From positions 1 through 64,000 of the IMG/VR virus record IMGVR_UViG_3300007513_002396: a stretch of 64,000 nt of DNA; one strand, 5' to 3'. The position numbers and the translations under genes are program-made. How positions within the stretch are numbered: position 1 is the first letter of the stretch; every line of letters begins with the position of its first letter. Origin of the DNA: a virus. Of this stretch, positions 1 through 64,000 are shown piece after piece. The notes beneath the pieces are model-generated. The model was not told where the DNA came from. It made no database searches and saw only the letters and a program-made list of their open reading frames with translations.

Positions 1-77
1 ATCAAAACGGCTGGGATGACGGTCATTTTGATATCATTAGAGACAATGAGCCAAACCCCCGCCACCAGGAAGGATAA
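1..77 (+). CDS. 3' end of an unidentified upstream gene (partial)
   Basis: An open frame read from base 3 runs in from the left edge and stops at TAA 75-77, giving a 24-residue acidic/polar C-terminus that ends in NPRHQEG. Its last codons contain the AGGAAGGA that would serve as ribosome binding site for the gene starting at 85, as in the tightly packed phage operons elsewhere here. Too little is visible to name a product. A competing frame (from base 1) is also open but continues into the next gene's frame. Confidence 0.45.
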   Translation, partial: QNGWDDGHFDIIRDNEPNPRHQEG

Positions 78-84
78 TCATAAA

Positions 85-204
85 ATGAGAATCACCCGGC
101 GGCAGCTCAGACAGATAATCCGAGGTATAAAAAATGAAAATCGCTGGCACAGGTTATTTAAACCCATAGCGCAATATTTAATGTTTGTTGAGGAGACAAC
201 ATGA
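85..204 (+). CDS. small basic protein with KRQ/II-R N-terminal signature
   Basis: A 39-residue protein starting MRITRRQLRQIIRG. I chose ATG 85 over an upstream in-frame ATG at 16 because it follows AGGAAGGA (67-74) and because the signature then falls at the extreme N-terminus, exactly as in the next two larger genes (201 and 844). The remainder is short and hydrophobic/basic with no recognisable domain. It overlaps the next gene by 4 bases. Possible readings are a tiny internal or head-associated protein, or a truncated paralogue keeping only the signature. Function unknown. Confidence 0.5.
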   Translation: MRITRRQLRQIIRGIKNENRWHRLFKPIAQYLMFVEETT

Positions 205-680
205 AAGTTTCGAAAAGACAATTACTGAGAATCATTAGAGAAGAAGCTGAAGCAGCAGTCGAGGAAGAAGCTGAAGCTTCTGAAGATAGTGCTGAGGATT
301 CCGCTGAGGAAAGTGAGACTACCACTGAGGCGGCGTTACGCCGTAGAGTTCGAGCTGCACTCATAAAGGAAAGTCGCGGGGCTGGCTTGTTTGGTGGGAT
401 CGGTTTTGAAGGTCTTGGACAAACAAACCAAAGAAATGCTGCTAAGGCCTATCATGGCACATACTCAAATTCTAGAAATCAGCGCGTCGTTAGCGCACCC
501 ACAAGACGTAATCGGCTTGTTAAGGAAGAAGCTGCGGGTAATCCCAAAGATGTGCTTTACAAGACAGTGCTCCCCGCATTAGAGGATGCTGGATTTCGTG
601 GGATAGAAGCTTTCAAAATGCTTCGCAAGGTTGTTCAAGCCATGGAAGCTGATCTTCAAGCAATGCTTGGTCCACGATAA
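201..680 (+). CDS. KRQ-signature acidic protein, putative head/internal protein
   Basis: A 159-residue protein of unknown function. It starts with MKVSKRQLLRIIREE, followed by a strongly acidic Glu/Ala/Ser-rich stretch (about residues 16-42), a basic helix (about 45-57), a Gly/Asn/Arg-rich middle and a helical C-terminus (about 112-159). The start overlaps the preceding gene by 4 bases (ATGA-type coupling), and the stop overlaps the start of the small lipoprotein at 680. The basic N-terminal signature followed by an acidic linker is shared with the product of 844-1653. In T4, short conserved N-terminal peptides direct internal proteins into the prohead and are later cleaved; a similar role here is inference only. 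Confidence 0.75.
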   Translation: MKVSKRQLLRIIREEAEAAVEEEAEASEDSAEDSAEESETTTEAALRRRVRAALIKESRGAGLFGGIGFEGLGQTNQRNAAKAYHGTYSNSRNQRVVSAPTRRNRLVKEEAAGNPKDVLYKTVLPALEDAGFRGIEAFKMLRKVVQAMEADLQAMLGPR

Positions 681-847
681 TGAAAATGCCCATTGTCATA
701 CCCTTATTTTTAGGATTGGTTATAATGGGCTGTCCCAAGAAACCAGCAACTCCACAAGCTGCTTATCCAGAATTTGAGGAAGTTGACTTACCAGATGATG
801 ATGAACTAGACGACTTACCAGAAGCTGGTGATAAGGATATTAAATGA
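680..847 (+). CDS. small lipoprotein (55 aa)
   Basis: A short gene between two KRQ-signature genes. ATG 680 overlaps the upstream TAA by one base, and its stop TGA 845-847 overlaps the next ATG at 844. The product has a short charged N-terminus, a hydrophobic segment (about residues 4-17) and a lipobox IMGC with Cys18, which is a signal-peptidase-II lipoprotein pattern. The exported part is only about 37 residues and very acidic (D/E runs around 32-50). Phage lipoproteins of this size include Rz1-type outer spanins and superinfection-exclusion proteins, but spanins are usually proline-rich and sit beside an inner-membrane partner, which I do not see. Role unknown. Confidence 0.6.
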   Translation: MKMPIVIPLFLGLVIMGCPKKPATPQAAYPEFEEVDLPDDDELDDLPEAGDKDIK

Positions 848-1653
848 AGCTCACAAAACGACAAATCTTAAAAATTATTAGAGAAGAAGCAGAAGGCTTA
901 AACGTGGCTCGAGTTTTTGGGGCAACGTCTAATCATCAAGACGAAGAGGAAGCTATTGCTGATCCAGAAATTGAAGTTGATGCTGTGGAAGATGTGTGGG
1001 CCGGTGGTGACAATTTGGTTGATCCTATTGATGCACAAGAGGTAACGACTGACGTGCCAGTAGAATCCGGAATCGAAATTGACGAAATAGTAGAAAGAAT
1101 TTCTAGAAAGCTTCGAATCAAGAGGATCATTCAAGAAGTAGACTGGGTGGATCCCATGGCTTTCTTGCCTGATGCAGAATCGGTGGAGCAAGCATTCGCT
1201 TCTGGTGATCGTATTTCTTTGATGATTGACCAACCAGGACTTGTTGGAGAGGTAGAACCAGAAGATGACGAAGAACTGGACGAACTTGAAGAAAGCGTTG
1301 CGAGGGCATTCGGTCTTTCATTGAAAAAAAGATTAACTGAAGAAGAGCAGAAACCACCCGAGGGTGAGGCTCCTCCAGAAAGTGAGTCTTCAGATGAGGC
1401 ACCACCCGAGGGTGAAGCGCAGGATGAAGCACCCCCAGAGGGTGAGGCTGCAGAAGATCCCACAACACAAGCAGGAAAAAAGGCGGCAGTAGCTTTAGAC
1501 AAAAGTGCAGCGCAACCGCTCGTTTCAGCCATAGACTCCGCTGGAAATTTAGCTGGTGTAGAAGAAATTCTCACACAACTCATCCAACAGATGTCTGATG
1601 ATGGTAAGGGCTTAGCTAAGAAAGCGATGCAAAATCTTGTTCGTGAAGCTTAG
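844..1653 (+). CDS. KRQ-signature acidic repeat protein, putative head/internal protein
   Basis: A 269-residue protein of unknown function. It starts with MKLTKRQILKIIREEAEG, closely matching the N-terminus encoded at 201. The body is very acidic (Asp/Glu-rich across about residues 30-155), then carries a P-P-E-G-E-A repeat (about 171-202), and ends in a small helical C-terminal region (about 210-269) rich in Ala, Lys and Gln. A second basic segment (RISRKLRIKRIIQEV, about 85-99) resembles the N-terminal signature and may be an internal echo of it. ATGA coupling with the preceding lipoprotein suggests one transcript. Acidic, low-complexity composition fits a scaffold or internal head protein, but no family is recognised. 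Confidence 0.75.
   Translation: MKLTKRQILKIIREEAEGLNVARVFGATSNHQDEEEAIADPEIEVDAVEDVWAGGDNLVDPIDAQEVTTDVPVESGIEIDEIVERISRKLRIKRIIQEVDWVDPMAFLPDAESVEQAFASGDRISLMIDQPGLVGEVEPEDDEELDELEESVARAFGLSLKKRLTEEEQKPPEGEAPPESESSDEAPPEGEAQDEAPPEGEAAEDPTTQAGKKAAVALDKSAAQPLVSAIDSAGNLAGVEEILTQLIQQMSDDGKGLAKKAMQNLVREA
1354..1448 (+). repeat. three imperfect 17-bp coding repeats (PPEGEA)
   Basis: Near-identical 17-base units with core CCACCCGAGGGTGA begin at about 1354, 1402 and 1432 (the third has CCCCCAGAG in place of CCACCCGAG). They encode three copies of PPEGEA separated by Ser/Asp/Glu/Gln spacers. They lie wholly inside the 844-1653 gene and look like a coding linker expansion, not a regulatory array. 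Confidence 0.8.
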
Positions 1654-1658
1654 TACAT

Positions 1659-1940
1659 CTACCGTACTTCCGTTAATATTGATATAGCTCTTCTTTTTAG
1701 TTTTCTTGGACATGCTTTAATAAACGCTTCGACCTTAGAAGCGGTTGATTTAGACAGGTCATCTATGTGATTAACCAGTGATACTGGTCGGCGTGCTTTG
1801 GTATATTTTGCACCACGGTTAGTATCGTTATGCTCATAAATCCTTCGATTTATATCAGTTGTGATACCGCAGTATAAAGACCCGTCTTTACATTCGACAA
1901 GATATACAGACCATTTTTGTTCTGGAATCGATGACATCAA
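1659..1940 (-). CDS. GIY-YIG endonuclease, YhbQ/UPF0213-like
   Basis: A 93-residue single-domain GIY-YIG nuclease. The N-terminal half shows the family core: VYLVECKDGSLYCGIT (the GIY and YIG positions as VYL and YCG), followed by the conserved Arg in DINRRIYEHN and a later basic stretch, KYTKARRPVS. Length and layout match the small stand-alone YhbQ/UPF0213 family. Such proteins cut or nick DNA; in phages they may process host DNA or act as homing-type nucleases. It is convergent with the upstream gene (5-base gap), and its start overlaps the divergent start at 1931. The second Met (at 1937) is an equally good start. Confidence 0.85.
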   Translation of the reverse strand: MMSSIPEQKWSVYLVECKDGSLYCGITTDINRRIYEHNDTNRGAKYTKARRPVSLVNHIDDLSKSTASKVEAFIKACPRKLKRRAISILTEVR

Positions 1941-2257
1941 AAAATAATAAAAGAAAATTTAAAGCTGGACAACTTATTGTTGCACACTCTCATGCTGGTG
2001 TAGATGTGAAAGTAAGGCTCACCCGGAGGGATAGCCAAGACCTCGGTTGGTTTGGTGTACTAGTAGACAAAAAAGATGCACAGCTATTAAAGGATGCAGG
2101 GGTACCATGGATAGAGCCAGAACAATTCGAGACCTTTACCTTCGATTACCAAATAGTTAAACTTGTCTATAAAAAGCGAAGCAAACCAAAGGTTTTTACC
2201 AAAGATGGACAACGTATTATCCGGAAGCAACGAAAGCAGCGGAAACGAAAGGAGTGA
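1931..2257 (+). CDS. conserved hypothetical protein
   Basis: A 108-residue protein of unknown function. The N-terminal half looks like a small beta-rich domain (KFKAGQLIVAHSHAGVDVKV), and the C-terminus is extremely basic (about residues 82-108, Lys/Arg/Gln-rich), suggesting nucleic-acid or polyanion contact. Its start overlaps the divergent GIY-YIG start by 10 bases, so the two promoters must lie inside each other's coding sequence. Its basic tail overlaps the following gene in another frame. Confidence 0.6.
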   Translation: MTSKNNKRKFKAGQLIVAHSHAGVDVKVRLTRRDSQDLGWFGVLVDKKDAQLLKDAGVPWIEPEQFETFTFDYQIVKLVYKKRSKPKVFTKDGQRIIRKQRKQRKRKE

Positions 2258-2507
2258 TTATTCAGGTCCTCTTGATCACGCAAAAGAGAACGCGCTTAAA
2301 TTTATCTTCGGAATGCAAACACTTAGCACATTCAAGACCATATCAGACCGAATTGAATTACTTGAAGCGCTAATGAGCTTACCGCTACTTCAATCCGGTA
2401 GTACAGAAGACGCGCTGTTTGCCAAGAAACAATATGATAGGGAGATGGAAGAGCTAGAAACAGCGATTGTAGTTTTTTGCTCTCTTCCAGATGCGCCTGA
2501 GGCTTAG
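2205..2507 (+). CDS. small helical hypothetical protein
   Basis: A 100-residue protein if ATG 2205 is used. An in-frame start at 2163 would lengthen the overlap with the upstream gene, and the extra residues look like an out-of-frame reading of that gene. The body from about residue 15 is predicted helical (DHAKENALKFIFGMQ, then two more helices), with no recognised domain. It ends 4 bases into the opposite-strand vWA gene's stop, so the two are tail-to-tail. The start is uncertain because no good ribosome binding site is close. Confidence 0.5.
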   Translation: MDNVLSGSNESSGNERSDYSGPLDHAKENALKFIFGMQTLSTFKTISDRIELLEALMSLPLLQSGSTEDALFAKKQYDREMEELETAIVVFCSLPDAPEA

Positions 2508-3418
2508 GAAGATATTCCGTATGTGACCTCTACGAGGGTACCGCCATCAGGAATTGTTAGAAAGAACACAGTGTTAATTCGCTCATCATATTGCCACTCG
2601 CTTGGATCGAGTTGTTCACCGTCAACGAACGCCGTGATTGTTTCAATTACTGGAGAGAATGATAGTTCAAGTTCCTCTATCGGCTCAAAGGGCTTACTGG
2701 CTTCTTCAACCCCGGGAGTCCAGTCTTCATCGCATATATCAATTTCTACGCCACCAAAGCTTTGAGTAACTTCTAGATATTTTTCGCCTACCTCATCCGC
2801 ACATGTACTTTCATTTAGACCTACAATAGAGGAAATGAGAACACGAGACCGTTGGGTAGTTATCCACCCGTAGAAATCCGACGCTGTCCAGTCCCAGGAT
2901 TGTTCATCTTCATCTGACACGAACACAACGAGAAGCGCTGCAGAAGATCGCATCCAGGTTGATGAATAAGCGCCGAGGTCCATGTACGTATACACAGATT
3001 CGAAGCCCTGTTCTAGTGGTGGTCCGCCCCACCCGCTACCATTGTTTAGCGCATTTAAAGCATTTGTTGCATCTATTATATCATCACCCGGTACTAGCGG
3101 AAATGTTGAATTTGAAAGCGCTTCATCTGGATCTGTGCTGATTATACCCAACCTCCATCCAGTGTCAAGGGGAAGACTGTTGAGCATCTCCTCAATCCCA
3201 AGAAGTAATTGTACATCATGATTGCTCATGCTACCTGATCGATCGATGACCCAAAGGATATCGTATCCATCAGTTTGTGATGGTTGAACAAACGAGTCAA
3301 CCCATAAGCCTGGGTATGTTTCAACCTCCACTTCATGAGTTAGCCAGTTATCTGATTGACAGCCTGATATAATAAACAAGGCTGTGGATAAAAGAAGTAA
3401 AAATGTGAAGCCCCGCAT
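2504..3418 (-). CDS. von Willebrand factor A domain lipoprotein
   Basis: A 304-residue exported lipoprotein. The signal sequence (about residues 1-19) ends in the lipobox IISGC (Cys20). A vWA domain spans roughly 50-235, with the metal-ion MIDAS motif DRSGS (Asp59, Ser61, Ser63) preceded by a hydrophobic strand (YDILWVI). The C-terminal 60 residues look beta-rich. vWA domains bind partners through a divalent metal. With Gln at +2 after the Cys, an outer-membrane location is likely in a Gram-negative cell. AGTGGAGG lies just upstream of the start. It is on the minus strand against the flow of its neighbours, as phage cargo ("moron") genes often are. Possible roles are surface modification or superinfection blocking (inference). 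Confidence 0.8.
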   Translation of the reverse strand: MRGFTFLLLLSTALFIISGCQSDNWLTHEVEVETYPGLWVDSFVQPSQTDGYDILWVIDRSGSMSNHDVQLLLGIEEMLNSLPLDTGWRLGIISTDPDEALSNSTFPLVPGDDIIDATNALNALNNGSGWGGPPLEQGFESVYTYMDLGAYSSTWMRSSAALLVVFVSDEDEQSWDWTASDFYGWITTQRSRVLISSIVGLNESTCADEVGEKYLEVTQSFGGVEIDICDEDWTPGVEEASKPFEPIEELELSFSPVIETITAFVDGEQLDPSEWQYDERINTVFFLTIPDGGTLVEVTYGISS

Positions 3419-3554
3419 CCATCCTCCACTTTTTAACTATAGAAAAAAAATGCATTTCCTGTATGTACATTTAGTCTACGGTGATTAATTTTTATCTGTT
3501 CCCATGATATGGGACGCTAAGACCTAAGAATGACCAGTGGAGGTACAAAAAAAA

Positions 3555-4010
3555 ATGAGTCTTTTTCCTATTACTCGTATGAGTATTCTTAATCCTATTT
3601 CTGATTTTGATCATATTTTTGACACGTTGATGGACAGTAATTACCGCCTATCACCGCGCACTTATACTAACGTTACGGAGCCTGTTTCAACAGTTCCGCG
3701 TGCAAATATTCTTGAAGAGAAGAATGGTTTCGCAATCGAACTAGCTGCACCTGGCTTTTCTCGTGGAGACTTCTCGATTGAAGTCAATGAAAGCACTTTG
3801 ACTGTCTCGGTTTCTTCTGAAGATGGTCCAGAGTATGCTGAAAAGCTAAAGAGTCGTGAATATAGCTACACTTCGTTTACTCGAAGTTGGAATCTTCCAG
3901 AAAACGTCAGTGTTAACATGATTGATGCGCGCTATGAAGCGGGTATTCTAATTGTCAATATTCCCGTTGAGATGAAGACTGCTAAGAAGCTTCAGATTGA
4001 AGTACAGTAA
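3555..4010 (+). CDS. small heat shock protein, Hsp20/alpha-crystallin family
   Basis: A 151-residue ATP-independent holdase. The alpha-crystallin domain spans about residues 46-150: it opens with VPRANILEEKNGFAIEL, has the A-P-G-F turn, the RSWNLPENV strand near 113, and the conserved G-I-L-x-V-x-I-P near the C-terminus. The N-terminal arm carries FDHIFDTLMDS, typical of phage and bacterial Hsp20. I chose ATG 3555 because GGAGG (3539-3543) sits at normal spacing; a GTG at 3537 would be inside that site. Hsp20 genes are common in T4-like marine phages, where roles in scaffolding or capsid folding have been proposed. A terminator follows at 4036. Confidence 0.93.
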   Translation: MSLFPITRMSILNPISDFDHIFDTLMDSNYRLSPRTYTNVTEPVSTVPRANILEEKNGFAIELAAPGFSRGDFSIEVNESTLTVSVSSEDGPEYAEKLKSREYSYTSFTRSWNLPENVSVNMIDARYEAGILIVNIPVEMKTAKKLQIEVQ

Positions 4011-4035
4011 ACATATTCATTAAGCTTCGATTAAG

Positions 4036-4062
4036 ACGGTCCGGTTTATCCGGGCCGTTTTT
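4036..4062 (+). terminator. Rho-independent terminator after hsp20
   Basis: A 9-base stem (ACGGTCCGG with CCGGGCCGT, one G-T wobble) around a 5-base loop, followed directly by a T run (4058-4062). It lies 25 bases after the Hsp20 stop and ends that transcript before the next gene's ribosome binding site at 4145-4153. Confidence 0.85.
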
Positions 4063-4159
4063 ATTTGTATGTCGACATATTTAGATGTATGAGTTCACAT
4101 GATACAAAGAGTTAGTTCATCACAAATGATAGAAATATTAGCCTTAAGGAGGAGTACCC

Positions 4160-4336
4160 ATGCAAGACACCAAAAATCTACAAACGCTCTATCATATGCG
4201 CAAGTCTTTGCTTACTCTCCATCGTGCAAGGCACTGCGCTTTAGATGCAGATGATATCAATACGGCGAAAGATCTAAAGAAGTGCATCGATACAGTGGGA
4301 AAGCGTATCAAATTACTCGGTATAAATAAGAAATGA
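4160..4336 (+). CDS. small hypothetical protein (58 aa)
   Basis: ATG 4160 follows a near-perfect ribosome binding site, AAGGAGGAG (4145-4153). The 58-residue product (starting MQDTKNLQTLYHM, ending LLGINKK) is basic and looks helical: one helix with HRARHCALDADD, then a second with Lys-rich turns. Its TGA overlaps the ATG of the next gene at 4333, indicating coupled translation. The strong ribosome site, the upstream terminator and the coupling support a real gene. No family is recognised. TATAAATA at its 3' end (4321) is coding and unlikely to be a late promoter. Confidence 0.7.
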   Translation: MQDTKNLQTLYHMRKSLLTLHRARHCALDADDINTAKDLKKCIDTVGKRIKLLGINKK

Positions 4337-4647
4337 AAAGAATAAATGAAGACGGAATAGGGAGTAATTACCACACTCTTGACCCACACTCTATCGATTT
4401 TTTTCATGATGAACGTGTTGAAGTAGAATTATTCCCGTCAGCATGGGGAAAATATTCAGTCCAGATTTCGTGCCCAGACCTGAATTACACTTCAGGCTTA
4501 CGCAATTATCAAACCGAAGAAGAAGCCAATAATTTTGCGCGAAATGAATATACTCAACTTATAACGAAGCTAGACAATCAACAAAACTTGGAAGAACAGC
4601 TTTTATTGCGCGTTCTCTGTCGTCTACAAAGAAGCTCTAACTGCTAA
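4333..4647 (+). CDS. hypothetical protein
   Basis: A 104-residue protein of unknown function, translationally coupled to the 58-residue gene upstream. A beta-rich middle (RVEVELFPSAWGKYSVQI) is followed by a conserved-looking Y-Q-T-E-E-E-A-N-N-F-A motif and a C-terminal helix, a pattern common in small phage proteins that wrap one sheet with a terminal helix. The last 24 bases overlap the end of the convergent protease gene. Confidence 0.6.
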   Translation: MKRINEDGIGSNYHTLDPHSIDFFHDERVEVELFPSAWGKYSVQISCPDLNYTSGLRNYQTEEEANNFARNEYTQLITKLDNQQNLEEQLLLRVLCRLQRSSNC

Positions 4648-5430
4648 GACGAAATTCTGTAATGCTGGGGTTGTACACCCGATTGTAAATTCATCGAATG
4701 AAATAGCTGCACCACTAATAATGGAGATAATTTCTCCATGCTCGTTTAGAATTGGGGAACCACTGCTACCTGGCGCAGCTGGAATAGTGAAAATATAAAT
4801 ATCGGAAACCTGTCCTGTGAAGTATCCGTCAAATACAGGAACCGCTAATGGAACCGCTAGCGCCCTGGGCGATGACATCGTATACACTTCTTCGTGAAGT
4901 GTCGGGTCACTGTCAGAAACCTCAAGTCCGGGCCCGAGGTGTATGTCCGCTATTAGTACGCAAAGGTCGTTGGTGGAGTCCACTGCTAGAATGGTTCCAA
5001 AACCCTCTCTACCAAACCCAGACTCCAGATGCATTTTGTACTGTATCCCGAAGTTTTCCGTGACTGGAGTCCCATTTCCGGGGGCACTGCAAACATGACC
5101 AGCTGTCAACACCAGCGAGGACCCCTTGTGCTGCCCGATTATTACCCCTGACCCTGTGGCGATCGTCTCTGCTGTTGGGAAAGATTGAGGCGCGCAATTA
5201 ACCTCATCATCTCCACAGACTACTTCATAAAATTGAATGTCTTGAGTGACCATCACAAATGATTCTATTGGAAACTTATCATTGGCTGTTTGGATTGTTG
5301 ATGGGGTTGAAATACGAGCAAACCCCGCGGCTAAGATAATGTTCAAGATGGTCAGTACGCCAACAGCGATGTATAGCATCGTACGAAAAGATGGTATGAT
5401 TTTCTTAATATATTGTCTCATATTTTCCAA
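4624..5430 (-). CDS. membrane-anchored trypsin-like (S1/HtrA-type) serine protease
   Basis: A 268-residue protease. One N-terminal membrane segment (about residues 16-36) is followed by an exported chymotrypsin-fold domain with a full triad: His112 in LTAGHVC, an Asp in the loop AVDSTNDLCVL (Asp151 or Asp155), and Ser223 in PGSSGSPI (family pattern G-x-S-G-G/S-P). There is no PDZ domain, so it is shorter than DegP/HtrA. The cysteines (72, 79, 114, 157 and others) could form disulfides in the periplasm. It lies on the minus strand, convergent with its upstream neighbour, like the vWA lipoprotein at 2504. A phage-coded anchored periplasmic protease could trim envelope proteins or block secondary infection; this is inference. 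Confidence 0.87.
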   Translation of the reverse strand: MENMRQYIKKIIPSFRTMLYIAVGVLTILNIILAAGFARISTPSTIQTANDKFPIESFVMVTQDIQFYEVVCGDDEVNCAPQSFPTAETIATGSGVIIGQHKGSSLVLTAGHVCSAPGNGTPVTENFGIQYKMHLESGFGREGFGTILAVDSTNDLCVLIADIHLGPGLEVSDSDPTLHEEVYTMSSPRALAVPLAVPVFDGYFTGQVSDIYIFTIPAAPGSSGSPILNEHGEIISIISGAAISFDEFTIGCTTPALQNFVLAVRASL

Positions 5431-5478
5431 TAGTATTATATCTATACTTATTGCTCATCTTTCTTTTGGTAGACATTC

Positions 5479-6288
5479 ATGAATAAAACAATCGTACTAT
5501 TTGACATGGACGGTACGCTTACGCCGTGCCGAGAAAAGATCAAATCCCCTGTTATAGCAGCCCTACGTAAGCTTAACCCTCACACAAGAATCGGAATAGT
5601 GAGCGGATCAGACTACGATTACATTATGCAACAGTGCGCAGCTCTATTCGATTTTGGTGGTGTTGATCTAGATAATATTGATATTCTACCGTGCAATGGC
5701 ACAAAATTTTATAAATGGGATAAAACAAGTTTCAAGCTTACCCATAATAATGATATGAGAATGGCCTTGGGAAAAGATTCCGGTGGAGCTTCTCAATATC
5801 AAAAGCTTGTGAGAAGAATTACAACACTACAAAATGAGGCTGTCCTGGGTGTGCTAAAGGACACAACGCTTACTGGTACATTTTTACAGTACCGAGGTAG
5901 TTTACTAAACTGGTGCTTTGTGGGTCGAGATGCTGATACTTCTGTTCGTGAAGAATTCGAAAAAATAAATCGTCAACAAAAAGTACGCGTGTTCTATAAA
6001 AATAAGCTTGATAGATTTCTAAAAGATGAAAGTATGTTAGCGACATCGGCCCTTGGTGGTAAAACATCAATTGATATATACCCGCATGGGTGGGATAAAA
6101 CGTTTGCTCTTCAATATTATCCTGGGTGGACTGTGTATTTTGTTGGTGACGCATGTCAAGAGGGCGGAAATGATTGGCACATCTATCAGGCGCTAAAAGA
6201 CTTAGGAAGAAATTTCGATCGATCGTATTGGACAAAAAGTCCGGAGGACACTGTTAATATTATCGATCAGGTTATAGAAAGGCTGTAA
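5479..6288 (+). CDS. phosphomannomutase, eukaryotic PMM (HAD) family
   Basis: A 269-residue HAD-superfamily enzyme matching eukaryotic PMM1/PMM2 along its length. It has the nucleophile loop FDMDGTLT (Asp9/Asp11), the I-G-I-V-S-G-S-D segment near 38-45, the cap-domain substrate pattern GTFLQYRGSLLN, the late SIDIYPHGWDKT, and the VGDACQEGGNDWHIY metal/phosphate loop. The family interconverts mannose-6-phosphate and mannose-1-phosphate, the step before GDP-mannose. That fits the GDP-mannose dehydratase and GDP-fucose synthase in the glycan island (43476, 42547), though no GDP-mannose pyrophosphorylase is seen here. This family is mostly eukaryotic; bacteria usually use the unrelated ManB type. 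The ribosome binding site is weak. Confidence 0.88.
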   Translation: MNKTIVLFDMDGTLTPCREKIKSPVIAALRKLNPHTRIGIVSGSDYDYIMQQCAALFDFGGVDLDNIDILPCNGTKFYKWDKTSFKLTHNNDMRMALGKDSGGASQYQKLVRRITTLQNEAVLGVLKDTTLTGTFLQYRGSLLNWCFVGRDADTSVREEFEKINRQQKVRVFYKNKLDRFLKDESMLATSALGGKTSIDIYPHGWDKTFALQYYPGWTVYFVGDACQEGGNDWHIYQALKDLGRNFDRSYWTKSPEDTVNIIDQVIERL

Positions 6289-6316
6289 ATCTGCACGAAA
6301 AACGTTACGATATAAT
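6286..6316 (+). promoter_or_regulatory. candidate phage promoter: box + TATAAT
   Basis: The sequence TAAATCTGCA (6286-6295), 15 bases, then TATAAT (6311-6316), sits in the 40-base gap before the helicase gene. The same box (11 identical bases counting the preceding G) with the same 15-base spacing to TATAA recurs at 44525. There is no standard -35 here, so the box may bind a phage activator, like the T4 MotA box ahead of middle genes (analogy only). Confidence 0.45.
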
Positions 6317-6328
6317 GTTGGAGAGTGC

Positions 6329-7957
6329 ATGAGTTTTACATACGATAAATATTTCCCATATCCCGCAATTCGTGAACAACAAACTGAGGCTATAGACTTC
6401 ATTTTAGATTCGTTTATCAATCAAAATAAGAAGTTTGTTATTCTAGAAGCCGGTACGGGTGTAGGAAAGAGCGCAATTGGTTTAACTGTTGCACGTTATT
6501 TGGCAGCCAATTGGATCGCTAGTGGTGATAAGTCTTCTGGTGCATATTTTCTTACAACACAAAAGATCCTTCAGCAACAATATACGAAAGACTTTGGTGG
6601 CTTTTCTGGCCCAATGAAGTCTATTATGTCATCTGCCAATTACACATGTTCTTTTAACAAAAAGACGACATGCGCTGAAAGTCTTCGAGCGTTAAGAACA
6701 TCTCAAAAGGGCACGCCATTTTGGAGGTCTTGTACTTTTAATTGTGTCTATAGAAAAGCTAAGGAAGACTTTCTCGAATCCCCAGAAGGCGTAACTAACT
6801 TTCCGTATTTTCTTGCTGAGACTCAATATGCTGGAAAGCTTAAGCCAAGACAGATGGTCATTATTGATGAAGCACATAATGCAGCTGCTCAACTAAGCAA
6901 ATTTATTGAGATAACAATTTCTGATAAATTTTGTCAATCATTTTTAAAGTTTTCCCTGCCTGCGAAAGGAACAGCAAAACAATACATCGACTGGATTACC
7001 GACACCTACGTACCGGCGATTAGTTCACGGCTTAAACATCTTGAGCAGATGATGGGAAAATATATTGGACTAGCAGATAAAATAAAGAGCGGAGAATTCG
7101 CTAGTATTGCAAAGAAATTTGAAATGCTAGATAAACATGTCTGTAAGGTTCGTAGATTTTTGCAGCTGTATTCATCAGACAACTGGGTGCTTAATGAGAT
7201 AGCTGCAGACGGTAGGTCTGGTAGGAAGGTCGAATTTAAGCCTATTGACGTGGCTCCCTTTGCTGAGGAAATGCTATTGAATTTTGGTGACCGGGTCCTC
7301 TTAATGTCTGCAACGATTCTGGATGCTGAAGCGTTCATAGAGCTGCTTGGTATAGAAAAAGACCAATGTGCATTTATTTCCATGCCCAGCCCGTTTCCAG
7401 TTGAAAACCGTCCAGTATTTTATTCAGGCATGGGAAAGATGAGCTCCAAGACTATTGAGACAACGTTGCCAAAGATGGCGCAAGCTGTTACGGCAATTCT
7501 GGAGCAGCACAAAGATGAAAAAGGAATTATCCATTGTCACTCTTACCGGGTGGCGAATTACTTGAAAAAGAATATCAAAAGCCGGCGACTCTTGTCTCAT
7601 AACTCAGAGAATAGAGAAAAAATACTCGAAAAGCACAAGAGGTCTAAAAGCGCGACTGTGCTATTATCTCCGTCTATGACAGAGGGTGTCGATCTTCATG
7701 GTGATTTAAGCAGGTTTCAGATTGTCTGTAAGATCCCATATCCATATCTTGGAGATAAACTAATACGAAAAAAGATGAATAAATGGAGATGGTGGTACCC
7801 ACTCCAGACAGCCAAAACGATTGTACAGGCTGTTGGTAGGTCTGTTCGATCCAACGATGACACGGCAGTAACGTATATACTGGACTCCGATTGGGAAATA
7901 TTTTATTCTAGAAACAAAAAAATGTTTCCAAGTTCATTTAAGGAGTCTTTGAAGTGA
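6329..7957 (+). CDS. superfamily 2 DNA helicase, XPD/DinG-like with Fe-S cysteines
   Basis: A 542-residue ATP-dependent 5'-3' type helicase. Visible motifs: a Q-motif-like REQQ near residue 15; Walker A AGTGVGKS (41-48); four cysteines (about 107, 115, 135, 139) spaced like the 4Fe-4S domain of XPD/DinG; DEAH (180-183); motif III-like LLMSATIL; and motif VI QAVGRSVRS with its arginine finger near the C-terminus. It is shorter than E. coli DinG (about 716). Such enzymes unwind forked DNA, R-loops or G-quadruplexes during replication and repair. TTGGAG precedes the start. Its stop overlaps the next gene's GTG (GTGA). Confidence 0.9.
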   Translation: MSFTYDKYFPYPAIREQQTEAIDFILDSFINQNKKFVILEAGTGVGKSAIGLTVARYLAANWIASGDKSSGAYFLTTQKILQQQYTKDFGGFSGPMKSIMSSANYTCSFNKKTTCAESLRALRTSQKGTPFWRSCTFNCVYRKAKEDFLESPEGVTNFPYFLAETQYAGKLKPRQMVIIDEAHNAAAQLSKFIEITISDKFCQSFLKFSLPAKGTAKQYIDWITDTYVPAISSRLKHLEQMMGKYIGLADKIKSGEFASIAKKFEMLDKHVCKVRRFLQLYSSDNWVLNEIAADGRSGRKVEFKPIDVAPFAEEMLLNFGDRVLLMSATILDAEAFIELLGIEKDQCAFISMPSPFPVENRPVFYSGMGKMSSKTIETTLPKMAQAVTAILEQHKDEKGIIHCHSYRVANYLKKNIKSRRLLSHNSENREKILEKHKRSKSATVLLSPSMTEGVDLHGDLSRFQIVCKIPYPYLGDKLIRKKMNKWRWWYPLQTAKTIVQAVGRSVRSNDDTAVTYILDSDWEIFYSRNKKMFPSSFKESLK

Positions 7958-8463
7958 AGGTATATGATACGGTAGAAAGCTTTAGAATAGAAGTTGATGA
8001 TAGTGATATATGGGGGAAGGGTGTTCCAGTGTATATGACGAGCGGAGGCTTTGATCCGCTGCATGTAGGGCACTTGAGGTGTATTTTAGCGACTGCGGAG
8101 ATGGCAGACGAGGATGGTGGCTATGTTGTTATCATTGTTAATGGCGATGGTTTCTTGGAAAGAAAGAAAGGCAAGCCGTTTATGAAAGCAGAAGAACGTG
8201 CCGAAATTATCGCTGGTATAAGAGGGGTCGATGCTGTTATTATTTGGGACGACGGTGGTCAAACTGTAACAGGAGCCATTGCGGCGCTCAAACCAACATA
8301 TTTCACAAAAGGGGGAGACAGAGCTGCTCCGAAAGATATTCCAGAATGGGAAATATGCCAAGAGGTGGGCTGTAAGGTTATATTTAATGTTGGTGGTGGC
8401 AAAGTGCAAAGCTCATCATGGCTGATCGAAGCACAGGAGTTAGCAAAGAATGCAAAAGATTGA
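7954..8463 (+). CDS. cytidylyltransferase-like nucleotidyltransferase
   Basis: A 169-residue protein of the HxGH nucleotidyltransferase superfamily: GGFDPLHVGH at residues 31-40 supplies the nucleotide-binding His37/His40, and a C-terminal SSSWLI matches the conserved S-S/T-x-x-I of the same fold. It resembles HldE-C and glycerol-phosphate cytidylyltransferases, but the substrate cannot be read from sequence. A second, more HldE-like paralogue is at 36233. GTG start overlapping the helicase stop by 4 bases; the Nudix gene follows after 6 bases. Alternatives are an NMN or pantetheine-phosphate type adenylyltransferase. Confidence 0.82.
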   Translation: MKVYDTVESFRIEVDDSDIWGKGVPVYMTSGGFDPLHVGHLRCILATAEMADEDGGYVVIIVNGDGFLERKKGKPFMKAEERAEIIAGIRGVDAVIIWDDGGQTVTGAIAALKPTYFTKGGDRAAPKDIPEWEICQEVGCKVIFNVGGGKVQSSSWLIEAQELAKNAKD

Positions 8464-8469
8464 TAAGTC

Positions 8470-8898
8470 ATGTTAGGAAAAGATTTTATGGGCGCCGGAT
8501 TTTTCATAGTCAATCCTTCTTCAAATCTCTTGCTAGCGCTTGTCGATAATAATGGGTTATATGATTTTCCTAAGGGTACGAAAGACAAAGAAGAACAACC
8601 ACTAGAAACTGCCCGACGGGAATGCTTCGAAGAGTGCTCTATCCTCATAGAAGAAGATGAGCTAATGAATTGTGGACCATTTTTTGATGGCAAATTATTT
8701 TTGTTTTGTGCTGAAACTGAAAAGCATCCAGCAATATTACGAAATGCAAAATCTGGTATCATAGAACATTCAGGATATGCATGGGTTAAACCTGAAGAAT
8801 TTTTGGCTAAGTGTGTACCATATCTCCAACCCATCACCAAGAAAATCTTCTTAGAGCTATCAAAGCGTGCACATCCCTTAGTCGCAAGTTATATTTAA
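8470..8898 (+). CDS. Nudix hydrolase
   Basis: A 142-residue Nudix-fold pyrophosphohydrolase. The Nudix box lies at residues 36-58: G36-x5-E42-x7-R50-E51-x2-E54-E55, with Ser57 where the consensus has Gly. The three box glutamates that hold Mg2+ are all present. The family cleaves X-linked nucleoside diphosphates (oxidised nucleotides, NADH, ADP-sugars, mRNA caps, ppGpp and others); the substrate is not decidable from sequence. The close spacing to the upstream nucleotidyltransferase and downstream YeaH suggests one transcript. Confidence 0.9.
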   Translation: MLGKDFMGAGFFIVNPSSNLLLALVDNNGLYDFPKGTKDKEEQPLETARRECFEECSILIEEDELMNCGPFFDGKLFLFCAETEKHPAILRNAKSGIIEHSGYAWVKPEEFLAKCVPYLQPITKKIFLELSKRAHPLVASYI

Positions 8899-8927
8899 AT
8901 TAGAGAACTAGATGCTAAGGATGAATG

Positions 8928-10109
8928 ATGTCAATTTTCCAAAGACATAAAACGGTCGCTGATCGCTCCGCTGGGGACCGTGCGAGGCATCGAAAGAAAA
9001 TCGAGAGAGCCATCAAAGATGGCATCTATAATATTGTTGCTGAAGAATCGATTATTGGGAAAGAGGGAAAGAAAAAATTTCGTATTCCTGTACGAGGAAT
9101 TAAAGAGTATCGATTTGTATACGGTGATAACGGTTCAAGAAGAGTAGGCTCTGCTCAAGGGAAAGATGTTAAGCGCGGGCAGGTGATTGGCAAAAAAGAA
9201 GAAAAAGGGCAAGGGCAAGGAAATCAGGCTGGTCAAGAAAAGGGAGAAGAGTATTACGAGGTAGAGCTTACGCTTGATCAACTTGCAGAATATCTTTTTA
9301 AAGATCTAAAGCTCCCTAATTTTGAAAAGAAAAAGAACACTAATGTCACATCTAAAAAAATAAAAAGACACGGGTATAGAACAAAGGGAATTCGGCCGAG
9401 GCTTGATAAAAAGAAGACAGTGATTGAAAAGCTAAAAAGAAAGAACAAGCGAAAGCTGATCATGTCACAACCTGAGTTAAATGAGGATGTTGACGAAACA
9501 AATGAATTTCCTTTTAATGAGAAAGATTTACGATATCGTCACTACAAGGTTCATGAAAAGAAAACGTCTAGTGCCGTTATATTCTTTTTAATGGACATTT
9601 CTGGATCTATGACAAGACAAAAGAAGTTTTTAGCAAGAAGCTTTTTCTTTTTGTTATACCATTTTATAAGGGCAAGGTATGACCAAGTGGACCTGGTGTT
9701 TATTGCTCACGATGTTGAGGCTCATGAAGTAACAGAAGACCAATTTTTTGGACGTGGATCATCGGGTGGAACATTGGTTTCTAGCGCATTAACAATGACT
9801 GAGGAGATTATTTCAAAAAGATATCACCCAAATAGCTGGAACATCTATGCATTTCAATGCTCTGACGGTGACAACTGGCCGACCGATAATGAAAGAGCAA
9901 TCGAACTAGCAAAGAAAATAGTTCAAAAAGCACAATTCTTTGGGTATTGTCAGATCGAGCCCAGTGAAGAAAGAGCTAGCTTCATCCGTGAAAATTCTTT
10001 ATCAGAAATATACGCACCGTTGATAGGTCCAAACTTTAAGGTAGCAGAGGTTTCTAGCAAGGAGCATATCTGGCCAGCTTTTAGATCATTCTTTGGGGGT
10101 GAATTATGA
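8928..10109 (+). CDS. yeaH: YeaH/YhbH family (UPF0229) vWA protein
   Basis: A 393-residue protein. It has the Arg-rich N-terminus of the UPF0229 family (D-R-S-A-G-D-R-x-R-H near 13-22), a charged Gly/Gln/Lys middle, and a C-terminal vWA-like domain with the MIDAS motif DISGS (Asp224, Ser226, Ser228 from the first Met) and downstream GRGSSGGT and F-Q-C-S-D-G-D-N-W-P. E. coli YeaH is about 427 residues. In bacteria, genes of this family travel with PrkA/YeaG kinase and SpoVR/YcgB, and here the three are contiguous and overlapping. Two adjacent ATGs (8925, 8928) are possible; TAAGGA at 8916-8921 favours the second. Confidence 0.93.
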   Translation: MSIFQRHKTVADRSAGDRARHRKKIERAIKDGIYNIVAEESIIGKEGKKKFRIPVRGIKEYRFVYGDNGSRRVGSAQGKDVKRGQVIGKKEEKGQGQGNQAGQEKGEEYYEVELTLDQLAEYLFKDLKLPNFEKKKNTNVTSKKIKRHGYRTKGIRPRLDKKKTVIEKLKRKNKRKLIMSQPELNEDVDETNEFPFNEKDLRYRHYKVHEKKTSSAVIFFLMDISGSMTRQKKFLARSFFFLLYHFIRARYDQVDLVFIAHDVEAHEVTEDQFFGRGSSGGTLVSSALTMTEEIISKRYHPNSWNIYAFQCSDGDNWPTDNERAIELAKKIVQKAQFFGYCQIEPSEERASFIRENSLSEIYAPLIGPNFKVAEVSSKEHIWPAFRSFFGGEL

Positions 10110-11413
10110 GCTCAAATTTTCTAAGCATGCTTGAAGAGTGGGACGAAAAAATTATCAAACTAGCTGAAGGACATGGTTTGGACTGGTATCCAATCCTGTA
10201 CGAAACGTGTGATTACTACGAGATGATTGGAAATATGGCATATCACGGAATGCCCACACATTACCGTCATTGGAGCTTTGGAAAATCTTTCGAGCGTACG
10301 CACGCTATGTATAATGCCGGCCTTGAGGGATTGCCCTATGAGTTAATCATTAACAGCAACCCATCAATAGCTTACCTCATGGAAGAAAACCCATTTTATC
10401 TACAAGTCCTTATCATGTGTCATTGCGTTGGCCATTCAGATTTTTTCAAAAATAATATAACATTTGCAAACACTCATGCTGATAATGTGCTATTGAGGAT
10501 GCGAAATGCGAAGAGGTTTGTCGATGGTCTTATCGAGGACCCAAGCATCGGCGTGAAGAAAGTAGAAAATATTCTAGATGCCGCGCATGCTTTGTCACTC
10601 CAAATTCCTCGTCGTTATAGAATGTATGATTCCCAGAAGAATCAAAAGAAGGCTCTTATTTTGGACATCAAGCAGGGAAAATATGAAGATGATTTTCCTC
10701 CGGATCCACGGGCGATTCCTGTTAGCCCAGAGCCTAATATTTTGGCATTCCTTGCAGAGTGTAGTCCTGTCCTTGATGATTGGGAACGTGAATTACTGTA
10801 CTTCGCTTTAGAAGACGCAGAGTATTTTATGCCACAGATTAGAACAAAAATAATGAATGAGGGGTGGGCTTCTTACTGGCATTTTAGAATGATGCATGAG
10901 CTTGAGCTTCCCGACTCAATGCACCTTCCTTTTTTAAAAATGCACAATGAAGTCGTCAGACCTCATCTTGGGAGTATCAACCCATATCACCTTGGATTCC
11001 ACCTTTTTAGAAAAATTGAAGAGCGCCACGGACTAGAAGAATGTTTTATTGCTAGAGAGTCGCTCAATGATGAATCATTTATCAGACAGTATCTTACCGA
11101 AGAAGATTGTGTTGATCTAAACCTATTTTCGTTTGGTTTGGACAAGAAAGAATTCGTGATTGAAGATGTGTCTGACAACGAGGGGTGGAAATCAGTAAAA
11201 CAAAACCTAATCAAACAGGTTTCTGCTAATAATATTCCATCAATCGTAGTGGAAGGTGTAGACGAAGCGAATATTCTAACTTTAAGGCATGAACATGATG
11301 GACGTGATTTAGAATTAGAATACGCGGAATCTGTAGTCGAACACATTACGACGTTGTGGGGAGATGTTGTTAGACTTGAAACAATTATTGAAGATGAACC
11401 ATTCGAGATTTAA
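10106..11413 (+). CDS. spoVR: SpoVR/YcgB family protein
   Basis: A 435-residue SpoVR-family protein (E. coli YcgB about 510 residues). Diagnostic stretches are GLDWYPILYETCDYYEMIG, the G-M-P-T-H-Y-R-H-W-S-F-G-K region near residues 49-60, the C-H-C-V-G-H-S-D-F-F-K-N-N segment, and WASYWHFRMMHE. Histidine-rich conserved patches suggest metal binding, but the biochemical role of SpoVR is not established: it is needed for the spore cortex in Bacillus and linked to stationary phase in enterobacteria. The start overlaps YeaH by 4 bases; PrkA follows after 13 bases. The C-terminal third is shorter and more divergent. Confidence 0.95.
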   Translation: MSSNFLSMLEEWDEKIIKLAEGHGLDWYPILYETCDYYEMIGNMAYHGMPTHYRHWSFGKSFERTHAMYNAGLEGLPYELIINSNPSIAYLMEENPFYLQVLIMCHCVGHSDFFKNNITFANTHADNVLLRMRNAKRFVDGLIEDPSIGVKKVENILDAAHALSLQIPRRYRMYDSQKNQKKALILDIKQGKYEDDFPPDPRAIPVSPEPNILAFLAECSPVLDDWERELLYFALEDAEYFMPQIRTKIMNEGWASYWHFRMMHELELPDSMHLPFLKMHNEVVRPHLGSINPYHLGFHLFRKIEERHGLEECFIARESLNDESFIRQYLTEEDCVDLNLFSFGLDKKEFVIEDVSDNEGWKSVKQNLIKQVSANNIPSIVVEGVDEANILTLRHEHDGRDLELEYAESVVEHITTLWGDVVRLETIIEDEPFEI

Positions 11414-11426
11414 GACGGAGTAATCG

Positions 11427-13355
11427 ATGCCAAAGAGCAAGTATCTTGACATTATAAACAGTCAAAGAAAAAAGAAGACCTCAAAAAAGTTTGAGGGTAC
11501 TTTTTTGGATTATCTTACGTTAGTGGAGAAAGACCCCACCTTAGCTGATCATGCGCACAAAAGATTGTACGATGTTATTTCAGCAGAGGGAATTTCTACG
11601 CTTGATGATGATGACCCAAGAAAGCATAAGTTGTTTAATAGCGAAAGTGTGAAAGTGTATGACTATTTCTCAGAAGAATTCTTTGGAATGGAAAATACTA
11701 TTTCAAAGTTAATGAGGTTCCTTCGCTCTGCATCCTTAAAGGGCGAAGAGAGTCGACAGGTTCTTTTGTTGATGGGCCCTGTAGGAGCTGGAAAGTCTGC
11801 ACTAACTGAACATATCAAGTCAAGTCTTGATGGTGTACAGTATTACCACTTGAAAGATGATCCCCAGCGAGGCGATCCACTTCAGCTTATTCCCAGATCA
11901 CTGAGAAAGAAGTTCAGCAAGCTACTCAAGGTGGCCATCGATGGTGATATTTCTCCTATAGCACGTCACCTTTTATTTGAGACGTATGAAAAGGCTTATG
12001 AGTCATTTGAAGTCGTAGAGACTACATTTTCTCAGCGTGCTCGTCGAGGGATTGCAACTGTACCACCAATGGACGCGAATAGTCAAGACGTATCAGTGCT
12101 TATTGGTTCAGAAGATATATCAAAGCTTGACAAATATTCTGAGGATGATCCTCGGGCCCTGTCATTAAACGGAGCATTCAACGTTGGTAACAGAGGTATT
12201 GTCGAACTTGTGGAGGTCTTTAAAAACGAAATTGAGTTTCTCCATACAATCATCACTGCGACACAGGAGAAGAGGATTCCAGCCCCTGGAAAGCATGATA
12301 TGCTTCACTTCGATGGTGTTATCTTAGCGCACTGTAACGAATCAGAGTGGAACCGTTTTCAAAGTGAGCATACCAACGAAGCAATTTTAGATCGTGTTGT
12401 TAAAATTGAAGTACCATATGTTTTAGAACTTGAACAAGAAATAAAGATTTATGAAAAGATCTTAGGAAGGTCCAACTTTGATTCTCATATCGCTCCTCAC
12501 ACTCTTCGAATTGCGTCGATGTTTTCAATCCTAAGTCGTCTCCATGCGAGCCAAAAGTGCGATCTTCTCACAAAGATGAAAATTTATAATGGGGAAGATG
12601 TTGTAGAGAAGGGAAGAGTAAAGAAAATTGACATTAGAGATCTCCGGGATGAAGCTCCAAGAGAGGGTATGCAAGGAATTTCAACCAGGTTTATCATGAA
12701 GGCGGTTGATAATGCCTTAAGCGATTCAGACAAGGATTTCATAACTCCCATTTCGATGCTTGACTCTCTAATAAAGCAAGTAAAAGATCAAATCGTTGAT
12801 TTAGATTTTCAGAACCATTGTCTAGACTTGATTAGAAACACAGTACGAGATGAATATCTTCGTATGCTCGAAAATGAAATAGCAAAAGCGTTTATTACAG
12901 CCTACGAAGAACAGGCACAAGCAGTATTCGAAAACTATCTTGACAATGCCGAGGCATTCACCACAAGCTCAAAAATGAAAGACAGAATTACAAAAGAAGA
13001 AATGCAACCGGATGAAACGTTTATGAGAGCGATTGAAGGTACGATCGGTGTAAGTAGCTCGGGCAGAGAGGGGTTTAGGGCTGACGTGACAGCTTATATG
13101 TTCTCTAAGATGCGTAGAGGTGAAAATGTTGATTATACTTCTTATGAGCCTCTAAAAGAAGCTATCGAAACATACCTCATCACATCTGTGAAGGATCTGG
13201 CTAGAATCGTTACAAAGACGAAAACCAGAGATGATGAGCAGAAACAAAAGTACTCAAGCATGGTACAAACACTTATGGACGAATATGGTTATACACCGGA
13301 GTCAGCAGAAGAAATACTGGTCTTCGCGAGTAATAATCTATGGAGAGATAGCTGA
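11427..13355 (+). CDS. prkA: PrkA/YeaG-type serine protein kinase (AAA+)
   Basis: A 642-residue PrkA family protein, close to the usual 630-645. An N-terminal AAA+ domain carries Walker A GPVGAGKS (117-124), preceded by EEFFGMENTI, a PrkA hallmark; family segments LIPRSLRKKF, then ALSLNGAFNVGNRGIVEL, and HCNESEWNRF follow. The C-terminal half holds the PrkA kinase-like region (R-E-G-M-Q-G-I-S-T-R-F near 415). In bacteria PrkA/YeaG is induced by starvation and phosphorylates or proteolyses a few targets. It forms a conserved module with YeaH and SpoVR, complete here. Its stop overlaps the next ATG by one base. Confidence 0.96.
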   Translation: MPKSKYLDIINSQRKKKTSKKFEGTFLDYLTLVEKDPTLADHAHKRLYDVISAEGISTLDDDDPRKHKLFNSESVKVYDYFSEEFFGMENTISKLMRFLRSASLKGEESRQVLLLMGPVGAGKSALTEHIKSSLDGVQYYHLKDDPQRGDPLQLIPRSLRKKFSKLLKVAIDGDISPIARHLLFETYEKAYESFEVVETTFSQRARRGIATVPPMDANSQDVSVLIGSEDISKLDKYSEDDPRALSLNGAFNVGNRGIVELVEVFKNEIEFLHTIITATQEKRIPAPGKHDMLHFDGVILAHCNESEWNRFQSEHTNEAILDRVVKIEVPYVLELEQEIKIYEKILGRSNFDSHIAPHTLRIASMFSILSRLHASQKCDLLTKMKIYNGEDVVEKGRVKKIDIRDLRDEAPREGMQGISTRFIMKAVDNALSDSDKDFITPISMLDSLIKQVKDQIVDLDFQNHCLDLIRNTVRDEYLRMLENEIAKAFITAYEEQAQAVFENYLDNAEAFTTSSKMKDRITKEEMQPDETFMRAIEGTIGVSSSGREGFRADVTAYMFSKMRRGENVDYTSYEPLKEAIETYLITSVKDLARIVTKTKTRDDEQKQKYSSMVQTLMDEYGYTPESAEEILVFASNNLWRDS

Positions 13356-13609
13356 TGTTAAGATTTGGATTTAGCGAAGCGTTGCTTATGTTTGCTGGAA
13401 TTGCTTTATGGCATAACCAAATGTTTGCAATAATCGCATTTTGTATGGCTTGCTTTGTTGCATTCGCAAGATTTTCGCTAGAGTGGTCGCTAAAGTCTAA
13501 AGAAACCGAAGCGAAGGTGCAGGCCTCAAAGCTATTAAATGAGCAAGTTCAAGAAGTCGGTGATGTACTTGGGACTATGTTCGGTAAAAAGAAATCCACG
13601 ATGCACTGA
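13355..13609 (+). CDS. small membrane protein after PrkA
   Basis: An 84-residue protein with two adjacent hydrophobic segments (about residues 6-20 and 23-41), then an acidic/basic helical tail (about 45-84) with coiled-coil character. It starts at the last base of the PrkA stop, so translation is probably coupled. The topology suggests a membrane hairpin with a cytoplasmic tail. Position suggests it may anchor or regulate the PrkA module or the chaperonin-like protein that follows, but the function is unknown. Confidence 0.65.
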   Translation: MLRFGFSEALLMFAGIALWHNQMFAIIAFCMACFVAFARFSLEWSLKSKETEAKVQASKLLNEQVQEVGDVLGTMFGKKKSTMH

Positions 13610-13617
13610 GATGTACA

Positions 13618-14949
13618 ATGAGACACTACGCCTCAGTATACTCAGGTGACGAAGCAAAAAAAATAACTCGGGACGCTCGACAGGCTATACGTGATGTAAT
13701 TCAAAGCTTGCAATCTTGGGAAAGCTCCATGATAGTTGGGAAAAGGCTTTATACCTTCGGTTGGCCTGATTCTTTTCGACTCTTGATAGAGGGGCTTGAT
13801 AATTGTCCTTTAGTGTATAGAAACCTCGTTCTTAATTCAGCAGAGGCCGTTTATCGACGATGTCCATTAGCGGTATCGCTTTATCTTATCACTTTGGAAA
13901 AAATGCTAGCAGGCCGACTTGCTGATGCTGCTCAGTTACAAGAGACAATAGATCAGCTGGTGATTAATCGAAGAAGGATATCGTCTAAGGAAGCAAAAAG
14001 CGCTTGGCGAAAGACAATACATGATGACTTTACTCGCGAAATATTTGAAGATTTATCATCTGCTGTCGATAAGACTGGAGCGCTCGGAACAATAGAGGTC
14101 AAAGGAGGCAGATATTCTAATGTTGAAATATACGAAGGCATTTCTGTTGCTGCTAAGCTAGCGCCGGCTTTTCAATCTCAAGTTGCAGGAATAATTCACT
14201 TAACAGACTGTAAGGTTGTGATTGTTGATGGAGCAATTCTTGACATTAGTGAATTAAATAGATTGCTTGTTTACGCTAACGAGAGTAAATCAAGCATTGC
14301 AATTTTTGCTTCGCAATTCTCAGATGATATATTAAATACCCTGATCGTTAATTGGAACAACGGACGTCTCAAGGCAGTTCCAATAATCTTTGAAAGTACC
14401 CTGAACGATCTTAATCAACCTGGAGATGTTGCAACAGTCGTAGGAGGAAGGTTAATATCAAAAGATTGTGAATATTCCATAACACTCCTTAACGAGGAAG
14501 AGTTACCCACTATCAAAAGCATAACTGTGAACAATATTTCGAAAAAATGTGATCTAATTTTAGATTCTGATGGTTTGTCTAGGGCATTTTTTCTAAGAAA
14601 TGAAATTCAAAAAAAGCGTGAAAAAGAAAAGATAGAAGATGTCAAGAATATCCTGAGCGCAAGACTAGCGAAACTAACAAGTAGAAAAACTATTATAACG
14701 ATTAAATGCGATATTGAAGAATCTGGAATTGTTAAAGATAGAATTTCCGACTTATTTTCTTTTATAAAATGTTGTGCAAATGAGAGCATAGTTTCTGGAG
14801 CTTCAATCTATTCAGCGGTAGAACAACAAGACACAAGCGGTCTTCCAGCTTTCTTACCCGCTTTTTCTGCAAAAATTGCCATTTTTAAAGCGATCGCAGA
14901 TGCTGAGCAGATAAACAAAATTGGAGCGCTAATACTGATGGATTATTGA
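13618..14949 (+). CDS. divergent chaperonin (GroEL/Cpn60-like), ATP site partly lost
   Basis: A 443-residue protein (GroEL about 548) that aligns by eye with GroEL from the intermediate domain onward. AVDKTGALGTIEVKGGR (149-165) matches the AMDKVGKEGVITVE region. An apical-domain pattern covers about 170-345: YEGISVAAKLAPAF, I-F-A-S-x-x-S-D-D-I-L-N-T-L-I-V-N (229-245), and G-R-L-K-A-V. RLAKLTS (349-355) and VKDRISDLF (372-380) follow, with Asp378 at the position of GroEL Asp398. The N-terminal equatorial region is shortened: the GDGTTTA motif is replaced by an RRCPLAVS-type stretch near 81, and the later GGG is IVSGAS. ATP use is therefore doubtful. It may be a substrate-specific or ring-modifying paralogue. 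Confidence 0.78.
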   Translation: MRHYASVYSGDEAKKITRDARQAIRDVIQSLQSWESSMIVGKRLYTFGWPDSFRLLIEGLDNCPLVYRNLVLNSAEAVYRRCPLAVSLYLITLEKMLAGRLADAAQLQETIDQLVINRRRISSKEAKSAWRKTIHDDFTREIFEDLSSAVDKTGALGTIEVKGGRYSNVEIYEGISVAAKLAPAFQSQVAGIIHLTDCKVVIVDGAILDISELNRLLVYANESKSSIAIFASQFSDDILNTLIVNWNNGRLKAVPIIFESTLNDLNQPGDVATVVGGRLISKDCEYSITLLNEEELPTIKSITVNNISKKCDLILDSDGLSRAFFLRNEIQKKREKEKIEDVKNILSARLAKLTSRKTIITIKCDIEESGIVKDRISDLFSFIKCCANESIVSGASIYSAVEQQDTSGLPAFLPAFSAKIAIFKAIADAEQINKIGALILMDY

Positions 14950-15021
14950 CATCATGCAATGAATTTATTTACTTCTTTAGCCAGCAGGTTAAATTATGGA
15001 CAGAAATAAGGAGTGACTATA

Positions 15022-15303
15022 ATGATGTCTAAACAGTCCAAAGCAGAACTAGCAAGGCAGGTCCAAGCGCTACAGGGCGAATTGGCCGAGTCGAAAACGC
15101 CAGGAGACTTACGAGAATTAATACATACTTTGATTAATTTTCTTAACGATGAAATTGGAAGAACGCTGGCGGAGTCGACAGACCCAGAGTGGTGTGGAAG
15201 CCGCAATATGGATATGTTGACAGTTGAGCAGGCAGAAACGTTGACAAACGTATTAAGCGAGCTTGTCAAGCAGTCTTCATTCGTAATACTTTCTAGAGCG
15301 TAA
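15022..15303 (+). CDS. small hypothetical coiled-coil protein
   Basis: A 93-residue protein of unknown function. ATAAGGAG (15006-15013) serves ATG 15022 or the adjacent ATG 15025; a GTG at 15013 overlaps that site and is rejected. The N-terminal part is a helix rich in Gln, Ala and Glu (KAELARQVQALQGEL), followed by a second helical domain with a short loop containing the single Cys (PEWCGSRN). It begins the last gene group of this block, ending at the terminator at 16257. Confidence 0.6.
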   Translation: MMSKQSKAELARQVQALQGELAESKTPGDLRELIHTLINFLNDEIGRTLAESTDPEWCGSRNMDMLTVEQAETLTNVLSELVKQSSFVILSRA

Positions 15304-15306
15304 AGC

Positions 15307-15771
15307 ATGCATGGGACGAAGCATATGATAAAATGCAGATGTATTCTCCCTACGTTAAAAAATAAACAAGACCCACCGGTGCATCAATTTATAGTATTTT
15401 CAGTAATAGATGCGCAAGAAAAAGTGTGTGAAAAGCATGTGCAGTGTAATAATTGTGGTATAGTACATAAGGTTTATGATCTATGCAAGTCTGAGATTGT
15501 CTCCAATAAGGAAGTTTTAAAAAGCGCTATGACGATCGAAGATATTCGCTTTACGCTTCCTGAAAGTGTTGCCAAAATTTTAGAAAGTTATGATTGCGAT
15601 CTTCCAACTCACGAACATGTGAAGTTTATGTATGATTTTAACGTTCGAGGTGGCTTCACTATTCTTACAAAAGAAAACGATGGAGAAGTTACTGAAGGCA
15701 AAATTCTAAGATACAAGGGCGAAAAAGCATTCACTATTGAACCGTTTGTTAAGCAGGAACGAATACTATGA
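15307..15771 (+). CDS. hypothetical zinc-ribbon-like protein
   Basis: A protein of 154 residues (148 if the second Met, ATG 15325, is used, which looks more natural: MIKCRCILP). Cysteines are spaced as C-x-C near the N-terminus and C-N-N-C-G-I-V-H about 40 residues later, giving two metal-ligand pairs with nearby His, consistent with a small zinc ribbon. The C-terminal half has a beta-rich F-N-V-R-G-G-F-T-I-L strand pair. No specific family is known to me. Its TGA overlaps the next ATG by 4 bases. Confidence 0.6.
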   Translation: MHGTKHMIKCRCILPTLKNKQDPPVHQFIVFSVIDAQEKVCEKHVQCNNCGIVHKVYDLCKSEIVSNKEVLKSAMTIEDIRFTLPESVAKILESYDCDLPTHEHVKFMYDFNVRGGFTILTKENDGEVTEGKILRYKGEKAFTIEPFVKQERIL

Positions 15772-16028
15772 AAACTATTCAGGGTAAATTAGAAAAACAA
15801 AAACAGACAAGGTGGCTGAATGAAACCAGACAATGTCGGGAGATTGTCCAAGAAATTTTATCATTTGGTGTGAATCAAGACCAGATAAAAAATGTTATAA
15901 AGTTGCTCGCACTTGAGCTTGAGGATGTGGAAATAATGAAAGCAATTTCACAAATTTTAATAGAAAATGTTAACGAGCAAGTGACTACCGTTAATATTCT
16001 TAAACCAGGAGGAAAAACAGATGAGTGA
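15768..16028 (+). CDS. small helical hypothetical protein
   Basis: An 86-residue helical protein of unknown function. The N-terminus is basic (KLEKQKQTRW); a middle segment with REIVQEILSFGVNQDQI could form a short helical bundle; the C-terminus is acidic, then ends in a Gly/Lys tail. It overlaps both neighbours by a few bases in a compact four-gene string ending at the terminator. Confidence 0.5.
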   Translation: MKTIQGKLEKQKQTRWLNETRQCREIVQEILSFGVNQDQIKNVIKLLALELEDVEIMKAISQILIENVNEQVTTVNILKPGGKTDE

Positions 16029-16218
16029 TTCAAATAGTATTCTTGAGGGGTGGGAAAGCTTGAAGGAGCTTGTCAATTCCCTAGAGCTTGATATTCATAA
16101 GAACGCGAATGGAAACAAATCTGCCGGAGTACGTGCAAGAAGGGGTTTGCGTAAATTAAAGAATGACGCAAGTTCCTTAGTAAAATTGACACTAACCGCG
16201 GAAAAAAGTGAAAGTTAA
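16021..16218 (+). CDS. histone H1-like (Hc1-type) small protein
   Basis: A 65-residue protein. The pattern LKELVNSLELDIHKNANGNK followed by S-A-G-V-R-A-R-R-G-L-R-K-L-K resembles the N-terminal domain of bacterial histone H1-like (Hc1) proteins: an acidic helix, a G-N-K-x-A-G-x-R-x-R-K turn, then a basic helix leading to L-x-K-L. The Lys/Pro-rich DNA-binding tail of full Hc1 is missing. It may bind DNA or a nucleoid partner during packaging or host nucleoid remodelling; this is inferred from the pattern only. The preceding gene overlaps it by 8 bases; a strong terminator follows 38 bases after its stop. Confidence 0.5.
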   Translation: MSDSNSILEGWESLKELVNSLELDIHKNANGNKSAGVRARRGLRKLKNDASSLVKLTLTAEKSES

Positions 16219-16256
16219 TTTCCACGCTAGTTAATCAATTCGTACTTTACTTTTGC

Positions 16257-16281
16257 AAAAAGGGGGGCTTACCCCCTTTTT
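16257..16281. terminator. bidirectional Rho-independent terminator
   Basis: A 10-bp perfect stem, AAAAAGGGGG / CCCCCTTTTT, with a 5-base loop (GCTTA). The arms supply T runs in both directions. It lies between the plus-strand gene ending at 16218 and the minus-strand gene ending at 16305, so it can end both transcripts. Confidence 0.95.
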
Positions 16282-16304
16282 CTAATTTCTGAGAGCTACA
16301 ATAG

Positions 16305-16613
16305 TTAGTTTTTGTGGTATGGCAACTTCAATTCTTTAAGAGTCTTGGGACACGCAGTTTTCAAAAACTGTTTCGCAGCTTTCTCAATTTGGCAAATACG
16401 CATCCTGGTGACGTCGAACATATCACCCACATCTTGAAGCGTATACGGTCCTTCGCGCGCTGCGAGAATCGTACAGTTATTATGTTCCCTCAAATCATGC
16501 CAATAGCGACATGAGCTTTTCTTACATGCTCTCCCCGATTCTTTGTGCGCCGCAAAACATGATACACCGTCGACTATTTCAGATAAGTCGTCTTGATCAT
16601 TTTTTGATTTCAT
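16305..16613 (-). CDS. sigma-region-4-like HTH regulator with Cys cluster
   Basis: A 102-residue protein. The C-terminal half has a sigma-70 region 4-like helix-turn-helix: LQDVGDMFDVTRMRICQIEK (about 58-77) matches the "T-L-x-E-V-G-x-x-x-x-V-T-R-x-R-V-x-Q-I-E" pattern. The N-terminal half has four or five cysteines (C-F-A-A-H, then ACKKSSCRYW, then NNC), suggesting a bound metal. There is no region 2, so it would act as a small regulator or anti-/co-sigma factor rather than a full sigma. TAGGAGA lies upstream. Divergent from phoH and isolated on the minus strand by the terminator at 16257. Confidence 0.75.
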   Translation of the reverse strand: MKSKNDQDDLSEIVDGVSCFAAHKESGRACKKSSCRYWHDLREHNNCTILAAREGPYTLQDVGDMFDVTRMRICQIEKAAKQFLKTACPKTLKELKLPYHKN

Positions 16614-16643
16614 TTAATCTCCTATTCAATGCGATTAATACAT

Positions 16644-16672
16644 TTAACGTTATTTTAATAGGAGAGTACAAT
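16644..16672 (+). promoter_or_regulatory. candidate sigma70-type promoter for phoH
   Basis: TTAACG (16644-16649), 17 bases, TACAAT (16667-16672) lies in the gap between the divergent regulator and phoH. The match to TTGACA/TATAAT is 4 of 6 and 5 of 6. The implied leader is very short (about 13 bases before the TTG start), which lowers confidence. Confidence 0.35.
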
Positions 16673-16691
16673 ATTTTTCAAGGGAGTTATT

Positions 16692-17999
16692 TTGAAAGAC
16701 GATAGAAAGAAGTTTATTTTAGACACAAGCGTCCTGCTGTATGATAAAAAAGCTATCCATTCCTTCCCAGGAAACGATGTTATTATTCCCTTACAAGTTA
16801 TGGATGAGCTGGATCGATTTAAAGAAAAGCCAGGCATCGTTGGAGAGTCAGCCCGATATATCAACCGCTTTTTAGATGATCTACGAGCAGAAGGTCGCTT
16901 GGATAAAGGTGTAAACGTTCCACTCACCTATTCAGAAAATCAGACGATACGAATAACCCTTTGTGACGATCCTACACAACTCCCCAAAAGTCTCGCTCAT
17001 GATAGCGGAGACAATAGGATACTTGCGACATGCATGAGCGAGAGGTCTGTAGGGGACGGTGAGACCATTGTCGTGATTACTAAGGACATTAACCTAAGAG
17101 TTAAGTGCGATGCCCTTGGCATCCATTCTGAGGACTACTACAAGGACCATATAGAGGCGGGCCAGGTAGAATATGCTGGATGGCAAAAAAACATTGTATC
17201 TAAAGAAATAATCGACGAATTCTTTGTGAAAGGTAAAGTGTCCACCGCCGTTGATTTCTTTCCAAATGAGTTTGTGGTGCTTTGTGATGGAGGGAATTCT
17301 TCTGCCTTGACATTTCATCGTGCCGGATATCTCTACGCAATGAACAAGCGACCTGCTGAGCTTATGAGTTCATTTGAAGCAAAGAACAAAGAGCAAGCAT
17401 TCGCTGTGGAGGCACTTTTACGAGATGACATTCCTCTTGTAACGCTCACGGGATTAGCCGGCTCTGGCAAAACATATGTTACATTGATGGCTGGACTAGA
17501 TGGTGTGCAACAGGGGCGCTACAAAAGAATAGTAATAAGTCGATCAATCCAGCCAGTTGGAAAAGAACTTGGGTTTTTACCAGGTGATATGTCTGACAAA
17601 ATGCAGCCATGGTTAGCTCCTATCCTGGATAATTTCAGAACAATGCTAGCAGACAAAGACTACACATACTTTCAAATGATGAGAGACCGTGGGGAATTAG
17701 AGGTTGCACCGCTAGCGTACATAAGAGGAAGGACGTTTAACGATTCCTTTATCATTGTCGATGAAGCACAAAATGCGACCATACACGAATTAAAAACACT
17801 TATCACAAGAGTTGGTAAGGGATCAAAAATCGTTCTTCTTGGAGACACAGATCAAATTGATACGCCCTACATTAATAAATTAAGCAACGGATTATCAATC
17901 GTTGTCCACAAATTTAAGGATGAGAATGGTGCTGCACATATTAAGTTGGCAAAAGGACAGAGATCAAATATAGCTACTAGAGCTTCTGCTATCCTTTAA
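16692..17999 (+). CDS. phoH: PIN-PhoH protein (PhoH2-type RNase/ATPase)
   Basis: A 435-residue two-domain protein. The N-terminal PIN RNase domain (about 1-140) has Asp11 in FILDTSVLLYD, MDELDRF (Glu39/Asp41) and SGDNRILA, the acidic metal site. The C-terminal PhoH ATPase has Walker A GLAGSGKT (254-261), Walker B VDEAQN (356-361) and LLGDTDQIDTP. PhoH2 proteins couple RNA unwinding to RNA cleavage; PhoH genes are common in marine phages, sometimes phosphate-regulated, though no pho box is visible. Start TTG 16692 is supported by AAGGGAG (16680-16686) at ideal spacing; no in-frame ATG lies nearby. Confidence 0.95.
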   Translation: MKDDRKKFILDTSVLLYDKKAIHSFPGNDVIIPLQVMDELDRFKEKPGIVGESARYINRFLDDLRAEGRLDKGVNVPLTYSENQTIRITLCDDPTQLPKSLAHDSGDNRILATCMSERSVGDGETIVVITKDINLRVKCDALGIHSEDYYKDHIEAGQVEYAGWQKNIVSKEIIDEFFVKGKVSTAVDFFPNEFVVLCDGGNSSALTFHRAGYLYAMNKRPAELMSSFEAKNKEQAFAVEALLRDDIPLVTLTGLAGSGKTYVTLMAGLDGVQQGRYKRIVISRSIQPVGKELGFLPGDMSDKMQPWLAPILDNFRTMLADKDYTYFQMMRDRGELEVAPLAYIRGRTFNDSFIIVDEAQNATIHELKTLITRVGKGSKIVLLGDTDQIDTPYINKLSNGLSIVVHKFKDENGAAHIKLAKGQRSNIATRASAIL

Positions 18000-18034
18000 C
18001 TTTAGATCTCCATATTTAGTTCGGAGGTCCACCA

Positions 18035-18388
18035 ATGTCTAATGCGAGAACTAAAAAGTACAATAGAAATCGTTATCGAAAGGTCTACCAACCGGTTCGA
18101 GCGTTACCTAATTGGGGCATCCGGTCCGATAAAGAAGTAGTATTAGAGACCCTTCGAGTTCAATTCAACGGCGGTGATGAACGCACATTCGTGTTACTCG
18201 GCAGGTATAAGACACTTCCAGGAATCGTAGTGACCCCTGTCGGTGACCTTGCTGATGTGAATATATTCATTTCAGCGCTTTCTCTCGGTAGTGTTCCATA
18301 CGACGGAGGTAAAGAAGTATCCATTACTCTCAGCGCTAGTACCGCATTTGAGGGTGAAGTAATCGTACAGGCAATGATGATAGCATGA
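18035..18388 (+). CDS. small virion/fibre-associated protein
   Basis: A 117-residue protein with a basic N-terminus (about 1-25, Arg/Asn/Tyr-rich) and a beta-rich remainder (alternating strands such as RTFVLLGRYKTLPGIVVTP). CGGAGGTCC lies at normal spacing. It overlaps the LamG gene that follows by 4 bases, and that gene opens with a region of similar style (LTPYGINANLNTF), so the two may share a small beta domain, pointing to a virion role. No family recognised. Confidence 0.55.
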   Translation: MSNARTKKYNRNRYRKVYQPVRALPNWGIRSDKEVVLETLRVQFNGGDERTFVLLGRYKTLPGIVVTPVGDLADVNIFISALSLGSVPYDGGKEVSITLSASTAFEGEVIVQAMMIA

Positions 18389-19611
18389 TATTCAATCAAA
18401 GTGAGCATGAGCTGCAATACGGAATCATTGAGATAAAAGATGGTAAAGATAGCTTTGTCTTAGCTGTATCTGGGTCAAAAGAATTTGAACCTTCAATTAT
18501 TTTGACTCCCTATGGTATTAATGCCAACTTAAATACATTCGTGATGGGTCCTTGTAAGTGGGGGTCGCTTGTATTAGAGCCAGATGATGGACAAAATGTA
18601 TACGATCTAAACCAGACATGGCGAGCCAAATCAAATCTAGCAGAATATGACGCTAAAGCAAATCTCAAGGTATGGTGGAGACTAAATGAAAAACCGCTCA
18701 GCTTGGTGGACTTGGTCATCGCGGATTCTTCTGGAAATGGAGTTAACTCAATAGGCCAAAACCAAAATAACCAAAAGCCGGATAGGTCGTTGTCAACTCC
18801 ATCAACGTACATAGCTACAACAACTTTAGATTTCGAAAATACCGTCGGTGGCGCAGCCCATGGCAACGTAGCTTTTTTCAAGGCGAGTTATTGGAACAGT
18901 CTTGTTGGTGGAGAAGGTCCGACAACAAATGGTGGCACCTCAGGTCCTGGGAATTCGATGTCTATATCTTTTTGGTTTAGACCGTTGGACTGGACCGAGA
19001 ACAATGATGGCCAGATAATCTTTCTTGCTGGTGATAACGTCGGAGCAGGATCATTTCGGGGGGTCGTAATGTCTACTAACGGCAGCTCTTTTAAGGGTAT
19101 TCGTATCGGATGGAATGCTGGATTGCCGAAGGACAACTCATACGCTGGAACAAATTTTGCTGGCTCGTATAACGTTGCATTAAACACCTGGCATCATGCA
19201 GTCATAACAAGATCTGGGGCAGAATGGTCTGGTTCTGATTGGGTTGGTGGTAATCCTTACAAATTTTATCTAGACGGCGTCGAATACACAGATGTCACAT
19301 ATGCAGCAGTTGGAGGAGGTGGAATTAAACCTAATCCGATTGTAGAGGCAGGTTCTCCAAACGCTCGTCTCGGCTACAACAGCGTCCATGGATTCAGTGG
19401 CGATTTATCAGATTTTGCGATCTGGGATACAGAATTAACAGCTACACAAGTCGAGGCGCTATATGGTACGGCAGCGTCTGGTGTCGAAGATGCAGAAACA
19501 ATTAGAGCGAAGGGTGACGTCTGGTGGGCAGTCATAAAGAGATCCACAGATATCGGAGACGTTAACGTTCAATATCAGGCCATTGGGGCCTCTCCATTAA
19601 GGGTGAAGTAA
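18385..19611 (+). CDS. LamG/concanavalin-like domain virion protein
   Basis: A 408-residue protein. An N-terminal beta region (1-70) is followed by a LamG/concanavalin-A-like lectin domain (about 88-365): VWWRLNE, then DSSGNG, SMSISFWFRP, NTWHHAVITRSGAEW, KFYLDGV and GDLSDFAIWDTELTATQVEAL, the typical ordered LamG landmarks. Such domains bind glycans or proteins and occur on phage fibres and adhesins. The C-terminal 40 residues look like a small attachment domain. It starts the adhesin cluster and is followed at once by two giant fibre genes. Confidence 0.8.
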   Translation: MIFNQSEHELQYGIIEIKDGKDSFVLAVSGSKEFEPSIILTPYGINANLNTFVMGPCKWGSLVLEPDDGQNVYDLNQTWRAKSNLAEYDAKANLKVWWRLNEKPLSLVDLVIADSSGNGVNSIGQNQNNQKPDRSLSTPSTYIATTTLDFENTVGGAAHGNVAFFKASYWNSLVGGEGPTTNGGTSGPGNSMSISFWFRPLDWTENNDGQIIFLAGDNVGAGSFRGVVMSTNGSSFKGIRIGWNAGLPKDNSYAGTNFAGSYNVALNTWHHAVITRSGAEWSGSDWVGGNPYKFYLDGVEYTDVTYAAVGGGGIKPNPIVEAGSPNARLGYNSVHGFSGDLSDFAIWDTELTATQVEALYGTAASGVEDAETIRAKGDVWWAVIKRSTDIGDVNVQYQAIGASPLRVK

Positions 19612-19612
19612 A

Positions 19613-22600
19613 ATGGCAAAAGATTTTAGAAGTAATCAAATAAGAACAATAAAGCTTATCGGTTCCGGTGGAGTGAATATAACAAAGCCCTATCTGGGAC
19701 TGCTAATTTATAGTTCTTCTGCTGCAACAAATTATGATGGTGGTCATGAAGCAAAAATGCTACAAGACGTCGGCGATGACGTATGGATGTTTGTAAGCGG
19801 TTCTGCAAATACCACTGCATACATTGCAACACAGAAGCCCTCCGGAGGGTCCGTTCTTTTTGGTGGGGATGTCGTCGTAAGCGGAACGTTGTACGCTGAA
19901 AGACAGGTAATAGAAGTCGACTCAAGTGTTGACGGGGATCTTCTGGTTCCCAATTCAATAGCAGGCGGTATTAAGGGGATGTCCACTGCCGGTGGAAACT
20001 ATGCGAAGCTTCTTGTTGATCCTTTTACACAAAATCTTGGAAAAGTTGGACCCCAAGCCCAACAGAAAGATGGCACTGTCTCCTTTAATATAGTAGCAGG
20101 ACCCGGGGAAGGAAATGCATGGAGGTATGATGGCTCTCTAAAAGAAGACGTTTTCTTTCATGTTTCTGGAAGTCGAGGTGTAAGAGACACAAGACAAAGA
20201 GGCTTGGCTCTTTTTGATGGCGATCTCCATACGTCTGGTAACCTCAGTATGTCACCGGACTCAGTATGGACCACAGACATTATATTAGACAATTCTACTA
20301 ACGACCCGCCAATATTTGCTCAACAAAATGGGTTCGGAAAACGCTGGACAGAAATTGCTGTCCAGCAGAAAGGTTTTGGTCAGTTTGATGTTGAGATAGC
20401 GAACTCTGGATCTGACGTTGATAGTAATTTAAAGTTCAAGACTAGAGCGGGTCATTCCGGGGAATACTCTATGGTATTTTCTGGATCAGGTGATCTAGGG
20501 CTGGATAGACCCTCTATGGGTCCTCGAAATCTTATATTGGACGGCGCGCGCCAAACACGTATTTCCTCAGAGTGGGATAGTGTTACTGATGGTATGCAGC
20601 TAACACTTGAAGGAGCAGCAGATGGTAATGCCTCCATAATCTTTAATAAGTCAAATATAACAGGTTCAGGTGGGTATTATCTAAAAGCGGGGAGCATTGC
20701 CGCCGGGATGGGGGGCCAGGCTCTTGGTTTCCAATTTACTGGTGGTGGCTCTGCTGGGACGACCACTGCGGGACTTTATTATAATAGGAGCGGGTTCGGG
20801 CTACAAAAGCACCCTATTCTTCAAGGCCCAAATGATGCGCTGGTTATGACGTCAGCAAATGCTGGTGAGAAAATGCACATCGGTGCTGCAAAGGTGGAGG
20901 TCTGGGGACTGGAGAATGGGATTGAAATCAATGCATCCCACCCAACCTGGATAGACCAGGTCGGCGGTCCGATTTTGATGAGGGCAACCGGTTCCCATGC
21001 CGACGGTGGTGGAGTTGATATATGGGGTGATGTTCGTATGCGAGACAGTTTAGAGATTGATGGCAATCTTACTGTCTGGGGCGATAAGATCATTGGTCAC
21101 GTAATATCAGCATCAATATCTGATCCACTGTTGCTACTAAACTCTGGTGCGGTATCCTCTGGTACACCAGGTCCTGGTGGCGGTATGAATCCATCAGGTG
21201 GCGGTATCGCCATCGCATCAGGATCTACGTACATCGATCAAGCGATGGTTTTTGGTAGATATGTCCATAATAGCATAAAGAACACTTTCTTTGCTGGAAG
21301 GATGGACGTTAAAAATGGCGATGAATTACGATTTGATGGCGCTGAACCTATCCGAATGCTCGCGGCGGGGTATCGCTTTACTGGTGAAAGTACACCCCAG
21401 GCAGAAACGAACTTTTTGTTAACTGGCTCTGGCGGGGTGACAATACTTTCTGGTAGTCGCTTCGCGCTTGAGTCTGGTAAACCATGGTTCTTTAGTGATA
21501 TAGGCACGAAAACAGGCGCAGCTCCTCCAGGCTCTTACTACATGGTCTATGATAATACAGACCCAAGCCCGGGAGTTCCTGATCTGCAACTGCATATTGG
21601 AACAGGTAGCTTTACGATAAACGCTGATCCCAGCACAGCTTCGCAATTATTTCTCGGGGCATCCAAACATACTTTATGGGAAGATGACCCGACTGGTTTT
21701 GGCGAGACAAAGTTTCTTACAGACAAACAGCTAATTGTTTCTTCATCTGATGGCTTGGTACTTTCGACGTCTAATAATGATCTCGTAGTGTCAGCTTCCG
21801 CACCTATCGGTCCCAATCCCGCCATAAGGGTGCGAGGCGGAAACGTCTTTGTTAACACAACAAATAATAATGGCAAGATCGAGATTACATCGAATAAGCA
21901 ACTTAAGTTATCTTCTTCAAACATAGACGGAAAAGTTCTCGTTACAGCAGGGGAAACCGCTGGATATGACGGTGGACAACTAGACTCAGCGCAGCTTTAT
22001 CTTTCAGGAGGTATTGTTGATCCCCTGGGATATAACGGCAGAATAGGTGCTGCGTTTGTAAACACTCCCATACTAGAATCAAAGTCCATTATAGAAACTT
22101 ATCCCGATATTAACTTCTTTGTTTCCGGTTCAATAGACAGTCGTCAGTCGACCCACCGCGGGGTAGGTGTATTCGGCGGGGACTTGGTCGTATCAGGTAC
22201 TGCAAAGGTGGGCGCGCTAGCGATCGATAACCTCGTCTTAGAAGGTGCCGCTGTTGGTCAGCCATTCATTAGATTCGGGTTAACAACCGATTCTCCAAAG
22301 GTGTATCATAACGCTGGGAACCTTACATTTTTTGATGACTATATTACGACCCCTGGATACACACTAACACAAATAGCTGCAAGAGGTGTTGAGTTAAACA
22401 ACAACATTTGGAAAAACACATATGCTGGTGGCGGCGGGGATTTTGGTAGCTATCTTGCTACAAGTGGTGCTGTATCGTTTGATTTTGACCAAAATTGGGC
22501 AGGTACACCAGATCCGTATGTTCCAAAGCGCACAAATAGCCCGGGATTCGGTGGTTCAGACGTATTCTTTATTATTAGTGGTTCGAAGGGTGGTAAAAGT

Positions 22601-23416
22601 GCTGAGCACGAAAGAAGCACGTCAGTCTTTCGTGGTGATCTTCTCACATCAGGAGCCATGTATTGGGCAAGAATATCAACAGCGATGGCCGCAGCGCAAG
22701 TGGTCGGACCCGATGCAGTCTCAGTTTACGCCAAAGATGTAAGTGGAGAGACAAGACTATTTTACAGAAATGAAGTTAACGAATTACCGTTAGGCGCAGG
22801 CGGTAGCCTGGACGATGCTTATGATACCCCAACTGGTGGCGGCTTAAAATCGACTGCCGCGGGAGCCGTTGTTGAAGTGGACGGCCGTCCGGTTCAATTA
22901 GAGGGAACAATCTCAAGTGGATCACCGGTTGTGTTAGTGACATCAGGGTCGGTGGCTCTTATTTCATCTGATAACAGCACTCCACCCAGCATAATTTGCG
23001 ATACAGATGATAAAGCGGGTGGTGTCGATTTAGAATTCAAAATAAACAAGACCGGACCGCTAATGACAAAAGTATTTTCGTTGTCAGGCGGATCCGCTAA
23101 TCTAGTTATGAACAACAATGCGTTATTAGCGTGGAATCAATCAGAGACTGAGGCGATTCTAAAATATAAAAATGATCCAGCTGCCAGCATATCTCACGGA
23201 ATAGGAACCAAACACTTCTTACCTGACGCTGACAATACCTATAATCTTGGAACACCAAACTTTCGTTGGGCAAACCTATATACCGGTGACCTCCACTTAA
23301 AGAATGAGCGTGGTAACTGGACCATACTTGAGGAAAGAGACTATCTATGTGTAATAAACAATATTACAGGGAAGAAATACAAGATGGCACTCGAGCCGTT
23401 GGAGGATGACGAATAA
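19613..23416 (+). CDS. large tail fibre protein with repeat modules
   Basis: A 1267-residue Gly/Ser/Asp-rich fibre protein, with short beta segments throughout, consistent with a trimeric beta-structured shaft. A module of form [VF]-F-[VI]-S-G-S ... [LV]-F-x-G-D-[LV]-x-x-S-G recurs at least four times (about DNA 19768, 20142, 22110, 22559). The C-terminus has DADNTYNLGTPNFRWANLYT and a closing N-W-T-I-L-E-E-R-D-Y-L segment, a pattern I associate with marine T4-like fibres. There is no enzymatic motif. Its start is 2 bases after the LamG gene; its stop overlaps the next ATG by one base. Confidence 0.85.
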   Translation: MAKDFRSNQIRTIKLIGSGGVNITKPYLGLLIYSSSAATNYDGGHEAKMLQDVGDDVWMFVSGSANTTAYIATQKPSGGSVLFGGDVVVSGTLYAERQVIEVDSSVDGDLLVPNSIAGGIKGMSTAGGNYAKLLVDPFTQNLGKVGPQAQQKDGTVSFNIVAGPGEGNAWRYDGSLKEDVFFHVSGSRGVRDTRQRGLALFDGDLHTSGNLSMSPDSVWTTDIILDNSTNDPPIFAQQNGFGKRWTEIAVQQKGFGQFDVEIANSGSDVDSNLKFKTRAGHSGEYSMVFSGSGDLGLDRPSMGPRNLILDGARQTRISSEWDSVTDGMQLTLEGAADGNASIIFNKSNITGSGGYYLKAGSIAAGMGGQALGFQFTGGGSAGTTTAGLYYNRSGFGLQKHPILQGPNDALVMTSANAGEKMHIGAAKVEVWGLENGIEINASHPTWIDQVGGPILMRATGSHADGGGVDIWGDVRMRDSLEIDGNLTVWGDKIIGHVISASISDPLLLLNSGAVSSGTPGPGGGMNPSGGGIAIASGSTYIDQAMVFGRYVHNSIKNTFFAGRMDVKNGDELRFDGAEPIRMLAAGYRFTGESTPQAETNFLLTGSGGVTILSGSRFALESGKPWFFSDIGTKTGAAPPGSYYMVYDNTDPSPGVPDLQLHIGTGSFTINADPSTASQLFLGASKHTLWEDDPTGFGETKFLTDKQLIVSSSDGLVLSTSNNDLVVSASAPIGPNPAIRVRGGNVFVNTTNNNGKIEITSNKQLKLSSSNIDGKVLVTAGETAGYDGGQLDSAQLYLSGGIVDPLGYNGRIGAAFVNTPILESKSIIETYPDINFFVSGSIDSRQSTHRGVGVFGGDLVVSGTAKVGALAIDNLVLEGAAVGQPFIRFGLTTDSPKVYHNAGNLTFFDDYITTPGYTLTQIAARGVELNNNIWKNTYAGGGGDFGSYLATSGAVSFDFDQNWAGTPDPYVPKRTNSPGFGGSDVFFIISGSKGGKSAEHERSTSVFRGDLLTSGAMYWARISTAMAAAQVVGPDAVSVYAKDVSGETRLFYRNEVNELPLGAGGSLDDAYDTPTGGGLKSTAAGAVVEVDGRPVQLEGTISSGSPVVLVTSGSVALISSDNSTPPSIICDTDDKAGGVDLEFKINKTGPLMTKVFSLSGGSANLVMNNNALLAWNQSETEAILKYKNDPAASISHGIGTKHFLPDADNTYNLGTPNFRWANLYTGDLHLKNERGNWTILEERDYLCVINNITGKKYKMALEPLEDDE
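19768..22668 (+). repeat. coding repeats in tail fibre (SGS...FxGDLxxSG module)
   Basis: Four diverged copies of a 30-40 residue unit, at about 19768-19904, 20142-20240, 22110-22206 and 22559-22668. Each has a hydrophobic strand ending in S-G-S, a variable Arg-rich loop (for instance SRGVRDTRQRG), then L-F-x-G-D-L and x-S-G. The two outer pairs are separated by about 1.9 kb of other fibre sequence. This looks like shaft evolution by duplication. Confidence 0.7.
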
Positions 23417-26400
23417 TGGCGATTTATACTACGTACGTATCTAGCTCTGGTGCTGGTGCACATACTGACATCGGCGGATCTATAACTGGATCACTCTTTA
23501 TCCAAGGAGAAGCTAACTCTCCTCACACTGGAAAATTAGTCGTTAATACAATCTCTGGTTCAATGACCGACATGTTCCCAGGACTAGTTATATCAGGTTC
23601 TACAGGAGTCCCAGGTGATCTAGGCAGGATAATAATGTCTGGGACTGTTGAATTTGAGCACAAACTAGAAATTAAAGATGCGATTACATCAAATTCTTCA
23701 CTGCATATGTCTTCAAGTAATGGGCTCTTTGATGTCTCTGCTCATCCATCCCCAGTCTCTGAAGGTGTAAAGTTTAGACTCAGCAACTCTTCCAATGTTA
23801 TAAACAACAATTACATCTTAGGTCAAATTCAATTTGCAGCAACGAAAGACACTGACGGACCCCGAGGTGTTGCTGCTTCGATTTTAGCTCGAGCTCCAGA
23901 AGGATATGATGGATCCATGCATTCGACCGGAGTGCCAGCAGACCTTGAATTTTATGCTGATGATCTCGCAACACCAAAGCTCTTTGTATCTTCTAGTGGA
24001 CGAGTAGGAATTGGGACTGCTGCACCGGCAACGAAATTACACGTTGACGGTGTTACAAGATCGGTAACATCTGTTCAGACACCGTTAATAGAATATACAG
24101 ACGGGGATGATGCTATCGAAATTTCTGATGGTGGATTTCTTACATTTCCAAAAGGAATATTAGAGTCACCATCTGTGTACGTAGGACAAGCGACCTCTGC
24201 TAATAAATGGTTTAAGATAGCCAGTTTAAAATACTCGATGATCTCGAACCAAGTATCACAAGCATCATTTATGGTTCAACCTACTCCGATTAACAGCTCT
24301 ACCGGCGCCAATCGAGGTGCTGGTATGTATATTATAACCGTTCGAATCACCACAGAGACAGGTCCAGTTGTGCAGACACAGGGCAATGCCACATTTGTAA
24401 CTGTTGAATATTCTGGCCCATCTACGGATGGCCAACGCCCAAGTTGGCATGCTAAAAATAACGTGGTCCTGAATTATGAAAGCGACGGTGCTGCTGCTGA
24501 TCTGTGGTTTCGGGTTCCTAATGCTAGCGGATTCTATGGTAATTTATACGTAACTCCTGTTGTTGGTACCAGTGAGGCATCACCGGTCGCGTATAAGGGA
24601 CCTCCATGGGTGATTAACGCGCCTGTTGCCCCTACTACGCTACCCGCCACAAATGAATTCGAGTATGGCCAGTATGCATCTAAGATATTCGGTGTCGTAA
24701 CAGGTAGCCAGTTTGTTGTATCGGGTGGTAATCCAGGACATGAGGTGCACATTAACGTCGACGGCCATGGAGCACTTTCTCTTACTGGGTCTTATTCGAC
24801 AACGCTTGGCTTTGCCCACCCGTTTAGCAATACCGAGGATACCTCTTTTATAGACAAATTAATAGGTGGCGGAGCTGGTGTCGAAGGAAGTGGCGGTCTT
24901 GCCATTACAGGTTCTTATGGTACTAATTCACAAGTCTTCTTCCACGGCGATCAGAATTCTAGGGTATTCATATCTGCGAATACTGGGGACCCATCTCTTA
25001 CATTTACCACACCTGTTGCAGACGGCACCCAGCAAGAAAGATGGGCATTTGCTCTAGATGAAAGCAGAGATAATAGACTTGGCTTTAACCCTGGTAGTCC
25101 AGCTCCAGGTACTGATGACTTTCTTTCACTAAAATCTGACGGTCCTAATATTCTAATGCGCTATTCTAGAAATGCTTTAGCAGATGTAGGAGATCCCGCA
25201 AATTATTTTATGCATGTTGTTAATAATGATGACACCCTGGGGCAAGGCGCAGGTATTGCATTTACCAGTGATGCCCCCTCCTCAGCTGGAATCGATGATC
25301 CAAATGTTGGCGGAAGTATTATTTTAAAGAATGCTGGAGCTGAATCGAAGGGAACTCTACAATTCTATACAAAACAATCGACAGTAGAGGGAGACACTCC
25401 AACCCTAGCAATGGAAATCGCTGGTGGTCAACTCAATCTACAATACGGAATGCAATTTGACGGTGGTACGCTTAAAGATTCTGGAACGAATGACATCATA
25501 ACGTTTGATGGTTCTGGCAATATTGAAACGATCGCTCCAGTTTTAGATCAGCTCACCGTCATAGGGACAGATAATACAGCCGAGCCTGTTATAACCCTTG
25601 TTAGCACAAATACAACAAACCATAAAGCTGGCCAGCTTCAACTGGATCACTACCACGGTAGCGCTGGGGAAGACGGTGTAAATCTTGGGGAAATAAAATT
25701 TAGGGGTTCAAACGATGGATCCACGTGGGGTGTCGGTGCTTCTATTCAGGGTGTCGGTGATGGTGATTGGTCGACAGATGATTATCCAGGCAGGCTTGAA
25801 TTTTATACTACTAGAGAGGAAGCGGGCGCTGGTACTCTAGCACTCACAATCCACAAGGACCAACAAGCTGATTTCACAGGGAATGTAACAGTTGGGGGCG
25901 GATACGGAAGCACTGGTACAACAATTTCGACTGCTGGTGTTCTTGAAACTGATAGTTCAATCACTTGCGGTAACGTTTTATATGTCATAGGGGACTCTAT
26001 AGCGGATTCTTCTTTGACAAGTGCAATCACCTTTGATGGAGCCGCGAATACGACGGTTGCAGGTGACCTAACAGTGGATGGAGATGATATCAAGGACAGT
26101 GGCGGAAATACCATACTTTCCTCTGATGGTAACGGTTACATCGACGATCGTCCAACATTCAGAAATAGTAGCATGGCCTATCCGACCACTGGTATCGATA
26201 CCAGCGCTCCGGACACAAATGATTTTCTTAATATTTCTGGTTACCATTACTACACAACCACCGTATTGGGTTTAGCGTCCATTCAAGGAGGCGGCCAATA
26301 TAGGGGGTGGCTTGGCGATGCAGCGGAAAACGGCACCGGGTCAGGGGCGCTAAATACAACTGATTGGACCTTTACGAATGGAACTGGTGCCTCCGAACTG

Positions 26401-27480
26401 CGGTATGACTACCTCGAAGACTACACTTATTTTGGTGGATCCAAAGCTAACTTTGGTAAGTTGTACATTCTACGTGACACTGGAACCCCTATTTGGCAAA
26501 CCGCTAATACATTTGGTGCTGGCACATGGTACGTTAGATATCGGGGAATGAAAGCCAACACCTCCTGGGAAGAAGAGGATGAGATCCGCTGGCAAGTTCG
26601 AACCGATGGAGGCTCCTGGACTACTGTTCATACTGTCTATTTAGACGCTTCTGCAACGACCAGCGCAGGTAATTTACCAATATATGATGATGCGACCAAG
26701 GCCTACGGTTGCTCGGTCGATTCTTTTACTTTCACAGTCGGCGGAACTTCGTCTGAATTGCGTGGTTATAGATATTCTGGAAATACGAACGAGTGGGTGG
26801 CCATCTGGGAATTCCAGCAAGTAATGGCAAATGATGGATCGAGGTATCCATGTCTAGACATCATGTCTCCTGTTGGTGGACCGGATCACAGCACGCAGTA
26901 TTTGATGCGGTTTTTTACCAATGACGCAACGACGAGCACTCACTATCCTGACGGTACTATTACGTTGAACGATGGAACTGTTAGCTATAATCAATTTACT
27001 GGCCAGCATGGTGGAAAAGTTACCGTTGAAAATATGAAATACTCAAAGGGATCGATCGTTAGAATTACTGGAATTGATAAAACAAAAAATGAGCCTGTTT
27101 ACGAGATTGAAGAAACAACATCTGCGCAAGATAAAGCTGTTATAGGTGTATACAATAGCTTTGAGGGTGTCGGTGGGGTATCAAACTGCGGTATTGCCGC
27201 TGTAGGGAATGGCTATATACTTGTTTGTGATGAAGGTGGTGACATCGAGGTTGGAGACTATATTTGCTCGTCTAATATAAAGGGACATGGTATGAAGCAA
27301 GAAAGTGATCAAATGATGAATTACACGGTAGCAAAAGCAGCAGAACCTGTGGATTGGTCAACAATAACGTCTTCACGATGGGTAATTACAGGTACAGATG
27401 AAGAGGGAGAGCAGATTGGTGAGCATCAACAATTTCCAGCAACACAAACAAGGATCAATTGTACATTCCACTGTGGATAG
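23416..27480 (+). CDS. giant tail fibre / receptor-binding protein
   Basis: A 1354-residue fibre protein. The N-terminal part is a SGS-rich shaft like its upstream neighbour, followed by the GRVGIGTAAPATKLHVDG motif (about residue 196), a signature of phage fibres. Middle domains (about 200-1100) are beta-rich and carry several Y-x-x-G/D-G motifs plus sugar-binding-like aromatic patches. The C-terminal region (about 1180-1354) has VCDEGGDIEVGDYICSSN and ends N-C-T-F-H-C-G; a similar tail with a terminal C-x-C-G occurs in other marine T4-like fibres and may be a peptidase-like or intramolecular-processing domain (uncertain). It is the last gene before the glycan island. Confidence 0.83.
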   Translation: MAIYTTYVSSSGAGAHTDIGGSITGSLFIQGEANSPHTGKLVVNTISGSMTDMFPGLVISGSTGVPGDLGRIIMSGTVEFEHKLEIKDAITSNSSLHMSSSNGLFDVSAHPSPVSEGVKFRLSNSSNVINNNYILGQIQFAATKDTDGPRGVAASILARAPEGYDGSMHSTGVPADLEFYADDLATPKLFVSSSGRVGIGTAAPATKLHVDGVTRSVTSVQTPLIEYTDGDDAIEISDGGFLTFPKGILESPSVYVGQATSANKWFKIASLKYSMISNQVSQASFMVQPTPINSSTGANRGAGMYIITVRITTETGPVVQTQGNATFVTVEYSGPSTDGQRPSWHAKNNVVLNYESDGAAADLWFRVPNASGFYGNLYVTPVVGTSEASPVAYKGPPWVINAPVAPTTLPATNEFEYGQYASKIFGVVTGSQFVVSGGNPGHEVHINVDGHGALSLTGSYSTTLGFAHPFSNTEDTSFIDKLIGGGAGVEGSGGLAITGSYGTNSQVFFHGDQNSRVFISANTGDPSLTFTTPVADGTQQERWAFALDESRDNRLGFNPGSPAPGTDDFLSLKSDGPNILMRYSRNALADVGDPANYFMHVVNNDDTLGQGAGIAFTSDAPSSAGIDDPNVGGSIILKNAGAESKGTLQFYTKQSTVEGDTPTLAMEIAGGQLNLQYGMQFDGGTLKDSGTNDIITFDGSGNIETIAPVLDQLTVIGTDNTAEPVITLVSTNTTNHKAGQLQLDHYHGSAGEDGVNLGEIKFRGSNDGSTWGVGASIQGVGDGDWSTDDYPGRLEFYTTREEAGAGTLALTIHKDQQADFTGNVTVGGGYGSTGTTISTAGVLETDSSITCGNVLYVIGDSIADSSLTSAITFDGAANTTVAGDLTVDGDDIKDSGGNTILSSDGNGYIDDRPTFRNSSMAYPTTGIDTSAPDTNDFLNISGYHYYTTTVLGLASIQGGGQYRGWLGDAAENGTGSGALNTTDWTFTNGTGASELRYDYLEDYTYFGGSKANFGKLYILRDTGTPIWQTANTFGAGTWYVRYRGMKANTSWEEEDEIRWQVRTDGGSWTTVHTVYLDASATTSAGNLPIYDDATKAYGCSVDSFTFTVGGTSSELRGYRYSGNTNEWVAIWEFQQVMANDGSRYPCLDIMSPVGGPDHSTQYLMRFFTNDATTSTHYPDGTITLNDGTVSYNQFTGQHGGKVTVENMKYSKGSIVRITGIDKTKNEPVYEIEETTSAQDKAVIGVYNSFEGVGGVSNCGIAAVGNGYILVCDEGGDIEVGDYICSSNIKGHGMKQESDQMMNYTVAKAAEPVDWSTITSSRWVITGTDEEGEQIGEHQQFPATQTRINCTFHCG

Positions 27481-27667
27481 TGGTATAATAACTTAAATTA
27501 ATTAATTATTAAATTAATAAACAGGTTTTATCAGTATTTGGTTAACTGGGAAACTGAATTCAGAATTAATATACAACCTCTGTAAAATTTGTACACGCAA
27601 AAAACTGAACTTTCTTTTTCATATACAGCTGCTCACTAGAGGTTATTATTCCTTGTGAGGTAGCTGA
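27481..27667 (+). promoter_or_regulatory. longest intergenic gap, AT-rich, possible promoter region
   Basis: This 187-base gap separates the fibre operon from the glycan island. A hairpin CCACT-GTGGAT-AGTGG spans the fibre stop (27468-27483) and is followed by TATAAT (27484-27489), with TTGTAC 19 bases upstream, a suboptimal spacing. A second AT-only inverted repeat (ATTAATT...AATTAAT) follows at about 27500-27525 with no T run, so a terminator is not convincing. TTGTAC recurs at 27589. A start for the glycan operon in this gap is likely by position but not proven. Confidence 0.35.
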
Positions 27668-29617
27668 ATGTTTAATAGTCCCTTTGAAGATACCAGAATT
27701 AAAATTGATCGATCTGCAGATGTAGTGTTTGTTGCAGATCTTTTTGTTGAGAATTATGTTGGTGGAGCAGAACTGACAACCCAGGCTCTTATCGATGCTT
27801 CTGATGACGTAATTGTTCAGAAGCTTCATGCTCAAAATGTTACGCTAGAATTATTAGAAGCTGGAATGGACAAGCATTGGATATTCGGTAATTTTTCTAC
27901 GTTAAATCCCCAACTAATTCCCAGTATTATAGGAAACATTTCATATTCGATTCTAGAGTATGACTATAAATTTTGTCAGCATCGGTCTATTGAAAAACAT
28001 CTTTCAGAGAGAGATGAAGTATGTGACTGTCATAATGAATTACATGGAAAGATGGTGTCTTCATTTTTTCACGGTGCAAAAACGATCTGGTGGATGAGTG
28101 AAGAGCAAGAACGAAGATATCTTTCAAGATTTCCATTTTTAGAAGAGAATGATAGAGTTGTCTTGAGTAGTGTTTTTGATGAAAGCTATTTTGCAGTGGT
28201 CAAGGCGCTTAATGATAAATACAAAGAAGTTGACCGTAAGGGCTGGATTGTATTGGGTGCTGAATCTTGGATCAAGGGTGCATCAGACGCAATTGCTTAT
28301 TGCGAAGAAAATAATCTAGAATATGAAGTGCTATGGAAGAGACCATACGGCGAAGTTTTAGAAAGGCTAGCCACCGCTGAAGGGCTTGTGTATTTGCCAC
28401 GCGGAGGTGATACATGCCCTCGAATGGTAATTGAAGCCAAGATGCTGGGCTGTGAACTAGTTTTAAACCAAGATGTACAACATGCCGATGAAGAGTGGTT
28501 TAAGGCTTCTCCAATAGACATGGTTTCATATTTGTACGCTGCCAGAAATCGATTCTGGGTGTCAATCAAGAGTGTGATGGGATGGACTGCAACTATTAGT
28601 GGGTATACAACAGTTCGAAACGCTAATGATATGGGTTATCCTTGGAAGGCATGTGTAGAATCAATGCTCGGATTTTGTGACGAAGTGATTGTTGTAGATG
28701 GTGGATCAAATGATAATACATGGAAGCAGCTACAGGAATGGAGCAAAAAAGAACAACGTATTAAAGCGCATCAAATTTCTGTCAATCCCGATGACCCAAG
28801 CTTTGCATACGAATCCGATGGAAAATTAAAGGCCAAAGCTAGAGACTTATGTAAGATGCAATATTGCTGGCAGATGGATGCTGATGAAATATTACATGAA
28901 GATGACTATGAACAAGTTCGACAGATAATAAGAAATTTTCCCAAAATGGTTGATATTGTTGCACTTCCCATCATCGAATACTGGGGATCAAAAGAGAAAG
29001 TAAGGGTTGACATCAATCCCTGGAAGTGGAGATTGAGTAGAAATCTTCCTCATATTACACAAGGAATTCCAGCAGAGCTTAGAAAATTTGATGATGACGG
29101 TAATGAGTATGCAGGCTGGGGTACCGACACATGCGACTATATACACAAGGAGTCACGTGAAAGACTTCCAATAGCTTCTTTTTACACTGAGGAAGTAAAC
29201 AAGTTCAGAGCTGCAGCTCTTGAAGGAGATAAAAAAGCTCTAGAAATGTATGAGGGATGGTATAACAGCGTTGTTGAACAACTACCAACAGTCCACCACT
29301 ATTCGTGGTTCGATATATCTGCAAAGATAAAACAATATAGAAAGCACTGGGCAAAATTTTGGAAAAGTCAATATCGATTGGACATAGAAGACACTGCAAA
29401 AAATAATGTAATGTTCAACAAAGCGTGGAGCGACGTAACAGATAATGATATTAACATATTTGCATCTCGATTAGCGACAGAAATGGGAGGATGGATATTT
29501 CACGAACCGGTAAACTTTTCTGCGCCCACTCCACATGTAGTGATAGGTAGAAATCATCCACAGGCTTATCTAGATAACGTTTCGAGCGATAAAGAGGAAG
29601 AAGATGCCAAAAGTTAG
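27668..29617 (+). CDS. bifunctional glycosyltransferase (GT4-like + GT2)
   Basis: A 649-residue protein with two glycosyltransferase modules. The N-terminal half (about 1-300) is GT-B-like: VGGAELTTQALID near the start, a W-W-M-S-E-E-Q segment and a late GLVYLPRGGDTCPRMVIEAK resembling the E-x-x-x-x-E sugar-nucleotide region of GT4 enzymes. The C-terminal half is a GT2-type GT-A domain: GYTTVRNANDMGYPWKACVE, then DEVIVVDGGSNDNTW and QMDADEIL (the DxD-type metal site). An overlap of 14 bases with the next GT2 gene follows. The acceptor is unknown. Both active regions look intact. Confidence 0.82.
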   Translation: MFNSPFEDTRIKIDRSADVVFVADLFVENYVGGAELTTQALIDASDDVIVQKLHAQNVTLELLEAGMDKHWIFGNFSTLNPQLIPSIIGNISYSILEYDYKFCQHRSIEKHLSERDEVCDCHNELHGKMVSSFFHGAKTIWWMSEEQERRYLSRFPFLEENDRVVLSSVFDESYFAVVKALNDKYKEVDRKGWIVLGAESWIKGASDAIAYCEENNLEYEVLWKRPYGEVLERLATAEGLVYLPRGGDTCPRMVIEAKMLGCELVLNQDVQHADEEWFKASPIDMVSYLYAARNRFWVSIKSVMGWTATISGYTTVRNANDMGYPWKACVESMLGFCDEVIVVDGGSNDNTWKQLQEWSKKEQRIKAHQISVNPDDPSFAYESDGKLKAKARDLCKMQYCWQMDADEILHEDDYEQVRQIIRNFPKMVDIVALPIIEYWGSKEKVRVDINPWKWRLSRNLPHITQGIPAELRKFDDDGNEYAGWGTDTCDYIHKESRERLPIASFYTEEVNKFRAAALEGDKKALEMYEGWYNSVVEQLPTVHHYSWFDISAKIKQYRKHWAKFWKSQYRLDIEDTAKNNVMFNKAWSDVTDNDINIFASRLATEMGGWIFHEPVNFSAPTPHVVIGRNHPQAYLDNVSSDKEEEDAKS

Positions 29618-30365
29618 TATTGTTCTTCCTTGCTATAATGGTGAAGCGACTATCGAACGAGCTATTAAATCAATTGCTGCGCAAACATATCGCGATTTTG
29701 AGACTGTTTTTGTTGACAACAAATCAGATGACAGAACATTATCGATAATTGAGCGATATAGACAATCCGCGAATATTCGAATCGTAACTTGCGATACAGC
29801 AGGAATCGTTCCAGCGTTGAATACTGGAATATATCATAGCGATTCTTCTTTTGTTGCAAGACAAGATGACGATGACTATTGGTACCCAACGAAATTAGAA
29901 AAACAAATGCTGCATTTTGAAGAAAATCCCGCCACGTCTATTTTGGGTACACGAATTCGTCTTCTTGACGAAGAAGGTAAAGCTCAGGATTTAGGTACGT
30001 ATGGCCGACCAGTGAATTATCCTGTAGACGATCATACGATTCGATATATGCTTATTTTGGGTCAAAATCCGCTGTGTCATCCATCAGTGGTAATGCGTAG
30101 AGAGGTACCCCTTGTCGCTGGTGGATATAGCCAGCATTTTTTCTTGGCAGAAGACATGCATCTTTGGTTAAAGGCATTTCCGTTTTTTAAGTTCGCAAAT
30201 TTACCAGAGGTTTTGCTAGATTACACCCAGACGGTTCGTGAAGACTATGACCCTCGTGTAGTGAAGGATTTAGCAACTTTCTACTATAACCTCTATAAGT
30301 CACAGGGGATAATCGAAGGAGATCGTCCTGCGCTAGTCTATGATTGGGAAAGAGGAGTAAAGTGA
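29604..30365 (+). CDS. family 2 glycosyltransferase
   Basis: A 253-residue GT2 enzyme of GT-A fold. Motifs: VSIVLPCYNGEATIERAI near the start, FVDNKSDDRT (nucleotide contact), ARQDDDDYWYP (DxD-like metal site) and FFLAEDMHLW (catalytic E-D near the C-terminus). It is a clear paralogue of the gene at 32039 (shared HPSVVMR and "AEDLHLW" patterns) and more distantly of 32901. Transfers a sugar from a nucleotide donor to an unknown acceptor in the cytoplasm. The overlap with its neighbours shows a single operon. Confidence 0.92.
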   Translation: MPKVSIVLPCYNGEATIERAIKSIAAQTYRDFETVFVDNKSDDRTLSIIERYRQSANIRIVTCDTAGIVPALNTGIYHSDSSFVARQDDDDYWYPTKLEKQMLHFEENPATSILGTRIRLLDEEGKAQDLGTYGRPVNYPVDDHTIRYMLILGQNPLCHPSVVMRREVPLVAGGYSQHFFLAEDMHLWLKAFPFFKFANLPEVLLDYTQTVREDYDPRVVKDLATFYYNLYKSQGIIEGDRPALVYDWERGVK

Positions 30366-31210
30366 AACCACTATTACAGACCATAATTTTTTCAAAAAAT
30401 CGAGCATTTCAATTACATGCATTGCTGTCTTCTATGAGATTGAAGGTAAAGACCTTGAAGCCGTTCATTCATACGGCAATATTGTGGTCAGCTGATGGTG
30501 CTCATAAGGATCAATATTCCGAATTAATTCAAATGTATCCTGAATTTGAGTGGATTGAAGAGACGTCATTTCGTGATCAAGTAATTCAGAAATTAGATGG
30601 CTCGAAAGCAAAAAGATGCATGTTTCTTGTGGACGATATTATTTTTACAAGAGAAGTAGACTTAGTTGACGCAGTGCAGCTGTGGGATGCTAATGAAGGA
30701 GGAGCATATCGCGTCGCTGTATCATTAAGGTTGGGAATACACTTAACGAGGTGTTATGCACTGGATTGTGAGCAAGTTCACCCAAACACTGGACGCATTG
30801 TCGGGCCCTGGTTCGTCTGGAATTGGAAAGATGCGCACTCAAAGGGAGATTGGAGTTATCCGTTTTCACTAGACGGTCATATCTTCTCTACTGGAAAACT
30901 ACGAAGCTGGATCGATCATTTAGACTTTGGGAACCCCAACGAAATGGAGTCAGAGATGGCTTCAAAGATTCCAATGACATTTAACGTTTCACAAAGTATG
31001 CTTTGTTATGTGCATGCGCCTCTTTTTAATATGCCGCTTAATCGTGTTCAGGACCAATTTAAGAATCGATGTGAAGAAATATCTGTCCAAGAATTATTTG
31101 AACATTTTCATAATGGCGATGAGCTAGATTTAGATCGATATGATAACATTCTCAATACAGGATGTCATTTTCCAATGCCTGTTTATTTGAGAAAGAGGAA
31201 GATAGATTGA
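30362..31210 (+). CDS. putative glycosyltransferase, GT-A-like
   Basis: A 282-residue protein. Start GTG 30362 overlaps the previous stop (GTGA) and has GAGGAG just upstream; an earlier TTG at 30344 would cover that site. The N-terminal LLQTIIFSKNRAFQLHALL looks like the first strand-helix of GT-A enzymes, and MFLVDDIIFTREVD offers a D-D metal motif at the expected place. A later W-x-W-K-D-A-H and "FSLDGHIFSTGKL" region is unfamiliar. It is probably a glycosyltransferase by context, but no GT family is certain. Confidence 0.6.
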   Translation: MKPLLQTIIFSKNRAFQLHALLSSMRLKVKTLKPFIHTAILWSADGAHKDQYSELIQMYPEFEWIEETSFRDQVIQKLDGSKAKRCMFLVDDIIFTREVDLVDAVQLWDANEGGAYRVAVSLRLGIHLTRCYALDCEQVHPNTGRIVGPWFVWNWKDAHSKGDWSYPFSLDGHIFSTGKLRSWIDHLDFGNPNEMESEMASKIPMTFNVSQSMLCYVHAPLFNMPLNRVQDQFKNRCEEISVQELFEHFHNGDELDLDRYDNILNTGCHFPMPVYLRKRKID

Positions 31211-32034
31211 TGAAAAGAAAAGAATTAAAAATCGGTATACTGTCAGTCGCTACTGGAAAGTATATAGATTTTCTAGAACCACTTTATGAGTCTATAGAGC
31301 ATAGATTTTTAAGCGGTTATAAAAAGACATATTTCGTTTTTACCGATAACCCTAAAGCTGTTCAAACAATCGCTGCAAATGTTGGAGTTGATGCGCTATC
31401 TATCCCTATCGAACGTCAAGGATTTCCTGGCGACACTTTATTACGATATAACTACTTTTCTAGACTCCCGGCAGCCTTAGCAGAAGTAGGTTCCGAACCT
31501 CCTGATGTGCTTTTTTATTTAGACGCTGACATGTTAGTCTTTTTCCCCGTCGGACCTGAAGTGCTTCCAGTCCCACCGCACTCTGAGCTTGTGGCTACTT
31601 CACATCCCGGATATTACAACCACAGAACACCTACTCATCCGCTGGGTGATCCAGATCAAAATCCCAAAAGTAGAGCCTATATTCGATCATACGAAGCTGG
31701 TGGCGATCATCGTCGTCGAAAAAGAATATGCTATCTTGCAGGTGGATTTAACGGTGGTACCTATTCAGCTTTCATGAAGATGTGTGAAGTTTTATCTAAA
31801 CAAATTGCAGATGACTTAGCAGATGGTGTGATGGCAAGATGGCATGATGAGTCGCATTTGAATGAGTACTGTAGCAGATATTACATTTTTGAGCGCTTGA
31901 AAATTTTGACACCCGAGTACTGTTTTGATCAAAAAGATATGGAGATAGATGGTAACGATATTCGAATCAAGGGAGTACAGTACGCTCCACGAATAGTTGC
32001 ACTAGATAAAGACCATAACAAGGTTAGGAGCTGA
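31210..32034 (+). CDS. GT6 family glycosyltransferase (ABO/alpha1,3-Gal(NAc)-like)
   Basis: A 274-residue enzyme of family GT6, best known from the ABO blood-group and alpha-1,3-galactosyltransferases. Ordered hallmarks: IGILSVATGKYIDF (9-22), YFVFTD (41-46), LDADM (104-108, the D-x-D metal site), LVATSHPGYYN (127-137), LAGGFNGGT (176-184), ADGVMARWHDESHLNEY (204-220), LTPEYCFDQ (233-241), and DKDHNKVR at the C-terminus. The W-H-D-E-S-H-L-N stretch holds the catalytic Glu. Many bacterial GT6 enzymes have N-x-N instead of D-x-D, so this one looks metal-dependent. ATG 31210 is preferred over an in-frame ATG at 31162. Product sugar: Gal or GalNAc in alpha-1,3 linkage, by family. Confidence 0.88.
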   Translation: MKRKELKIGILSVATGKYIDFLEPLYESIEHRFLSGYKKTYFVFTDNPKAVQTIAANVGVDALSIPIERQGFPGDTLLRYNYFSRLPAALAEVGSEPPDVLFYLDADMLVFFPVGPEVLPVPPHSELVATSHPGYYNHRTPTHPLGDPDQNPKSRAYIRSYEAGGDHRRRKRICYLAGGFNGGTYSAFMKMCEVLSKQIADDLADGVMARWHDESHLNEYCSRYYIFERLKILTPEYCFDQKDMEIDGNDIRIKGVQYAPRIVALDKDHNKVRS

Positions 32035-32038
32035 CATA

Positions 32039-32887
32039 ATGACAAATATACCAAGGGTTTCTGTTTTAATACCCCTGCATAACTGCGAAAAAACTGTATT
32101 TCGTGCGATCGACTCTGTTCTGCAACAAACATATACTGACTTTGAGGTGGTATGTGTACTAAATAATTGCTCTGATGCAACGGAAGATATACTACGAGAT
32201 ATCCAAGATGAGCGCATAAAGATCGTTTATCAAAATAAGTTGAAAGGAATTACGCCAACATTAAATCATGGATTTAGACATTGCCTCGGCGAATTTATCG
32301 CGCGCCAAGACGGTGATGATTATTGGTATCCAGAAAAGTTAAAAAAGCAAATGGATTATTTCGAGAGTAATCCAGAAGTTGATATTCTTGGAACACAAAT
32401 TCGAATGGTGACGTCCGATGGTCAAGATTTTGTAAACAGAGATGCTGGATATGCTACGTCACAAAACAAATTGGTTACTTGGGATGCGGGAAATCCTGAG
32501 ACAGATCAAGAAATTCGAGGGTTACTTTTGGAGGGTGACAATGTAATTGCTCATCCCAGCGTGGTTATGAGGGCAGTTGTATTAGACTGTGTTGGGGGTT
32601 ATGATCCACTATACATAAGGGCGGAAGATTTGCACTTGTGGATGAAGGCATTACCCTTCTTTACATTCGCAAATTTGCAAGAGGTTCTAGTTGACTATAC
32701 GGTAAAGGAATCATCGAAAGAAGATTGGATGTGGGGTCAGGACTGGAAAATGGCTGAATGCTTAAAGCCCTTTATTCTGATATTAGAAGAGGAAGATTTA
32801 CGTGCTGGTAAGTCACGGCGAGAATTTCTAAAATCTGTGGGAGCCAATCCACCAACACCTGTCCCTCCCCACAAGCCACTAAAGTAA
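32039..32887 (+). CDS. family 2 glycosyltransferase (paralogue)
   Basis: A 282-residue GT2 enzyme. Motifs: VSVLIPLHNCEKTVFRAID, VLNNCSDAT, ARQDGDDYWYP (DxD-type) and IRAEDLHLWMKALPFF. It is so similar in order to the 29604 product (including "HPSVVMRA" and "LPFFTFANLQEVLVDYT") that the two must be a duplication. The C-terminus has a Pro-rich tail (about 268-282). Starts 5 bases after the GT6 gene. Confidence 0.92.
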   Translation: MTNIPRVSVLIPLHNCEKTVFRAIDSVLQQTYTDFEVVCVLNNCSDATEDILRDIQDERIKIVYQNKLKGITPTLNHGFRHCLGEFIARQDGDDYWYPEKLKKQMDYFESNPEVDILGTQIRMVTSDGQDFVNRDAGYATSQNKLVTWDAGNPETDQEIRGLLLEGDNVIAHPSVVMRAVVLDCVGGYDPLYIRAEDLHLWMKALPFFTFANLQEVLVDYTVKESSKEDWMWGQDWKMAECLKPFILILEEEDLRAGKSRREFLKSVGANPPTPVPPHKPLK

Positions 32888-32900
32888 CTTTGGAGAAAAA

Positions 32901-33611
32901 ATGTTCACTATTCTTCTACCAGTTTTTAATGGTGAGCGCTGGATTATTGAGGCGATACAAAACTTAAAAGACCAGGTTTATACGGATTTTGAAGTCATTA
33001 TAGTATGCAACGGTTGCACAGATCGATCCGCTAGTTTTGCATCAAGTCAGATAGCAGAAGATAAAAGGTTTAGATTAGTAGACACAAAATTTGCGAATAA
33101 ATCATCCGCACTAAATATTGGGGTAATGATGGCGTCACGAGAGTGGATAGCAATATATGATGTTGATGACCGCTGGCATATAGAAAAACTAGATTATCAA
33201 GCCAGAGAGATATTATCTTCTTCTTCCTTGGAAGTTTTGGGAACACAAATGTTTTATCTGACAGAAGATAATGAAGTACAACCTGAGGGTCCCCTTTTGC
33301 CGCTGTCTCATGAAGATATAATGAGCTATTTGCTGGAAAGAAAAAGCAATCCATTTTGCAATAGCAGTATTACGTATCGAAGAGATTTGCATTTCACTAG
33401 AGTGGGATTTTATGATCCGCAATGTGCTGTAGAAGATTATGACTTTTGGATTCGATGCGCACTTGCTGGTACTCATTTTAAAAATTTGGCCGGGTTTTTA
33501 GCATTTCATAGGCTTCATTCTGGATCACATTTTAACGGATCAAATAAGCAACGCAACGATAAAATTTTTTTAGATAGTATGATGGAGCATAGAAGAAAGG
33601 GAGCCGAGTAA
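32901..33611 (+). CDS. family 2 glycosyltransferase (third copy)
   Basis: A 236-residue GT2 enzyme: FTILLPVFNGERWIIEAIQN at the start, VCNGCTDRS, IYDVDDRWHIEKLD (metal D-x-D) and VEDYDFWIRCALAG (catalytic E-D). It is related to the 29604 and 32039 genes but more diverged, with V-D-D-R in place of D-D-D-Y-W. It lies in the same run of head-to-tail genes. Confidence 0.88.
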   Translation: MFTILLPVFNGERWIIEAIQNLKDQVYTDFEVIIVCNGCTDRSASFASSQIAEDKRFRLVDTKFANKSSALNIGVMMASREWIAIYDVDDRWHIEKLDYQAREILSSSSLEVLGTQMFYLTEDNEVQPEGPLLPLSHEDIMSYLLERKSNPFCNSSITYRRDLHFTRVGFYDPQCAVEDYDFWIRCALAGTHFKNLAGFLAFHRLHSGSHFNGSNKQRNDKIFLDSMMEHRRKGAE

Positions 33612-33616
33612 TTGAT

Positions 33617-34474
33617 ATGGTAGAAGAATTTTGTAAAAAATATGGTGTCTCAAAAGACGATGTGGTTTGGATAGATTTACAAGACACAGACTTATCAAAG
33701 CTTAAAGCTCTTAGTGAGAGCTTAATAGCGGTCAAATATGTTAGGATAACAAAGCCATCGATTAATCAAGAATTGCTTAATGACATAAACAATCATTTGA
33801 CAAATTATTTTTGTTTCCGACGGGTTGACGGTCCAAATGATCAAGACATCGTTTACGAAAATAAATTTCATACTGATCCGGTTTGGCCTGGGATTGATGT
33901 TTCTGGATATGAGAACACTTACATAAGAGGAAAACCGAAAGAATATTTACTCCACACAATAAGCCTGTTTAAGCAATTTACAAAGGCTCGTACAATTCTT
34001 GAAATCGGATCCGTACGAGCCGTGATGGAGCATACTATTGACGAATTTAATCCCGCATGTTGCAACGATGGTCATTCTACATATTTTTGGAGTCATTATA
34101 CAGGTGCTGAAGTACACACCGTTGACAACCATCCCCATAGAAAGAGAAATATTATGGATGTTGATGCTAGACTTTCAAGCGTCTTTGCGCACACTGCCGA
34201 TGGCATAGAATTTATAAAGAATTTTGACCAAGAGATCGATTTGCTCTTTTTGGATGCATGGGATGTGATACCCGATACACCATACGCCGAAAGACATTTA
34301 GAAGCTTATATCGCTTCGAAACAAAAATTAGCAGCAAGCTGCTTAGTGCTTATCGACGATACAGACGTCGGTGGCGGCGGTAAGGGTAGACTAGTCATTC
34401 CAGAACTTAAGAAAGATGGGTTTCAATGCATAGCGAATAGAAGACAAACAATCTTTTTGAGGACAGCGCAGTGA
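33617..34474 (+). CDS. SAM-dependent methyltransferase-like protein
   Basis: A 285-residue protein. The C-terminal 170 residues fit a class I methyltransferase: ARTILEIGSVRAVMEH (motif I, with E-I-G-S in place of G-x-G), TVDNHPHRKRN (acidic end of beta2), DLLFLDAWD (motif IV), and LVLIDDTDVGGGGKGR near the end. It resembles Methyltransf_24-type enzymes. The N-terminal 120 residues are unrelated and unrecognised. It probably methylates a sugar or a nucleotide-sugar-linked intermediate, given its place among glycosyltransferases. The next gene's GTG overlaps its stop. Confidence 0.7.
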   Translation: MVEEFCKKYGVSKDDVVWIDLQDTDLSKLKALSESLIAVKYVRITKPSINQELLNDINNHLTNYFCFRRVDGPNDQDIVYENKFHTDPVWPGIDVSGYENTYIRGKPKEYLLHTISLFKQFTKARTILEIGSVRAVMEHTIDEFNPACCNDGHSTYFWSHYTGAEVHTVDNHPHRKRNIMDVDARLSSVFAHTADGIEFIKNFDQEIDLLFLDAWDVIPDTPYAERHLEAYIASKQKLAASCLVLIDDTDVGGGGKGRLVIPELKKDGFQCIANRRQTIFLRTAQ

Positions 34475-35394
34475 CACGTATAGTATTGATAAACACACCA
34501 ACTCTTCCTTGTCCAGATACACATTATTTACATGTTAAGAAATTTCTAAAAGGGTTTGTTCAAAACGGCTTTCCGCTTATTGAGGTTAATAATAAAAGAG
34601 AAATTGATGCCTTAACTCATGACGACATTGTATACATCTCCAATCATGGGTTCGAACCATGGGCTGGTGTAAGTCGCGAAGATCTACCAATACAAAATGC
34701 TTTAAAGCAAATGGAGCTTCTGGAGAAGAAATGTCATTATGCGATATTGTGGCATTTTCATCAAGCGTTGTTCAGATTTTTTTATGAGCCGCAATTTAAG
34801 AACGTTATTTTAACCGGCCACTGGCGTGGGTCATGGGCTGATGAAGAATATTTCGATTTTTCATTTACACCGTATAGTCAATTGGAGAATTTTGTTCCTA
34901 TGAGATTTGCTACTGACCTTCATCCCTCTGAAATTGAGGATCCGCTTGACAAGGTTTATGACGCATGCTTTATTGGGACTCCATATAAGATACCGTGGAT
35001 TCAAGAAATTGCCGGTCGCCACAATGTATATGCTCATTTTGGTAAACCGTGGTTACCAGAAGCAGATAGGCTTCGTGTTCTAAGAACTTCTACAATTGGT
35101 CTGGGCTTTGGTGCCGACCAGAATGTGAAGGAGGGTGTAATGACTGAAAGAGTTATTGAAAGCATTGCTCATGGGTGTGTTGTGATAAGTGATTGCGCCA
35201 CTGCACCAGAAAGAACCGGTGGCGCAGCAATTTATGTCGAAAGCAAGCAACACGCTCTTGAAGAAGTAAAACGGATTTTACATTCACCTGAGTTCGCTAG
35301 AGAAAAAATGCACCTCGGCCTTGAGTTTGTTAGAAATGAGGGCACCTATTTTCATCTTGCAAAAGATATGCTTGATGCACTGAATATCACATAA
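34471..35394 (+). CDS. GT-B glycosyltransferase, CgeB-like
   Basis: A 307-residue protein of GT-B type. The C-terminal half carries DACFIGTPYKIPWI, LGFGADQNVKEGVMTERVIE and a T-E-R-x-x-E-x-x-A-x-G-C motif, with VVISDCATAPERTGGAAIYV, as in the spore-maturation CgeB/Glyco_trans_1_2 family. The N-terminal half is short (about 1-150) and poorly conserved. GTG start overlaps the preceding methyltransferase (GTGA). Donor and acceptor unknown. Confidence 0.78.
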   Translation: MTRIVLINTPTLPCPDTHYLHVKKFLKGFVQNGFPLIEVNNKREIDALTHDDIVYISNHGFEPWAGVSREDLPIQNALKQMELLEKKCHYAILWHFHQALFRFFYEPQFKNVILTGHWRGSWADEEYFDFSFTPYSQLENFVPMRFATDLHPSEIEDPLDKVYDACFIGTPYKIPWIQEIAGRHNVYAHFGKPWLPEADRLRVLRTSTIGLGFGADQNVKEGVMTERVIESIAHGCVVISDCATAPERTGGAAIYVESKQHALEEVKRILHSPEFAREKMHLGLEFVRNEGTYFHLAKDMLDALNIT

Positions 35395-35400
35395 GCGAAC

Positions 35401-35429
35401 TTGTACAGCTGCTATATTTTAAATAAAAT
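35401..35429 (+). promoter_or_regulatory. candidate sigma70-type promoter
   Basis: TTGTAC (35401-35406), 17 bases, TAAAAT (35424-35429), in a 64-base gap between two glycan genes. Match 4 of 6 and 5 of 6 to the E. coli consensus, ideal spacing, and a start expected around 35436 that leaves a 20-odd base leader. It may be an internal promoter of the island. The ribosome site before 35459 is weak. Confidence 0.4.
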
Positions 35430-35458
35430 GTTTAGAACATGTTATTCTGGGTTTAGTA

Positions 35459-36229
35459 ATGCAAGAAATCATATTGGGGTCTCCTTATGGCGGGCTAGGA
35501 GACAATATTCAACTTTCTACGCTACCAGAGCTGTACGCTAAAGCGGGACATGATGTCTATATTTGCAGTGAAGCTTATTTTCGTAATCCCGAAATAAAAG
35601 AGCTCATTTGGGAATGTAATCCTTTTGTGAGGGGTACAAAGTCAGGTATTTGTAATGCTGGAGACACCCCCGGCCGCCACCGTCCAGTGCACCCAAATCC
35701 CATATCTAATTGGGAGATTCTTCATGGGTTTTCACCAACAAACACGATACCAAAGATTTATTATACTCCACAAAAGATCGATATATTCCAAGATGTATTT
35801 CTTGTGGATTTTTCTTCAATATCAGCAGTTTTTAGTACGAGAGTTGTGGAAGAAGCTTATTTGATGATTAAAGAAAAGTACCCTGACAAAACTTTTCGAC
35901 GTGTCCGATTTCAACAAAACTTAAATCCTGTCAACGAAAAAGCACAATGGCAAAATGGCGTCTTTAGAGAATTAAACATCAGCGTAGGCAATGACGTAGT
36001 TGTAAATAACATCTTTGAGTATTGTGATATAATATGCTCATCTTTTGGATTCTTATCAATCTATAGTGGCGCCAGCCATCTAAGTTCTGCACTGAAAGAG
36101 TATAATCGAGAGTTGATTAGCTTATGTGTAGTAAGACAGGAGCACTATGAACATAATCGACGTAATTCGCTTCATTTATACGATAATATTGAATATATTC
36201 TTGTCTCATCCGATGGACTAGGGTTTTAA
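35459..36229 (+). CDS. GT9-like glycosyltransferase (putative heptosyltransferase)
   Basis: A 256-residue protein. It opens with ILGSPYGGLGDNIQLSTLPE, the G-x-G-D-x-x-x-x-x-P loop typical of GT9 ADP-heptose:LPS transferases, and ends in CSSFGFLSIYSGASHLSSAL, resembling the second-domain "G-x-x-H-L" region of GT-B enzymes. It is about 80 residues shorter than WaaC/WaaF, and the middle is diverged. With the ADP-heptose genes nearby, a heptosyl or related transfer is a reasonable guess, but the donor is unproved. Confidence 0.6.
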   Translation: MQEIILGSPYGGLGDNIQLSTLPELYAKAGHDVYICSEAYFRNPEIKELIWECNPFVRGTKSGICNAGDTPGRHRPVHPNPISNWEILHGFSPTNTIPKIYYTPQKIDIFQDVFLVDFSSISAVFSTRVVEEAYLMIKEKYPDKTFRRVRFQQNLNPVNEKAQWQNGVFRELNISVGNDVVVNNIFEYCDIICSSFGFLSIYSGASHLSSALKEYNRELISLCVVRQEHYEHNRRNSLHLYDNIEYILVSSDGLGF

Positions 36230-36232
36230 TAT

Positions 36233-36631
36233 ATGAACGTTGATAGTCAAAAAAGGATATTCACTAACGGTTGTTTCGATGTTTTACATCGAGGTCATAT
36301 TGAGCTTTTAAAATATTGTAAAACTTTGGGGTATGTGATTGTGGGATTGAATAGTGATAAAAGCGTTAAGAGGCTAAAGGGTGACAATAGGCCATTCTTC
36401 TCTCAAGATGATAGAAAATTTATACTAGAGTCTTGTCGGTTCGTGGATGAGGTACGTATCTTTGAGGATGACACACCGCTCAGAATGATAAAAGCCTTGA
36501 GGCCAGATATGATTGTGAAAGGTGCAGATTATATGCCCCAAGAAGTGGCTGGTCATGAAATTTGTGAAGTTAGAATATTCCAAATTTTAGATGGATATTC
36601 CACAACAAATATTTTGGAAAAAATACAATGA
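36233..36631 (+). CDS. HldE C-terminal-type heptose-1-phosphate nucleotidyltransferase
   Basis: A 132-residue stand-alone nucleotidyltransferase: TNGCFDVLHRGH (11-22), then IVGLNSDKSVKRLKGDNRP, R-x-F-I-L-E-S-C, FEDDTPLRMIKALRPDMIVK, GADYMPQEVAGHE and a C-terminal GYSTTNILEKI. Each piece matches the ADP-transferring domain of HldE (RfaE), which makes ADP-D,D-heptose from heptose-1-phosphate and ATP. HldE is normally fused to a kinase domain; here the kinase is the separate gene at 41013. Stop overlaps next ATG by 4 bases. Substrate could differ among sugar-1-phosphates. Confidence 0.85.
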   Translation: MNVDSQKRIFTNGCFDVLHRGHIELLKYCKTLGYVIVGLNSDKSVKRLKGDNRPFFSQDDRKFILESCRFVDEVRIFEDDTPLRMIKALRPDMIVKGADYMPQEVAGHEICEVRIFQILDGYSTTNILEKIQ

Positions 36632-36948
36632 TATATGTGTTCGATATAGACGGCACCATTTGTGAAAATTCTAATAGCGAATATCAAAATTCTATACCGA
36701 AATTAAATCGTATTGAAAGAGTAAATAAGCTTTATGATGAAGGACACACAATAATATTTCAAACTGCAAGGGGAATGGGTCGAAGTGGGAACTCCTCAGC
36801 GTATGCTTACAAAGCATTTTATGAATTTACTAAAAACCAACTTGATTCTTGGGGAGTGAAGTATCACTCATTGTTCTTAGGAAAGCCAGCAGGAGACACA
36901 TACATCGATGATAAGGGAATTAGAGATGAAGACTTCTTTACCGATTAA
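36628..36948 (+). CDS. HAD-family hydrolase/phosphatase, capsule-type
   Basis: A 106-residue HAD protein: FDIDGTICENSNSEY at the start (nucleophile Asp6, Asp8), I-I-F-Q-T-A-R-G-M-G-R-S-G (motif II region), then W-G-V-K-Y-H-S-L-F-L-G-K-P-A-G-D and YIDDKGIRDEDFF (late acidic motif). The size and motif wording fit the small capsule/polysaccharide phosphatases of glycan clusters. It might serve as the heptose-1,7-bisphosphate phosphatase (GmhB step) missing from the ADP-heptose set, but this is a guess. Confidence 0.8.
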   Translation: MIYVFDIDGTICENSNSEYQNSIPKLNRIERVNKLYDEGHTIIFQTARGMGRSGNSSAYAYKAFYEFTKNQLDSWGVKYHSLFLGKPAGDTYIDDKGIRDEDFFTD

Positions 36949-37285
36949 ATTCGTTCCGAAGGGATGGGGATTTGAGAAGTGGATTGTTAATTGCGAAGAG
37001 TATTGCGGAAAACTTCTTTATTTTGTGAAGGGTAAACGCTGTTCATGGCACTATCATAAACTGAAAGATGAGGTGTTCTATGTGCAATCTGGAAAGATTT
37101 TGGTAAAATACTCAGAGGAAGATGATATCGAAAATGTTGGGGTAATAACACTCGGCCCAGGAGATAACTTCCATGTTTATCGTGGGCTTAGACATCAGAT
37201 GATCGCTCTTGAAGATACTGAGCTTTTTGAATTCTCAACGCAACATTTCGATGAGGATAGTCATAGGCTTCAAAAGGGAGACTAA
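36926..37285 (+). CDS. cupin-fold protein, sugar isomerase-like
   Basis: A 119-residue single cupin domain. KLLYFVKGKRCSWHYHKLKD gives the first cupin motif (His pair H-Y-H), FYVQSGKILVKY the connecting strand, and LGPGDNFHVYRGLRHQMIAL the second motif (His). Start ATG 36926 is chosen because AAGGGA (36913-36918) fits; it overlaps the HAD gene by 23 bases. Stand-alone cupins of this size in glycan clusters include mannose-6-phosphate isomerase-like and WxcM-like sugar isomerases, but the substrate is undetermined. Confidence 0.82.
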   Translation: MKTSLPIKFVPKGWGFEKWIVNCEEYCGKLLYFVKGKRCSWHYHKLKDEVFYVQSGKILVKYSEEDDIENVGVITLGPGDNFHVYRGLRHQMIALEDTELFEFSTQHFDEDSHRLQKGD

Positions 37286-37288
37286 TAT

Positions 37289-37945
37289 ATGCGCACAAAG
37301 AGAGTACTTATAACAGGATCTTCACGAGGTCTTGGAAAGCATTTAGCGACCCAATTTGAGATGGCTGGATGTGGCGTTTTTAGACACGCAAGGATGGATG
37401 ATTCAGGATACGATATTACTGGAGACATCACAAGTGACAATTTTTATGATTTGTTAGAAAGTTTTATCAGAGATAATCACATTAGTATCTTTGTAAATAA
37501 TGCAGCGATCCATGAGCCGAAAGCATTTTTAGAGTATAGCGAAAATGATATTCGTATTGTGTTGGTAACAAATCTAGTTTCTCAAATTCTTATGATACAA
37601 CGAGTGTATAAAGTCTTTAAAGAACGAGGTTCCGGAATAGTCGTTAACATTAATTCTTTGGCAGGCCGGAATCCATCATCAAATGAAACAATTTATTGTG
37701 CAAGCAAATACGGTCTTCGTGGATTTTCCGAATCACTCCAGATTGAATCTATTGGTAAGAACATAAAGATTTTAGATTTTTATCCTGGCGCAATGAAAAC
37801 AGACATGTGCAAAAATAGAGAAAATTATGATAGCTTAATGGATCCCCATGAGGTGGCTGAAATAATATGCGACACCGTTTTACGTAATGATACCACTATT
37901 TTACCCACTGAGACAATTATAAGAAAATTTTTATCAAAGGACTAA
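37289..37945 (+). CDS. short-chain dehydrogenase/reductase (SDR)
   Basis: A 218-residue SDR oxidoreductase. TGSSRGLGKHLA (nucleotide-binding G-x-x-x-G-x-G) near residue 8, VNNAAIHEPKAF (NNAG-like), VVNINSLAGRNPSS (catalytic Ser), and YCASKYGLRGFSESL (the Y-x-x-x-K pair). It likely reduces a keto-sugar or related intermediate of this island with NAD(P)H; alternatively an unrelated alcohol. It lies 3 bases after the cupin gene. Confidence 0.9.
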   Translation: MRTKRVLITGSSRGLGKHLATQFEMAGCGVFRHARMDDSGYDITGDITSDNFYDLLESFIRDNHISIFVNNAAIHEPKAFLEYSENDIRIVLVTNLVSQILMIQRVYKVFKERGSGIVVNINSLAGRNPSSNETIYCASKYGLRGFSESLQIESIGKNIKILDFYPGAMKTDMCKNRENYDSLMDPHEVAEIICDTVLRNDTTILPTETIIRKFLSKD

Positions 37946-37954
37946 AGCAAGATT

Positions 37955-38965
37955 ATGAAAGCAGCAATTTTAGAAGAAATTAATGGACCACTAGCCATTA
38001 AAGAAGTCGAGCTAACCTCGTTAAAGCCGGGGCAGGTTTTGGTAAAGATCTTAGTTAGTGGGTTATGTGGCGCTCAATTACATGAAATCCGTGGTCATAA
38101 AGGTAATGCAAAGTTTCTTCCCCACTTAATGGGTCATGAGGGCTGTGGAATCGTACAAGAAGTGGGCACCGGAGTCATGACTGTTGCACCTGGGGATAAG
38201 GTTGTAATGCATTGGAGACCTGGTACAGGAATGGAGGCGCCATTTCCAGAATATATTTTGAATGGTAAAAAGATAAGCAGCGGAAAAGTGACAACACTTA
38301 GCGAATATTCTATAGTCTCAGAAAACAGGGTGACGACAGTTCCGGCAGATACTCCAAATAATCTTTGCGCGCTTCTGGGTTGCGGATTGACAACAGCATT
38401 AGGAATTATCGATAATGAAATAGATCTTAAAATGGGCGAAAGCGTGATGGTTATTGGCTGTGGTGGTGTAGGGCTGAACTTAATACAAGGCGCAAAAATG
38501 AAGAGCGCATTTCCAATCGTAGCAATTGATCAATCCGAGTATAAAAGACAAAAAGCTTTAGAGGCAGGAGCTAGCCTCTTTATTAATACTGCAACCGAGG
38601 AGTCCCAACCTAACGAGATTGATGTGATAATCGACACCACGGGAAATGTCAACGTAATCGCAGATGCGATAGGGCGCCTGTCTAAGAATGGCAGAATGAT
38701 TTTAGTAGGTCAACCTTCTCCTAACGAAGAATTGACGATCCCTAATGGTATCACATTATTCGGTGGTTCTGGAAAGTCTATAAAAGCGAGTCAGGGTGGA
38801 AGGACCGAGCCAGCTATGGACATCCCGCGATATATCAAGATGTATCGAGCTGGAATTTTAGACATTGATAAAATTGTAACCCATACGTTTTCACTTGAAG
38901 ACGTGAATGAAGCGTTTGACTTGTTAAAGACAGGCACCGCTGGTAGAATAATGGTAAAGATGTGA
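37955..38965 (+). CDS. zinc-type alcohol dehydrogenase family (MDR)
   Basis: A 336-residue medium-chain dehydrogenase. GLCGAQLHEI supplies the catalytic Cys ligand (near residue 39), and LMGHEGCGIVQEVGTGV the H-E pair (near 67-68). VIGCGGVGLNLIQGA is the Rossmann G-x-G-x-x-G, and the C-terminal "AGRIMVKM" is typical. The four-Cys structural-zinc loop of many ADHs is missing or diverged between about 85 and 115. The family oxidises or reduces alcohol/sugar substrates with NAD(P). Location among sugar genes suggests a sugar-alcohol or polyol step. The next GTG overlaps its stop. Confidence 0.85.
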   Translation: MKAAILEEINGPLAIKEVELTSLKPGQVLVKILVSGLCGAQLHEIRGHKGNAKFLPHLMGHEGCGIVQEVGTGVMTVAPGDKVVMHWRPGTGMEAPFPEYILNGKKISSGKVTTLSEYSIVSENRVTTVPADTPNNLCALLGCGLTTALGIIDNEIDLKMGESVMVIGCGGVGLNLIQGAKMKSAFPIVAIDQSEYKRQKALEAGASLFINTATEESQPNEIDVIIDTTGNVNVIADAIGRLSKNGRMILVGQPSPNEELTIPNGITLFGGSGKSIKASQGGRTEPAMDIPRYIKMYRAGILDIDKIVTHTFSLEDVNEAFDLLKTGTAGRIMVKM

Positions 38966-39798
38966 AGAAGACTATCTATCAATTCTTAAAAGAAATTCAA
39001 GTCTATGATTGCGAATTCCAGAAGGTCAGAATAGGTAATGAGTCAGATGGAGGCTATGTTGCGCTACATGAAGTGTGTGATAAAACCCGAACGCTTTATT
39101 CTTTTGGTGTCGAAGATAACATCACTTTTGAACAAGACTTCGTCCGGCGATATCCCCAGGCGCTCGTAAAACTATTTGATCATACAGTGGATGGATTGCC
39201 GTCTAATCATCCCAATTTTGCTTTTGTAAAGAAAGGTATCGCCGCCACCCCCTCCAAAAACTTCGTTGCACTTTCTAGCATATTAGACGAAGAATGTACA
39301 GGTATAACTTTAAAGATGGATATTGAGTGGGATGAATGGAGTGTTTTGGGTTCGTTAAGTTCTGATCAGCTAAAAAAAATAGACCAAATGCTGGTCGAAT
39401 TTCACTTAGTCACTGTAGATGTTGATAACAAATTTATAGCAAATACAGACCCTGAATATAGGCTAACGCCTTATTTCGATTCATTTTATAGAGCGACTTA
39501 TGACAAAGTTAATGATGCTCTTTTTATGACATACCTTAATACAATGAAGAAAATTAATGAATGGTTTTACGCTTTTCATATTCATCCCAATAATTCGCTA
39601 AAGAAGGTTAAGACCGGTGGATATAGTTTTCCACCACTTTTAGAAATAAGCTTTGTAAGAAAAGACTTGGTAAAAAATATTAGGGCTACTACGTGTAATT
39701 TTCCTATTTCTGGTTTAGATTTTCCAAATAAGCCCTACAAGAAGGAAATTAAGAATTATTATCCACTAGCTCAAGAGGAAAAAGGAGAAAAATGCTGA
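38962..39798 (+). CDS. putative methyltransferase (FkbM/METTL24-like)
   Basis: A 278-residue protein. RIGNESDGGYVALHEV, then YSFGVEDNITFEQDF, V-K-L-F-D-H-T-V-D-G, and LKMDIEWDEW (motif-IV-like, as in FkbM/METTL24 methyltransferases) with M-L-V-E-F-H. The first GxG motif is replaced by S-F-G-V-E-D. The C-terminus has basic aromatic segments. Possible sugar O-methyltransferase. GTG start; an overlap of 7 bases with the transketolase gene follows. Confidence 0.65.
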   Translation: MKKTIYQFLKEIQVYDCEFQKVRIGNESDGGYVALHEVCDKTRTLYSFGVEDNITFEQDFVRRYPQALVKLFDHTVDGLPSNHPNFAFVKKGIAATPSKNFVALSSILDEECTGITLKMDIEWDEWSVLGSLSSDQLKKIDQMLVEFHLVTVDVDNKFIANTDPEYRLTPYFDSFYRATYDKVNDALFMTYLNTMKKINEWFYAFHIHPNNSLKKVKTGGYSFPPLLEISFVRKDLVKNIRATTCNFPISGLDFPNKPYKKEIKNYYPLAQEEKGEKC

Positions 39799-40529
39799 AT
39801 AACAGGTCAAAACAAATCAGGAGGGACACCATTACTTTATCAAAGGCCAATGGTGGTTATCATTATGGGGGTTGCTTTTCAGCAGTAGAGTTACTCGTTT
39901 CCTTGTACGATCATATCTTAACCGATGATGATAGATTTATATTAAGTAAGGGTCATGGCTGCTGGCCATATTACGTTTTGCTTAGGGAGCGTGGGTATGA
40001 CCCTAGACCTACCGGCCATCCAGAACGTGATGTGCATAATGGAATTCACTGGACAACAGGTAGCGAAGGACACGGATTTCCAGCTGCCATTGGAATGGCA
40101 ATAGCAAAGAAAATGTTAAAAAAGTCTGGAAAGATTTACGTTATTATTGGTGATGGAGAATGCCAGGAGGGCACAACTTGGGAATCTCTTTTACTGGCTG
40201 CACATCACAAGCTTGATAATCTAGTTATTATCGCTGACTGGAATGGTATTCAGGGCTCAGGGTATACAAAAGATATTTTACCCATCCCAAACTTCGACCA
40301 GATTGCTGAGGCAATCGGGTGGTCAACGTCAGTCATCGATGGGCATTCATATGAAGAAATTTTAGGTGCCCTGGCTATCTATAAAAAAGAAACGCCACGT
40401 CTTATTATTGCAAATACGATAAAGGGTAAGGGGGTGAGCTATATGGAAAATCAGCCTTGCTGGCATGCTCAATGGCCGCCACCAGACAAAGAAGAACAAG
40501 CGCTTAAAGAGCTGGAGGATTCAGAGTAA
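39792..40529 (+). CDS. transketolase, N-terminal (TPP-binding) subunit
   Basis: A 245-residue thiamine-diphosphate domain: RFILSKGHGCWPYYVLLRE, GSEGHGFPAAIGMAIAKK, IGDGECQEGTTWE (G-D-G-...N TPP motif) with ADWNGIQ. It is one half of a split transketolase; the partner follows with a one-base overlap. Transketolase makes sedoheptulose-7-phosphate, the entry sugar of the ADP-heptose route, and also pentose phosphates. Split N/C transketolases occur in archaea, some bacteria and glycan clusters, where they can make unusual branched or deoxy sugars. Confidence 0.92.
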   Translation: MLNNRSKQIRRDTITLSKANGGYHYGGCFSAVELLVSLYDHILTDDDRFILSKGHGCWPYYVLLRERGYDPRPTGHPERDVHNGIHWTTGSEGHGFPAAIGMAIAKKMLKKSGKIYVIIGDGECQEGTTWESLLLAAHHKLDNLVIIADWNGIQGSGYTKDILPIPNFDQIAEAIGWSTSVIDGHSYEEILGALAIYKKETPRLIIANTIKGKGVSYMENQPCWHAQWPPPDKEEQALKELEDSE

Positions 40530-41011
40530 TGAGACGTGCATTTGGAAAGACGATTGTTAGGATCGCTGAAAAAGATGACAGAGTTATTTTAATATCTGGT
40601 GATGTTGAACAATGCATGGAGGAATTTCAAGAGCGCTGGCCTGAAAGGTATATTAATGCCGGGTTATGCGAGCAATCGATGATCAGTATGGCAGCGGGGA
40701 TGGCAGCAGAGGGATTGAGACCAATCGTTTATTCAATCACACCATTTTTGATTGAGCGCCCATTTGAGCAGATCAAAATTGATATCGATGAGCAGAAATT
40801 ACCTGTTATGCTTGTAGGACAAGCTGATTACCCCACCCATGGTCCAACACATCGTCCACTAAACGCTGAAGGTCTAATCGCCTTATTTAAGAATACGACT
40901 GGATACTTCCCCAAGTCTCAGCAAGAGACAGAAAAAGCAATGATTGATGCTTATTTGATGGGTGAACCAGCGATTATCTGTCTTAAGCGCGACGGTTTAC
41001 CGTTTTTCTAA
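40529..41011 (+). CDS. transketolase, pyrimidine-binding subunit (short)
   Basis: A 160-residue protein with the pyrimidine-binding domain of transketolase: VILISGDVEQCMEEF, INAGLCEQSMISMAAGMA (catalytic Glu in C-E-Q), V-Y-S-I-T-P-F-L-I-E-R-P-F-E-Q-I-K, and HGPTHRPLNAEGL. The usual third (C-terminal) transketolase domain of about 120 residues is missing: the gene ends after I-I-C-L-K-R-D-G-L. It probably pairs with the 39792 product to form the active site. Truncation might limit dimerisation or change donor choice. Confidence 0.85.
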   Translation: MRRAFGKTIVRIAEKDDRVILISGDVEQCMEEFQERWPERYINAGLCEQSMISMAAGMAAEGLRPIVYSITPFLIERPFEQIKIDIDEQKLPVMLVGQADYPTHGPTHRPLNAEGLIALFKNTTGYFPKSQQETEKAMIDAYLMGEPAIICLKRDGLPFF

Positions 41012-41012
41012 G

Positions 41013-41744
41013 ATGAAAGAGGTTTTAGTTATAGGTGATAGCTGCAAAGATGTATTTGTGTATTGCAGCGCAAATAGGCTGTGCCCTGATGTTCCTGTTC
41101 CTGTTTTAAATGAGAAATATCGTACATCGAATCCTGGGATGGCTGCGAATGTGCATAGAAACATTCTGGCTTTAGGTGTTGAGTGCGATTTGCTCACCAA
41201 TCAGAATTGGGAAGATTTTTCTAAAATCAGGTATGTTCATGATGAAAGTAATCATATGTTTTTTCGAGCCGACTCTTTACCCCGCATAAAACCATTCGAT
41301 ACAAGTAAGATTTGCTATGATTACCATTTGATAATTGTATCAGATTATGATAAGGGATTTTTATCTAAATCTGATATAAGGACAATTTGTTCCCATCACG
41401 ATAACGTATTTATTGATTCAAAAAAAATTCTGGGGTCTTGGGCGCATGATGCAAGATACATCAAGATTAATCACACTGAGTATCACCGCTCAAAGGACCA
41501 TATTGATAAATTTTTAGTTGATAAGATTATTCGAACAGAGGGTCCGCGGGGATGTGTGTACCAAGATGAAATATACCCTGTTAAAAAAGCTGAAATTAAA
41601 GACGTTTCTGGCGCTGGAGACAGTTTTCTAGCGTCGTTGGTTGTGAAGTATTTAGAGAATAGTGACATAATAGAAAGCATTAAATTTGCAAACAAGTGTG
41701 CTTCTGAGGTTGTTACAAGAAGAGGAATTTCAATAATCCAGTGA
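41013..41744 (+). CDS. PfkB-type sugar kinase, HldE N-terminal-like
   Basis: A 243-residue ribokinase-superfamily kinase. VLVIGDSCKDVFVYCSANRL and RTSNPGMAANV match the start of HldE (D-glycero-beta-D-manno-heptose-7-phosphate kinase), and VSGAGDSFLASLV is the PfkB GAGD catalytic motif. It is about 70 residues shorter than the HldE kinase domain. I chose ATG 41013, two bases after the transketolase stop, over an upstream in-frame ATG inside that gene. With the nucleotidyltransferase at 36233 it would replace the fused HldE. Stop overlaps the next gene by 4 bases. Confidence 0.85.
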   Translation: MKEVLVIGDSCKDVFVYCSANRLCPDVPVPVLNEKYRTSNPGMAANVHRNILALGVECDLLTNQNWEDFSKIRYVHDESNHMFFRADSLPRIKPFDTSKICYDYHLIIVSDYDKGFLSKSDIRTICSHHDNVFIDSKKILGSWAHDARYIKINHTEYHRSKDHIDKFLVDKIIRTEGPRGCVYQDEIYPVKKAEIKDVSGAGDSFLASLVVKYLENSDIIESIKFANKCASEVVTRRGISIIQ

Positions 41745-42550
41745 AAATATTAGTAACAGGTGCAAATGGATTTATAGGCAAAAACATGGTAGCTGCTTTG
41801 TGTCAGCATGAAGTAGTATGTCTGGATGATGATCATTTGGATAATACCCAATGGAAGAATCTCTGGTCAACACTTTTAAAAGATAACACTTTAGACGCAG
41901 TCTTTCATATCGGCGCATGCTCAGACACATTAGAGCAGAATGTCAATTTTATGATGCAACGTAATTATGAGACGACAAAGTTTCTTGTTGATTGGTGTGT
42001 TGAAAACAATATACCCATGATTTATTCTTCTTCTGCTGCAAACTACGGCGCAAATAATGATCATCCATCCAATTTGTACGGATGGAGTAAGTACGTAGCA
42101 GAAGACTATGTTGTGAGTAATTCAGGTATAGCATTACGATATTTCAACGTGTATGGCCCCGGCGAAGAGCGTAAGGGTAGGATGGCGTCTGTAGCTTATC
42201 AAATGTGTACAAGAGATCAAAGCAATCTTGAGTGTAAGTTATTTCCAGACTCTCCGCGGAGAGACTTTGTATACGTAAAAGATGTCGTCTCTGCGAATAT
42301 TCATGCTTATGAAAATTATGAAGCGCTTCAAGGTAAATATTATGATGTAGGAAGTGGCCAAGCAAGGGCCTTTGAAGAAGTTCTTGACTTGCTGGAGATC
42401 AAGTATTCTTATCATTCTTCTGATGCGATCCCAGAAGGTTATCAGTTTTTTACTCGTAGCAATAAAGAGAGGTGGTTACCGGGGTGGGAGCCAAGATATC
42501 AGCTTGAGGAAGGGATATCAGATTATCGAAAAGTTTTGGAGACTAGATGA
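41741..42550 (+). CDS. hldD: ADP-heptose 6-epimerase-like (HldD family)
   Basis: A 269-residue extended SDR. GANGFIGKNMV (NAD-binding), FHIGACSDT, YSSSAANYG, YGWSKYVAEDYV (catalytic Y-x-x-x-K), ALRYFNVYGPGEERKGRMAS and RRDFVYVKDVVSAN, the last two diagnostic of HldD (RfaD), which converts ADP-D,D-heptose to ADP-L,D-heptose. E. coli HldD is 310 residues; this one is shorter in the C-terminal lobe. GTG start overlapping the kinase. Together with 36233 and 41013 it suggests an ADP-heptose route. Confidence 0.9.
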   Translation: MKILVTGANGFIGKNMVAALCQHEVVCLDDDHLDNTQWKNLWSTLLKDNTLDAVFHIGACSDTLEQNVNFMMQRNYETTKFLVDWCVENNIPMIYSSSAANYGANNDHPSNLYGWSKYVAEDYVVSNSGIALRYFNVYGPGEERKGRMASVAYQMCTRDQSNLECKLFPDSPRRDFVYVKDVVSANIHAYENYEALQGKYYDVGSGQARAFEEVLDLLEIKYSYHSSDAIPEGYQFFTRSNKERWLPGWEPRYQLEEGISDYRKVLETR

Positions 42551-43479
42551 AAATCCTCGTCACAGGCGGAACCGGAATGGTTGGGTCTGCTTTTAGAAAT
42601 CTAAAAACCGACCATGAATTGGTTCTATATGGGTCAGAACAATACGACTTGAGAGACGATCAGCAGGTTGATGATATGTTTTATCGCAATCAAGTTGATG
42701 CAGTTATTCATTTGGCTGCAAAAGTAGGTGGTGTGAAGGGGAATATGGATTTCATGGCAGACTTCTATTCTGATAACATTAAGATAAACACCAATGTTCT
42801 AGATTCAGCACACAGTCATGGGGTCAAAAAAGTTGTTTCATTGTTATCAACATGCGTTTATCCAGACGCCGTTTCATACCCCTTGACAGAAGAACAAGTG
42901 CACCAGGGCGAACCGCATTACAGTAATTTCGGCTATGCGTACGCAAAAAGGATGCTAGACGTACACTCCAGGGCTCTTCGTAAACAATATGGGTGTAACT
43001 TCATCTGTGCTATACCAAATAATCTATATGGCCCTCATGATAATTTTGATTTAGAGAACGGTCATGTAATTCCCGCAATAATCAGGAAAGTGTGGGAAGC
43101 AAAGCTTACTAAGACAGCCCCAGTGTTTTGGGGAGACGGATCCCCGCTACGTGAATTTACGTACGCACCCGATGTTGCCAGGATCTTACTTTACCTTTTA
43201 GAAAAGTATGATAGCTCGGTGCCCATTAATATTGGGATGACGAATGAGCAGAGTATAAGCAGTATAGTAGATCTAGTGTGTAAAGAGCTAGATGTTAGCA
43301 CCTCCATTATTTGGGATCGATCAAAGCCCGCTGGACAATTTAGGAAACCAAGCTCAAACAAGAACCTATTGAAGCTTGGATGGGAAGAAAGCGAGTATAC
43401 TTCGTTGGAGTCTGGAATAAAGCAAATGTGTGAATGGTTCTCTACAAATTATCCCAATATAAGAGGTATGAATAAATGA
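42547..43479 (+). CDS. fcl: GDP-L-fucose synthase (Fcl/WcaG)
   Basis: A 310-residue dual epimerase-reductase. [11 protein letters not shown] (NADPH site), [20 protein letters not shown] (Ser/Cys catalytic pair), [10 protein letters not shown] (Y-x-x-x-K), [23 protein letters not shown] and the terminal [10 protein letters not shown]-x-G-I. These match Fcl, which turns GDP-4-keto-6-deoxymannose into GDP-L-fucose. Length is as expected (about 310-320). It overlaps the HldD gene by 4 bases and is followed by the dehydratase that supplies its substrate. Confidence 0.92.
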
Positions 43480-44522
43480 AAACAGCAATGATAACAGGCG
43501 TAACTGGCCAAGATGGGTCGTATCTCGCAGAGCTTTTGTTAAGCAAAGGATATAGGGTCATTGGTCTAAAAAGACGGACAAGCTTAATAACAACCGACCG
43601 TGTAAATGCGATTTATAATAATCCCAATTTTGAACTACGCTATTATTCTCTTCACGATCCTTCAACCCTATATCGCCTATTAGAAGAATATGAGCCAACT
43701 GAATTTTATAATCTTGCTGCTCAATCTCATGTGCGGGTTTCTTTCGACGTACCAATCGAGACCGTGGATACAATCGCAATGGGTACCCTTCGTGTTCTAG
43801 AAGCTATTAGACATGTCAATAAAGACATAAGAATATACCAGGCTTCCTCTTCAGAGATGTTCGGTGATAACCCTCAAGCTCCACAGGATGAGAAAACTAT
43901 TTTAATGCCGGCGTCCCCATACGCTTGTGCTAAAGTTTTTGCGCATAATCTGTGCAGAAACTATCGTGAATCCTATGATATGCATATTTCATGTGGAATA
44001 TTGTTTAATCATGAATCCCCAAGAAGAGGTGAGACGTTCGTAACACGTAAAATTACTAGGGCCGCTGCGCGTATAAAAATGGGGCTTCAAGAAAAGCTAT
44101 ATCTTGGTAACCTTGAAGCAAAGAGAGACTGGGGTTTCGCTGGAGACTTCGTAGAAGCTATGTGGCTCATGATGCAACAAGACCAACCAGACGATTATGT
44201 TATAGCTACTGGAGAAACACACTCAGTACAAGAATGGCTAGACTGTGTTTTCTGTGTAGCGTCTCTACCACAAGCCGGGAACGTTGAAATCGATCAAAGG
44301 CTTTTTCGACCTCATGAGGTACCATTGCTGTTGGGTGACCCATCAAAGGCGTTGAAGGAACTTGGGTGGAAACCAACAATAAGATTCAATGAATTAGCTA
44401 AAATGATGTATAATGCAGATAAGATTTTCGCAGAGGGTGAGCTTCGATTGCTCGGCCGAGATTTAAAGATTGAAGCGCTTATTGATGGTCGAAAAATGCC
44501 CTATCAATCTTCAAAGAAATAG
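43476..44522 (+). CDS. gmd: GDP-mannose 4,6-dehydratase
   Basis: A 348-residue [79 protein letters not shown] (catalytic Y-x-x-x-K), [36 protein letters not shown]. It converts GDP-mannose to GDP-4-keto-6-deoxymannose, the substrate of the Fcl upstream. GMD homologues can also act on GDP-heptose, which matters given the heptose genes. GDP-mannose could come from the phosphomannomutase at 5479 plus a host pyrophosphorylase. Confidence 0.95.
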
Positions 44523-44524
44523 AG

Positions 44525-44555
44525 TAAATCTGCATAACTTCTTTTAAAATATAAA
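44525..44555 (+). promoter_or_regulatory. candidate phage promoter: box + TATAA (second copy)
   Basis: TAAATCTGCA (44525-44534), 15 bases, TATAAA (44550-44555), in the 48-base gap before the PD-(D/E)XK nuclease. The box and the 15-base spacing are the same as at 6286. The ribosome site AAGGAAG (44557-44563) follows closely, so the leader would be very short. Confidence 0.45.
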
Positions 44556-44570
44556 ATAAGGAAGTTGTAT

Positions 44571-45443
44571 ATGCATATTAAAAACCCCGAAGAGATAGAT
44601 TTTCGTACTGGGAAGCCACACGTTTCATTTTCTGAAATACGCTGTTGGAAGGAGTGCGCTTATAGACATAAGCTTTTGTATATTGACAAGATTGGTGTCG
44701 ATGAGCCTTCTCCCTATTTATCTTATGGAACAGCTGTACATGAAGCAATTGAAGCATTCTTAAATACAGGAAACATGGACCCATCTATCGCAATTTCAAT
44801 GATAGAAAGTGAGTGGGAAAAACACGGTTTCGAATCAAAAGAATTCAACGATGCCCATGCAGCGTACAGAAAGTCTCAAGGGTGGAAGCCTAAGCCATAT
44901 CCTCCATTACATGAGTGGAAAGAATATGCCCTAACGGCGCTAACTGAACTACCACCATTTTTGAAAGAGACGTTTGGGGACTATGAGGTGGTGTCTGCCG
45001 AAGAGCAGCTATATGAATACTATCCTGAGTCGGATATCTTTTTCAAGGGCTTTATCGATGCTCTTATTAAGACTAAGCTCCGGGGAAAGGATGTCTATTA
45101 TGTTATTGACTGGAAAACCGCTGGTGATAAAGGGTGGTTTAGAAATAAAAAGCAAGATATTTTGACATGGGGCCAGATTGCTCTTTACAAGACTTTTTGG
45201 CGAAATAAGCTAGGTTTGGATACAAAACAGGTAAGATGTGGGTTTGTACTTTTAAAGCGCGGCGCTCCAGCAGAAAAAGTTTGCGAGCTTGTGAGCGTTT
45301 CAGTGGGCCCCAAGGCAGAAGAGAAATCGATGGCCATTCTACGAAGCATGATTAAAACTGTCCGCCGCGGTATTTTTCTTAAAAATCGAAATTCTTGTTT
45401 ATTTTGTGAGTTTAAAAAGACACCCAATTGTCCAGGAGGATGA
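44571..45443 (+). CDS. PD-(D/E)XK nuclease, RecB/Cas4-like with Fe-S cysteines
   Basis: A 290-residue nuclease. HVSFSEIRCWKECAYRHK holds two cysteines (25, 29); GTAVHEAIE gives the RecB-motif His/Glu; GFIDALI the Asp (near 162); and IDWKTA the D-x-K catalytic pair (near 179-182), with a following Q-I-A-L-Y (motif III-like). A C-x-x-C (near 277-280) and a final Cys complete a 4-Cys set like the Fe-S cluster of Cas4/AddB. Likely a 5' or 3' exonuclease in DNA repair or replication. It interrupts the glycan island. ATG 44571 is chosen with AAGGAAG upstream; a TTG at 44565 is possible. Confidence 0.87.
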   Translation: MHIKNPEEIDFRTGKPHVSFSEIRCWKECAYRHKLLYIDKIGVDEPSPYLSYGTAVHEAIEAFLNTGNMDPSIAISMIESEWEKHGFESKEFNDAHAAYRKSQGWKPKPYPPLHEWKEYALTALTELPPFLKETFGDYEVVSAEEQLYEYYPESDIFFKGFIDALIKTKLRGKDVYYVIDWKTAGDKGWFRNKKQDILTWGQIALYKTFWRNKLGLDTKQVRCGFVLLKRGAPAEKVCELVSVSVGPKAEEKSMAILRSMIKTVRRGIFLKNRNSCLFCEFKKTPNCPGG

Positions 45444-45500
45444 TTCTTAGACATATACGTTGAACTTTTATCGGTTATGATTATCTGGTGAGGTACGTAT

Positions 45501-46748
45501 ATGGAAAAATATAAAATACTAATGCTCTCGGATCATGCCCTCTCAACATCGGGTGTGGGTTGTCAATCACGATTTTTGATAAATGGGTTGGTTGAAAAGG
45601 GGTGTTGGTCAGTAAGACAGTTCGGGGCAGCATTAAAACACAACGAATATGACGTTGTGAAAATATCTGATGACTTTATTATCAAGCCAATAGATGGCTT
45701 TGGTAATCCAGATATGCTAAGAATAACTCTGGCCACTGAAAAGCCTGATGTCATTCTGCTGTTTACCGACCCAAGGTTTTTTACGTGGTTGTGGGAAATC
45801 GAGGATGAGATTCATCAGATGTGCCCCATCGCCTATTGGCATGTTTGGGATAATGATCCTCGGCCATTATTTAACGACAGTTATTACCAGGCAACAGATT
45901 TAATAAACTGTCACTCTTACCCAACCTTTAAGCAGGTAAGCTCAAAGTTTCCAGAACGTACTAATTTTATACCTCACGCCCTCCCAACTGATGTTTTCTA
46001 TGAGTTTTCCGATTCAGATAAAAAACGGTACAAAGAGCAAGTTTTAGGATACCAGAAAAGAAACGACTTTGTGGCGCTATGGATTAACAGAAATGCAAAA
46101 AGAAAGAGGCCAGCCGATGTTCTCTGGGCCTGGAAAGAATTTCTAGACGAGTCTAAAGCTGAGCATGCTACATTGATAATGCATACCCAGCCGAATGACC
46201 AAGAGGGACCAAACCTAATAGCGGTCGCGGAAAGGTTAGGAATTCAGCATTCAGTACTTTTCTCTCCAGAAAGAGTTGATTTTGAGAAGATGAATGTGCT
46301 TCATAACATTTCTGATTGCTGCATAAACATCGCATACGCAGAAGGGTTTGGACTGCCAACTTTGGAAGCTATGCAAGTTGGTAATCCGATTATCGCTGCA
46401 AAAACAGGCGGTTTAACAAGACAAGTTGTTGACCACCGCGACGGTAGTCAAAACGGTGTCGCATTAGATATAAAGTTAAGAACGCTTGTAGGATCACAAG
46501 GTGTACCGTACATATACGAGGATTACGCTGACGTAAAAGACTTGGCAAACGCTATTATGCACTTATATTCCATGGAACCAGAAGACAGGAAAAAGCTTAG
46601 CAAGAAATGTTCAGACTATGTTAAGGAGGAATTTTCGCTTCAACGTACCATCGATGATTGGCACACAACCTTGTTAGACCTCGTGGAAAATTGGAAGCGA
46701 GGTACTCGTACAACACCACGTTTTGAAATGATAGAAATAGGAGCATAG
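45501..46748 (+). CDS. family 4 glycosyltransferase (GT-B)
   Basis: A 415-residue GT4 enzyme. DHALSTSGVGCQSRFL (N-domain glycine loop), FTDPRFFTWLW, LWINRNAKRKRPADVLWAW, ERVDFEKMNVLHNISDCCIN, YAEGFGLPTLEAMQVGNPII (E-x-x-x-x-x-x-E catalytic/donor region) and KTGGLTRQVVD, all typical of GT4. A retaining transferase with unknown donor. Good ribosome site (TGAGG). Confidence 0.93.
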   Translation: MEKYKILMLSDHALSTSGVGCQSRFLINGLVEKGCWSVRQFGAALKHNEYDVVKISDDFIIKPIDGFGNPDMLRITLATEKPDVILLFTDPRFFTWLWEIEDEIHQMCPIAYWHVWDNDPRPLFNDSYYQATDLINCHSYPTFKQVSSKFPERTNFIPHALPTDVFYEFSDSDKKRYKEQVLGYQKRNDFVALWINRNAKRKRPADVLWAWKEFLDESKAEHATLIMHTQPNDQEGPNLIAVAERLGIQHSVLFSPERVDFEKMNVLHNISDCCINIAYAEGFGLPTLEAMQVGNPIIAAKTGGLTRQVVDHRDGSQNGVALDIKLRTLVGSQGVPYIYEDYADVKDLANAIMHLYSMEPEDRKKLSKKCSDYVKEEFSLQRTIDDWHTTLLDLVENWKRGTRTTPRFEMIEIGA

Positions 46749-46752
46749 TAAT

Positions 46753-47904
46753 ATGGAGGTTGTCATAAGAGGACCGCTTTTAAGCGTCACTGGTTACGGC
46801 GTACACACGCGCCAACTATTTTCGTGGGCTCAGTCTCGTGGTATGAACGTACATGCAAGTATTGTACCCTGGGGTATTTGTACGTACTATGTGAATCCCG
46901 AAGCACTAAATGGATTGATTGGTGAAATTATGAGTAAAACAACGCCAGTCGAAAATGCTGATCTCTCATTCCAGGTTCAGTTGCCAGATGAATGGGACCC
47001 TACACTAGCGAAAACGAATATTGGTGTCACTGCGGGTGTCGAGGCAGATATCTGTTCGCAGACATGGGTTGAGGCATGTAAGAAAATGCATAAAGTAATA
47101 GTCCCAAGCACATTTACTAAAAAAACCTTTGTTAGAAGCGGGGTCCCTGAAGACAAAATTTGGGTGATTCCAGAAGCGCATAGCGTAAAAGATGACACTT
47201 CCCTTATACTCGATGCGCAGTTAAGCGGTCTTCCAACTAGCTTTAATTTTTTAATGTTTGGGCAGTTAACAGGCCACACTCCGGAAACAGATAGAAAAAA
47301 TACGTTTTACGCGCTCCGTTGGCTTTCAGAACTGTTTAAGGACGACAAAGATGTTGGGATAATAGTAAAAACGAACCTGGGTCGGTTCACTACAAAAGAT
47401 AGAGAGCATGCCAGAATCCTTTTTGAGGGTCTAGTAAACGAAATTAGGGTAGGCGATTACCCAAGGTTTTATCTTGCTCATGGAATGCTAGACGAAACTG
47501 AGATATCAACCCTGTATAGAAACAAAACAGTGAAGGCTTTGATTGCGCCCACCAGAGGCGAGGGCTGGGGGTTACCTATTCTAGACGCTGCATGTGCTGG
47601 GTTACCAATCATTACCACTGATTACTCTGGCCATTTAGACTTTTTAGAAAGTGTAAAATTTCTATCACTAGACTATACTCTTGTTCCAGTTCCGCCTTCT
47701 AGATGCGATGGAAGAGTGTGGATCGAGGGATCGAAGTGGGCAGACGTGAAAGAGTCCTCGTTTAAGTCTCGTGTAAAGAAATTTAGGAAGGGCTCTACTT
47801 TACCCGAAGAGTGGGCTAAGTCAGCTGCCCCGAAATTACAAAAAGAATACTCACTAAATGCCGTATCAATGGAATATGACAAATTCATGGAGAAGTGCTT
47901 TTGA
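46753..47904 (+). CDS. family 4 glycosyltransferase (GT-B)
   Basis: A 383-residue GT4 enzyme. SVTGYGVHTRQLF is the N-terminal G-x-G-x-H-x-R loop, VPSTFTKKTFVRSGVPEDK and WVIPEAHSV the inter-domain region, and PTRGEGWGLPILDAACAGLPII the E-x7-E donor region. It starts 4 bases after the previous GT4 and ends the glycan run. The C-terminal helix (about 345-383) is Lys-rich. Confidence 0.92.
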   Translation: MEVVIRGPLLSVTGYGVHTRQLFSWAQSRGMNVHASIVPWGICTYYVNPEALNGLIGEIMSKTTPVENADLSFQVQLPDEWDPTLAKTNIGVTAGVEADICSQTWVEACKKMHKVIVPSTFTKKTFVRSGVPEDKIWVIPEAHSVKDDTSLILDAQLSGLPTSFNFLMFGQLTGHTPETDRKNTFYALRWLSELFKDDKDVGIIVKTNLGRFTTKDREHARILFEGLVNEIRVGDYPRFYLAHGMLDETEISTLYRNKTVKALIAPTRGEGWGLPILDAACAGLPIITTDYSGHLDFLESVKFLSLDYTLVPVPPSRCDGRVWIEGSKWADVKESSFKSRVKKFRKGSTLPEEWAKSAAPKLQKEYSLNAVSMEYDKFMEKCF

Positions 47905-48233
47905 CTGGGGTAGAGATAATATTGGCATGTAGCTTATTCATTATGACCGTGATTGCAGGAATTGCGATATATTTTGCTGTAAAATTTGGTGTTTTGATTT
48001 TGAGTATTGAAGATGCTATTGAGGAGAGTCTTGATGTGTTAGATGAAAGATACATGTCTATTAGCGAGGTCATTGAGATTCCGCTATTTTCAGACAGCCC
48101 GCAGATTCGACAAGTTCATTTTGATTTGCGACGATCAAGAGAAGCCATTCTTTCAATCGCGCATATACTAGTTGACGATTTTAATAGATTAGAGGATATT
48201 GAGGATGGCGAAGACCAGAAAAAAAATACGTAG
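47895..48233 (+). CDS. small membrane-anchored hypothetical protein
   Basis: A 112-residue protein. Start GTG 47895 (or TTG 47901) with GGAGAAG upstream; it overlaps the preceding GT by 10 bases. One N-terminal hydrophobic segment (about 6-30), then an acidic helical domain (about 35-112) with a conserved-looking VHFDLRRSREAILSIAHIL. Topology N-in/tail-out or the reverse is not decidable. It overlaps the late sigma gene's start region, so both are probably expressed late. Function unknown. Confidence 0.6.
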   Translation: MLLTGVEIILACSLFIMTVIAGIAIYFAVKFGVLILSIEDAIEESLDVLDERYMSISEVIEIPLFSDSPQIRQVHFDLRRSREAILSIAHILVDDFNRLEDIEDGEDQKKNT

Positions 48234-48936
48234 AAATCCTGGTAAAAAAAGGAACATGTATTTTAATAAAGATACACAGGCAGCGATTGAAGAATACCAG
48301 CAAGAGGAGTGCCTCGATAAAAGAGAGGTTATTTATCGGGAAAAAATTCTACCTGCATTTGAGCAATTATCAGAGAGCTTAATCTTTGTTTATGGGTTTC
48401 ATTCCCCCTATGACAGCGTGCACGCTCTTAAGTCTGATTGCGTAACCTTTTTATACGAAACGATTTATAAGTGGGACCCCGCAAGAGGAACAAAGGCCTT
48501 CTCTTATTTTAATGTCGTCGCAAAAAATTGGCTTATTATCCGTTGTCGGAACGCGATGAAAGAGAACCGTCGTCACGTATCGATGTCAGACCTCTCAACA
48601 ATGTCTTCTAGAGATAAGCACAAAGTGGCAAACAGCAGTGTCGCTCCATCGCCGCAAGATATTTTAGAGTTGGGAGAGTTACGGGGAAATATCCTGAAGG
48701 TGATTGAAGAGATCGAAAAGCGGGTATCAAAAGATAACGAGAAAATCTGTGTAAGCGCTATACGAACTGTTTTTGAAAACATTGATAACCTTGATTTTTT
48801 GAACAAGCGTGCTATTTACGTTTACGTAAGGGAGATCTCGGGTTTGACTTCGAAGCAGTTATCAGTTGCAATGTCAAAGATACGAAAGCACTACAAGGAT
48901 ATTGTTCATGATTCCCGAATCGTGGATTTATTTTAG
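48205..48936 (+). CDS. late-transcription sigma factor, T4 gp55-like
   Basis: A 243-residue sigma factor for late genes. A basic N-terminus (about 1-20) is followed by a region-2-like domain with LYETIYKWDPARGTKAFSYF and VVAKNWLIIRCRNAMKE, wording common to the gp55 family of T4-like phages, which recognise TATAAATA-type late promoters. C-terminal segments (about 165-243) are helical, with no clear region 4. ATG 48205 is chosen: AGAGGA (48191-48196) gives normal spacing; a TTG at 48199 is the only earlier option. It heads the late baseplate block. Confidence 0.85.
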   Translation: MAKTRKKIRRNPGKKRNMYFNKDTQAAIEEYQQEECLDKREVIYREKILPAFEQLSESLIFVYGFHSPYDSVHALKSDCVTFLYETIYKWDPARGTKAFSYFNVVAKNWLIIRCRNAMKENRRHVSMSDLSTMSSRDKHKVANSSVAPSPQDILELGELRGNILKVIEEIEKRVSKDNEKICVSAIRTVFENIDNLDFLNKRAIYVYVREISGLTSKQLSVAMSKIRKHYKDIVHDSRIVDLF

Positions 48937-48945
48937 GTAAGCATT

Positions 48946-49314
48946 ATGGCTGACAACATCAAAAGTACACTTCAAAACTTTGAAAAAACAAAAAAGAAAA
49001 TAGCAGACTTTGAAGAGATCCTCACCAAGATTAAGCATGCCGATGCAAAGAAACGTATATTATGGAAAGAGATATATGATAATGCATTAACCGATCGTCA
49101 AAATGCTCATATCTTGTTTGTTGAGGCATACACATGCATGACAAATTCATCTGCGGAACATGTCACCTTGGGTTCTACACTATCGAAATATTTAGAGAGG
49201 ATGGCAAAATCAAACGAGCAATTATTGAAGCTGGCTGACTTAATTTCAAAGTCAGAATCAGAGCATAATTCGATAAACGCTGATGAGCTATTTTCGAAAA
49301 TTCAGGATGAGTGA
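48946..49314 (+). CDS. small coiled-coil protein, probably virion-related
   Basis: A 122-residue helical protein: a long coiled-coil (about 1-50), an acidic/aromatic middle (KRILWKEIYDNALTDRQN), and a further coiled-coil to about 110, with few aromatic residues. Position between the late sigma gene and the hub gene, and an ATGA overlap with the latter, suggest a virion or assembly role, e.g. a small tail-tube or baseplate chaperone. No family recognised. Confidence 0.55.
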   Translation: MADNIKSTLQNFEKTKKKIADFEEILTKIKHADAKKRILWKEIYDNALTDRQNAHILFVEAYTCMTNSSAEHVTLGSTLSKYLERMAKSNEQLLKLADLISKSESEHNSINADELFSKIQDE

Positions 49315-51056
49315 TGGCAAAAGGTTCAGGAACTGACGCAGTAGCGAAAATTAATAACCCCACCTCGAGCATTGCAGCAGAGGTGGAAGCAGCCCAAACT
49401 GCAGGTCCAACACAGGTCCTGCAACGCGCCGTGGTGGTTGAAGTGCTATATGATCTCGCTGCATTTACCGAAGATGAATTTACAGAGCTACAAGCGATTG
49501 TTTCGACACCAGACCTTTTAGCTTCCACTCCACGGAACTCTATTATAGCTCGACCAGTTACTGCCGGAGCAGATAAACGAGCGACCGTTGAGAAGGATGA
49601 AGAGAGTGGAGAAGAAAAGGGAGTCGTGGGGGTTCTTTGTTACCCTTTCTTTCCGCCCCATCTGTGTTTTCCAGTTAAGCCCGGAGAACAAGTGTGGCTT
49701 ATATCTGATTCGCCAGATGTAACAGCGGGAGTTCTCTACTGGATGTGTCGTATTCCAGAAGCAGACCATATTGATGGTCTCAATTTCACTCATGGTGATA
49801 GAAAATTTATTGGTTCGACTGGTGAGAAAAGTTCATCTGAAAAAGCCGCTTCCGCACAAGGCGAAGAAGTAGCAGAAGCAGCAGAAGTATTTGGGTTCCC
49901 TAATGGCCCCGGGGTGCAGGATGCGTATTCCTTGAATGGCGAGCTCGCGTATGAAGATGTTGTGAACGCTTCGTTGAGTTATATGTCATTTATTCCAGAA
50001 CCAATTCCTCGCTTTACTAAGAGGCCTGGCGATCTAGTCATTCAAGGCTCAAATAATGCATTGATTTGCCTTGGTCAAGATCGCGGATGGACCCATGATT
50101 CTAGTAATGCTGCTCGACAAACCTCAGACGGAGCAGAGCAGTCAAATGCAACGTTAGAAGACGGTGACACGACTAAGGACGCTGAAATAAGCACGGGGGC
50201 AGTGGATATTGTTGCTGGAAGAGGACGCTACGATTTTCGAGTGCTTGGCGGCGCGGTAGATGATGATCCCGCATTAACATCTTCAAGAACTGTAGAGAAC
50301 GTACCTCCCGATGAGGGTCGGGAGCCTTATCCAGAAACAAACAAAAACCCTGTTGGGAATGACACAGCTGGCGTAAATCGTTTCGACGGTCCCACAGAGG
50401 GAGACCCCGACTTAGAAAATGACGCTGCAAGAGTGTATGTTGCGATGGCAACTGAAGTAGATAAGAACTTCCATATTGATACTCCTGGAGACACCATCCC
50501 GACAGCGATCGATAGCAATGTTAAAGCAGCAGAAGATGAGTCATCTATTGAATATCCCGCTGCTGTGGTCGTAAAGTCCGATGAGGTGAGAATAATAGCC
50601 AGGAAGAAGGACTCGGGGGACCCTGTTAGTGGCGCTCCAGAAATTAATGGTAGCATTAGGCTCATTAAGGAGGGGGACGCCAGTGATGATCTGGCTGCTA
50701 TCTTTATACTTCCTGATGGCACCATTCAAATTAGTGGAAAGCAGATTCTTTTAGGACGTGCTCACGCGGACGGCAGAACAAAGTCTATCTACGCAATGCT
50801 GGATGGCGGTGATCCCATGGGTCCTGATGATGCTGAACCCTGGGTTCGCTTTTCTGATTTAAAGAAATTATTTGGTCAACTTTATGAAGCTTTAGACCAG
50901 TGTTGTCAAACGCTTCAGACAAATATTTGTCCAATCATTGGACCCAACCCTCAAGTTACTGCCGCTGCAACGCAGCTTCAAGCAATGTTGAAAATTCATA
51001 AGACTCGCACACAAGATTTTGACGAGTTAGCATCTACAAGAATTTGGGGAGAATAA
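49314..51056 (+). CDS. baseplate hub-like protein (T4 gp5 family style)
   Basis: A 580-residue structural protein. An N-terminal OB-fold-like part (about 40-150) has SIIARPVTAGADKRATVEKD and FPVKPGEQVWLISD, close in style to the OB domain of gp5/VgrG-type hub proteins. A second region has FTKRPGDLVIQGSNNALICL, and late strands contain I-R-L-I-K-E-G and DGTIQISGKQILLGR, like the beta-helix part of spikes. There is no lysozyme motif (E. coli T4 gp5 has one). ATG 49314 overlaps the upstream TGA; a GTG at 49311 is less likely. Confidence 0.65.
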   Translation: MAKGSGTDAVAKINNPTSSIAAEVEAAQTAGPTQVLQRAVVVEVLYDLAAFTEDEFTELQAIVSTPDLLASTPRNSIIARPVTAGADKRATVEKDEESGEEKGVVGVLCYPFFPPHLCFPVKPGEQVWLISDSPDVTAGVLYWMCRIPEADHIDGLNFTHGDRKFIGSTGEKSSSEKAASAQGEEVAEAAEVFGFPNGPGVQDAYSLNGELAYEDVVNASLSYMSFIPEPIPRFTKRPGDLVIQGSNNALICLGQDRGWTHDSSNAARQTSDGAEQSNATLEDGDTTKDAEISTGAVDIVAGRGRYDFRVLGGAVDDDPALTSSRTVENVPPDEGREPYPETNKNPVGNDTAGVNRFDGPTEGDPDLENDAARVYVAMATEVDKNFHIDTPGDTIPTAIDSNVKAAEDESSIEYPAAVVVKSDEVRIIARKKDSGDPVSGAPEINGSIRLIKEGDASDDLAAIFILPDGTIQISGKQILLGRAHADGRTKSIYAMLDGGDPMGPDDAEPWVRFSDLKKLFGQLYEALDQCCQTLQTNICPIIGPNPQVTAAATQLQAMLKIHKTRTQDFDELASTRIWGE

Positions 51057-51059
51057 CCG

Positions 51060-52139
51060 ATGGCTGAGAAATTTACGTTTGGGCTTGAGTCAGAAGCAGC
51101 CGATGCGACAGTCAAATTAATACAAATAGACACGCTCGGAATCAGAGTGACTGCTGCAAACCTCGCCGCAGTTGCTGCCGCCATGGCCCTCGCCGCAGCC
51201 GAAGCCGCTATGGCAGCAGCTGAAGATGAGTTGGCTCTTGCCGAAGCAGCTGAGGCCGCAGCCCTCGCGGCACTGGCGGGCGGTGCTGAAACACCCGCCG
51301 GCCTTCTTCGAGCTTTGCCCCTTCCATTCGGGTCAATTATTCCCGAGCCTCCCGAGATAGCCTTACCGACGCTTAGCGGAAGCGGCCCTGATGTAGAGGG
51401 AGATACAGAGACTGTTGAGATGTTTGCCGCCCTAACAGAGATGAGCGGAATTCAAAAAGAGATGGGTGATGCTGTATTCGCAACACTAGACCCAATCCTC
51501 CAAGGGCTTGAGGGCGATCTTACGTACGCTGTAGCTGATACCGCAATTTTCGCTGCAGGTATAACCGACGAGCCCCATGATACCCGTCCACCGCTTCCTG
51601 TATCAGAGGTGGTGCCAAGCATGGCCCGAATGCAATTATTTGACGAGTTTGTATACGCTCTCCGCCGCGCAACCATGGCCGCCGGAACTGAAGACCCCGA
51701 AGCTCCTGGAAAAATTCTTTGTGCATATATGGCATTAGCGGTTGAGAAATTTGTACGTAGAGCAGTTATTCGGGTGTCATTACCAGATGACAAAATTATA
51801 TCATTAACCGCTGATCTTAATACCTTCGGGACAAACACAGCTGCAAAATCTGCTGAGAACATTACGTTATTCGGTAATCCAAGCTTAACAGAGTGCGACT
51901 ATAATGGTACCAGCGGCGAACTTGGTTCATACGATCTACAGTCTGCAGATATGTTACTTGGATTTAACATCGTTCCGCAGCTCACATTTTATGGTGGTAT
52001 CGATACACTAAAGGACTACGGGTATAATTTCGATGCTGGAAATAGTGATCCGCTGTATCGAGCGGAGGGAGGGGAGGTACCCTTGGTGAATCTTCAAGCT
52101 ATCCTGATGGGCCTTAAAAACGGAATAAACTTTATCTAG
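51060..52139 (+). CDS. Ala-rich structural protein of unknown type
   Basis: A 359-residue protein. A striking Ala/Glu-rich helix (about residues 20-75: AAVAAAMALAAAEAAMAAAE pattern), then a proline-rich link (about 80-115), a helical region with EMFAALTEMSGIQKEMGDAV, and a beta-rich C-terminus (about 245-359). It lies between the hub-like gene and gp25, a position where T4-like phages encode other hub or wedge parts. Codon choice in the Ala run is GC-rich compared with neighbours. No family is recognised. Confidence 0.6.
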   Translation: MAEKFTFGLESEAADATVKLIQIDTLGIRVTAANLAAVAAAMALAAAEAAMAAAEDELALAEAAEAAALAALAGGAETPAGLLRALPLPFGSIIPEPPEIALPTLSGSGPDVEGDTETVEMFAALTEMSGIQKEMGDAVFATLDPILQGLEGDLTYAVADTAIFAAGITDEPHDTRPPLPVSEVVPSMARMQLFDEFVYALRRATMAAGTEDPEAPGKILCAYMALAVEKFVRRAVIRVSLPDDKIISLTADLNTFGTNTAAKSAENITLFGNPSLTECDYNGTSGELGSYDLQSADMLLGFNIVPQLTFYGGIDTLKDYGYNFDAGNSDPLYRAEGGEVPLVNLQAILMGLKNGINFI

Positions 52140-52183
52140 ATGAGGGAATTTATCGGGGTAGATAATTAACGTCAGGAGTCGAC

Positions 52184-52690
52184 ATGGCAATAGTCCCAAT
52201 TGGTAATAGAAAAGTTTATTCTTTCAAGTCTGTAGGGCAAGATGCTGCTGAAAGAAAAAAGTTTAGAGCGGAGCAGATTAGCGCTAGAAATAAGACGGCT
52301 TTTGGTATAAAGACTCCAGTACAATTATCAACTGGAGGTACTGAATTTCTTAAGATGAATTATTCTATGGCAGATCAAGTTTCCGATAATTTTAGAAACT
52401 TGATTTTGACAAATCATGGAGAGCGGTTGGGGTTTCCAGATTTCGGGGCAAATCTCATGGAATTGGCATTCGAGTTACAGAGCGAAGACGGCCAACAGGA
52501 AGCTGTTCACCGTATTAGCAAAGCAGCTGGAAAGTATATGCCCTATTTAATACCCAATACTTTTGAAGCGATTGTTGATCATTTTGATAATCAGACGGTT
52601 GCGAAAGTCGGCCTTAGGATAAGTTACGATATTCCGAAACTAAAGGTAAGTAATAGAATTTTAGAAGTGATCATCTACACTGCGAGTTAA
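52184..52690 (+). CDS. baseplate wedge protein, T4 gp25/GPW family
   Basis: A 168-residue protein of the gp25/lysozyme-like baseplate family. Core: DQVSDNFRNLILTNHGERLG, F-P-D-F-G-A-N-L-M-E-L-A-F-E, and KAAGKYMPYLIP, the conserved motifs of GPW/gp25. Its role is the first step of wedge assembly and contact with the sheath; found in all contractile tails. Despite the old name it has no lysozyme activity. Start ATG with CAGGAG upstream; 6-base gap to the next wedge gene. Confidence 0.93.
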   Translation: MAIVPIGNRKVYSFKSVGQDAAERKKFRAEQISARNKTAFGIKTPVQLSTGGTEFLKMNYSMADQVSDNFRNLILTNHGERLGFPDFGANLMELAFELQSEDGQQEAVHRISKAAGKYMPYLIPNTFEAIVDHFDNQTVAKVGLRISYDIPKLKVSNRILEVIIYTAS

Positions 52691-52696
52691 TAAAAA

Positions 52697-54541
52697 ATGG
52701 CAAATGATATAAAGAAGCAATTAAAGAAAGAGCTACAACGAAATTATCTCGCAAAAGATTTTACGGGTTTTAGGAGTGACTTATTGAGTCATGCTAGGGT
52801 GTATTTCCCTGACAAAATAAAAGACTTCACAGAAGCTAGTCTTGGGGGTATGCTTTTAGATATGGCAGCATTCGTGGGAGACTCGATGTCTTTCTATTTA
52901 GACCACCAATTTAATGAGCTAAATTGGTCCACTGCTATTGAAGCTAAAAATGTTAAGAAGCATCTACGAAATGCTGGTGTAAAGGTTCGAGGAGCAGCTC
53001 CCTCCATTGCAGAGGTAAGGTTTTATTTTGAGATACCAGCAAAGCTATCTGGGACCGAGTACGGTCCAGACTCTTCTCTTTTGCCCAAGGTGGGTCGAGG
53101 CACTAAGTTAGCTTCTGCTAAAGGGGTTCCATTTTCGTTGATAGACGATCTAGACTTTACTGAGAAAGACTTATTGGGAAACTACCTTTATGATGCGATA
53201 CTTGTTGAAGTTGATGATGCTGGAGATCCATCCAGCTATGTTGTTAGCATGATCGGAATATGTCTATCTGGTGAAGAAAAGACTGAGTCAATAAAGATCC
53301 CCAATTTGCACAAGCCCTTTCGTACGTTGACATTAGCCGCTGAAAATATCACAGACATCATAAGCGTAAAGGACAGCGAAGATAATGAATATTACGAGGT
53401 AGATAATCTTACACAAGATACTGTGTTTCAGGCTGTGCTTAATACGACTGAAGACGCTGAGCAGGTGCCTAATAATATTGAAATAATCCCAGCTCCCTAC
53501 CGCTTTCTTACAATCTATGATTACAATACAAAATTAACGAAACTTCGATTTGGTGGTGGTGATGCTCAGACTCTTGATAACGACATTGTTCCTGATCCAG
53601 CCGATTTAGCATTGCCAATGTACGGAAAAACTGTAATGAGTAGATTTTCCATTGATCCTGGCTCGTTATTACAAACACAAACTCTTGGAATAGCACCTAG
53701 AAATACAACTCTAAAAATAACATATCGCTACGGTGGAGGGCTAAATCATAACGTGGCTGCCAATACAATCAAGACGGTAGACACACTATATCTCACATTC
53801 CCCAGCGTCGCAAACGCGACAGGAGCCAATAATGTTAGGGGCTCGGTAGATATTTTGAACGAAGATCCCGCCTCAGGTGCAGATAATGCTCCAACTCTTG
53901 AAGAGCTTCGTGCACAGATTCCAGCGGCGCGTCAAGCCCAGAATAGAATCATTACCAAACCCGATTTGGTTTCAAGAATTTATACCTTGCCCAACAAGTT
54001 TGGGAGAGTGTATCGTGTAGGTGTACAGCCAAACCCTATAAATTCTTTAGCGTCTCAAATATTCGTTATTTCAAGAGACAAAAACAAAAAGCTTGGACTA
54101 ACACCTGATACGCTTAAGAAAAACATGAGAAAATACCTTAATGAATTTCGTGCTGTTAGCGATGCATTTGATATTTTAGATGCTCAGATTATTAATTTTG
54201 CTCTTGATTTTGTGATTGTAGCTCATCCGGCATCTAATAAGACACAGGTTGCGCAAAAAGCAATCCAAGCTTTGGCGAAGATTTTAGACACGAAGAATTT
54301 TCAGATCGATATGCCTATTGCGCTTTCAGACATAACAAACACAATCTTAAATACTGACGGGGTAATTTCTTTGGTGGCACTGGAACTTTCAAATAAGACG
54401 GGTACAATCGAAGATCGCGTCTATAGCGATGTTTCATTCAACCCTCAGGCAAACACATACCAACAGATGGTGATTGGCCCCGCTGGGTCAATCTTTGAAT
54501 TGAAGTTTCCAAAATCTGATATAACAGTTTCGGTAAGGTGA
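52697..54541 (+). CDS. baseplate wedge protein, T4 gp6/J family
   Basis: A 614-residue baseplate J/gp6-type protein. The N-terminus has LAKDFTGFRSDLLSHARVYF and DFTEASLGGMLLDMAAFVGD, then NVKKHLRNAGVKVRG, a beta middle (about 110-385), and the conserved NRIITKPDLVSRIYTLPNKF with a C-terminal domain ending in VIGPAGSIFELKFP. gp6 forms the wedge ring holding gp25, gp53 and gp7. Order gp25-gp6 is as in T4-like and related contractile tails. T4 gp6 is about 660 residues. Confidence 0.93.
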   Translation: MANDIKKQLKKELQRNYLAKDFTGFRSDLLSHARVYFPDKIKDFTEASLGGMLLDMAAFVGDSMSFYLDHQFNELNWSTAIEAKNVKKHLRNAGVKVRGAAPSIAEVRFYFEIPAKLSGTEYGPDSSLLPKVGRGTKLASAKGVPFSLIDDLDFTEKDLLGNYLYDAILVEVDDAGDPSSYVVSMIGICLSGEEKTESIKIPNLHKPFRTLTLAAENITDIISVKDSEDNEYYEVDNLTQDTVFQAVLNTTEDAEQVPNNIEIIPAPYRFLTIYDYNTKLTKLRFGGGDAQTLDNDIVPDPADLALPMYGKTVMSRFSIDPGSLLQTQTLGIAPRNTTLKITYRYGGGLNHNVAANTIKTVDTLYLTFPSVANATGANNVRGSVDILNEDPASGADNAPTLEELRAQIPAARQAQNRIITKPDLVSRIYTLPNKFGRVYRVGVQPNPINSLASQIFVISRDKNKKLGLTPDTLKKNMRKYLNEFRAVSDAFDILDAQIINFALDFVIVAHPASNKTQVAQKAIQALAKILDTKNFQIDMPIALSDITNTILNTDGVISLVALELSNKTGTIEDRVYSDVSFNPQANTYQQMVIGPAGSIFELKFPKSDITVSVR

Positions 54542-54547
54542 TTAAGA

Positions 54548-56098
54548 ATGTTTTACATCGTAACAGCTAGTTCAGACACTTATATTACAAACAAGATTAT
54601 AGACAATAACTTTAGAGCGACCGACGCTAACGTAGGAAGAGCCGCAACGTTAGACCTCTTTAAACTATACGACGAGTCGGTCTATACATCGGGATCTACG
54701 AGGGTTACTTCATCTGTCAGCGAGCTATCGAGAATATTAGTTAAATTTAATTACGACACAATCCAGACACTAGCAAGCTCATCGCTAGATTTTACTCATT
54801 CGAGTTTCAAGGCAGTACTGGAATTAAATGAAATACAAACTGGTGCTCCGGTTCCACGAGATTTCTGGGTCGTTTCTTATCCGCTAGCGCAGCAGTTCAA
54901 TGAAGGCTCCGGCCGGGATACATCACGCTTTACTGACGTCGACGCTGCAAACTACACAACTGCCTCATATTCATCTGGGACACCTGTATTATGGAACACG
55001 AGCGGGTCTAACAAAGGTGGATACCTGGGAGACTCTGGGGTCGATTTTATTCTTAGCGGTGCCATTGGATCGTCAGTGGTTGATTTTGGAGCCTCTCAAT
55101 ATTTTAAAGAAGGTCCTGGGAAGATCTCTCTTGATGTCACGAATGTAGTGTCTTGTTCACTAGCCAGCTCAATTCCTAATTTCGGTTTCAGGATAACTTT
55201 TAGTGGCTCGTATGACACTGATACAAAGACACGGTTTGCTAAACGTTTTGCATCTAGACATGTAAGAAATAAGTTGCTATCTCCACGTCTTCTCATTACG
55301 TGGAATAATACGATGAAAGATTCACACCTTAATTTCGTATTTAACTCATCTGCTAGTTTATTTTTACGAAATACCATTGGTGGCACGTCAACCAACCTAA
55401 GGTCTGGTTCGGCATTGACTGAGCTGAGTGGTGAAGACTGCATTTTATTAACGCTGGTCAGCGGCTCGGGTGCTACTGCTTCGTATACATTTATTACTGC
55501 ATCTCAGCATACTGGCTCCGCCACAAGCGCCGGTATGCCGGGAGTGTACTCTGCTTCATTCGCGTTGAACCAATTTGATTCATCATTTTTTAAGACGATG
55601 AAAGGTAATAATGAACTTACATTTACTGAAATATGGTCATCGCTTGATCGTACTATCGGATATATGACGGGATCGTTAACCGTTAAAAAAACAGCTGTGG
55701 CATCTAACGCGTTTGTGAATAGAAAGCTTTTATTCACCGCGACCAATGCATTGCCTGAGTATAAGCAATATTCTCGTGTTACGATGAGGTTATTTGTAGA
55801 AGATGTTGAAGCGCAACGTAAGACAAAGGCGTACAAGCTTCCTCGAGAACTTGAAACGATAATTGTTGACAAAGTGTATTACAGGATTCGTGATATCGAG
55901 TCTGGCACCATTATGGTTCCCTTCGATGAGATACGTGATTCCACCAGAGTAGCTGTTGATTCTGCCGGGATGTATATAGACTTTCGTACTTCTGGATTGC
56001 CCCACAACAGAAATTACACTATTGACCTACTCGTAAAAGATAGAAACATCTCTGAAATTGTTGAGCTTAATAACGTATCATTTATGGTTGTTTCTTAA
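54548..56098 (+). CDS. DNRLRE-like virion protein
   Basis: A 516-residue protein. An N-terminal DTYITNKIIDNNFRATDANV with SELSRILVKFN resembles the DNRLRE/CBM96 fold (a disulfide-free beta-sandwich common in adhesins). The rest is beta-rich with many Ser/Thr/Gly (SGSNKGGYLGDSGV and others) and a C-terminal domain (about 395-516). Likely a baseplate-attached fibre or wedge accessory. The stop overlaps the next ATG by one base. Family membership uncertain. Confidence 0.65.
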   Translation: MFYIVTASSDTYITNKIIDNNFRATDANVGRAATLDLFKLYDESVYTSGSTRVTSSVSELSRILVKFNYDTIQTLASSSLDFTHSSFKAVLELNEIQTGAPVPRDFWVVSYPLAQQFNEGSGRDTSRFTDVDAANYTTASYSSGTPVLWNTSGSNKGGYLGDSGVDFILSGAIGSSVVDFGASQYFKEGPGKISLDVTNVVSCSLASSIPNFGFRITFSGSYDTDTKTRFAKRFASRHVRNKLLSPRLLITWNNTMKDSHLNFVFNSSASLFLRNTIGGTSTNLRSGSALTELSGEDCILLTLVSGSGATASYTFITASQHTGSATSAGMPGVYSASFALNQFDSSFFKTMKGNNELTFTEIWSSLDRTIGYMTGSLTVKKTAVASNAFVNRKLLFTATNALPEYKQYSRVTMRLFVEDVEAQRKTKAYKLPRELETIIVDKVYYRIRDIESGTIMVPFDEIRDSTRVAVDSAGMYIDFRTSGLPHNRNYTIDLLVKDRNISEIVELNNVSFMVVS

Positions 56099-59000
56099 TG
56101 TCAAAAGGCCCAAAGATAAAGCGCGTTTTTGAAAATCAACGACTGTTTACTCCCAAGGTAATCAGAAGATACACAAATTCATCTGGTGTTCTTAGAAACC
56201 AGACAGCTGCCTCGTTATCTGGTTCAGCCCCTACATCTACAACAGGCTCTTTTAGGTATGATCCCCCCGGATCACCTATGAAGTCCACACAGCAATTGCC
56301 GCTTGATTTTTCGCAATTCGAGAACCACACATTTTTTGCATCCGCTGAATCAAATGTTAATGTCGCTTTTGAAAAAATTGTTAATCAATTTCCTTTTGAC
56401 GGAACGACTGAGGAATATGAGAATTTTCTAGATGATTTGACTGGTTTCGAAAACTACGTTTTGGATTCGTTTCCGCACTATGTAGGATACCTAACTTTTG
56501 ACAACACTGTGCTGGGTTCAGTTGATGGGAAGCATCAATCCATAGAAGTCAAGGATAGGGCCGGCGTTTTATTTCCTGCTTTATCTAGAATCCGTTCTGC
56601 AAAAACTATTTTAGATCCATCTGGTGGCTCATTTTCTGTTGAGTGTAAGTTGTCTTTGCCACCAGAAGTGAATACAAAACAGATCGTCTTTAGTCATATG
56701 AGCGATGGGGGTGTTGGTTATTCTGCATTTTTAGAAGATGGTGATGAAGCTTCCGCAAACATAAAGTTTGTAGTTGCTAGTGGTTCACATCATATTTCTG
56801 CTTCTCATAACTTAGAGAAAGGAGAAGTCTGGCACTCTTTAAGCTTCGTTTATGACCGTGATGTGACACAAAGAAATGCAAAGATATTAAGTTGTTCTAC
56901 TGTGATAGCTACGTCGCCACGCTACCGATTTAATAGTCTAAGTACACAAGGTGCTTCTTTTTTCATCGCAACCGGAAGCACAATCCAGACCGGTGGATCT
57001 TATTTCACTCCAGCCGATACATTTGCCGGTTCCATTGACGAATTTAGAGTATTTGCAGGTGTGAGGCCACCTGGTGATATTGATTATTACATGCAAAGAA
57101 ATATATTCGCTCGAAAAGATCTAAAGCTGTCTTTTCGTTTTAATGAGCCAACAGGATCATATACAAACAATGACGTTGTATTAGACCACTCTGGTATGAG
57201 CTTACATTCTAAAATCACAGGGTGGAGGGAAAACCAGATTAGAGTAGTAAATACTGACAATATGCCTCCGATGTTATTTGAGGGATCTGTAAAGCATCCA
57301 GTACTTTTTCCTTCATACCCCTCTCTCGTTACGCTGAATGAGCAATTGCTATTGTCGGCATCTCAGTATGATTCCAACAACCCAAACTTAATTACGAAAT
57401 TAATTCCAGCGCACTATTTGGACGAAGCAGCAGCCTCACTTGCGATATCAGACAATCCTGATGGTACCCTTATGGATGGAATCTCAGCGATGTCTCCAAG
57501 TTATGATGTGCCTGGCGGCGCAAGGTTGGGACAACCACAAATAATCGCGTCTTTGTTGTTTATGTGGGCCAGGGAATTTGATATGGTGAAGGCATTTTTA
57601 GATCATGTTAGTAATCTAATTTTTGCTGAGTATGATTATAATGAGTCGATAGCTGATCACCTTTTACCCGTATTAGCAGAACACTACGGGCTAGAATTAC
57701 CCAACATGTTTCGAAATGCAAAAATGAATCAATTCTTTTCAGGTGAAGAAGTCGTTACTGGAAAGCTTACAAGAAGTCTTCAATTTGCACAAAATGAAAT
57801 ATGGCGAAGAATTTTAATAAATGTTAGAGAAATAATTTCTTCAAAGGGTACAGTACACGCCATCAAGGCATTATTTAGAACTTCCGGGATAGACCCAGAC
57901 AGAATTTTTAGGTTTGTAGAATATGGTGGCACAACTACTCAACGACTTGGTACGGCTCGAGAAGTGGCTACTGAGGTTTCAACCTTAATAGATTTCTCAG
58001 GTAGTCTGGCACACCAAACATCTGTCACAACAGATGCACAGGGGTTCTACGATAAATATCCGTCTATCCAAAGTGTGTTTCTGTCTTCTTCTAGAGTTGA
58101 GAAGGGATGGCCTCCGCCAGCCGGAGACTTTGTTATGCTCAACAACCAGGTATTGGGCACAGATAACACAAATGACGGACTTCAAACATCTGGAAGCTGG
58201 ACAATCGAAACTCGAGTTAAGTTTCCTTTAGCTCGTGGACTCACTTCAAAACAAAGCTTATTTAGGCTTCATACCACATCTTCTGGCACGCCACATAACA
58301 TGATATTGAATCTTGTTGCTACACCACCTACGTCTAGGGCTGTTTATGCGGAGAAGGCTGGGGAGAAAATTACGCTTTATTGCCGTCCTGGCTTCGGTTC
58401 AGACGCACCCTTGATTGAGCTTCCGCTCACCGGCGCAGACATTTTTGATGGACGTGTATGGATGATCACTTGTGGTAGGGAAAGATATGATAGGTGTGGT
58501 TCGTATGTATCTTCTAGCTATTTTATAAGGGCAACGAAGCAAGAATATGGAAATATTGTTGAATATCATACGACATCGTCCTTTTTCGCAGAACAATCGG
58601 ATCCTCCGTATATGAACTATGGAGAAAATATTTGGCAGTTAAAAGAAGAGCCAGGCTCCAAGGCTCTGGAAAATGCGAGTGGTTCATTTTTAGCTTTCGG
58701 AAATCAGAGCATTACAACTACCGGTATAAATTTCCTGAATAACGCTGCTGCTGTGACAAATAATGATGCTAGAACAACGTTATTTCAAGGGTTAATGGGG
58801 CATACTCGTTTTTGGTCTGAAGCTTTAGACGAGCAAGAAACAAAAGAGCACTTATTAAATTTTCGATCGCTGGGTGTCCGAAACCCTCTTGTGAATTTCG
58901 GTTTCACACCTGATGTAACAGGATCGTTCGAAAAGCTTCGCTTGAATATATCATCCGATCAGCCATCCACAGAGAGTAACGATACCGGCGGTCTCTTTTT

Positions 59001-59703
59001 AATAGATTTCTCTCAGAACTTTAATCTATCTGGGTCTCAGTATTATCTACCAGCATCCGGATCGATGATAGGCGCCGTTGGACAAGGGTTTGAGGTAGAG
59101 AAGGGAGTGATTAAACCCGAGCGAATCGACTTTAGTTATCTATCACCAAATTGGGATGAGATGCCAGAGCAAAATAAAGTAAGAGTTGCCGGTTTCACAC
59201 AGGGCAAGAATCTATTTGAGCTTGGTGGTCAACCAGCGCCTGTTTACGAGATTCCAAAGTCTGCCGAGCCTGTGGATGATGCAAGATTTGGTATTGAGTT
59301 TTCGATTATGCAAGCCCTGGATGAGGACATCATGAACATATTTGCAACTCTTGATGCACTAGATTTAGCGATTGGGGCTCCAGAATTGATGTTCGCAGAA
59401 GAATATCCAGAGTTAGCACGATTGAGAAAAGTTTATTTTAATCGCTTAACAGATCAGATCAATTATAAAAAGCTGTTTGATTTTTTTAGGTGGCTAGACG
59501 ACTCGTTTGACTCGATAATAGAGGGATTAATCCCACGTAAGACAAATTACATGGGGTTCAATTTTATAATTGAGGGCCACGGACTAGAACGTCCTAAGGT
59601 GGCGTATGGGTCTGGAGACGTTTATCTCGGTGAGAGTACCAGGAGAAATTTAAAGGGAATCATATTACTTCGACAACTTGTCGGTGACATGAGGAAGTTC
59701 TAA
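56098..59703 (+). CDS. giant baseplate/fibre protein with LamG-like domains
   Basis: A 1201-residue protein. A basic N-terminus (1-45), a first LamG-like domain (about 130-325: VGYLTFDN, GGSFSVECKLSLP, VWHSLSFVYDRD, FAGSIDEFRVFAG), then a helical segment (about 465-620) with LLFMWAREFDMVKAFLDHV, HLLPVLAEHYGLELPNMF and WRRILINVREIISSKGTVHA, reminiscent of baseplate gpI/gp7-type linkers. A second LamG-like domain follows (about 680-925: SWTIETRVKFPL, FQGLMGHTRFWSEALDEQET), then a C-terminal helical part (about 1060-1201). It may attach adhesin domains to the wedge. Function by similarity of layout only. Confidence 0.7.
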   Translation: MSKGPKIKRVFENQRLFTPKVIRRYTNSSGVLRNQTAASLSGSAPTSTTGSFRYDPPGSPMKSTQQLPLDFSQFENHTFFASAESNVNVAFEKIVNQFPFDGTTEEYENFLDDLTGFENYVLDSFPHYVGYLTFDNTVLGSVDGKHQSIEVKDRAGVLFPALSRIRSAKTILDPSGGSFSVECKLSLPPEVNTKQIVFSHMSDGGVGYSAFLEDGDEASANIKFVVASGSHHISASHNLEKGEVWHSLSFVYDRDVTQRNAKILSCSTVIATSPRYRFNSLSTQGASFFIATGSTIQTGGSYFTPADTFAGSIDEFRVFAGVRPPGDIDYYMQRNIFARKDLKLSFRFNEPTGSYTNNDVVLDHSGMSLHSKITGWRENQIRVVNTDNMPPMLFEGSVKHPVLFPSYPSLVTLNEQLLLSASQYDSNNPNLITKLIPAHYLDEAAASLAISDNPDGTLMDGISAMSPSYDVPGGARLGQPQIIASLLFMWAREFDMVKAFLDHVSNLIFAEYDYNESIADHLLPVLAEHYGLELPNMFRNAKMNQFFSGEEVVTGKLTRSLQFAQNEIWRRILINVREIISSKGTVHAIKALFRTSGIDPDRIFRFVEYGGTTTQRLGTAREVATEVSTLIDFSGSLAHQTSVTTDAQGFYDKYPSIQSVFLSSSRVEKGWPPPAGDFVMLNNQVLGTDNTNDGLQTSGSWTIETRVKFPLARGLTSKQSLFRLHTTSSGTPHNMILNLVATPPTSRAVYAEKAGEKITLYCRPGFGSDAPLIELPLTGADIFDGRVWMITCGRERYDRCGSYVSSSYFIRATKQEYGNIVEYHTTSSFFAEQSDPPYMNYGENIWQLKEEPGSKALENASGSFLAFGNQSITTTGINFLNNAAAVTNNDARTTLFQGLMGHTRFWSEALDEQETKEHLLNFRSLGVRNPLVNFGFTPDVTGSFEKLRLNISSDQPSTESNDTGGLFLIDFSQNFNLSGSQYYLPASGSMIGAVGQGFEVEKGVIKPERIDFSYLSPNWDEMPEQNKVRVAGFTQGKNLFELGGQPAPVYEIPKSAEPVDDARFGIEFSIMQALDEDIMNIFATLDALDLAIGAPELMFAEEYPELARLRKVYFNRLTDQINYKKLFDFFRWLDDSFDSIIEGLIPRKTNYMGFNFIIEGHGLERPKVAYGSGDVYLGESTRRNLKGIILLRQLVGDMRKF

Positions 59704-62321
59704 TGGCGAAATATGAAATAATCACTCCCCATGGTGTCGAAGCACCATACAGTCTAACGGGATCCATGTACGTAGGCGGCCCACCTTTTGATGGCTACTA
59801 TACCGCTGGGTCATCTTTGGTTGGCTGGTGGCGCTTCCAGGATTTAACGTCTTTCCCTTCTTCTGGCGACGCGCCAGACTCAAGTGGTCAAGATAATCCC
59901 GCGACGAGTTTTAAAGCCAAGAGACCAGATTTTTCGATATCGTCCCCAGGCGATAGAATTCAACCAAATTCTGTATTATTAACCCAATCACCAGATATAC
60001 AATCTGCCACCATCAAAGATCTCGCGGCAGATTCTGTTCTTTCATTCGGGGACGGGGAAACAGATAGTTCATTTTCAATTGCCGCGCGCGTACGGAGACC
60101 GTCTCTATCGTTAAATGGTGCGTACGGGACGATTATTCACAAGGGAAAAGAAAATTCCGCTGATGAAGTAGAGTACCAGCTTGTACTTTGGGACAATAAC
60201 ACAGACGGTGCCTCGAGGGTGCAATTTAAAATTGGTGATCGTTCTGAAGAAGCTTTTCTGCGAGTTCAGAGTCCTGCGGAGTCATTAACGGCCGATGAGT
60301 GGCATAGCGTAGTTGTGACGTATGACGGAACAGCCAAGGCAACTCTAGATGATGGTGGCAGCTCTATAAATTGTATGGCAATATACATCGATGGACGGCC
60401 TCAGCCGCTGGAAGATAATTCTCTTAATCCCCTGTTATATGTAGCGATGGAGGGATCGACCGAACGTTTTCGGATGGGCGCTCGAGGAAGTGGTGGAGGT
60501 GCGAACGGTTTCGAGGGGAACCTGGCAGACATAGCAATATGGAATAGGGAGTTAACTGAAATTGAGATAGCTGCGATCGCGAATGCAGCAAGTGGTCCGA
60601 TTTATTGGTCATATCGAAACTTCCACCTTGTAGGATATGGTCAGCGGCTTTCACCCACTGGATCACAAGAACGCCTGTCTCTTCAAGGTTTGGACGCGCG
60701 TCCAGATGATGTATATTTCCCAAGCCTGCTTCCTCGTATTCGTCAAGGCGCTCCAATGTCGATATGGAGACAGGGCGAAAAGATATCTGACAAGTATTTT
60801 GATGACACTTTGTCCTTCCCCCATTCAGGGTCTACAAGTCTCCGCGGCGAAAATGATGTCAAGATTAATATGCGGATGAATTTTGAGTGGGAAAAGCTCA
60901 ACTTTGGTCAAGCACCGGTAGTTCAGCAGGGGGAATCTTTTGTTGAGACTAACCCCTTCAATGCAGTAGACTTTATTACATCACCCGAAAGTACCTTCTG
61001 GCCCGTAAATTTATTCAACCTTGGGTCTCTACTCGATCATGAGTTCGACGGTGTAATAGAGCCACTAGACATTCGTTCTGAACTTCTTGGATTGGTTCGC
61101 TCTAGATTCGAGGGGCATTCTGTCCGCGGCTCGCTTATGGGTCCTGCTAGCGAAACATACTTTGGTAGCAAGCTTATTGTTGACAAGTGGCGCTCTGATG
61201 ACGGAAAGACTCCATTTTTTCTCGATGCACCAATTAACTGGAGCGAGCTAACACCAAGCGCATCAGCGACATGGGACAGTTTGCCGGTGGCGGTTTATTC
61301 TAATATAACGACCGAGCCGGATCGACCGTTTGTTGATCACGATGCGTTTGAGCAGACCGTTTCTACTTTGGTAATGAATAACCCACAGCTGCCTGGTGGA
61401 ATTATCCCCTATAATTTAGCTTTATCCCCTCCAGGTTTTTCCTTTGGTAGTCAGCTTTCGTTACCATGGGCCAATGAATTGTTGGCTTGGTGGAGACTAA
61501 ACCGCGAAAGTAGCAGTGGGGGTACAGTACCCGATTCGTCAGGTAATGGTCGTGACGCGACATTCTCTTCCACTCCCACTGTTACTTCAGCAGAAACGCC
61601 AATGCCGTATATTCAAGAGACTGTTCAGCAATTCGTCAATGAGAGTGACAAAATCTTCCTCGGGACCGATGCAGTCTGGGAGCCGCTGATCGGTGGCGCC
61701 GGGGATGATGCAAAACCATTTTCAATATCTGCTTGGTTTAATGCGCAAGCGCTGGGAAGCTCGTTCCCCCACGCCGGGAAATTAATAGAGTTTGGTTTCG
61801 CCAGCAGAACAATCATCACCACCCATCCTATTGATCCCGACTACGATCTCGGCCTGAGGTTTGACTGTGGCGCCGGCACCCCCCCCAGGACCCAAGACAT
61901 ATTCTTTAATACGTGGTATCACATGGTTTGGACATATTCTGGTGGGTCCAACCACGGTGGAAACAAGAAAGCAAGGGTATACATCAATGGCGTCCAGCAT
62001 GACGTTGAGACCCAGACAGCTATAGCTATAGCATCAGGTCACGGGTATCTTGGGGGTGATCACGATGGAGGAAGCGGATGGGCGGGCTATATTGCTGATG
62101 TGAGTATATGGAGTCGCAGACTACTGTGGGCTGAAGTTCAAGCGCTTTACAGTGCACGAAACGGTATATCCAGATATGATTTAAAGGACGACACGCTGAT
62201 AGCGGCGATGCGTCAAATGAACTCAACAGCATATCCCACTATCGATCATGCCGAACGGCGTGCTAATCATGGATTTTACTTCGGACAAAATGCTGGTTCA
62301 ATTGTGTATGGAGATGAGTAG
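59703..62321 (+). CDS. LamG-domain adhesin/fibre protein (two domains)
   Basis: An 872-residue protein with two LamG/concanavalin-like domains. First (about 40-300): SLVGWWRFQDL, DSSGQDN, DSSFSIAARVRRP, EWHSVVVTYDG, MAIYIDGR, EGNLADIAIWNRELTEIEIA. Second (about 590-825): LLAWWRLNRES, PDSSGNGRD, PFSISAWFN, NTWYHMVWTYSGG, ARVYINGV, AGYIADVSIWSRRLLWAEV. A middle region (about 300-590) is beta/loop-rich. Such domains bind sugars and may recognise host glycans. The stop overlaps nothing; the next gene starts 3 bases later. Confidence 0.82.
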   Translation: MAKYEIITPHGVEAPYSLTGSMYVGGPPFDGYYTAGSSLVGWWRFQDLTSFPSSGDAPDSSGQDNPATSFKAKRPDFSISSPGDRIQPNSVLLTQSPDIQSATIKDLAADSVLSFGDGETDSSFSIAARVRRPSLSLNGAYGTIIHKGKENSADEVEYQLVLWDNNTDGASRVQFKIGDRSEEAFLRVQSPAESLTADEWHSVVVTYDGTAKATLDDGGSSINCMAIYIDGRPQPLEDNSLNPLLYVAMEGSTERFRMGARGSGGGANGFEGNLADIAIWNRELTEIEIAAIANAASGPIYWSYRNFHLVGYGQRLSPTGSQERLSLQGLDARPDDVYFPSLLPRIRQGAPMSIWRQGEKISDKYFDDTLSFPHSGSTSLRGENDVKINMRMNFEWEKLNFGQAPVVQQGESFVETNPFNAVDFITSPESTFWPVNLFNLGSLLDHEFDGVIEPLDIRSELLGLVRSRFEGHSVRGSLMGPASETYFGSKLIVDKWRSDDGKTPFFLDAPINWSELTPSASATWDSLPVAVYSNITTEPDRPFVDHDAFEQTVSTLVMNNPQLPGGIIPYNLALSPPGFSFGSQLSLPWANELLAWWRLNRESSSGGTVPDSSGNGRDATFSSTPTVTSAETPMPYIQETVQQFVNESDKIFLGTDAVWEPLIGGAGDDAKPFSISAWFNAQALGSSFPHAGKLIEFGFASRTIITTHPIDPDYDLGLRFDCGAGTPPRTQDIFFNTWYHMVWTYSGGSNHGGNKKARVYINGVQHDVETQTAIAIASGHGYLGGDHDGGSGWAGYIADVSIWSRRLLWAEVQALYSARNGISRYDLKDDTLIAAMRQMNSTAYPTIDHAERRANHGFYFGQNAGSIVYGDE

Positions 62322-62323
62322 CG

Positions 62324-64000
62324 ATGTTTAACACAAAGAATCAATGGATCTGGCCAGACCTTTCAAGATATGTTTCTTCGATTGGAAGCCACGGCAAGCG
62401 ATGGGAATTGAAACCCATTTGTAAAGCTTACTATAGATTTAATGAGTGGTCCGCATCAGGTGAGCCAGGGTTTAAAGATCGTGCCGGCGCCCAAGAACCA
62501 CTGATGATAGTCACCGGCAGTGGAACTGCTGGAACCACCTCAACGACATATCCGCCAATCCTTCCATATAATAAGGAGATGTTGCCCTTAGATTTTGACA
62601 AGTCATTAGCTGGCAGCTTACCAAAGTTTACTCCCACTTCATTAGAGCTTGTTCCTAACTCTGAAACTCGAGTTGCACGTCCGCTTGTCATGAAGTGTTT
62701 TGACTTCGGAACCCGCGACCGCCGCTTTTTACTGAGCAACACTCTTAAGAATATTGACACCACTTTCCTCCAGGAAGAGTATACATTCGTTACAAGGGTA
62801 TGTGTTACTTCACCTGCCGGCGATCCAGAGCTTATATTTTCACTATCAGAATTTAATCTGACCTTATTGTCTCTTTCTTGTACATCAGCGTCAGCGACAC
62901 AATATACTTTGGGAGCGAAGGTCTTTGATACGGTCGGCACCACTGAGTCCGTTTCAGGAAACCTCTATTATGATAAATGGTACACTGCCTTTATTTCTGT
63001 AAGGGGCCCAACTGCTTCTACGGCTGGTCAGGTAAAACTGAGTGTGTGGGAAATGACAGACGGAACTCGTACTGCGGTACCGACCGTCACCGCAATTACC
63101 GCTGGAAAAACTCTTCTTAGTCTCACATCTCCTAGAATATTCGTCGGATACGGAGACCCGACTTCTGCTCCTAATCCTTCATTCCCTCCAGGCGAATCGA
63201 ATAATTGGGGACATCATTCCAAAATTTTTGAGTTAGCAATTCTTGGAAATTGGACTTCTAGTGAATTAAACCAGGCGATCGCATCAGGATGGTCTGACGA
63301 AACTCTTACCGGACATCCTCGTCTTTTCACAAATTGGACATCTGGGTTTGATAGCGAAAAAGCTAGAAAAGCATTACGATTGATGGACGACGCAAGAGCA
63401 GCTTATCCATCGATAGTAAGAACCGGTGACGGAACCCGGTTAGGGAACCAACCAGTATCACCATTTAACGATGATAATACGCTAATTTTTACCGCTAGCT
63501 CTCATTTGCGCTTTCCAGAAATGTTGCCCGAAGACTTATTTGCTGACAGCGGAGCTGGTGGTAGTCTGGAGAGGTATTCTAGAAAGAATTTAACGCACAC
63601 TTCACCGACCGATCTCGGTGCCGACCCATGGATAATTGCCTCCGGCAGTGTCAGACCCGGTATTATGTCTAGAGAAGCATTCATTTTTAATAGAAATGAT
63701 GGGATATATGGTCAGCAATTACAACACAGGAATAGACTAGCTAGCGCGATGCCTCCCTTTGATGATTCCGCCCGTGATACCGCTGTAGAAATAATTCACT
63801 TACCTGCCACACCACTTTCTACCACACTAGGTTTTGATCAACCGCTGGGTAGCAGAATCGCGATTGTTATAGATTTAAACCCCACCCAAGATCTGGCTTT
63901 AGGCCATGTCAGTAGAGACCTTATATTGACAGGATCCGAGGGAGTGGGCGGTGGCTTAGAAAATCGTACTTGTGTACCCGACTTTTCCAATGTAGGTAAG
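62324..64000 (+). CDS. large LamG-like virion protein, cut by the window end
   Basis: An open frame from ATG 62324 (GGAG just upstream) to the last base, 559 codons without a stop, so the gene continues to the right. The N-terminus (about 1-45) is W/R-rich with KAYYRFNEWSASG and DRAG, the opening style of the other LamG genes. A beta-rich part (about 150-310) has Y-D-K-W-Y-T-A-F-I-S-V and HSKIFELAILGNWTSSELNQ, matching LamG late motifs. From about 330 a region with KARKALRLMDDARAAYPSIV and many Pro/Gly loops looks like a new domain. Likely another baseplate/fibre component. Confidence 0.8.
   Translation, partial: MFNTKNQWIWPDLSRYVSSIGSHGKRWELKPICKAYYRFNEWSASGEPGFKDRAGAQEPLMIVTGSGTAGTTSTTYPPILPYNKEMLPLDFDKSLAGSLPKFTPTSLELVPNSETRVARPLVMKCFDFGTRDRRFLLSNTLKNIDTTFLQEEYTFVTRVCVTSPAGDPELIFSLSEFNLTLLSLSCTSASATQYTLGAKVFDTVGTTESVSGNLYYDKWYTAFISVRGPTASTAGQVKLSVWEMTDGTRTAVPTVTAITAGKTLLSLTSPRIFVGYGDPTSAPNPSFPPGESNNWGHHSKIFELAILGNWTSSELNQAIASGWSDETLTGHPRLFTNWTSGFDSEKARKALRLMDDARAAYPSIVRTGDGTRLGNQPVSPFNDDNTLIFTASSHLRFPEMLPEDLFADSGAGGSLERYSRKNLTHTSPTDLGADPWIIASGSVRPGIMSREAFIFNRNDGIYGQQLQHRNRLASAMPPFDDSARDTAVEIIHLPATPLSTTLGFDQPLGSRIAIVIDLNPTQDLALGHVSRDLILTGSEGVGGGLENRTCVPDFSNVGK

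Follow-up and report, generated by a model that had tools for sequence, protein, structure and literature searches.

A phage-borne YeaH-SpoVR-PrkA module with a chaperonin-like neighbour in an uncultured jumbo myophage lineage

Introduction

The PrkA, YeaH and SpoVR families are widespread in bacteria, where they serve in stress responses, and their biochemical job is debated, with kinase, protease and AAA+ remodeller all under discussion. Pairs of an AAA+ ATPase and a vWA protein work as chaperone systems. Purified PrkA of B. anthracis was reported to oligomerise with ATP; it was inactive as a kinase and had negligible activity as a protease (PMC13001217). For group 2.2 jumbo phages, pairs of a MoxR AAA+ ATPase and a vWA or vWA-metallopeptidase protein were proposed to act in virion assembly, by analogy with the Acidianus two-tailed virus (PMC7824862).

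Phage copies of the trio have already been annotated piecemeal. In Thermus phage records the genes are labelled 'serine kinase', 'SpoVR' and 'conserved bacterial protein', and in the Ralstonia jumbo phage RsoM2USA, SpoVR (ORF28) and PrkA (ORF30) lie two ORFs apart and have their best matches in Vibrio and Alcanivorax genes, with no discussion of a module (PMC8504454). A literature search, with most subscription journals outside its range, found no paper on the phage trio as one unit or on the chaperonin-like partner described below. Repeated retention of these families by phages offers tractable systems for finding their function, such as Lalka8 and phiYS40 on Thermus.

Source record and phage identity

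The window, meaning the whole 64,000-nt stretch analysed here, corresponds to bases 1-64000 of a 75,178-bp IMG/VR virus record. Contig IMGVR_UViG_3300007512_002515 (178,344 bp) is 100% identical to window positions 17734-37733 from the contig's first base (20 kb compared); the same phage continues in this contig, and its genome is at least ~196 kb. The contig shares the baseplate protein of the window and carries a gp23-type major capsid gene, as judged by a capsid match. A further phage contig of 254,743 bp (the 255-kb relative) is collinear with the entire 75,178-bp record, and its genes include those for a gp23-type capsid and a tail sheath. Baseplate-type genes are located at 52-55 kb of the window, in which PhoH and Hsp20 genes are also present. 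The virus is a jumbo myophage whose capsid is of the T4 gp23 type, and it belongs to an uncultured aquatic lineage; among named phages, Microcystis phage Mel-JY01 and the Flavobacterium phages immuto come closest in baseplate and capsid comparisons, at ~30% (baseplate) and ~47% (capsid) identity. Both the GC content of the trio (39.9% vs 41.8%) and its codon usage fall inside the range of the phage.

Because the phage carries several LPS-type sugar genes, including a heptose-adenylyltransferase-like gene and GtrB-like and other glycosyltransferases, there are hints that the host is perhaps Gram-negative and non-sporulating.

Genes of the trio

The earlier note, made by a model from the sequence, had described three full-length, overlapping genes of the YeaH, SpoVR and PrkA families carried by a phage. 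All three are full-length, adjacent and co-directional on the plus strand, with Pfam scores far over the cut-offs (E of 1e-114 or better for each main domain) and with coordinates within one codon of those first given. The YeaH/YhbH gene (DUF444, E=1.9e-114) occupies 8925..10109 and starts at one of two neighbouring ATGs, 8925 or 8928; the closest NCBIfam model is of the sporulation YhbH type, matched at 414 bits, under its 468-bit cut-off. The SpoVR/YcgB gene follows at 10106..11413 (SpoVR, E=1.1e-114; SpoVR_C, 4.8e-10), and the PrkA/YeaG gene at 11427..13355 encodes an AAA+ ATPase domain (AAA_PrkA, E=5.2e-131) and a PrkA C-terminal domain (7.4e-77). The described overlap is real for YeaH and SpoVR, which share 4 nt, but not for SpoVR and PrkA, which are 13 nt apart.

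The motifs that had been read from the sequence, namely the YeaH MIDAS DISGS, the PrkA blocks GPVGAGKS and EEFFGMEN and the SpoVR signature blocks, are all present. Broad family alignments show no variation at the catalytic positions. In the vWA-like YeaH the MIDAS is intact (DISGS; T283; D314), and D224/S226/S228/T283/D314 are invariant in 124 of 124 homologues. The Walker A residues G117/K123/S124 of PrkA are likewise unchanged in 143/143 homologues, the very divergent Thermus-phage proteins included, as are many further PrkA positions. Of the YeaG residues required in E. coli in vivo, K116 aligns with K123 of the window protein and K426 is conserved as K425, but R232, also required, aligns with Ser; in other phage PrkAs the K426 position is Asp. 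PrkA has a related solved structure (9xip, E 1e-86), and it matched the Pfam model AAA_PrkA and weakly AAA_16, with no match to the MoxR model (AAA_3).

For SpoVR, H106/H110/E252/E79 are invariant in all homologues aligned (118/118). Its AF2 model, which has a pLDDT of 84.6 but is poor over residues 50-61 and 74-85, gave no fold match in the PDB with E<=0.001, and the sole significant match in PDB and BFVD together was one viral protein of 617 aa, the same length as the phiLo SpoVR. A known peptidase fold was considered and set aside, as no PDB peptidase was matched with E<=0.001. From the invariant HxxxH and Glu, a candidate metal site may be drawn at H106-x3-H110 plus E252, and SpoVR would on that basis be a metal-dependent enzyme. 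Taken together, the intact genes and motifs suggest that the phage carries the PrkA-YeaH-SpoVR module in functional form.

Downstream genes and the chaperonin-like protein

The small hydrophobic protein and the chaperonin relative that had been noted after the trio are as described. The first gene (13355..13609, plus strand) overlaps PrkA by 1 nt and encodes a protein of 84 aa whose two hydrophobic stretches, to judge from the sequence, likely make a membrane hairpin; it had no family match in profile searches including Pfam, NCBIfam and PADLOC, and a small family occupies that position in 58/160 loci of the lineage. The second gene starts 8 nt further on (13618..14949, plus strand) and encodes a 443-aa GroEL-like protein with a chaperonin fold. 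Its AF2 model (pLDDT 90.5) had 457 PDB fold matches with E<=1e-3, and among the matches listed all 50 of 50 were chaperonins, with Foldseek E down to 1.9e-23 and query TM values reaching 0.73. The profile match covers the apical and intermediate regions. NCBIfam GroEL models scored far under their cut-off, the equatorial ATP motif GDGT(T) was found in none of 40 homologues, and GGG in 1/40.

A chaperonin-like profile match is present in 131 of the 150 loci with room downstream, mostly a short way after PrkA, with a median gap of 246 nt, which bears out the suggestion that the chaperonin relative extends the module; at two loci (L054 and L058) the match is to a canonical 544-aa GroEL 5' of the trio. 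These canonical genes are at L054:860-2494 and L058:385-2019, and the motif GDGTTT was read in L054. In jumbo phages, the proteins without GDGT form a fast-evolving chaperonin-fold family of ~370-480 aa, which may act independently of ATP or have a role other than folding.

An Hsp20 gene (3537-4010) and a trypsin-like serine protease gene (4624-5430, on the minus strand, opposite to the trio) are both located 5' of the trio. A 264-aa minus-strand gene is present at about the position of the protease in 79/160 loci of the lineage.

Conservation in the phage lineage

Scans of viral contigs yielded 152 relatives with PrkA and 231 with SpoVR, and the best 80 of each were taken; the resulting 160 loci include many contigs found in both scans and are not 160 independent phages. 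In line with the co-occurrence proposed earlier as a check, the trio is complete in 77/80 of the best PrkA loci, the other three beginning at a contig edge, and in 80/80 of the best SpoVR loci, and the order YeaH-SpoVR-PrkA is kept without exception in all 160.

Of the 55 proteins matched with the 255-kb relative, PrkA ranks 1st in identity (86%), SpoVR 5th and YeaH 14th, and the fast-evolving chaperonin-like protein comes 43rd. For PrkA, dN is about 0.1 and dS is saturated; as synonymous sites are saturated in most genes, only dN and identity ranks were used and not dN/dS. Mirror-tree correlations are only mildly higher for pairs within the trio (r=0.81-0.84) than for pairs with other genes (0.54-0.80). 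Among capsid-bearing contigs PrkA was found in only 3/11, but all 11 are fragments, and the absence of the trio from contigs with the baseplate is mostly explicable by truncation. These data are suggestive of a core-like trio that has long been resident in the jumbo-myophage lineage of the window. In this lineage ~25-56 kb separate the trio from the baseplate genes, and in the 255-kb relative it is >100 kb from the capsid gene.

Relationship to bacterial operons and other phage trios

The bacterial prkA-yhbH(yeaH)-spoVR operon of the Clostridia/Myxococcota type shares all three families, the intact motifs and the tight linkage with the window, and its PrkA proteins are the closest cellular relatives of the window PrkA, mostly at 52-60% identity. 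It differs from the lineage of the window in gene order, which is rotated in the phages, and in the extra chaperonin-like gene of the latter. Among cellular loci holding all three genes the order is PrkA-YeaH-SpoVR in 56/60. One trio filed as cellular, on a contig of a Sulfobacillus benefaciens MAG, shows the rotated order YeaH-SpoVR-PrkA and has a long branch.

In the PrkA tree (143 rows, a quick method with SH-aLRT support only), the group of the window with all its viral relatives adjoins Clostridia/Myxococcota PrkA. The single cellular row inside this group is the 305,838-bp contig NHDW01000006.1, which had been assigned to a Methylococcaceae MAG; that MAG includes a gp23-type capsid gene, and the contig is probably phage DNA binned with bacterial DNA. 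Other phage PrkAs are of a proteobacterial type (more than one entry), stand beside planctomycete PrkA or form the long branch of the Thermus phages, the exact placement of which is uncertain. As the trees of SpoVR and YeaH recover the same groups in outline, the trio appears to have moved as a unit, in outline. This comparison with bacterial trios, which the earlier note had also proposed, indicates at least four separate entries of the trio into phages. In three of these phage lineages, gp23-type capsid genes share records with the trios. Enterobacter phage LAU1 was also considered, but its yeaG and yeaH genes are the first in that record (MN688132.1:1-3308) and are most likely host DNA flanking a prophage.

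The rotated order is common to the lineage of the window and the Thermus phages (phiYS40/TMA, phiLo, MN1, Lalka8/27), although the PrkA proteins of the latter are on a separate branch with only 27-30% identity to that of the window, and no Cpn-like gene was found in the Thermus flanks examined. In Lalka8 and Lalka27b the genes are arranged on one strand as portal, minor head, vWA, SpoVR, AAA, two small genes and TerL, and in TMA the trio ends ~1.2 kb from TerL. Huge phages of the LR745206/LR756502 and LR756511 types have the trio too, with all three families identified in LR745206, LR756504 and LR756511; their PrkAs are of the proteobacterial or planctomycete type, the gene order is the cellular one, and the loci are without the Cpn-like gene. 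In LR756502 the SpoVR match is ~240 kb from PrkA. A fixed neighbourhood of structural genes in all phages was considered and rejected, since trios of other lineages adjoin genes for DNA polymerase III, Thy1, ClpP, an exonuclease and tail-fibre-like proteins.

The trio and the MoxR-vWA pairs both combine an AAA+ ATPase with a vWA partner and a candidate hydrolase. Unlike the MoxR systems, PrkA represents its own AAA family, and SpoVR, which is not fused to the vWA partner, matched no peptidase fold; because of the missing AAA_3 match the likeness is treated as an analogy. Replacement of MoxR-vWA pairs by the trio was also rejected, as AAA_3-like genes are weakly present in many of the same records and mutual exclusion did not emerge.

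Possible functions of the trio

We favour, with a probability of about 0.42, the explanation that the trio is an AAA+/vWA/SpoVR machine remodelling phage proteins, possibly in virion assembly, and rank it over control of host starvation or dormancy, because of the data on PrkA as an AAA+ protein, the AAA+/vWA precedent and the location of the Lalka and TMA trios near head or TerL genes. PrkA would form an ATP-driven AAA+ ring, YeaH would be its MIDAS/vWA adaptor recruiting substrates, and SpoVR would act as a metal-dependent enzyme on the presented substrate, with the chaperonin-like protein assisting without an ATP cycle of the GroEL kind. Substrates of the machine would most likely be phage proteins made in bulk, during virion assembly or processing, rather than host regulators of sporulation or starvation. 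That at least four unrelated virus lineages acquired the trio suggests that it serves the virus's own needs, and its completeness, its conservation ranks, the chaperonin-like partner and the island with Hsp20 and the trypsin-like protease also speak for such a machine. Against it stand the restriction of the structural-gene neighbourhood to Thermus phages and the distance of the window trio from baseplate and capsid genes, as well as the lack of a solved-fold match for SpoVR and of AAA_3 for PrkA, and the fast evolution of the chaperonin-like protein.

The main rival, which we regard as possible, is that the trio steers a starvation, stationary-phase or dormancy programme of the host, as YeaG/YeaH do in E. 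coli under nitrogen starvation. A yeaG mutation swept in a T7-resistant E. coli population (PMC10044975), and among the sporulation-type AMGs of an oxygen-minimum-zone virome, viral spoVR ranked first in abundance and was read as promoting host persistence (PMC8940887). The conserved counterparts of YeaG K116 and K426 fit host control as well, but the Ser at R232 and the Asp at K426 in other phages do not, and the core-like conservation and the portal/terminase adjacency in some Thermus phages would be unexpected for an optional host-modulating gene. Since PhoH is common to many phages (relatives in 3,621 phage records), its presence beside the trio does not speak for a starvation role. The earlier note had proposed that the phage controls host stress or dormancy; this view has only E. 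coli and Bacillus phenotypes as its source and is not supported in that form: remodelling or assembly fits at least as well, given the core-like conservation, the several acquisitions, the head and packaging placement in Lalka phages and the chaperonin-like partner. The reading of viral spoVR as a sporulation AMG (PMC8940887) is also called into question, as the gene travels here with PrkA and YeaH and the host is hinted to be non-sporulating.

An unlikely third explanation is that the trio protects the infection, by resisting host defence or toxins or by clearing damaged or aggregated proteins during a long jumbo-phage cycle, independently of virion assembly. An AAA+ machine within a proteostasis-like island of Hsp20, trypsin-like protease and chaperonin-like protein would suit this role, but defence-related AAA models match only weakly (DolB E=1.3e-4, IetA E=0.005), as expected for any AAA ATPase; PADLOC gave no defence-system assignment. 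Functionless hitch-hiking of recently acquired bacterial genes is very improbable: the families are bacterial in origin and their nearest cellular relatives are intact operons, but this view is contradicted by PrkA being the best conserved of the matched proteins of the contig, and also disfavoured by the several independent acquisitions and the phage-like GC and codon usage. Joining of a host contig by misassembly, for which nothing was found in its favour, can practically be dismissed in view of the viral loci of the same order, the whole-record collinearity with the 255-kb relative and the identical second contig. Neither this artefact nor a loss of active-site residues, both of which the earlier note had named as possible objections, is borne out.

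In its boldest and rather doubtful form, the remodelling explanation would mean that in this lineage a bacterial stress operon became a four-part core machine (PrkA, YeaH, SpoVR and a chaperonin without an ATP site) that builds or processes phage particles, that at least four phage lineages reached its three-gene part independently, and that the viral spoVR 'sporulation genes' of the ocean are parts of it.

Other features of the window

A possible intrinsic terminator with a 10-bp stem (16257..16281, plus strand) lies 3' of a co-directional gene run; it is a consensus match only, and the number of such sites is not above that in shuffled sequences (8 found, 8.5 expected). A promoter scan likewise gave no excess over shuffles. 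Positions 27668-47904 form a ~20-kb block with many glycosyltransferase, epimerase, reductase and other sugar-metabolism genes, which suggests surface glycan synthesis or modification. At 16021-16218, a 65-aa protein matches the histone H1-like Hc1 profile (E=1.2e-9), and its gene stands beside PhoH in most loci.
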